Virus record (IMG/VR): IMGVR_UViG_3300024333_000030
Location: 1-21,819 of that record
DNA from: a virus
DNA length: 21,819 nucleotides
Strand: one strand, 5' to 3'
Part shown: one piece after another, positions 1-21,819 of the stretch
How the letters are laid out: each line of letters starts with the position of its first letter
Numbering within the stretch: the stretch's first letter is position 1
The notes under the pieces: generated by a model
Seen by the model: only the letters and a program-made list of their open reading frames with translations
The model's database searches: none
What the model was told of the DNA's origin: nothing
Program-made: the position numbers and the translations under genes

Positions 1-1208
1 TGTCCAGACGGGCAGATAATACCAGATTTCAAATAAATTGAAACAGGTTTATTATAATCCCTAAAAACTTTATGATCAATATATCCGATCTCTCCAACAG
101 AAGATCCTGCCGCCGACACAAGATTCTTATCAGTATAATTCATATAACGACATATTGCTGTCTGATTATATTCAGGCCAATGATACCACTTCTTAGCTGT
201 CAACGAAAAACCCCATGCACTAGTCGGATAATTAAATGAATCCGCAGGGTAAATACATATAATAGAGTTAAGCTGTCTGTCATAGACAGACTGCATATAT
301 TTAGCTCTATTAAAATTAACTCCATCTCTCCACAATGGCTGAATGTCCAAAGATAAAAGACTAGTGTCAATCTCAGAAATTTTATCGGTACTTTCAAACT
401 GATGCCATCCCCAATCAGATGGAAAGAAAATGTTCTTTTCAGTAGCTACTACAGCATTATGCGATATACAACCTATGCCATCAGAAATCTTAGAATAAGT
501 AAATACAGTATCTGTTTCAAACTGAATTGGAGTTACTTTATAAAGTGACAATCTTTTTGAAACATATAAATTACCAAAGAACGGCGGGAATATGGCCGTT
601 ATTCCATCAGGATCTCCATCATTTGGGTCAAGATCTAAAGCAAATGCGTCACCTGTAGTAAAATCTGTGGGGTCTCCAGTCTTGCTGAATAATATCCTGC
701 CAGGAATACTTGGATCTGGAACAATCAATCTATTCAACCAAACCCTTCCAAACGACGCAAGTGGAGCGGTTGGAGATAAATTTTGAATAAATCCCGATTG
801 TGTCCAATATTTTGGTATAGTATTATTATCCTGAAAGAAAATAATAACTACACCGTAGTATGGTACAAAAGTTACAGCCTCATCGGTGGGTAAAACAAAA
901 CCATTGTTTAAGTTGTCAATGTTCTGCGTAAGAGGATTAATAGCTTGCAACTTCTGTCCATCCCACGTTATCAAACGCTGCGTCCCTAAACGCCAGTAAT
1001 CATACATACCTATCATTCTTCTATGAACCGTATTTAAATCATCAAATAAATATGTAAGCCCCGGACGCTTTTTCTTGGTAGTGTAAGTAGTATAAACTAT
1101 ATTTCCAGAATAAGATACATCTTCTGGCTTTATAAGAATAGGATTCTTCGTTGAATCCTGACCACCGTCATAAGGATATATCTTATGCTGTAAATATGAT
1201 TCGCCCAT
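1..1208 (-). CDS. Beta-propeller-like tail/structural protein, 3' end cut by window edge
   Basis: An open frame starts at ATG 1208 and runs without a stop to the left edge, giving about 402 visible residues. It contains the repeat chemistry typical of phage beta-propeller tail proteins: a stretch with GRVWLNRLIVPDPS, then GRILFSKTGDPTDF, then DPNDGDPDGITAIFPPFFGNL and SKRLSLYKV, followed by GIGCISHNAVVATEKNIFF. In this family such blades form a tail-hub or tail-accessory protein (P22 gp10-like in position). It follows the 344-aa connector-like gene by only 2 nt, so the two are probably co-translated. The RBS is weak (TAGAG region), consistent with coupling. The fold is inferred from the motif pattern and the precise role is unknown. 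Confidence 0.8.
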   Translation of the reverse strand, partial: MGESYLQHKIYPYDGGQDSTKNPILIKPEDVSYSGNIVYTTYTTKKKRPGLTYLFDDLNTVHRRMIGMYDYWRLGTQRLITWDGQKLQAINPLTQNIDNLNNGFVLPTDEAVTFVPYYGVVIIFFQDNNTIPKYWTQSGFIQNLSPTAPLASFGRVWLNRLIVPDPSIPGRILFSKTGDPTDFTTGDAFALDLDPNDGDPDGITAIFPPFFGNLYVSKRLSLYKVTPIQFETDTVFTYSKISDGIGCISHNAVVATEKNIFFPSDWGWHQFESTDKISEIDTSLLSLDIQPLWRDGVNFNRAKYMQSVYDRQLNSIICIYPADSFNYPTSAWGFSLTAKKWYHWPEYNQTAICRYMNYTDKNLVSAAGSSVGEIGYIDHKVFRDYNKPVSIYLKSGIICPSG

Positions 1209-1210
1209 AA

Positions 1211-2245
1211 TTAATATTCTAAAGCTCTAGAGATCCTAAACATTCTATCAGAATCAGATTGCATCGTACTATAGCGCCTGTATCTTAAAGAACTTGGTAT
1301 AAACCTGGGTTTAGTTTGGCCATTTCTATGTTCATTGCGCATCTCACGAAGGATCATTTTACCATCTCTTAATTGTTTTTCAGCTTCAGTTTTTTGGCCC
1401 TTATCACTAAACCATTCATAAAGAGCAAAGTGAACAAGCATCCAACGATTATCCGAAGGTATAGCCGGCTCATCGTTTTCATTTAAAAGAGGAGTAAAGG
1501 TCTTACAATAATTCAAATGTATAGGTCTAATTTTATCAGGTTCTATAGGAAATATTCTAAGCCTTTCTGTCTTAGATTGAACATCTCCACCCAAAAAATC
1601 ATAGTCTAATAACATCTCATCTAACGGTGGCAAATATGAATTAATATAAGTTTTACCATCTCTACAATACCCAGTAGGAGCGCCAACCCATGTAGAATTT
1701 ATTGAAAGATTTCTATTGAATTCAGGTAAACTTAATTCAGTTAACTCTCCTTCGTTTATATTTAATCCAAATTCATTATAAATATAAATATTATTTATTG
1801 CATCACAATCAGGCGGTAACGGAAATTCATATCCATATAATCTAAAAGTAGCCAAAGCATTATCATCATCTGCATAAGCAGACTCAAGATACATCTTATT
1901 AGTAGATGTATTAACTCCTATTATACGATACAACTCATCAGTGCCATCTATGCGTATAGATCTTCCAAGATAAATGTTGCTTACAGTTAAACCAGCAAAT
2001 GTTATTATTTTACTACCCTGAGTAACTGCCACAGTTCCGGTTGTTATAGCCGGTTCAATGTTAAAAGACCTATCAAAGGATCTCCATGGCCAATTACGCT
2101 CTGTAGTAATACGTTCATTATATTCTTGAATATATCCCTTTATAAGATCCCGATCATTTTCTTTAACCGTACCTATAATACGACCCCTCGCTTCACATAT
2201 TTCAAGAATATTTTGAAATGTCTTAGCTACTGTTGGTACTGACAT
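1211..2245 (-). CDS. Head-tail connector / tail adaptor-like protein
   Basis: This 344-aa protein has the pattern of phage head-to-tail adaptor or tail tubular proteins. An N-terminal helical part (about residues 1-50) ends in ITTERNWPWRS. A short beta segment TGTVAVTQGSKIITFAG follows (about 70-86) and then IRIDGTDELYRIIGV. This order is common in phage structural proteins lying between fibre and tail-hub genes. The start ATG is preceded by GGAAAGG at good spacing. It lies between two small membrane-protein genes and the beta-propeller gene, in one leftward operon. The specific name (P22 gp4 or T7 gp11 analogue) is inferred from context and residue pattern. Confidence 0.65.
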   Translation of the reverse strand: MSVPTVAKTFQNILEICEARGRIIGTVKENDRDLIKGYIQEYNERITTERNWPWRSFDRSFNIEPAITTGTVAVTQGSKIITFAGLTVSNIYLGRSIRIDGTDELYRIIGVNTSTNKMYLESAYADDDNALATFRLYGYEFPLPPDCDAINNIYIYNEFGLNINEGELTELSLPEFNRNLSINSTWVGAPTGYCRDGKTYINSYLPPLDEMLLDYDFLGGDVQSKTERLRIFPIEPDKIRPIHLNYCKTFTPLLNENDEPAIPSDNRWMLVHFALYEWFSDKGQKTEAEKQLRDGKMILREMRNEHRNGQTKPRFIPSSLRYRRYSTMQSDSDRMFRISRALEY

Positions 2246-2246
2246 A

Positions 2247-2477
2247 TTAACCTTTCCATTTTACTTTTATCCACTCCCACATCATTGTAATGAAAACGCC
2301 AATGGTAGCACATACTCCCATTCCCCACTTTATATAACCATCATGTTTATCAACTCTGGAATGGAGCTTATCTAATTTACCTTCAAAACACTTATGAGAC
2401 TCTACTAAATGGGTGACATTGGAGGCTATCTCCGCAGTCTTTCCATACATCTCAAGTATTATTTTTTCGGTATCCAT
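2247..2477 (-). CDS. XhlA-like small membrane protein (possible holin/lysis accessory)
   Basis: This 76-aa protein has an amphipathic helical or coiled-coil N-terminal half (about residues 1-50, with heptad-like E/K/L spacing in FEGKLDKLHSRVDKHDGYIKW). A single C-terminal membrane segment follows (GMGVCATIGVFITMMWEWI) with a basic tail. This architecture matches the haemolysin XhlA-type phage proteins often found beside holins. Its ATG overlaps the stop of the preceding 62-aa gene (TAATG), so translation is coupled. A lysis role is inferred from architecture. No endolysin is visible in the window. Confidence 0.6.
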   Translation of the reverse strand: MDTEKIILEMYGKTAEIASNVTHLVESHKCFEGKLDKLHSRVDKHDGYIKWGMGVCATIGVFITMMWEWIKVKWKG

Positions 2478-2665
2478 TATTTCTTTTCTGTAGCTACGAG
2501 TTTACCTTCTTTAATGGCATTGCCTACCTCAGTCTGACATTGCTGAAATCCCTTGATCATCAAGGATTGTTTATATCCTTGAGTCATCTGAAATAAGATA
2601 TAAGCGTTAAATATCAAGGATGCTGCAAGAACTACCAAGCCAACTATCAACGGAACCTTTTTCAT
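2477..2665 (-). CDS. Small single-pass membrane protein
   Basis: This 62-aa protein has a positively charged N-terminus (MKKVP), one hydrophobic segment (about residues 5-28) and a polar C-terminal half. It looks like a type II anchored or signal-anchor protein. The start has a clear AAGGAG RBS. Its stop overlaps the start of the XhlA-like gene by one base, so the two form a pair. Two adjacent small membrane proteins in a phage late operon suggest holin/antiholin or spanin-type roles, but no spanin lipobox or other specific motif is present. The function is not recognised. Confidence 0.55.
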   Translation of the reverse strand: MKKVPLIVGLVVLAASLIFNAYILFQMTQGYKQSLMIKGFQQCQTEVGNAIKEGKLVATEKK

Positions 2666-2705
2666 CTTTTCTCCTTAGTCTGTTATCTCATTATAACTAC
2701 CCATT

Positions 2706-3272
2706 CTATCGAATTGTTTGAATCATCAATCTTAATCGCTCTTCTCCATTCTTTCTTCCATTAATTTTCATTCTTCTTCTCCATTCCCTTTTTCTTTTCA
2801 CAACACAATCTACGCACCAACTATCGTAAAACCTTCTTCTAATTTCAGACTTTGGATTATTAAGTCTAAAACAAAACTTGGACAATGGTTTAACTTTTCC
2901 ACATAGACTGCATGGTTTTTTATTCTTCCATTCAACAGCATGTTCGATACGATGTTTCCCATTAGTCATTACCTTTAAGTTTTCAATTCTATTATCTGTC
3001 TTGTTACCGTTTATATGATGTATATGTTCCGTTATCAATAACTTCCTACCCAAATGTTGTTCCATCACATATCTATGTTCCTTAACAGACTTACCTTGTA
3101 TCCGTATCTTTTTATATCCATATCCATCAACATAACCAGTCCCACGCTTTCTACTCTTTTCTGTTTCTGGAACTCCATTTCGTTTCCATACTTGATAATG
3201 TTTACTACAAAAACCTTTTGCTAAATGATCTCTTTCGCATCCATTTACAGAACATTTTCTAATTTCATTCAT
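2706..3272 (-). CDS. Free-standing HNH homing endonuclease with zinc-binding ends
   Basis: This 188-aa protein has a clear HNH_3-type nuclease core at about residues 66-111: EHRYVMEQHLG, then TEHIHHINGNKTDNRIENL, then KHRIEH. H85/H86, N94/N98 and H107 are candidate metal and catalytic residues. An N-terminal Cys/His cluster (C7, C12, C22, H25) and a C-terminal one (C121, C124, C153, C156) look zinc-binding. Such nucleases cut DNA site-specifically and spread into allelic sites. It sits alone between the fibre gene and the small membrane-protein genes, as expected for a free-standing homing gene. It ends in TAG. Its RBS and start codon are buried in a hairpin. Confidence 0.9.
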   Translation of the reverse strand: MNEIRKCSVNGCERDHLAKGFCSKHYQVWKRNGVPETEKSRKRGTGYVDGYGYKKIRIQGKSVKEHRYVMEQHLGRKLLITEHIHHINGNKTDNRIENLKVMTNGKHRIEHAVEWKNKKPCSLCGKVKPLSKFCFRLNNPKSEIRRRFYDSWCVDCVVKRKREWRRRMKINGRKNGEERLRLMIQTIR

Positions 3273-3298
3273 ATATCCTCCTTTTTAGGAGAATATAT
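3271..3298 (-). promoter_or_regulatory. RNA hairpin sequestering RBS and start of HNH gene
   Basis: In the leftward mRNA, AUAUAUUCUCCU (3298-3287) pairs with AGGAGGAUAUAU (3282-3271) around a four-base AAAA loop. The result is 12 contiguous pairs with one U-G wobble. The paired strand contains the whole AGGAGG Shine-Dalgarno sequence and the first two bases of the AUG at 3272. Homing endonuclease genes of T4-like phages are known to be held silent this way in read-through transcripts. The same logic is inferred here. Confidence 0.7.
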
Positions 3299-3333
3299 TT
3301 TAAATCATACCAGTTGTCAATAAACTAATTGTC

Positions 3334-6300
3334 TCAGTTGCTCGATCTGGAAACTTCATACCAATCTGAATCTCCAGAATCCCACGCAAGCGTAAGGGTG
3401 TCTCCCTTACCAAGCGTCATGCTAACGCCACCAGAAAGTTGAATGTTAGTATTGTCTGCGAAGGTAACCGTGTTAGTATCATTGGTTCCTTGAATAATAA
3501 GGAACTGACCATCATCCTGACCATTCGCAACTGAAGGACTCGTATCCAAGACAACCGCTCCACCACTTCCAACAACACGCATAATTGCTTTAGTAGGAGT
3601 CATTGTTGCGTCATTAGCTAACGATGTATCACCAGAAGGATTGAATGCCTGTTGGCCTCCATTGTAAATATCTCCGGCTTGTCCATAGAACGAGTAGTTT
3701 ATTACATCGCTACCTGTTGCGTTACCCAAAACGCCGACATTCCATCCACCAGAATGGGCTGTTATGGCTTGACCTTCAACACCTATTGAAGAATCAGTAT
3801 CAGTAGAAAGTCCGGGCCTTGCAAAACCAGCCACTCCTATTGCAGATGTATCTGCGTCTCCCTTTGCGCTACCAACTATGGCCATGGTATCTTTATCTGA
3901 GTTCGCAACAGCTTCAACAACCAAGCCAATCTCATTGCCTGTAAGTGTTTGAGTTGCTTCACCTTCGGATATGCCTACAAAGAAACTACCCCAATCTGCC
4001 GCAACAAAAGTAGAACCAATGACAACTTCATCCTCGTTATAAATTTGTCCTTCTGTCCCGTAGAACGAATAATTGGTAGCTCCGCCAGAAGCATCTCCCC
4101 AAACTGCTGCGTTCCTTCCACCTACATGCGTGGCAGTTGACAAACCCTTAAGTCCTATAGCGTCCGCATTGTCTGCGGTGTTATCTACAAGAGCAACGCC
4201 TCTTACTCCAACGCCATCTTTGCCTGCTAGGGTCTGACCGATACCATGAATACCAACACCTTCTATTACCCCTCCAGCCTTCGCTTCTCCAACAACACCG
4301 ATATTATCTACAGAGGTCTGCGCAGTATTAGCGGTTGAGAAGAAAGCCTCTGCCGCAGCAAAGTCTGCAAAGTTAGCCGCAGAACCTGCGGCAACTTTCT
4401 CTAGATTGAATAAATTTCCAAGAAGCCCATAGAACGAATAATCTTCATCTCCACCAGAAGCAGTAGAAAAAACTCCTATATTATCTCCAGCAGAATGTGA
4501 CGACGTGGCATTAGCGACAACTCCGTAAGCGGTACCGCTATCCGACGCACCTGTTTGAACCGTTGCCGTACCAGCTATACCAACTGCAAATTTATTGTCT
4601 GTGACTCTTGCAAACCCACGCACTCCGTAAGCATTGTATGTTCCATCGGCTTCTGCTTCAGCTACAATGGCAATATTGGAAGCGGTATCTGTAACTCCCG
4701 TGTTGTCCATGCTAAAAATAGAAAACGCTTCTGGGAAATCAACAAGGCTGGCATCGACTCCTTCTATAAAACCACCTTCCGCAGTCATAAAGCCAATTTT
4801 TTCAGAAGCCTCAAAATCAAATTCCCACTTATCTCCTACGGTATAAACAGTCCCCATTGGATTGTCTTGATAATTTGTAACGTAAACTATAACCCCATTG
4901 TTTAAATTATAAGGGCCAACAACAGATGCGGCTATTAAGTCAATGCCTGAATCTTCCCATGTAGCACCATTATCATCAGACCATCTAAATGTAGGATTTG
5001 GAGAACCAGCATCTATTTCAATTACATACTGAGTAGGAGCCACTCCAGTATAAACGTTTTCAACAATAGAAATAGTAGATTCAACGCTGTCTGTTACTGA
5101 AACATCTATTCCGGTAACACCAAACCCAACAATAGGGCCATTATAAAATTCTAATAAATCAGATTCATAAAGAAGCTTGAAAGTATTCCCGATTTTTATC
5201 GCCTCAGCCCCAGCTGAATCTGGAGTATGCCCCTGTATTTTAAGGTCATCTATAAAGGCTTCGAGCATGTCTGCCTTTATATAATCATCGCTCATCGCAA
5301 ATGAAGGATTTGAACCATGTGTAAACGACCATTCACTTTCGCCTCCAACATCAGGGTCTAAAAACATATCCCATGTCTGATCTGAGTTGAACGTTACAGC
5401 TCCATTAGTAGATGTCCCATCTGGTATCCTAATCTGGTCACCAAACCTAGTTTTTCCTTCATTAACAATACCAAACGCATTAGTAATGGTGGCTCCCGTG
5501 CTTGCAATCGGGTCGTCTTTAATATAAACTGTCGAAGCTTCTGTGATAGTCCCGCCACCACCAGCGATCCTATAAGTAGGAGCATCAATATACATATTGT
5601 GCTGGGCTGCAATATTACCTTCGAGCCACTCTTTAGTCCCTGAATCAAACCAGAATTCTGGACTTATCAACGTGGCCGCTATCCCGTCCATCGTCCCACC
5701 ATACAAGTATAGAACTTGTGGGGCCGAGCTTCCAGTGGTGTTATCCTGTATAACTCTAATGCCTCCGTGGTTGATGATGCCAAACCTGTTATCATAAACT
5801 GGAGAACCAGCAACAACACTCAAAGTATCAACAACTCTAAACAAATATCCCTCATCCCAATCCGTGGTCGGGCCAATTATAAAAGCATCTTTACCGGCAC
5901 CACTTGTGGCTGCGTTATAAATATAAGTACCATCAGAATCATCTGGATATATTGAAGTGTGCCATGAATAACTACCAAGTGAATTAAGGTATATGTCAAC
6001 TGAACCGTTATTAGCTACACCGAACGGAGTTCCTACTCCAAGATTTATATATCCTCCGTTATTGGCTCCCGCTGGTCCTACACCATAACTAGCATTAATC
6101 ATAATATCGTTACCAGCAGAAGAACCAGCCGCATCCGGTGCATCTATCTCTCCACCGCCATCTACACCATTGGGAGAGAAATGAAAGAAGTTGGTTCCAT
6201 CTACCCGCATATCCACCTTACCCTCATCACCAGCACCGCTTTCATCACCGGCATTTAATATTATATCTCCGCCGTCAGTATCACCAGTACCACCTGAAGC

Positions 6301-7125
6301 GGCGTTTAATTCAACACTACCACCAGCTGTAGCTGGAGGAGCATCAGCAGACCCAAGGATTAAACCGTTGGAACCGTCATATCCGATGAAACCAAAACTT
6401 GTTCCATTTCTTTCAAACTCTAACGAACCCCATTCTGCCGTCCCAGTATAGACTCCAACATCGAATATGATAGAACCACCGTCATTGTTACCGGCTCCTT
6501 TTGCATCTCCAGCAGAGAAGCTTATATTACCACCTACTCCTCCGGTAGTATCAGTTCCAGCATCTCCAGCCTCCAAGAAATATCCATAACCATCTTCAAC
6601 AACAGCACCTTTATCCGTAACTGAATCCAAAACACCAGATGCACTTCCCGTTCTATCAAGATATTCAACGCCGCCGTTCCAAAACCTAGTTGTGTCATCA
6701 TCGGCAGTTTGTTCAACTGTGACTAAGGTATCTTTATCTGCGTCGTAGATTAGAGCGGTTTCCTTAATACAAGTACCACTAAAATCGGTATAACCAGATG
6801 CGCAAGAAGTACAAGTTGCTCCAGCATACCCGACATCGCAGTTGCAGTATGCCGCATTCCACGCAGCATTAAATGCTGTTAATAAACAGTTCACGCCGGA
6901 GCCGTGAGTCAACGCATCACAATACAAATCCCACGATGCTTTAGATGAAGCAGTAGGGTCTCCGGCATCAGTGTCTGGAGCGCAGTTCAAGCCCAACATT
7001 ACGTTATTTCCGGCACCGCAGTTCTGACCGGCATAAGATGTATAACATTGGTAAGGAGTGGACCAGGCTGTTGTCGCCATTGCCATTATAATGGCAACCA
7101 AGAACGAAGTTAGTATCTTTTTCAT
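3334..7125 (-). CDS. Large secreted fibre-like protein with signal peptide and EGF-like Cys module
   Basis: This 1263-aa protein begins with a signal peptide (about residues 1-22, MKKILTSFLVAIIMAM... cleaving after TAWS). A Cys-rich module of about 90 residues follows, with CNCDVGYAGATC and CASGYTDFSGTC, an EGF-like pattern. Next come Gly-rich beta repeats of the GGDIxLxAG type (about 190-310), typical of phage tail fibres. A mid-region has TGATITNAFGIVNEGKTRFG, a known fibre motif. Three tandem repeats of about 125 residues, marked by YSFYG (about 894, 1018, 1143), precede a C-terminal beta domain. The start is preceded by AGGAG and lies 12 nt after the 207-aa gene. The body says host-recognition fibre; the Sec signal is unusual for a virion protein. 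Confidence 0.8.
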   Translation of the reverse strand: MKKILTSFLVAIIMAMATTAWSTPYQCYTSYAGQNCGAGNNVMLGLNCAPDTDAGDPTASSKASWDLYCDALTHGSGVNCLLTAFNAAWNAAYCNCDVGYAGATCTSCASGYTDFSGTCIKETALIYDADKDTLVTVEQTADDDTTRFWNGGVEYLDRTGSASGVLDSVTDKGAVVEDGYGYFLEAGDAGTDTTGGVGGNISFSAGDAKGAGNNDGGSIIFDVGVYTGTAEWGSLEFERNGTSFGFIGYDGSNGLILGSADAPPATAGGSVELNAASGGTGDTDGGDIILNAGDESGAGDEGKVDMRVDGTNFFHFSPNGVDGGGEIDAPDAAGSSAGNDIMINASYGVGPAGANNGGYINLGVGTPFGVANNGSVDIYLNSLGSYSWHTSIYPDDSDGTYIYNAATSGAGKDAFIIGPTTDWDEGYLFRVVDTLSVVAGSPVYDNRFGIINHGGIRVIQDNTTGSSAPQVLYLYGGTMDGIAATLISPEFWFDSGTKEWLEGNIAAQHNMYIDAPTYRIAGGGGTITEASTVYIKDDPIASTGATITNAFGIVNEGKTRFGDQIRIPDGTSTNGAVTFNSDQTWDMFLDPDVGGESEWSFTHGSNPSFAMSDDYIKADMLEAFIDDLKIQGHTPDSAGAEAIKIGNTFKLLYESDLLEFYNGPIVGFGVTGIDVSVTDSVESTISIVENVYTGVAPTQYVIEIDAGSPNPTFRWSDDNGATWEDSGIDLIAASVVGPYNLNNGVIVYVTNYQDNPMGTVYTVGDKWEFDFEASEKIGFMTAEGGFIEGVDASLVDFPEAFSIFSMDNTGVTDTASNIAIVAEAEADGTYNAYGVRGFARVTDNKFAVGIAGTATVQTGASDSGTAYGVVANATSSHSAGDNIGVFSTASGGDEDYSFYGLLGNLFNLEKVAAGSAANFADFAAAEAFFSTANTAQTSVDNIGVVGEAKAGGVIEGVGIHGIGQTLAGKDGVGVRGVALVDNTADNADAIGLKGLSTATHVGGRNAAVWGDASGGATNYSFYGTEGQIYNEDEVVIGSTFVAADWGSFFVGISEGEATQTLTGNEIGLVVEAVANSDKDTMAIVGSAKGDADTSAIGVAGFARPGLSTDTDSSIGVEGQAITAHSGGWNVGVLGNATGSDVINYSFYGQAGDIYNGGQQAFNPSGDTSLANDATMTPTKAIMRVVGSGGAVVLDTSPSVANGQDDGQFLIIQGTNDTNTVTFADNTNIQLSGGVSMTLGKGDTLTLAWDSGDSDWYEVSRSSN
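3680..4760 (-). repeat. Three protein-level tandem repeats (~125 aa) in fibre gene
   Basis: The fibre's C-terminal third repeats a unit with a variable start, then GVxGxA..., a Ser/Ala-His-Ser/Gly-Gly stretch, N-V/A-GV, and YSFYG followed by G-I/L-Y/F-N. The YSFYG marks lie at roughly 4427-4444, 4058-4075 and 3682-3699, about 370 nt apart. The DNA copies have diverged, so the repeat is old and kept at protein level. Unit boundaries are approximate. Confidence 0.6.
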
Positions 7126-7137
7126 TTTATTCTCCTA

Positions 7138-7761
7138 TTAGCCCTTGCAACACGCATACTTCTTGCTCATTGCGCACCCTGACAAATAAGCCTTGTCAGT
7201 GTTGAGATTCCAATACGCTCCATAATATCCAACTGCCACCGAGGTCCACCCGTCGCAATCGTTAGAGAATGAAGTGTACCCTGGGGCGCCATCAAGAACC
7301 CATACTTCATCAGTGGCTCCACCAAATGTTTCTCCATCAGCCATTAAAAAAGCTATATCAAGATCGGTGCATGGACGGGCATCTGCATCTGCAGTGTCTG
7401 TGGCACACTGAGTTGTTATTGCGGTATAAGATCCCATGGCATCGCCATCGTAGGTTGCTGTAGTAAGACCTACATAACTTACTTGGCCTACGGGAGTAAT
7501 GCCTCCAGATGTTATTTGAATAACATTGCAAGCCGGGCTGGATGACATGTAATAAAGCTCAGTAACGCCCGCCAACTCTTTAGTAAAAATAACGCCCCTA
7601 TCTGCTTGGCAAGTAGGATTAGAACTTTGCTCATAAAACCAACGAGGACCAGTATATTCAATGTTTGGCCCAGCGGATGGAGTTGATTCATCAATGTTGG
7701 GACCACCCGCAGCTATTAACATTGGCAAAACAGCCAACAACAAATATTTAATTTTAAACAT
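7138..7761 (-). CDS. Secreted Cys-rich protein of unknown function
   Basis: This 207-aa protein has a signal peptide (MFKIKYLLLAVLPMLIAAG, about residues 1-19) but no lipobox Cys. The mature part starts with a repeated GPNI motif (GGPNIDES and AGPNIEYTG). It ends in a Cys-rich module with NDCDGWTSVAVGYYGAYWN and a terminal SGCAMSKKYACCKG. That ending resembles small disulfide-bonded surface or lectin-like modules in environmental bacteria, though no family was firmly identified. GAGGTAAAA before the ATG is the RBS. It directly precedes the other signal-peptide gene, so the pair probably works together at the cell or virion surface. Confidence 0.75.
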   Translation of the reverse strand: MFKIKYLLLAVLPMLIAAGGPNIDESTPSAGPNIEYTGPRWFYEQSSNPTCQADRGVIFTKELAGVTELYYMSSSPACNVIQITSGGITPVGQVSYVGLTTATYDGDAMGSYTAITTQCATDTADADARPCTDLDIAFLMADGETFGGATDEVWVLDGAPGYTSFSNDCDGWTSVAVGYYGAYWNLNTDKAYLSGCAMSKKYACCKG

Positions 7762-7764
7762 TTT

Positions 7765-8196
7765 TTACCTCGCTATGTCATGTACTTCGGCATTAATGGT
7801 AAAAGTTCCACTTGCAGCACCAGCTCCAACCTTAACGTTCCAAACTCTAAAATATTTATAAGTTGTCTCAGTATCTATGGGAATAGGAATGTTAGATTGA
7901 GATGCCGTAAATCTATAAACTCTATTGTGTGGAATTAAAACGCCACCACCTATAGACTCCCAAGACTGTTCCCTTCCCGCCGTACCAGTCTTTGTTCTAT
8001 AAAAAGTAACCCATATATCAACTCCATCTTCTGTCCCCTTTGTATAATCAAGCCAGAGAGTAAAAGACTCTCCAGTTAAATTACTTTGAACATCACCAAC
8101 AGCTGTTGCAGCATCAGCCACAGGATCAGAAGATCCACTATGCAACTGTTTGGTGGTACTAATTATTTCATGTAAATTGTGAGCTAAGCCACCCAT
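7765..8196 (-). CDS. Phage structural protein, unknown
   Basis: This 143-aa protein is mostly beta-strand in character (FTLWLDYTKG, DIWVTFYRT, YKYFRVWNVKVG, GTFTINAEVHD) with a short helical N-terminus. It lies three nt upstream of the 207-aa secreted protein gene and just downstream of a strong terminator. The RBS is a full AGGAGGTTGAT. Position and composition suggest a virion-associated or fibre-attachment protein. The family was not recognised, and no signal peptide or Cys is present. Confidence 0.75.
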   Translation of the reverse strand: MGGLAHNLHEIISTTKQLHSGSSDPVADAATAVGDVQSNLTGESFTLWLDYTKGTEDGVDIWVTFYRTKTGTAGREQSWESIGGGVLIPHNRVYRFTASQSNIPIPIDTETTYKYFRVWNVKVGAGAASGTFTINAEVHDIAR

Positions 8197-8210
8197 ATCA
8201 ACCTCCTAGA

Positions 8211-8252
8211 AAAATAAAACCCGATAAGTCCTTGCCTATCGGGTTTTATTTT
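8211..8252 (-). terminator. Rho-independent terminator, 16-bp perfect stem
   Basis: AAAATAAAACCCGATA (8211-8226) and its exact complement TATCGGGTTTTATTTT (8237-8252) enclose a 10-nt loop. On the minus strand the stem ends in a T-rich run just after the beta-helix gene and just before the RBS of the 143-aa gene. It would reduce or end capsid-module transcription at this point. The A/T flanks make it plausible in both orientations. Confidence 0.85.
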
Positions 8253-8300
8253 ATTCATTCGTTGTTCTCTTTTTTTTAAAAAAATCATTCCACCTCAAAA

Positions 8301-9281
8301 TCATGCACCAGCCATAATACCACCAGCGGCATTCGATTGAGGCTGATCTGTAAATACTGTATCGGCGCCAGCACTATCCCACGCAGCATAACCCAGTGAA
8401 GAACAACCATGCATTACCAACTTACCATTGTTAGGAAGAGTTCCACCAACTAAACTGGTCTGATCAGAAATCACTCCTTCGTTATAGTTAGAGAAGTGGC
8501 AATTCATGAAATATTGATTGCGGTTAATAGCGTCACCAGCTCCATCAAACCTAATACCAAGATGTCCGGCCTGACCTGATGTTGTCTGAGAAAGCGTAAT
8601 ACAATCTTTAAATACGTTACGAGCACAACCAGAAGAGAACTCTATATCATACGTTGTAAGAGTTCCAACTCTATTGATCGTATCCGTTCCAAATACGCAT
8701 TTTTCAAAAGTATTTTCTGACGCACCTATAAGTTCAAGGTTAACTGCATCTGCAGCCGCCGAAGGCGTTGCATGACCAGCGCCTACTGCATGAACGTTAT
8801 AAAAATAGTTTCTATTTCCAGAAACTTGTAAACAACCAAGAGCCGCAGCATCTGATCCACCATTAAACATACTAAGATTGTAAAAAGCATTAGCGTGACC
8901 AGAAACCTTAATTAAATAAGGAGCCGTCAATAAAGTCGAAGCATTTGCAATTCTTGCTCTCTGAGCAAACATTGTAGGAGCAGTAACGCCTACAACTGTT
9001 ATGCCAGATTTAGTCCAATCAAGAGCTGCATCAAGATATGAAGTATGATCAGCTGATGTTGCTGACGCAAACGAAAGAAGTATTATAGCATCACCACGAC
9101 CAGTTACACACTTATCATATGCTGATTTCAACGTATTAAGCGGTTTTGCTTTTGTTCCAGGATTGCCAGCAAGACCTACTTTCGGATCTACAAAGAAAAC
9201 CTTACCACGAATCGCTGGAATGTTTCCATATACTGGAATACCAAAGCTCGTTATCCCATTAGGATAATTAGTAAAACTCAT
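8301..9281 (-). CDS. Right-handed beta-helix (pectate-lyase-like fold) structural protein
   Basis: This 326-aa protein opens with a segment typical of phage and surface beta-helix proteins: KVFFVDPKVGLAGNPGTKAK, then PLNTLKSAYDKCVTGRGDAIILL. Repeated short turns with F/Y-N-x-H/C follow, such as NYFYNVHAVGAG, NTFEKCVFG, NVFKDCITLS and NQYFMNCHFSNYNEG. These mark beta-helix coils. No obvious catalytic residues can be named. It follows the major capsid gene and is bounded by hairpins on both sides. It may be a head fibre, capsid decoration or depolymerase-like protein. The fold is well supported and the role is inferred. Confidence 0.8.
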   Translation of the reverse strand: MSFTNYPNGITSFGIPVYGNIPAIRGKVFFVDPKVGLAGNPGTKAKPLNTLKSAYDKCVTGRGDAIILLSFASATSADHTSYLDAALDWTKSGITVVGVTAPTMFAQRARIANASTLLTAPYLIKVSGHANAFYNLSMFNGGSDAAALGCLQVSGNRNYFYNVHAVGAGHATPSAAADAVNLELIGASENTFEKCVFGTDTINRVGTLTTYDIEFSSGCARNVFKDCITLSQTTSGQAGHLGIRFDGAGDAINRNQYFMNCHFSNYNEGVISDQTSLVGGTLPNNGKLVMHGCSSLGYAAWDSAGADTVFTDQPQSNAAGGIMAGA

Positions 9282-9300
9282 AGTAACCTCCCGTTATCGG

Positions 9301-9350
9301 TTAACCTATTTAGCTACAGATAGGTTAATGGGCGGGAGTTTCACCCGCCC
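9301..9350 (-). promoter_or_regulatory. Tandem hairpins between capsid and beta-helix genes
   Basis: There are two adjacent inverted repeats. TTAACCTAT (9301-9309) pairs with ATAGGTTAA (9320-9328). GGGCGGG (9330-9336) pairs with CCCGCCC (9344-9350) around a 7-nt loop. On the minus strand the GC-rich stem is not followed by a U-run, so it may be an attenuator or mRNA-end stabiliser rather than a full terminator. It separates the highly expressed capsid gene from the next gene. Confidence 0.5.
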
Positions 9351-9360
9351 TTTACCCAAT

Positions 9361-9405
9361 TTATTTACCGTAACCCTTACCCTTTTTACCTTTTTTCTTT
9401 TTCAC
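9361..9405 (-). CDS. Possible 14-aa Lys/Gly-rich micropeptide after the capsid gene
   Basis: GTG at 9405 opens a 14-codon frame, MKKKKGKKGKGYGK, ending in TAA. CAGGAG inside the last capsid codons (GGA GCA TAA) lies about 7 nt upstream of the GTG, so translation could couple to capsid translation. It is not in the capsid frame. It is too short to be sure. The strongly biased composition and well-placed RBS are the only evidence. Confidence 0.3.
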   Translation of the reverse strand: MKKKKGKKGKGYGK

Positions 9406-9406
9406 T

Positions 9407-10324
9407 TTATGCTCCTGCGTTTCCACATATAGCTCTCCAGTTAGAATAACCAACATCCCAACGTGAGAAGCACATAAGTTCCCAAGCTCTTGCTTCTTTA
9501 TCATAATCCGAATCAGTTGACATGGCTTCTCTGCTCATAAACATAAGCCAATGTTCAGCCTTATCACCAACCAAGAAGAACGCTGTGTCACTATCAAGGT
9601 ACTGCCAATAATTACCAGGCAGCAATGCAATAGTATCATAAACCGTATTGATAGCGTTGTTCGCATCTTCGGGGTTATACTGCGACTTCACTATTTCCTG
9701 ACCTAAATCCTGTAGTGCTTGAGGCAACACAAGGAACTTAGGCATGTACTTAACGAACTGTCCATCTTCGTTAAGCGTATTCTGGAACAAATTGCGAAGA
9801 TCACGATAAGATGTGATCGACAACTCTGCCGCCGTCCCAAGGTTATCACCAACTACGCCACCACCATTTTCAAGTGGATGCGAATTGGAGAACAAAGGAA
9901 CGCCATCATAACCATTGGTCGTAAAGCCGTTATCAAATATATCGGCTGCAGCAATTTCCTTAACTTCAAACATGCCCTTAGAAAAAGACTTCGTAGCACG
10001 TTCAATGAAACCAAACTTACCATCATCCACCGCTTCCTTAGAAATCCTGTAGCCCGTTCCCCACTTCGTAGCTGTGTACGTTTTGGGATAGCCACTCTTG
10101 ATCGTCTGGAACTGAACAGGAACGTTTTCACCAACCTGAATAGGATTCCTGAGTCCTGACATCGTTGTATGCTGAGCAATATCCGTAGTCATTCCTTCCT
10201 CGTTAAAGAGAATAGGAATCATACTAGGATACGATTCTGTCGTAGCTTCAATAACTGCTTGAAGCTCCGGCAATTTAGATGTACCAAAAAAATCTACAAA
10301 ATTTGAACGTAAGTTAGTTGCCAT
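9407..10324 (-). CDS. Major capsid protein, Mu gpT-like (HK97 fold)
   Basis: This 305-aa protein matches the Mu-like major head subunit gpT family. Its N-terminal region is MATNLRSNFVDFFGTSKL. A conserved stretch TKWGTGYRISKEAVDDGKFG follows, then VPLFSNSHPLENGGGVVGDNL, the hallmark SxxHPL motif. Later elements are LVLPQALQDLGQEIV and DTAFFLVGDKAEHW, ending in CFSRWDVGYSNWR. It would form the icosahedral shell. No cleavable N-terminal delta domain is obvious, consistent with a separate scaffold gene upstream. The start has GGAGGCC at suitable spacing. A single-gene capsid of this length is normal for the family. Confidence 0.9.
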   Translation of the reverse strand: MATNLRSNFVDFFGTSKLPELQAVIEATTESYPSMIPILFNEEGMTTDIAQHTTMSGLRNPIQVGENVPVQFQTIKSGYPKTYTATKWGTGYRISKEAVDDGKFGFIERATKSFSKGMFEVKEIAAADIFDNGFTTNGYDGVPLFSNSHPLENGGGVVGDNLGTAAELSITSYRDLRNLFQNTLNEDGQFVKYMPKFLVLPQALQDLGQEIVKSQYNPEDANNAINTVYDTIALLPGNYWQYLDSDTAFFLVGDKAEHWLMFMSREAMSTDSDYDKEARAWELMCFSRWDVGYSNWRAICGNAGA

Positions 10325-10333
10325 ATGGCCTCC

Positions 10334-10663
10334 TTATGCTTTTATACACGTAGGTGTAATTTTAACTTCTAAAGCAACATTCGCCCCAAGCGAGTTGCCA
10401 ACCGCATCCTGAGCTTGTGCTATCCTGAGAATAGAAACTGGTTTATCTGTAGCGTGGGAAGAATCACCGTCGATCTCAAAAATCGAACGACGTGTTGTAG
10501 CATTAGGAGCACCAACAACAAAATCATAAGTAAGATCCATATCAGCCTGCGCTGCTATTGTTGCATCATCAACCTGCGCTCGCATGACCAAACCATCTGC
10601 CGGGTAGTATTTTATGCTACCGCCGCTATTCGCAGCTTTATACTCAGCAGCCACACCAACCAC
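10334..10663 (-). CDS. C-terminal part of capsid decoration-like protein (after in-frame TAG)
   Basis: The frame runs 109 codons from GTG 10663 to TAA. Its features (VVGVAAEYK, GSIKYYPADG, VMRAQVDDATI, YDFVVGAPNATTRRS, ...SLGANVALEVKI) fit the C-terminal two thirds of a structural protein commonly encoded just upstream of phage capsid genes. Members usually start with an FG-x-x-P-x-x-Y-NG segment, which is absent here. That segment is encoded in the same frame at 10670-10837, separated only by TAG ACC AGG. No convincing Shine-Dalgarno precedes the GTG. This part is therefore made by readthrough or by reinitiation, or the gene is broken. Confidence 0.75.
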   Translation of the reverse strand: MVGVAAEYKAANSGGSIKYYPADGLVMRAQVDDATIAAQADMDLTYDFVVGAPNATTRRSIFEIDGDSSHATDKPVSILRIAQAQDAVGNSLGANVALEVKITPTCIKA

Positions 10664-10669
10664 CCTGGT

Positions 10670-10837
10670 CTATGCTGCTTGAGCTTGCTGGAGATAACCA
10701 TCTGTATGCATCTCCAAAGGATCAAAATAACCTATAGCATTATTGCTAGCGGATATCAATCCTTCCTCTGTTGACAAGTCTCTGCCGTTCTCGTACTTCA
10801 GCGGCTCAAACCCACTCGGAAAATCTGTGTTGGCCAT
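10670..10837 (-). CDS. N-terminal part of capsid decoration-like protein, ends at TAG
   Basis: ATG 10837, preceded by a good AGGAGGTCAGGT-type RBS, opens 55 codons. The peptide begins MANTDFPSGFEPLKYENG, continues NAIGYFDPLEMHTDGYL and ends QQAQAA before TAG at 10672-10670. FEPLKYENG and the YFDPL segment fit the N-terminal third of the same decoration-like family as the downstream 109 codons. The frame is identical, and with the TAG read as an amino acid the whole would be 167 residues, a normal family length. The family assignment rests on recalled residue patterns. Confidence 0.7.
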   Translation of the reverse strand: MANTDFPSGFEPLKYENGRDLSTEEGLISASNNAIGYFDPLEMHTDGYLQQAQAA

Positions 10838-10856
10838 ACCTGACCTCCTTTATTTA

Positions 10857-11396
10857 TTATGTTCCTTCTTCCGATGAAGAAACAAAACCTTTTTCCAAAT
10901 CTGCCTTGGGGCTAAATCCCCTCAAATTTGGATCAAGTGTGATGATCTCTGATATATCCCGGTTTCCATGCAATATTTCCCACTCCTTCTTTCTTAATTC
11001 ATATTCTTTTCTAGGGAGATACGCTAAAACCATTTCGTTTCGGTGTATATAGTTATCAACACCCTTGTTAAATTTATCCCTAACATCTTCAGTAAGATGT
11101 TCATTTGTCTTAAAAAGCTCGTAACCATTATGATGCCACATGCCTGACTTTTCTAACCGATTCATATTTACCCATACAAAATATTTATCAGGATGAGCGT
11201 TTATTATTTCAGTCGGAATAGTAAGACGCATCTTTCGATTCAACGCCCTTATCATCATGTCACGCTTCGCCGTCACTTTATCAATCGTATTAGACATTCC
11301 AACCTTTGTCGGAGTATCAGTAGCTGCCTTTCTACGCCTTATTTGACTTACATTTGACGGTTCAATAACTTCAGAATTTTTTGGTTCCATGGTCAT
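10857..11396 (-). CDS. Conserved-type phage head-module protein, unknown
   Basis: This 179-aa protein lies between the scaffold-like gene and the decoration-like gene. A basic, disordered N-terminus (about residues 1-50, with IRRRKAATDTPT) is followed by a compact central part with Arg/Trp/Tyr-rich strands (RALNRKMRLTIP, DKYFVWVNMNRLEKSG). A helical segment ends in VLAYLPRKEYELRKKEWE. AAGGAGG at correct spacing supports the ATG at 11396. Proteins of this type are frequent beside phage capsid genes but have no assigned role. It may be a minor head or internal protein. No enzyme motif was seen. Confidence 0.7.
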   Translation of the reverse strand: MTMEPKNSEVIEPSNVSQIRRRKAATDTPTKVGMSNTIDKVTAKRDMMIRALNRKMRLTIPTEIINAHPDKYFVWVNMNRLEKSGMWHHNGYELFKTNEHLTEDVRDKFNKGVDNYIHRNEMVLAYLPRKEYELRKKEWEILHGNRDISEIITLDPNLRGFSPKADLEKGFVSSSEEGT

Positions 11397-11453
11397 CTTT
11401 TTCCTCCTTATAACATGAAAAGTTTTTTTTGTAAAGAAAATAATTACTTAGCC

Positions 11454-12170
11454 CTAATCCCTAGAATTTGCTTTAATTTTCTTAAGCTTCTCCTCAAACT
11501 TATCTTTCTTAACCCCAAAAGACGCAGCAAAATCAATAGCTTTTTGGCTTACCTTATCATCTGCCGCAGGCCTTGCCCCTCCAGCCGGACCCATTGCATT
11601 CATGCTTCGGATCGTCTTAATGTCTACAGGCATTATACCTAAAACATTAGCAGCCTTAATAACAGCAACCGAAGTGCCATCGGCAGATTCCCTAACAGCC
11701 TTTGAAAGCTTCTGATACTCTATTTGAGATTGCTTAAAAAGCTCAGACTTTTTATTTAAAATCTGAGGATAAAGAGAAGCAACTTCAGACTCAGCAGTAT
11801 CCTTATCCTTTTCATACTTAGAAAGAGCTTGAATCTCACCCTTTATTTCATTCTTAACCTTAGGATTTTCTTTAGTTAAAACCTTATTAAAAATTCTAAG
11901 CAAAGCCTTAGCCTGGGTTTCATCAACCCTTAAATCCGAAAGATCATCTTCAAATTCTTTTAATGCGTCATCATAAGAAAATGAACCAGGATCATCATCT
12001 TTAACTTGTTTCTGATCTGCTATCTTCTCAAGAACAGTATTCAATAATGAAGTGTTTTGATTCTTTATCTCTTCCATAAGCTCTTCCTTGTTAATTGTTT
12101 GAGGAACTTTAGAATCTCCTGACGAAGTACCGTCGGGCGGGGTTACAGTATTTTTATTGGGTTCTGTCAT
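11454..12170 (-). CDS. Probable capsid scaffolding protein
   Basis: This 238-aa protein is highly charged and predicted largely helical, with long E/K/D-rich stretches (about residues 28-150). It has an acidic, proline-containing N-terminus and a basic C-terminal helix (VKKDKFEEKLKKIKANSRD). Scaffolding proteins typically combine an acidic coiled body with a basic C-terminal capsid-binding helix and lie between portal and capsid genes, as here. There is no protease motif. The RBS is AAGGAG. The stop is TAG, which shows TAG is a real stop in this genome. The function is inferred from position and composition. Confidence 0.75.
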   Translation of the reverse strand: MTEPNKNTVTPPDGTSSGDSKVPQTINKEELMEEIKNQNTSLLNTVLEKIADQKQVKDDDPGSFSYDDALKEFEDDLSDLRVDETQAKALLRIFNKVLTKENPKVKNEIKGEIQALSKYEKDKDTAESEVASLYPQILNKKSELFKQSQIEYQKLSKAVRESADGTSVAVIKAANVLGIMPVDIKTIRSMNAMGPAGGARPAADDKVSQKAIDFAASFGVKKDKFEEKLKKIKANSRD

Positions 12171-12180
12171 TTTTTTCTCC

Positions 12181-12294
12181 TTATTTCTTTTTAGAACTTT
12201 TTTTCACCGAAGGCTTCTTTACCGACTTGGCACAAGAACATCCTTTCGGACCCTTCAAACGCATGTCTTTCATAGCTCTGCTGACGTTAGCCAT
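12181..12294 (-). CDS. 37-aa basic Cys-containing small protein
   Basis: ATG 12294 opens 37 codons ending TAA. The peptide starts MANVSRAMKDMRLKGPKG, has a CSC pair at 19-21 and ends in a lysine-rich tail (VKKPSVKKSSKKK). AAAGGAG lies at ideal spacing before the ATG, and the start follows the stop of the 122-aa gene by one base. The strong RBS, tight spacing and lack of overlap argue for a genuine gene between the helical 122-aa protein and the scaffold-like protein. It could be a DNA-binding or internal head peptide. The function is unknown. Confidence 0.65.
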   Translation of the reverse strand: MANVSRAMKDMRLKGPKGCSCAKSVKKPSVKKSSKKK

Positions 12295-12295
12295 A

Positions 12296-12664
12296 CTATT
12301 CTCCTTTCTTTATATTGTCGTTCTCTATGATATATATATACCTTTTTAACAACTCTTCTCTCCTAAAACGCAGCGCCATCATTTGCTCATACCTTCCTTC
12401 ATTCTTAGCCACTGCCTCACCATAACTCTTCTTCTTCTCAAGCTCTGTCGATACGTTAAAAATATTAGTCATGATCTCACCAATAAGATTGTTCTCAAAT
12501 TCAAGATACTTCTTAAATTGAGGCATGCCTAAAAGCTCATGGAGCGCCCTTGCTATCTCTATCTCTTTATCAGAAATATTATACTTTATAGCCTTGCCTT
12601 TTTCTTTCACCTCCTTTCTGGCTTCAGCCATAACTTCATTCATCCTTTCAATATAACTACTCAT
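12296..12664 (-). CDS. Helical 122-aa protein of portal/scaffold module, unknown
   Basis: This 122-aa all-helical, charged protein starts at an ATG overlapping the portal stop (ATGA). The RBS GGGAGG lies inside the end of the portal gene, so translation is coupled to the portal. Residues 1-60 are a charged helix (MAEARKEVKEKGKAIKYN...), and the C-terminal half is again helical, ending RREELLKRYIYIIENDNIKKGE. The family was not recognised. Position suggests a head-assembly accessory. It ends in TAG. Confidence 0.7.
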   Translation of the reverse strand: MSSYIERMNEVMAEARKEVKEKGKAIKYNISDKEIEIARALHELLGMPQFKKYLEFENNLIGEIMTNIFNVSTELEKKKSYGEAVAKNEGRYEQMMALRFRREELLKRYIYIIENDNIKKGE

Positions 12665-14937
12665 TGATTACCTCCCTGGGGTTGAGGCCGACCTTGGGGT
12701 GCCGGTCTCGGTTGCGGTTGTGGCGGTTGGGGTTGTTCTTGCTCCGGCGCTTCCTGCCCTTCATTCAAACCAAGCGTCGGACTCTGATTGTTACCGTACG
12801 GATTCTGTACATTGCTCGGCTGCTGCATCATCTCAAAATATCTGGTGTGTTCTTTGATAGCTTGTTTCAATTTCTCCATAGCGTTAGGAGCTACCTTGCC
12901 ATATTGAACTTCTAACTTAGCTTGATCAGGATCTATGGATTCATATACTTCGATCTTACTCTCATGCTCTGGATCGTTCGGAGCTATCGGAGGCATCTGA
13001 CCCTGCATTATCATTGCCAACTCCATATCAATCGGAAGCGCCCTGGCCTCTGTAGGCTTCTTAATGAAACGTTCAGGATTCAATGTCCCTATGCTTCTAT
13101 GGAACTCTTCCATTATATTATAAACCTCGTTCGGCACTACAATGCCAAGCTCTATCGGCAACTTCTGGAAACTAAATTGCGCCACCGCCGCAGCGTTCTC
13201 CTTGATCACATCTCTATTAATGTTCAAAGAGTTTGCATAAATACCAAAATGTACCTTTGTGGAAAGCTCACTTAACGTAATATCTTCCTTCATTAAATTG
13301 CCCTCTTCATCAACAAGTGGAGTTCCATCCATACCCGTCACCGTCAACTTCTGAACCTCCGGCATCCTGTCAAGACAATCAAGATATAACCCCTCAAATA
13401 GATCAGATATGCAGATCTTCACCCTCTTAATTATAGGATCCATTATCATGGAAGCATTCCTGTCCAAAGCGTTCACACCACTCGTAGAACGCAACGCCCC
13501 AACCCTGGCGCCTACCTGCCCCATCTGGCTCGGCCCCATCCCAGTCAACTGCTGAGCCATTGATATTAAACTGCTCTGTATCCCTGACGACCAATTAGGA
13601 TTAACGTTCCATGTGAAAAACCTTATGTCACTGTTAGGATCGTCACACTTAATGCCAAGACCAGGACCTATCTTAACCTCTCCAGGATCAAATGTGCTGT
13701 CACCCTTATATCCAAACATCGGATTGTTCGCTAACATGCCGGCATCTATCGACTGGTTAAGCAGTATATCTAAACCATCGTTAATAGAAAACATCGTGTG
13801 CGTTATACCTCTCCCTATACTGCACCTCGGCCTCCTGTATAAATGCGCCATGTGCAACGGTATCTTACCGTTTGAACTAACTCTGTCCAAATATGTCCAC
13901 CTCGCTAAACTCTTCGTGTCTACATGAACATAATACTGTAACCTGTCCGCTAACTCCTTGTTCTTATCCTTAGGATCTAAATTCGTAGTATCGTAAACAC
14001 AAAGAAATTCCCAAACACCACTGCTCGCAGAAGATGATTCAACGTTAACACCAGTCTGACGCTGCTCAACTCTTCTCCGATCACTGTCCAACCTCTGCCC
14101 ACCTATCTTCAATGGAGGAGTTTCTAAAATCTTGTCCACAACCTCTTCATCCATCCATTCACTATCTTTAAAAGATATAAGTTCGTTCTGATTAAAATAA
14201 CATACCTTGATAACAGTTTCATGCCTGTTCAGATCAGTACAATCAACAACATCACCCTGAAATAAAATAAATACAGGATTCTCCGCAGTAATGGTAGGCC
14301 CGTTGAAAACTGTTCTTATTATAGACTTCTCAACGTATGGCATATTAATAAACTCGTTAGCCAATATTCCAAAATCTTTCTCTTCAGTGTCATCTAACAT
14401 CTTCTGCAAATTTAATCGCTGAGATTTGAAATCATCATTCTTCTCTATAGTGTAAAACCTTCTCTGTATAACATCCCAACCCCTGCTAAATATGGCCATA
14501 CCCTCACCACAAAGATCGTTAGCCCAATCATCTACTGTTAAATAAATACCGTTGTGATAATTTACATACCGCTCCAATACATATTTCAAAAACCTCTCTA
14601 TCTTCTTGATACGATACATGTCTATATCTTCCTGAGGATCTACATAGAACCACGGATATTGAAAAAATATAGCCTGCATGATCATGGCGTGCATCGCATT
14701 CTTCTGGATCTCCGTTAACGGAAAATGAAAATTAGCACTGCCTTCCCATAAACCCTTGAACGGAGAAGAAAGATAATCTTCACTGGAAAGATAGAACTGC
14801 TCCCTCCTCTTCATCCACTCACTTCTGTCATTCTCAAATTGCCCAAACTTCTCTATTGCCCTATTGACAAGATGTTGCGCATCAATAGTTTTTTTCGGGA
14901 TCCTGAATATAGGATCCACTGGCATTACTTTCCTCAT
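12661..14937 (-). CDS. Portal protein
   Basis: This 758-aa protein has the typical portal layout. A helical N-terminal wing is followed by a core with IPLHMAHLYRRPRCSIGRG and FSINDGLDILLNQSIDAGM. Then come NPMFGYKGD, DPGEVKIGPGLGIKCDDPN, a clip/stem segment LISMAQQLTGMGPSQMGQ and SGVNALDRNASMIMDPIIKRV. The C-terminal 40 residues are Pro/Gln-rich (QPQPPQPQPRPAPQGRPQ) and probably disordered. The dodecameric ring would form the DNA entry vertex. It starts in an ATGA overlap with terL and has an AGGGAG RBS. The length is like large P22-type portals. Confidence 0.88.
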   Translation of the reverse strand: MRKVMPVDPIFRIPKKTIDAQHLVNRAIEKFGQFENDRSEWMKRREQFYLSSEDYLSSPFKGLWEGSANFHFPLTEIQKNAMHAMIMQAIFFQYPWFYVDPQEDIDMYRIKKIERFLKYVLERYVNYHNGIYLTVDDWANDLCGEGMAIFSRGWDVIQRRFYTIEKNDDFKSQRLNLQKMLDDTEEKDFGILANEFINMPYVEKSIIRTVFNGPTITAENPVFILFQGDVVDCTDLNRHETVIKVCYFNQNELISFKDSEWMDEEVVDKILETPPLKIGGQRLDSDRRRVEQRQTGVNVESSSASSGVWEFLCVYDTTNLDPKDKNKELADRLQYYVHVDTKSLARWTYLDRVSSNGKIPLHMAHLYRRPRCSIGRGITHTMFSINDGLDILLNQSIDAGMLANNPMFGYKGDSTFDPGEVKIGPGLGIKCDDPNSDIRFFTWNVNPNWSSGIQSSLISMAQQLTGMGPSQMGQVGARVGALRSTSGVNALDRNASMIMDPIIKRVKICISDLFEGLYLDCLDRMPEVQKLTVTGMDGTPLVDEEGNLMKEDITLSELSTKVHFGIYANSLNINRDVIKENAAAVAQFSFQKLPIELGIVVPNEVYNIMEEFHRSIGTLNPERFIKKPTEARALPIDMELAMIMQGQMPPIAPNDPEHESKIEVYESIDPDQAKLEVQYGKVAPNAMEKLKQAIKEHTRYFEMMQQPSNVQNPYGNNQSPTLGLNEGQEAPEQEQPQPPQPQPRPAPQGRPQPQGGNQ

Positions 14938-17309
14938 AACTGTATCTCCCTTCTATATGCACCATTGTAAGTGCGGGTTATAAAATTTTGCTCGCCAGGC
15001 GTTATAAACTTCGGAGCTATCGACTCTATATACCTACTGCAATCTATGCGTTCGTTATACTTCGGTATCGGCCTCACCTCCGATGAAGAAATGTTCTCCG
15101 GCCACTGATAATGCAATAACTCATATCTATACTTTGGAACCGAATGACGAAATAAATATTCAGTCGGCATCACCCTGTCACTTTCAGAAGCCTGCACTAT
15201 CGGCTTGAAAAGATCCCGTAACTTCTTAATGCCAGGTAACAACCAACCCTTCTTAACTGCCATTACCGGCATAACCACCTCCCCAGCATCACGAAGAGAA
15301 CGATTTAACTCGTCACGCATGTTTATCTTGAACTGCCAATCCTCCACGTTCACCGATGTGTCACTTACACTCTTTATCAACGTCGCACCACCAGCAGTTA
15401 AACGCCTTCGCACCTTCGCTAACTCTTGGCCAAAATCATAGATACCACCATCAAAATCCAACTCCGCACATGAATAACGAAAATTGTTCCTGTCCAACGC
15501 CTTCCATAACGCAGCGTTAGGCTTACTCTCATGCGGATCTAAACCTTCAAAAATAACAAAATCTGAAGTTAACTCAAATTCATCTATATCAGAAAACTCG
15601 GGACGATAACTGTCGATCACCACTCCCTGTAACTTCTTAAACAAACCTTCAATACGAACTTCCCTCTCCTGCGGAGTACATTCAGCTGCTAAAATGTCCA
15701 ACGTCTTTTTGTTGACATATGGATTGTCGTAAGATGACCAGTTAAAACAATCTATGTATTCCTTCTGACCATGCACGCCAGGCAACCATAACTCGTCATA
15801 GATCCACGCCTCTCGCAACGGCGTCATACTAAACCACATTAAACCACCACGATCTACTATACTTCGTAAATTCGCTATGTAAATGTTGCGCGGCGGCGGC
15901 TCGTCGAAACATACGAAATCAGCGTCACCACCCTCTGCGGTACCAGCCTCCTGCTGATACGCTCCAAACGTGATACGGCTGCCATTGGCAAAGTTTATCC
16001 CGGAAAGGTATCCCTGCGCACTCTTCATGTACGGTTTCGCAGAATCCAATGCGCTCTTCGGCAACCACTTCTCAAACTTTGGACCAAATGTTTCCAAAGT
16101 CACTATCGGAAACGTGTCGCCGTAAAGCTTCCCCTTATTCGGAACCGGAATCTTGTGATATGGATGTATGCCAAGCGACAACCAAATAGCTTCGATCGTG
16201 CTAGCTTCTGATTTGCCCGAATTCGAATGTATTATACCATCAGATGTTACATAGTTATGAACGTTCTCAACCGTCATATCCCAATACCATTCTTCTTTTG
16301 TCAACTTTTCTATTGATTTAATTCTGGAAATAGTATAGGAACTATTGTATGACGATACACAAAGAACCTTACATTGGCTGGAAGAATCAAATAATTCAAC
16401 TTTCCCATCCTGAATTAAGCTCCAAAGAAATTGCAGAGAAGATCCATTGCCCTCATAAATACGTTGAAGCAATCCGTAAAAAGCTCGATCTTCCAAGGCA
16501 GTTAAGAACTGGCCCAAAAAGAGGCGTACATCATCCTCAATTTCAAACAGGCTTTTCCATTGACAAGGATGGCTATGTTTTAATTTCTGTATCCCCTCAA
16601 TTCCAACAAGCAAGAAAATCACACAATAGACAAACGAAACGAATGTTATTGCATCGTTATATCGTTTCAAAAATAATCGGTAGGCCTCTAACAAAAATGG
16701 AAGTTGTCGATCATATAAATAATTGCAAACTCGATAACCACCCACGCAACCTTCGCCTGTTCCCCTCAAATGCAACTCATTTGAAAAATACGATCTCTGG
16801 CCAAGTGCCGAAATGGAGTCGTGCGGGCAAACAAAACATAAATCGCCACATTGAAGATCACGAACGTATTCATACTTACCTTGAACAGAAAAGATCCGGT
16901 GCCGTCCGTCAGCGACAAATTCTCCAGCTTCGTGAACTACGCGATATTGATGAGAACGTCCCTTTGCAAATGGATATATTGCTCGATTCCAAACAAATTG
17001 ATTGGATCTTTGATCAAAACTTAAAACCTCCTCACACATTCCTGCAATATCACCAATCGCTTTTAAACCATTCTTTGTAATTATTTTTTGATCTTCCCGC
17101 AAACAACGATTCCCCGCTACCAATAATCGTATTTGCTTCGAAGATTTGTGAAAGCCTATTTGCCCGGTCTTAGTAGATTCGTCAAAACCACCGCGACCAT
17201 CGTGCGGACGATACAAACCAAGCTTGTTGTTCTCGTAAGCTTGCAATTGCTCGTCAAGCATCTTGATCGTTTCGATCAAATCAGCTTTGCTCTGCGTCGC
17301 TGGATTCAA
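14934..17309 (-). CDS. terL: Terminase large subunit interrupted by an intein
   Basis: This 791-aa precursor becomes about 496 aa after splicing. The packaging motor ATPase has Walker A split by the intein (VAGNR at 64-68, SGKSE at 364-368). Walker B is FVCFDE (about 465-470), and the coupling motif is SMTP (about 494-497). A C-terminal RNase H-like nuclease domain includes FEGLDPHESKPNAALW (about 588-602; D591 a likely metal ligand). It starts with TTG at 17309, preceded by GAGGAA inside terS, with which it overlaps 29 nt. An in-frame ATG at codon 18 is the alternative but lacks a good RBS. Function depends on protein splicing. Confidence 0.9.
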   Translation of the reverse strand: MNPATQSKADLIETIKMLDEQLQAYENNKLGLYRPHDGRGGFDESTKTGQIGFHKSSKQIRLLVAGNRCLREDQKIITKNGLKAIGDIAGMCEEVLSFDQRSNQFVWNRAIYPFAKGRSHQYRVVHEAGEFVADGRHRIFSVQGKYEYVRDLQCGDLCFVCPHDSISALGQRSYFSNELHLRGTGEGCVGGYRVCNYLYDRQLPFLLEAYRLFLKRYNDAITFVSFVYCVIFLLVGIEGIQKLKHSHPCQWKSLFEIEDDVRLFLGQFLTALEDRAFYGLLQRIYEGNGSSLQFLWSLIQDGKVELFDSSSQCKVLCVSSYNSSYTISRIKSIEKLTKEEWYWDMTVENVHNYVTSDGIIHSNSGKSEASTIEAIWLSLGIHPYHKIPVPNKGKLYGDTFPIVTLETFGPKFEKWLPKSALDSAKPYMKSAQGYLSGINFANGSRITFGAYQQEAGTAEGGDADFVCFDEPPPRNIYIANLRSIVDRGGLMWFSMTPLREAWIYDELWLPGVHGQKEYIDCFNWSSYDNPYVNKKTLDILAAECTPQEREVRIEGLFKKLQGVVIDSYRPEFSDIDEFELTSDFVIFEGLDPHESKPNAALWKALDRNNFRYSCAELDFDGGIYDFGQELAKVRRRLTAGGATLIKSVSDTSVNVEDWQFKINMRDELNRSLRDAGEVVMPVMAVKKGWLLPGIKKLRDLFKPIVQASESDRVMPTEYLFRHSVPKYRYELLHYQWPENISSSEVRPIPKYNERIDCSRYIESIAPKFITPGEQNFITRTYNGAYRREIQL
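16221..17105 (-). mobile_element. Intein in TerL Walker A, 295 aa, Cys1...Asn / Ser+1
   Basis: The insert runs from C69 to N363 of the precursor. Block A is CLREDQKIITKNGLKAIGDI. Block B is near FVADGRHRIFSV (intein 63-74), with the H of the DGRH motif. Blocks F/G are WDMTVENVHNYVTSDGIIHSN (275-295), followed by Ser+1. Removing it restores AGNRSGKSE exactly. No LAGLIDADG or HNH motif occurs in this frame. The centre (about intein 100-250) is hydrophobic and compositionally odd because the opposite strand encodes an HNH nuclease. The penultimate residue is Ser (IIHSN) instead of the usual His, so splicing chemistry may be slow or helped by another residue. Confidence 0.88.
16349..17080 (+). 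CDS. HNH homing endonuclease encoded antisense within the terL intein
   Basis: This 243-aa protein lies on the plus strand, wholly inside the intein DNA on the minus strand. Its N-terminal segment has a helix-turn-helix-like pattern (LSSKEIAEKIHCPHKYVEAI, about 23-42). The HNH_3 core is at about 101-147: LHRYIVSKIIGRPL, EVVDHINNCKLDNHPRNLRL and NATHLKN. H102, D121/H122, N130, N134 and H144 are candidate key residues. AGGA lies 8 nt before the ATG. The C-terminal hundred residues are antisense to intein N-terminal blocks. Presumably it cuts intein-less terL at the Walker A codons, driving intein homing. The opposite-strand placement is highly unusual. Confidence 0.85.
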   Translation: MTIHKEPYIGWKNQIIQLSHPELSSKEIAEKIHCPHKYVEAIRKKLDLPRQLRTGPKRGVHHPQFQTGFSIDKDGYVLISVSPQFQQARKSHNRQTKRMLLHRYIVSKIIGRPLTKMEVVDHINNCKLDNHPRNLRLFPSNATHLKNTISGQVPKWSRAGKQNINRHIEDHERIHTYLEQKRSGAVRQRQILQLRELRDIDENVPLQMDILLDSKQIDWIFDQNLKPPHTFLQYHQSLLNHSL

Positions 17310-17757
17310 TTACAGGTTCCTCAACTATTTCAGCGTCCACCGCCGGCGGCGCCAAAGTTAAACCCGGCGCCAAACGCTGTAACTTCTCTATCCTAGACTG
17401 CAATATAGCCGACAACTGATCCACTTCCATCTTCTCATATACTACATTGTGCTCCACCTTCTGGATGGGTCCATGACCAGCCTGCGATAAAATATACTTC
17501 GCAGCGTCCAACCTCGTGGCGTCCGAAGGCGAATTCTGCATAATATCAATTACATTGTACTCAGCTAACGGCGCCGCATCCAACTTCATCTTGGCTATGT
17601 TCTTGTCCTTAAGCGCCCTCAATGCGCTAGATCGCCAATCATACGGCGTTGCACTGTCAAATGATAACTCCGATATATCTTCCCACTCGCTTAACACCTC
17701 AGATATACTCGTCTTTTTAGCAGATGATAATCCCATTGGTGGTGTGGGATATAACAT
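17281..17757 (-). CDS. terS: Terminase small subunit
   Basis: This 158-aa, mostly helical acidic protein directly precedes and overlaps terL. The central region (RSSALRALKDKNIAKMKLDA, then DAAKYILSQAGHGPIQKVEHNVVYEKM) and the Glu-rich tail (AEIVEEPVIESSDAEQS) fit the terminase small subunits that recognise packaging sites and load DNA onto TerL. The first ATG (17757) has no Shine-Dalgarno, only a T-run. A second ATG at codon 8 (17736) also lacks one, so the start is uncertain. A C-rich/G-rich tract and a promoter-like site lie upstream. Subunit identity rests on position and general character. Confidence 0.78.
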   Translation of the reverse strand: MLYPTPPMGLSSAKKTSISEVLSEWEDISELSFDSATPYDWRSSALRALKDKNIAKMKLDAAPLAEYNVIDIMQNSPSDATRLDAAKYILSQAGHGPIQKVEHNVVYEKMEVDQLSAILQSRIEKLQRLAPGLTLAPPAVDAEIVEEPVIESSDAEQS

Positions 17758-17801
17758 AAAAAAAAATAAAAATCAAATAAAAACGTAAGAATAGTGGATC
17801 C

Positions 17802-17840
17802 GGGGAGCGGGGTGGGGTGGATGGGGTGGATGGGGTGGGG
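17802..17840 (+). other. G-quadruplex motif, six G4 runs
   Basis: Six runs of four G lie at 17802-05, 09-12, 14-17, 23-26, 32-35 and 37-40, with loops of AGC, T, TGGAT, TGGAT and T. It is a GC island in AT-rich DNA about 45 nt upstream of terS. The G strand is the template for leftward transcription, so the terS leader RNA would be C-rich. Confidence 0.7.
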
Positions 17841-17968
17841 ACCTTGTGATGGTTGCGATACTCCACCCAAGGCCAGCGCCGCCCGAACCCTTCATTGAAA
17901 TTATGCGTCATTTTAAAGTCGCATAACACTTAAAAACGTCGCATTAATACGTCGCAAAACGTCTTTTA

Positions 17969-17996
17969 ATTAGTCGGATAAGCGGTATTATGTCAA
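17969..17996 (-). promoter_or_regulatory. Putative sigma70-like promoter for the leftward (terS) operon
   Basis: On the minus strand a perfect -35 TTGACA (17996-17991) is followed after 16 nt by ACTAAT (17974-17969), four of six matches to the -10 consensus. Transcription would start near 17960 and give a leader of about 200 nt before terS that includes the C-rich tract. Confidence 0.4.
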
Positions 17997-18076
17997 ATTC
18001 ATTTTTAAGTTATTGAAAAATAAAGACATTATATTTTTGGGATATCCTAAGACAATGACTAACCTTATGCGCCGCA

Positions 18077-18109
18077 TTACATTTTTGTAACACCCTTACA
18101 TTTTTGTAA
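18077..18109. promoter_or_regulatory. Tandem TTACA-N4-TGTAA palindromic sites
   Basis: Two identical 14-mers TTACATTTTTGTAA occupy 18077-18090 and 18096-18109 with centres 19 bp apart, nearly two helix turns. A third copy is at 18372-18385. Half-sites (TTACA or TGTAA) recur at about 18152, 18254, 18297, 18412 and 18456. The layout fits dimeric repressor operators, but the binding protein is unknown. Confidence 0.55.
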
Positions 18110-18334
18110 TGGCACTTTATACTTGAATATCAACACTTTGGGTAAAAAGCCTTACATCACTATATAATATAGTAGTAGTAGTAGTATATATATATTATAA
18201 GACACGTCGCATTATTACTCTTTCCGCTATATATTTATTGTTTTTTGGAGTTTGTAATGATTTCGCCTAAGTATATGATAAATAACAATATACAGCATTA
18301 CAAGTCATTTTTCGATACTTTTTTGATACACTGC

Positions 18335-18444
18335 TATCGTGTAACGTAGCATTATATAAAGAGAATTAGCCTTACATTTTTGTAATGCTACCCTTTTTTT
18401 ATCATTTTTTTGTAATGATATCGTGTAACGTAGCATTATATAAA
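18335..18444 (+). repeat. 26-nt exact direct repeat, two copies 84 bp apart
   Basis: Copy 1 (18335-18360) and copy 2 (18419-18444) share 26 identical bases containing CGTGTAACGTAGCATTATA. Similarity continues imperfectly into a following TTAGC-TTACATTTT block, so the real unit is about 50-84 bp. It lies inside the divergent region and could be an iteron or duplicated operator. Confidence 0.7.
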
Positions 18445-18587
18445 AGATTTTAGCATTACATTTTATTATTCGACGCAACACTTTTATGCATTTTATGCAT
18501 ATTTAATCGTTTTGATGCAGTATCTTAAAGTTTTACTTCATTTTTAGCATGATAACTTGCTAATAAATTTACTTTTTTAAAAAATCA

Positions 18588-18639
18588 AAAAAAATGCATT
18601 TTTTTATTGCAATAAAAAATTAGATATGCGATATCTAAT
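18588..18639. promoter_or_regulatory. Three abutting palindromes upstream of the rightward promoter
   Basis: Perfect inverted repeats occur at 18588-18605 (AAAAAAATGCATTTTTTT), 18600-18619 (half TTTTTTATTG) and 18619-18639 (ATTAGATAT arms around GCG). They overlap or touch end to end and stop 17 nt before the -35 at 18657. The last has the form of a classic repressor operator. The first two could also be cruciform-prone A/T tracts. Confidence 0.6.
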
Positions 18640-18656
18640 CTTGTTTTTAATGTTCA

Positions 18657-18685
18657 TTGAAAACTTAATAAGTAGAAGCTATTAA
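18657..18685 (+). promoter_or_regulatory. Putative sigma70-like promoter for the rightward operon
   Basis: TTGAAA (18657-18662) and TATTAA (18680-18685) are separated by exactly 17 nt. The predicted start near 18692 gives a short leader containing one arm of an inverted repeat and the RBS AGAGGTAAAA of the first rightward gene. Confidence 0.55.
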
Positions 18686-18689
18686 AAAA

Positions 18690-19401
18690 TTGCATGACTT
18701 GCCTTGCATTTTAAGAGGTAAAAAATGCAAATATCAAATATAATTTCCATAAATGTCAACAAGCTTTTGGCCGTTCTCACCAATAAATATGGTATAACAG
18801 GCACTAGCAAGTTTGACAAGGTGAATATTGACTTATCGGCAATGTCAATGCCGTCATATACTGGCAAGGCGTGGTTGGTTGGCAATGAGTTTATCGCTAA
18901 TTTATCAATGCCAAAGGCGCTTATGCGTGAAACTGTAAAATTCGAAAGCTATGCGCTTAATCTTGTTTTTGGCGTGATTAAAGCCCTGTTTGACGCCAAG
19001 AGTAAAGATTTTGAAAAGGAAGCCGTCATATCCGCCATTGATAAACTTGGCGTAAGGGTAGTAAAGAACGCGCAAGGTATCCGTTCTTTATCAGGCGTTT
19101 TACCCGACGATATACTTGAAGCAATAGACGTTCCGCCAGTATGGAAGCCAAAAAAGACCAAGGGAAGCAAACAGGTAAAATTCTCTTGTTGCGGTAACAG
19201 TATTTACATACCTGATGGCGTGAATAAGTCGGCGGCAAGCATAGCAGGTCTAATCACTTGTGATTTATGCGGCAAGTCATTCAACAAGGATAGTGATAAT
19301 CGTTTACCAGTAAGGATACAGGAAAGTTTACTTAATGCATAAGGCATTTGATACCATAAAGGGCGTCAAAATTCCTTATGACTAACGGCAAGGCAAGTCA
19401 T
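18690..19401. repeat. Inverted repeat flanking the 205-aa gene
   Basis: ATGACTTGCCTTGC (18694-18707) and its exact complement GCAAGGCAAGTCAT (19388-19401) bracket the gene. Adding four outer bases extends the match to 17 of 18 (18690 and 19405 outwards). One arm is in the 5' leader and the other in the 3' untranslated part. Confidence 0.6.
18725..19342 (+). CDS. 205-aa protein with C-terminal zinc ribbon, unknown
   Basis: First gene of the rightward operon. The N-terminal 140 residues are mixed helix/strand with no recognised family (NKLLAVLTNKYGI, AWLVGNEFIANLSMPKALM, KSKDFEKEAVISAIDKLGV). The last 60 carry a basic linker (WKPKKTKGSKQVKF) and a likely zinc ribbon with C155, C156, C179 and C182. 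Basic linker plus ribbon suggests nucleic-acid binding. AGAGG before the ATG and the upstream promoter support the start. A 14-bp inverted repeat flanks the gene. Being first from the divergent control region, it may be a regulator, but this is inference. Confidence 0.75.
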   Translation: MQISNIISINVNKLLAVLTNKYGITGTSKFDKVNIDLSAMSMPSYTGKAWLVGNEFIANLSMPKALMRETVKFESYALNLVFGVIKALFDAKSKDFEKEAVISAIDKLGVRVVKNAQGIRSLSGVLPDDILEAIDVPPVWKPKKTKGSKQVKFSCCGNSIYIPDGVNKSAASIAGLITCDLCGKSFNKDSDNRLPVRIQESLLNA

Positions 19402-19411
19402 TCAATTTTTT
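19378..19411 (+). terminator. Weak possible terminator after the 205-aa gene
   Basis: ATGACT (19378-19383) pairs with AGTCAT (19396-19401) and a T-run follows (19406-19411). A preceding CATAAGG/CCTTATG pair (19338-19344, 19374-19380) wraps the stop codon. The stems are short, so efficiency is doubtful. Confidence 0.35.
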
Positions 19412-19467
19412 AATAACATATTGAAAAATAAAAAATTTTTTGAAGGGATAGAATTTTTTAAGGTGAT

Positions 19468-19489
19468 ATTTGGTTGTTAACAACCAAAT
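19468..19489. promoter_or_regulatory. 22-bp perfect palindrome abutting a -10-like TATACT
   Basis: The half-site ATTTGGTTGTT is followed immediately by its complement, centred on GTTAAC. It ends one base before TATACT (19490-19495), so a bound repressor would cover the spacer and -35 zone of a promoter serving the next ORFs. No good -35 is visible. Related half-sites TGGTTG/CAACCA recur at 19801-19814. Confidence 0.55.
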
Positions 19490-19521
19490 TATACTGAAAT
19501 GATAGAGGGAAGGCGGCAAAA

Positions 19522-19773
19522 ATGAGTATACATAGGAAGCGGCGCAGATACCGAAGCAGGAATGCTTGGAGCTATCAGCCAAGGCGTAGCGTACCCGACC
19601 GAATATCGGAAGCGGGTTTTGCTACTATTTGGGACAGAAGCGTTTTCGACCATGTATTTGATAAGATGGCGAACGCCTCTAATCCTAGCCAAATTATGGC
19701 ATTATACACTGGTTGCCCGTTATCAGTGGGTGATTATCGGGACGTAGCACAAGCATGTTCATTGACAATTTAA
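19522..19773 (+). CDS. Possible small protein, 83 aa, unknown
   Basis: ATG 19522 is preceded by GGAAGG with 8 nt spacing and opens 83 codons. The N-terminal third is very basic (IHRKRRRYRSR), and the rest looks protein-like (FDHVFDKMANASNPSQIMALYTG, ...DYRDVAQACSLTI). No family was recognised. Overlapping frames are also open here (plus 19562-19747 and minus 19489-19692), which lowers confidence. If it is not real, 19343-19851 would be a 509-base gene-free stretch holding only a palindrome and structured RNA. Confidence 0.4.
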   Translation: MSIHRKRRRYRSRNAWSYQPRRSVPDRISEAGFATIWDRSVFDHVFDKMANASNPSQIMALYTGCPLSVGDYRDVAQACSLTI

Positions 19774-19800
19774 AGCTCCTAGATGGTTATCGGTAGTCGG

Positions 19801-19814
19801 CAACCATTTGGTTG
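19801..19814. promoter_or_regulatory. CAACCA-TT-TGGTTG inverted repeat
   Basis: A 6-bp inverted repeat with a 2-nt centre uses the same half-sites as the 19468-19489 palindrome but in the opposite arrangement. It lies 38 nt before the 70-aa zinc-ribbon gene. A related GTTAACAACC follows at 20072-20081 before the next RBS. Confidence 0.4.
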
Positions 19815-19851
19815 AGCCAATATAGCCGAATAGCGGCGGAAAGGTGATATT

Positions 19852-20064
19852 ATGAAGTGTCCAAAGTGTGGAAAGCTTTTGAAGGAAGGTACCGACGGCG
19901 ACGACAGATTTTGTCAAGGTCATAGTCCTTTAGAGGGAATAAACACGACCGCAAAGGTGGAGAGCGCAGTTATACGATTTTGTAACAGGTGTGACAGGCG
20001 CACTTACCATAAGAGGGTGAGCGATAACGCTTGGGTGTGTGAAGTGTGTTCTGTTAACCTGTGA
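19852..20064 (+). CDS. Small double zinc-ribbon protein, 70 aa
   Basis: The protein has two Cys clusters. C3/C6 with C21/H24 form an N-terminal knuckle (MKCPKCGKLLKEG). C44/C47 with C63/C66 form a full ribbon (CNRCDRRTYHKR, ...WVCEVC). Such proteins bind nucleic acid or protein partners. No exact family was identified. AAAGGTGAT precedes the ATG. It is one of a run of small Cys-rich proteins, so a host-takeover or transcription role is plausible but not shown. Confidence 0.75.
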   Translation: MKCPKCGKLLKEGTDGDDRFCQGHSPLEGINTTAKVESAVIRFCNRCDRRTYHKRVSDNAWVCEVCSVNL

Positions 20065-20098
20065 TTTTTTAGTTAACAACCGAAAGGAGGTGAGAACA

Positions 20099-20470
20099 AT
20101 GGGACGTTATTATCATGGCGACATAGAAGGCAAGTTTTGGTTTGGCATACAGCATTCAGATGCTGGTGAGAGGTTCGGATGCGAAGCGCAAGAGCCTAGT
20201 GTGATTAATTATTACATCCACAGAGATAAGTTGCCAGAGGTTAAGGAAGAAATAGCGAGCATAGAAATGGTTATGGGAGATTGGCTACCCAAGCTGAACA
20301 AATTCTTTGAGGAGAACGACAGTTATAATGACGACATGTTGATTGCGGCGGGCTTTCCTAAGGATAAGCTTGGGCATTTACTTTCTGAGTATGCCGATCT
20401 TTGCTTGGGGTGGAAAATAGCCAAGTGCCTCGAGGAGCAGGAGTCATGTTATTTTGAGGCAGAGTTATAA
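20099..20470 (+). CDS. Conserved-type small phage protein, 123 aa, unknown
   Basis: The chosen start is ATG 20099, preceded by the near-perfect AAAGGAGGTGAG. An earlier in-frame ATG at 20039 lies inside the preceding gene and has no RBS. The protein starts MGRYYHGDIEGKFWFGIQ, followed by SDAGERFG and YYIHRDKLPEVKEEI, a pattern seen in small uncharacterised phage and plasmid proteins. An acidic helical middle and C-terminal part follow (LPKLNKFFEEND, LLSEYADLCLGWKIAKCLEEQE). No catalytic motif is visible. Confidence 0.78.
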   Translation: MGRYYHGDIEGKFWFGIQHSDAGERFGCEAQEPSVINYYIHRDKLPEVKEEIASIEMVMGDWLPKLNKFFEENDSYNDDMLIAAGFPKDKLGHLLSEYADLCLGWKIAKCLEEQESCYFEAEL

Positions 20471-20485
20471 ACAAAGGAGCAATGT

Positions 20486-20689
20486 ATGACGCTTAACGAA
20501 GGCGGCCAACAGGTCAACAGCATGGATGATTTTGAAGAGTTTTTGGAGCTTGCGACGGAAGGTGAATATGTTGGACGTTGCAAGAAGTGCGGGCATATCC
20601 AATATGGTTGTGAAACGGACGCGCAGAACTATGAATGCGAAGAGTGTGGCGCCAAGGCGGTAGATGGTGCGATGTATGCGTTGATGTAA
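20486..20689 (+). CDS. Small zinc-ribbon protein, 67 aa
   Basis: An acidic helical N-terminus (DDFEEFLELATEGE) is followed by a four-Cys ribbon, C32/C35 (RCKKCGH) and C51/C54 (ECEECGAK). AAGGAG precedes the ATG at 20486. A nearer ATG at 20482 stops after four codons. It follows the 123-aa gene by 15 nt in the same operon. The fold is clear and the partner unknown. Confidence 0.75.
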   Translation: MTLNEGGQQVNSMDDFEEFLELATEGEYVGRCKKCGHIQYGCETDAQNYECEECGAKAVDGAMYALM

Positions 20690-20700
20690 GGAGGAAAACA

Positions 20701-20895
20701 ATGAGAGAAGAAGATGTAATAATAAGCGGAGAGGTACAATGTCCATGGTGTAAACATATTAACAAGAACGCTGATGAAAAGTGGTGTTTGCACGATGGAG
20801 AACAGCATGGTTTATTTTGTAGTAAGTGTGGCAAGAATTTTTATGTGAGGGTGGAAAGACCTATAGAGTATGCAATTTCAAAGGAGCCGATATGA
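20701..20895 (+). CDS. Small zinc-ribbon protein, 64 aa
   Basis: The start is ATG 20701, preceded by AAGGAGG. An upstream in-frame ATG at 20635 overlaps the previous gene and has no RBS. The ribbon is C14/C17 (QCPWCKHINKN) and C40/C43 (LFCSKCGKNFYVRVE), the layout of Zn-ribbon domains resembling rubredoxin-like knuckles. Eleven bases separate it from the previous stop, and its TGA overlaps the next start (ATGA), so translation is coupled. Confidence 0.75.
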   Translation: MREEDVIISGEVQCPWCKHINKNADEKWCLHDGEQHGLFCSKCGKNFYVRVERPIEYAISKEPI

Positions 20896-21074
20896 ATGAA
20901 CAGGAAAGACCGCATCAGCATATAGTTATAGAAGTGTTAGAGGAGTTACAGAGAGCCGAGGTAAGGCAGTTAGAGGAGGATCTTTTAGAGATGCAGAAGA
21001 GCAGGCGTTCTGATGAAGAGCCGATAAATAATTTATCGTACGCTTTTCGCAAGGCTGGCGTAGCTTTGAATTAA
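20892..21074 (+). CDS. Small helical acidic protein, 60 aa
   Basis: ATG 20892 overlaps the previous stop (ATGA) and has AAGGAG 6 nt before it. An earlier in-frame ATG (20826) lies within the neighbour. The protein is a long charged helix (VLEELQRAEVRQLEEDLLEMQKSRR), probably a coiled coil, with a C-terminal NLSYAFRKAGVALN. The family was not recognised. Confidence 0.65.
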   Translation: MNEQERPHQHIVIEVLEELQRAEVRQLEEDLLEMQKSRRSDEEPINNLSYAFRKAGVALN

Positions 21075-21104
21075 GTATTTCCACCAAAGAAAGGAGGTGA
21101 GAAT

Positions 21105-21299
21105 ATGACGATAAAGAAAAGACAGTATGCTTATCATGTTAAAGAGCTTCAAGATGGAAAAGGTTCTAAGATGTTTACGGAGATAGGCGTAGCTTATCTT
21201 ACTAAAGATGGAGTAAATGTAATTTTAAATGCTCTACCTGCAGATGGCAAGTTGTTCATTTGTGATAAAAAAAGAAAGGAGATAGGAAATGAGCTTTGA
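21105..21299 (+). CDS. Small conserved-type phage/plasmid protein, 64 aa
   Basis: AAAGGAGGTGAG precedes ATG 21105. The core TEIGVAYLTKDG...LNALPADGKLFI matches the pattern of a widespread small phage/plasmid protein (IGAAW-x-HKDGKG-x-LDALPLDGR) whose function is unknown. The C-terminus overlaps the next start by 11 nt. This indicates an accessory gene of the rightward operon. Confidence 0.7.
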   Translation: MTIKKRQYAYHVKELQDGKGSKMFTEIGVAYLTKDGVNVILNALPADGKLFICDKKRKEIGNEL

Positions 21300-21807
21300 A
21301 TTACCGATAGAAAAAAAGATGGACTATCACAGTAATGTCAACCAAAAGATAGTTGGCAAGTTAGTGGATAGAGAGGTTATCCGTTGTATGTCGTGGGAGA
21401 TTGAAAAGTTGTTAGAGATAAACGCAAAATTATTTGAAGCCGATCTCCCAAGTTATGACGATATAGCGCAGATTTACCAATATGTATGTCCGGATTGCGG
21501 TTATGGAGTTCAGGAATTGGACGAAGTAAGATTTGATGCAGATGATGGAAGTGATGTTTGGACTTGTCCTAGTTGTAAATTTACAACTGCTGATGAGTGG
21601 GACAACGAGCCGCAGGAGATATTTGAATGGTGGTTGGTGAGCGAGTGGTTTGCGGACAAATTAAAGAAGCATGGCGAACCAATACTTGAATGGGGCAATG
21701 GTACTTATTGGGGCAGGACTTGCACGGGGCAAGCTCTTCAGCTTGATTATGTGATGTGTAGGATAGCCGAAGATATGGAGATCTTAGCGGGTCAAAAGAA
21801 CAGTTGA
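21289..21807 (+). CDS. Conserved-type phage protein with embedded zinc ribbon, 172 aa
   Basis: The protein has three parts. Residues 27-36 (VDREVIRCMS) and the following helix match the N-terminal part of a common phage family. An inserted zinc ribbon follows (C67/C70 and C93/C96; CPDCGYG...CPSCKF). The conserved C-terminal half is PQEIFEWWLVSEWFADKLKKHGEP, ...WGRTCTGQALQLDYVM. That half is widespread in phages but has no known function. AAAGGAGATAGGAA precedes the ATG. The next possible start (ATG 21814) lies 7 nt after the stop and runs off the window. Confidence 0.8.
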   Translation: MSFELPIEKKMDYHSNVNQKIVGKLVDREVIRCMSWEIEKLLEINAKLFEADLPSYDDIAQIYQYVCPDCGYGVQELDEVRFDADDGSDVWTCPSCKFTTADEWDNEPQEIFEWWLVSEWFADKLKKHGEPILEWGNGTYWGRTCTGQALQLDYVMCRIAEDMEILAGQKNS

Positions 21808-21819
21808 GGATAGATGAAT

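Follow-up and report, generated by a model that had tools for sequence, protein, structure and literature searches.

An in-frame amber stop in a phage decoration protein gene, very probably a one-base change private to one record

The in-frame amber codon that breaks a capsid decoration protein gene of this phage is very probably a one-base nonsense change in an ordinary gene, private to a single record, and would represent a genuine null allele or else a mistake of sequencing or assembly. The observations behind this reading are the stop itself, its absence from a near-identical record, the uninterrupted state of the gene in its relatives, and the predicted fold of the protein. Whichever of the two cases holds, we infer that there is neither programmed readthrough nor a naturally split gene. 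No further mechanism is necessary.

The interrupted frame and its near-identical counterpart

The window, meaning the whole stretch of DNA analyzed here, is an IMG/VR record of 21,819 bases, taken here as a partial genome. On its minus strand, a single frame runs from an ATG at 10837 to a TAA at 10334, and its sole break is a TAG at codon 56 (10672–10670). The two pieces, 10670–10837 (55 aa) and 10334–10663 (109 aa from a GTG), share frame and strand and are separated only by TAG ACC AGG; ACC AGG and the first base of the GTG occupy 10663–10669, and the GTG itself lies at 10663–10661. Any residue in place of the TAG yields a product of 167 aa. The initial annotation had described the same two ORFs, with the same coordinates, and had joined them into a 167-residue protein like those encoded upstream of phage capsid genes; the frames, the length, and the place of the gene beside the major capsid gene were confirmed. 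The joined frame aligned over its full length with single-ORF relatives; therefore, two adjacent genes that happen to share a frame do not explain the interruption. The 167-codon gene (10334–10837, minus strand) is preceded by a strong ribosome-binding site (AAAGGAGGTCAGGT, 10838–10853, minus strand) directly 5′ of the ATG. It sits between a 179-aa gene (10857–11396, minus strand), which gene-order comparison found at the same place in loci L013–L016, and the major capsid protein gene downstream (9407–10324, minus strand; phrog_371, 2e-13; PF10124, 5e-12; PF25209, 1e-11). Portal (PF23899) and terminase genes lie farther upstream. Elsewhere in the window, neighboring genes of 143 aa and 207 aa (7138–8196, minus strand) share a frame by chance, with a TAA and one codon between them, a reminder that in-frame neighbors may equally be two ordinary genes.

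An IMG/VR search with the read-through protein recovered one record, IMGVR_UViG_3300045016_000006 (20,124 bases), with 99% protein identity. Codon 56 of that record is TCG (serine), and the gene is a single 167-aa ORF with the same ribosome-binding site. The stretch common to both records corresponds to window positions 1–15910 and is 99.9% identical, with 11 single-base differences, all of them substitutions (10 over 14,268 bases and one in the rest of the common stretch). Five are synonymous, including TCA/TCG at window position 546 in the frame of a 520-aa gene, five are missense, mostly at positions that vary among relatives, and one is the nonsense change at codon 56. Enumeration over these genes showed that 4.6% of random substitutions would be nonsense, which gives a probability of approximately 0.40 for at least one nonsense change among 11 random substitutions. 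Exact-pattern scans of IMG/VR and a scan with the capsid protein found no further near-identical record.

These comparisons bear out a nonsense mutation, or an error in sequencing that mimics one, which was among the options first offered for the TAG. We put at somewhat under even the chance that the TAG reflects nothing but faulty sequencing or assembly, with an intact gene in the phage that was sampled. A single base, private to one record, breaks a virion gene that all relatives have whole, as such an error would; the remaining differences, however, look like ordinary strain variation, and the record is not obviously error rich. It is possible that the allele is real and persists, because the differences, lying mostly at variable positions, resemble those between strains.

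The nonsense change would have arisen in a decoration (capsid cement) gene that is otherwise ordinary, a single ORF immediately 5′ of the major capsid gene, where one base in one record would have turned the serine codon TCG into the amber codon TAG. If the base is real, it would be a loss-of-function allele: translation would stop at residue 55, the phage would lack functional decoration protein, and it would rely either on dispensability of the protein or on co-infecting phages with an intact gene. If the base is not real, the stop would stem from faulty sequencing or assembly and have no biological meaning.

Relatives and predicted fold of the decoration protein

The family alignment comprised 39 IMG/VR loci, of which one was the near-identical record and several were near-duplicates of one another. 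In all 39 (38 besides the near-identical record), the gene is one uninterrupted ORF of 161–296 aa that begins with MAN, in most cases with a recognizable ribosome-binding site, and the same uninterrupted arrangement was found in Manatee Spring phage MW202601. The proposed check of homologues for a conserved stop found the TAG in none of the relatives. Among the 38 other IMG/VR loci and MW202601, none encodes two separate proteins. The nearest independent set, L013–L016, is approximately 47% identical in this protein and approximately 67% in the capsid protein, with unchanged gene order, and the gene adjoins the major capsid gene in the head gene block of the window, L011, and L013–L016. The interrupted residue falls in a loop of variable length, immediately ahead of a conserved GVAAEYKAAN stretch. 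Two loci, L003 and L004 (6001–6891 in each), encode a longer decoration protein of 296 aa in total, with approximately 130 extra C-terminal residues, much as though the protein had gained a second surface domain.

The uninterrupted protein was modeled with AlphaFold2 from 17 family sequences; the underlying alignment consisted of IMG/VR relatives only. The model shows a single beta domain, predicted with confidence (pLDDT 86.8, pTM 0.84). Its neighbors by Foldseek and VIA-align 2 are phage decoration proteins, namely those of HFTV1, FCWL1, Sf11, TW1, T1, and Pam3, together with gpD, SHP, and the base of phi29 gp8.5. HFTV1 aligned with a Z score of 9.8 over 125 residues, lambda gpD with a Z score of 6.8 (root-mean-square deviation [rmsd] 2.6), and phage 21 SHP with a Z score of 6.8 (rmsd 2.3). 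The model has the features of a beta-tulip fold, with middling Z scores and top matches that are nearly all decoration proteins. By sequence, one family member matched each of the Pfam families Phage_cement and Phage_cement_2, and four matched a PHROG of virion structural proteins; the window protein itself had no match in Pfam or PHROGs, and nothing meaningful was found against PDB chains (best E value 0.28). The intact protein is thus predicted, from the model, to be a decoration protein of the lambda gpD/HFTV1 kind, and the earlier label "decoration-like" was borne out by the fold comparison.

The SHP alignment spans model residues 13–86 and crosses the stop at residue 56; therefore, the stop would split one predicted barrel rather than mark a border between two domains. 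It lies in a loop within that barrel, which makes either fragment implausible as a domain, and the position does not suggest workable truncated and extended products.

Translation across the stop

Amber readthrough, in an ordinary host or through a suppressor tRNA of host or phage, would yield the decoration protein in two lengths, truncated and full, at a fixed ratio. We regard it as very unlikely, although the frame stays open beyond the stop, with full conservation of the encoded protein, and a natural suppressor host is conceivable. Even a 99.9% identical record lacks the stop, TAG read as sense joins no other gene, and the 55-residue truncated form would not, according to the model, be a domain. 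The RNA around the stop folds somewhat better than shuffled sequences (z = −2.06), but the minimum energy of the local hairpin is unchanged in the version without the stop; the structure is not peculiar to the stop allele and was rejected as a readthrough signal. No tRNA genes were found in the window or the near-identical record, both partial genomes, or in L002–L007 and L009. The initial annotation had favored readthrough that yields two virion forms, and alternatively a suppressor tRNA encoded by the phage. Neither was upheld: no relative shares the stop, no tRNA gene was found in the two partial records, the RNA structure is not stop specific, and the stop falls within a single predicted fold. 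A real amber allele that is common in the sample and tolerated through an amber suppressor in the natural host, giving a mixture of truncated and full-length protein, is scarcely probable and less so than readthrough in general.

Reinitiation close to stop codons occurs in bacteria, and a GTG lies two codons past the TAG. The two pieces could in principle be separate proteins that cooperate as a split decoration protein, with the second starting at the GTG at 10663; we give this reading even less credence. The GTG lacks a spaced ribosome-binding site, unlike the neighboring genes and in agreement with what had first been reported for it, no relative has two proteins, and on the predicted structure neither piece would contain the whole barrel.

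The suggestion that the phage or its host reads TAG as sense (code 15) has the smallest probability of all. Among 22 ORFs, 10 end in TAA, eight in TGA, and four in TAG, a count that includes the interrupted gene; the other three are the HNH gene (2706), a 238-aa gene (11454), and a 122-aa gene (12296). TAG had been called a normal stop elsewhere, and recoding unlikely, on the strength of these three genes. They do terminate in TAG, but the argument is weaker than it appeared, because each of them reaches a second in-frame stop after one to four codons, which is also what can be said for code 15. Other evidence opposes it. Read as sense, TAG joins only the interrupted decoration gene instead of many genes, whereas in the recoded phage phAss-1, which encodes three suppressor tRNAs, 41 ORFs contain an internal TAG (PMC10607447). 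At this site, the near-identical record carries the sense codon TCG, and no suppressor tRNA was seen in the two partial records, although some recoded phages have none (PMC10607447). Amber recoding or a suppressor tRNA was rejected on the lack of any tRNA gene in the records scanned and on the joining of this gene only.

A terminase intein and comparison with known systems

The more interesting item of the window is not the amber stop but an intein in the terminase large subunit gene (14934–17309, minus strand), and it merits separate study. The 295-aa intein (16221–17105, minus strand) is inserted at the Walker A motif (GNR/C...HN/SGKSE, where slashes mark the junctions), and a 243-aa HNH endonuclease ORF (16349–17080, plus strand) runs antisense within it and spans most of its length. 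The near-identical record stops at window position 15910, approximately 310 bases before reaching the intein. The same two-strand arrangement was found in Pectobacterium phage Koroua (PQ008972), which has a terminase-like CDS at 1107–3371 (minus strand) and an unannotated HNH at 2480–3178 (plus strand), and in IMG/VR locus L052, with terminase at 2854–5112 (plus strand) and HNH at 3005–3766 (minus strand). It thus recurs in three divergent phages, in which the HNH proteins are 34%–40% identical pairwise and the inteins 26%–30%. A second, free-standing HNH endonuclease gene (2706–3272, minus strand; PF13392, 9e-11) is located among tail and fiber genes. A phage methylase insertion in which no self-splicing domains are detectable has been described as containing a hidden HNH gene out of frame; the text of that report never says antisense or opposite (PMC11855218). 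A limited literature search found no published report of an antisense HNH gene within an intein, which is weak evidence of novelty.

The amber stop itself can be set against several known systems, and where one assembled record alone shows a virion gene split, comparison with near-identical records ought to precede any proposal of recoding. The A1 protein of Q-beta arises by coat protein readthrough across a conserved stop between a complete coat protein and an added domain. The stop described here similarly lies inside a capsid-associated frame, but it is not conserved and it would cut one domain. Code 15 phages such as phAss-1 (PMC10607447) likewise have TAG within frames that go on beyond it; here, one gene only is affected, the stop is absent at 99.9% identity, and no suppressor tRNA was seen. 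The closest likeness is to decoration proteins. Those of the gpD kind attach to the capsid exterior, in the cases studied as trimers. The predicted fold is shared over most of the chain with lambda gpD and phage 21 SHP, TW1 gp56, the base of phi29 gp8.5, HFTV1, and Pam3, and as in the gpD and SHP group the gene immediately precedes that for the major capsid protein; the window protein differs from that group in having no PDB, Pfam, or PHROG sequence match and in its interrupted copy. The need for such proteins varies, since lambda requires gpD but phage L does not require Dec (PMC7602432). If the amber allele is true, it would suggest at most dispensability or complementation, and if it is also frequent, it would suggest that this phage could do without its decoration protein, as phage L does without Dec.

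Follow-up and report, generated by a model that had tools for sequence, protein, structure and literature searches.

Putative inteins in phage P-loop ATPases with a separate HNH endonuclease gene on the opposite strand

Introduction

The homing nuclease of an intein is usually regarded as an in-frame fusion with it. In such bifunctional inteins, with an in-frame LAGLIDADG or HNH nuclease, the splicing domain is split around a central region, the insertion lies at the site of a conserved catalytic motif, and the nuclease gene is internal. The element described here has all of these properties but differs in that its nuclease is a separate protein read from the opposite strand, and its sense centre contains neither a nuclease motif nor a predicted fold. 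To our knowledge, I-HmuI-type HNH homing endonucleases are encoded by introns in the sense orientation, without antisense overlap with a splicing protein. They share with the present nuclease an HNH core and have a nearby fold (PDB 1u3e).

Antisense homing endonuclease genes have been described in group I introns, namely those of Didymium I-DsqI and Dir.S956-2, which likewise are self-splicing elements with an endonuclease gene on the opposite strand (PMC9548176). However, those elements are RNA introns of rDNA with no second protein frame opposite the nuclease, and their enzymes are of the His-Cys box type (PMC9548176). The ShiLan domain and Pacc40 are insertions in phage methylases that lack a splicing domain and hold a same-strand, out-of-frame HNH gene (Arsenault, Gosselin, Gogarten 2025, PMC11855218). 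Like the present element, they are insertions in a phage gene that are read in frame with an HNH protein in another frame; here, in contrast, it is an intein that is made in frame, and the HNH gene lies on the other strand. Large terminases of phages are known to hold inteins in the case of mycobacteriophage TerL (Kelley et al. 2016, PMC5050341), and a text search of that paper gave no mention of an antisense nuclease. None of the inteins described in the open-access papers that were searched has an antisense endonuclease, a scope that excludes a 2025 preprint on non-canonical actinobacteriophage inteins (10.1101/2025.01.02.630785). As far as found, the working parts (an intein and an HNH homing endonuclease) are known and the coding arrangement is new.

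Results and discussion

The interrupted terminase gene

The window is the whole stretch of viral DNA that was analysed, 21,819 nucleotides of IMG/VR record IMGVR_UViG_3300024333_000030. Its interrupted large terminase gene (terL) and the gene on the opposite strand have the following features.

14934..17309, minus strand: terL, large terminase, interrupted by an intein; Terminase_6N and phrog_2 matches; portal and small-terminase genes adjoin
17106-17309, minus strand: terL N-extein; TTG start uncertain
16221..17105, minus strand: intein, 295 aa, within the terL Walker A motif; PF14890 match and, by fold, PDB mini-inteins
16830..17105, minus strand: intein N-terminal splicing domain, residues 1-92; AlphaFold (AF2) pLDDT ~88-96; invariant Cys1, T10 and His69
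16335..16829, minus strand: intein sense centre, residues 93-257; linker that is read through, with no fold predicted; the HNH core and helix-turn-helix (HTH) lie opposite
16221..16334, minus strand: intein C-terminal splicing domain, residues 258-295; pLDDT 78-97; ends in HSN (HHN in relatives)
14937-16220, minus strand: terL C-extein
16337..16340, plus strand: Shine-Dalgarno (SD)-like AGGA, 8 nt upstream of the HNH ATG; such motifs are enriched family-wide
16349..17080, plus strand: HNH endonuclease gene, 243 aa, ATG start, entirely within the intein; supported by phrog_10730, PF13392 and the family alignment
16364..16483, plus strand: HNH N-terminal helix-turn-helix, residues 6-45; AF2 helices, and HTH-type chains in Foldseek
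16652..16792, plus strand: HNH catalytic core, residues 102-148, facing intein residues ~105-152; family-invariant residues and I-HmuI match
16829..17077, plus strand: HNH C-terminal region, residues 161-243; doubly constrained, antisense to the intein N-terminal splicing domain

The terL frame is open across 14934-17309, with the intein's Cys1 codon at 17105 and Asn295 at 16221. The junctions (marked by slashes) read AGNR/CLRED...GIIHSN/SGKSEAS and split the Walker A motif. On the plus strand, the ORF matches HNH_3 (PF13392) at 1.3e-5, above the cut-off, and phrog_10730 at 2.4e-24; a sequence search of the PDB with the HNH protein gave no match. AF2 places helices at residues 6-18, 25-32 and 36-45 with pLDDT 95-97, and in the family alignments used H102, D121, H122, N130, N134 and H144 are invariant. 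Foldseek pairs the HNH model with I-HmuI at a probability of 0.89 but with E=0.31, a weak match. No promoter for the HNH gene scored above shuffled background within the window.

The two frames are in a phase that sets HNH codon position 1 opposite intein position 1, HNH position 2 opposite intein position 3, and HNH position 3 opposite intein position 2. HNH residues 161-243 thereby lie opposite intein residues 9-92, and the HNH core lies opposite the sense centre. A preliminary description of this DNA had proposed a 295-aa minus-strand intein in terL at 16221-17105 and a 243-aa plus-strand HNH protein at 16349-17080, with HNH second positions facing intein third positions and the nuclease C-terminal part antisense to intein blocks A/B. 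Its intein coordinates proved exact, with Pfam and fold support; the HNH protein is borne out by both profile matches, and the phase and the facing segments are as it claimed.

A family of antisense elements

Scans of IMG/VR with single sequences returned no match for the window HNH protein and one locus for the window intein, and alignment queries were needed. The first such scan was seeded with the window HNH protein and three relatives; in the best 80 of 217 loci, which were those examined, an antisense intein surrounded the HNH gene in 80/80. A GTDB scan gave the antisense pair in five of six loci, an intein-seeded scan yielded 79 new loci with an antisense HNH gene in each (79/79), and a further scan, for which a divergent HNH protein headed the query, added 73 new loci, again with the pair in all (73/73). 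Because the HNH-seeded scans carried no intein condition, the association was not built in. After removal of duplicates, IMG/VR, GTDB and phage records together gave 153 distinct elements, and in 153/153 the intein lies opposite the HNH gene in one and the same phase.

Named carriers include Pseudoalteromonas phage PHS3, eight Pectobacterium and Dickeya phages, and prophages of Enterobacter cloacae and E. coli. The usual insertion site is the Walker A motif of large terminases that differ widely from one another; some elements lie in other P-loop ATPases. In the deeper group of the family, hosts interrupted at the same motif include an AAA_30/UvrD_C_2 protein (L177), SNF2-type helicases (L186, L188) and a strawberry-notch-type helicase (L241); some deeper-group host proteins have no Pfam match. 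In the RefSeq annotation of E. coli MEI003 (L172:2601-3596 and 3584-4888), the antisense HNH has a gene entry of its own and terL is listed as an incomplete pseudogene that lacks its N-terminus. The terminase is called incomplete because the intein is unrecognised, and the layout described here explains this misannotation.

Mobility of the element

No close empty allele was found for the window terL; the search gave one identical truncated contig in IMG/VR, and phage matches reached only ~26-31% identity. The clean insertion is therefore documented on relatives. Comparison of the terL of an E. cloacae prophage (L087) with the uninterrupted terL of Escherichia phage PHB10, which is ~92% identical, resolves an exact 1008-bp insertion. 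Across the insertion point, filled L087 reads GCCGGGTTCGGT/AGTGGTAAAACG and empty PHB10 reads GCCGGGTTCGGT/TCCGGTAAGACG. The terL of E. coli ET729 is a second empty allele, and at the junction L087 has GGT, the 1008 bp and AGTGGTAAAACG, as compared with GGT/TCCGGTAA in PHB10 and ET729. Serine at +1 is encoded by TCC in the empty alleles (L171, L173) and by AGT in filled L087, a possible mark of co-conversion.

Among 103 elements, median identity is 21% for the host terminases, 47% for the HNH proteins and 48% for the splicing domains. Identities of the HNH protein and the splicing domain show their strongest correlation with each other, at 0.78; the values with terL are 0.62 and 0.59. Some terminases that are 84% alike hold elements whose HNH proteins are just 55% alike. 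Trees of the HNH protein and the splicing domain have 37 of 100 splits in common, compared with 18-21 in common with terL; congruence is partial. As far as sequence comparison can tell, the spread over very different terminases fits horizontal movement.

Loss of the nuclease is also represented in the family. Relative to L018, to which it is otherwise 99.7% identical, L117 has an in-frame deletion of 261 bp (87 codons) that removes the 5' part of the HNH gene and breaks it while leaving the intein complete. Truncated HNH genes occur in at least two elements (L117, L165). Empty sites, horizontal spread and HNH loss are stages that a homing life cycle would be expected to include; a driving role of the HNH protein in it is inferred. 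Cleavage of the element-free allele and self-copying by way of the HNH protein are supported only indirectly, by the sporadic distribution, the horizontal spread and the empty sites.

We consider it highly probable that the locus forms a composite mobile element in which a class-1-type intein has the separate HNH protein of the opposite strand as its homing endonuclease, with splicing, expression, cleavage and homing all inferred. The terminase precursor would be translated straight across the antisense HNH region, and the intein would splice itself out and restore an active terminase. Antisense transcription would yield the HNH protein. Through its HTH and HNH core, this protein may recognise an uninterrupted Walker A site in a co-infecting phage or prophage and cut or nick it, and repair off the intein-bearing copy would install the element. 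The insertion sites that were read lie in Walker A motifs, which points to a target common to essential phage ATPases.

The HNH gene might instead be a harmless passenger inside the intein, with no role in moving it and perhaps with targets at other sites. Free-standing relatives lend this some plausibility. Beyond full-length relatives, phage records contained HNH-core matches only, and the four checked in context were ordinary free-standing genes; plasmid relatives were likewise core-only matches, and one free-standing HTH-HNH relative exists (L091). However, all 153 elements contain both parts in a single phase, full-length HNH relatives outside an intein were not found in phage records, and by tree and by identity the HNH and splicing domains resemble each other more than either resembles the host gene. 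That the host sites read are all Walker A motifs is what a shared target predicts. We regard the passenger explanation as unlikely and retain a homing role for the HNH protein as the preferred interpretation.

The splicing frame

An AF2 model of the window intein was built from an alignment of 49 family members, with phage-collection rows left out. Both splicing halves (residues 1-92 and 258-295) are modelled with confidence, and in 10-residue blocks the pLDDT of the centre is 36-67, for the most part 36-63. Solved mini-inteins with the HINT fold are the top Foldseek matches to this model (E 7e-5), and a profile search also matched solved PDB inteins by sequence. The match to Pfam Intein_splicing (PF14890), at 1.2e-7, falls slightly short of the curated cut-off. 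In the family alignment the intein residues Cys1, T10, block-B His69, H293 and Asn295 are invariant, and Ser, Thr or Cys occupies +1 across the elements; the intein criteria for position 1, block-B His, terminal Asn and +1 are fulfilled.

The penultimate block-G His, present as HHN in nearly all relatives, is absent from the window intein (HSN). Phage inteins without this His have already been described (PMC5050341), so its absence does not exclude an intein, but the HSN ending might slow splicing. We infer that the sense frame encodes a class-1-type intein that restores active terminase by self-excision; splicing has not been shown.

Reading the sense frame as intron read-through, or as a permanent insertion that the terminase tolerates, as has been proposed for the ShiLan domain, would accommodate a centre that has no fold, as in ShiLan (PMC11855218). 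It does not accommodate a full HINT-like splicing domain supported by profile and fold, the invariance of Cys1, His69 and Asn295 with Ser, Thr or Cys at +1, the lack of any Rfam match in 15900-17400, or a split Walker A motif that should leave unspliced terminase inactive, and we hold it to be very improbable. Three specific layouts were also rejected. A group I RNA intron with an antisense endonuclease gene found no Rfam match up to E=1 on either strand of 15900-17400; a canonical bifunctional intein with the endonuclease fused in frame is incompatible with an HNH gene on the opposite strand in 153/153 elements; and a ShiLan-type hidden HNH insertion conflicts with both the opposite strand and the presence of a splicing domain. 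The reading as an intein is retained in what follows.

Selection on both reading frames

Openness was assessed by shuffling synonymous codons of one frame and counting stops in the opposite frame. With the window HNH gene shuffled, 11.1 stops were expected in the intein frame, and with the intein shuffled, 6.8 were expected in the HNH frame; none is observed in either, and 0/1000 shuffles were open in each case. Averaged over the family, the shuffles predict 8.0 stops for the intein frame and 6.1 for the HNH frame, with none found, and individual elements reach P<0.05 in 56/56 and 55/56 cases for the intein-frame and HNH-frame shuffles, respectively. The intein-frame shuffle gave the same result in the deeper group (43/43).

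The window element has no close relative in the searched collections, and substitution data therefore come from relatives. Changes per codon at intein positions 1/2/3 were determined for 21 independent pairs of related elements. In the C-terminal splicing zone, where only the intein is encoded, they are.137/.071/.299. Across the centre they become.121/.322/.092, indicating that the HNH frame is constrained and the intein residue is free. Where the HNH C-terminus overlaps the N-terminal splicing domain they are.072/.098/.118, indicating that both are constrained. Within the centre, intein position 2 changes more than position 3 in 21/21 pairs; at the intein-only ends it is position 3 that changes more, again in 21/21. 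Read in the HNH frame, the centre has a slow position 2 and a fast position 3 in all 21 pairs. SD matches of at least 4 nt precede 75% of HNH starts, compared with 28% of internal control windows (p=1.4e-10).

Judged from these sequence data, both frames are held open by selection. Given the shuffles, position-specific rates, invariant residues and SD enrichment, it is very likely that the HNH gene is genuine and translated, although its expression has not been shown, and that the sense centre is a read-through linker. The proposal that the intein alone is functional, and that the plus-strand ORF is open by accident or is a decayed remnant, can point to a centre that varies freely in the intein frame and to the truncated HNH genes of L117 and L165, but it is scarcely credible for the window and refuted for the family by the slow second and fast third HNH positions across the centre, the invariant catalytic residues, the SD enrichment at HNH starts and the exclusion of chance openness by the shuffles.

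The preliminary description had taken the sense centre to be a by-product of the HNH core, kept open only for read-through, and this is supported by its low pLDDT, its freely changing residues and the loss of 87 codons in L117. It had also constrained both frames where the nuclease C-terminal part faces blocks A/B, and all codon positions are indeed slow there. The same description would have fallen had the plus-strand ORF no homologues as an HNH protein, had stop codons appeared in that frame in close relatives, or had selection acted on the intein frame alone. Many HNH homologues were found, neither frame has a stop within the overlap in any of the 153 distinct elements, and in the central zone it is the HNH frame, not the intein frame, that is under selection.

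Taken with the distribution of the family, these results make it probable, in our assessment, that P-loop ATPases of phages and prophages, namely large terminases and SNF2-type, RecD-like and strawberry-notch-type helicases, host a widespread and so far undescribed intein class that encodes a separate antisense homing endonuclease, and that in its main clade the HNH C-terminal region and the intein N-terminal splicing domain form a true antisense overlap with both products under purifying selection. One stretch of DNA would then specify a splicing protein on one strand and a nuclease on the other, in a phase that has stayed fixed through deep divergence. The family supplies many natural examples of protein coding with antisense overlap, a layout that has rarely been shown to be selected in both frames. 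It also offers a handle on intein-nuclease coupling, through elements in which the overlap lies mostly in a dispensable linker, reaches the splicing domain, or contains a broken nuclease gene.

The extent of overlap differs between groups. The HNH proteins of the deeper group are shorter; most of them stop 49-85 residues beyond the point where the EVVDH motif begins and lie opposite mainly the centre. In the main clade, which includes the window, the HNH protein extends ~110-139 residues past this point and overlaps the splicing domain. A plausible order is that a reversed HNH gene entered the intein centre and later gained a C-terminal extension into the splicing-domain coding sequence. With just one distant sequence to root the tree, this order is no more than a suggestion.

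Additional inteins and nuclease genes

The window contains a second HNH endonuclease gene at 2706-3272 on the minus strand (phrog_7545, 5.7e-17). In four elements with 358-aa inteins (L017, L027, L028, L030), the N-terminal HTH segment of the HNH protein is repeated and the sense centre is correspondingly longer. A 132-aa mini-intein without a nuclease frame occupies a second terminase insertion site, the nuclease site, in L026 (2157-2552).

Second terminase inteins of 310-331 aa were also detected at the nuclease site (SD[LVI]/CF...N/CD or similar) in L097:2336-3289, L104:4371-5345, L110:2055-3047 and L165:5708-6637. In each of these, another frame of the same strand codes for an HNH protein of 214-258 aa that bears zinc-ribbon motifs, and the two such proteins tested match phrog_15471 (E ~1e-27 to 1e-29). 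Shuffles suggest that these same-strand pairs are likewise under selection in both frames.
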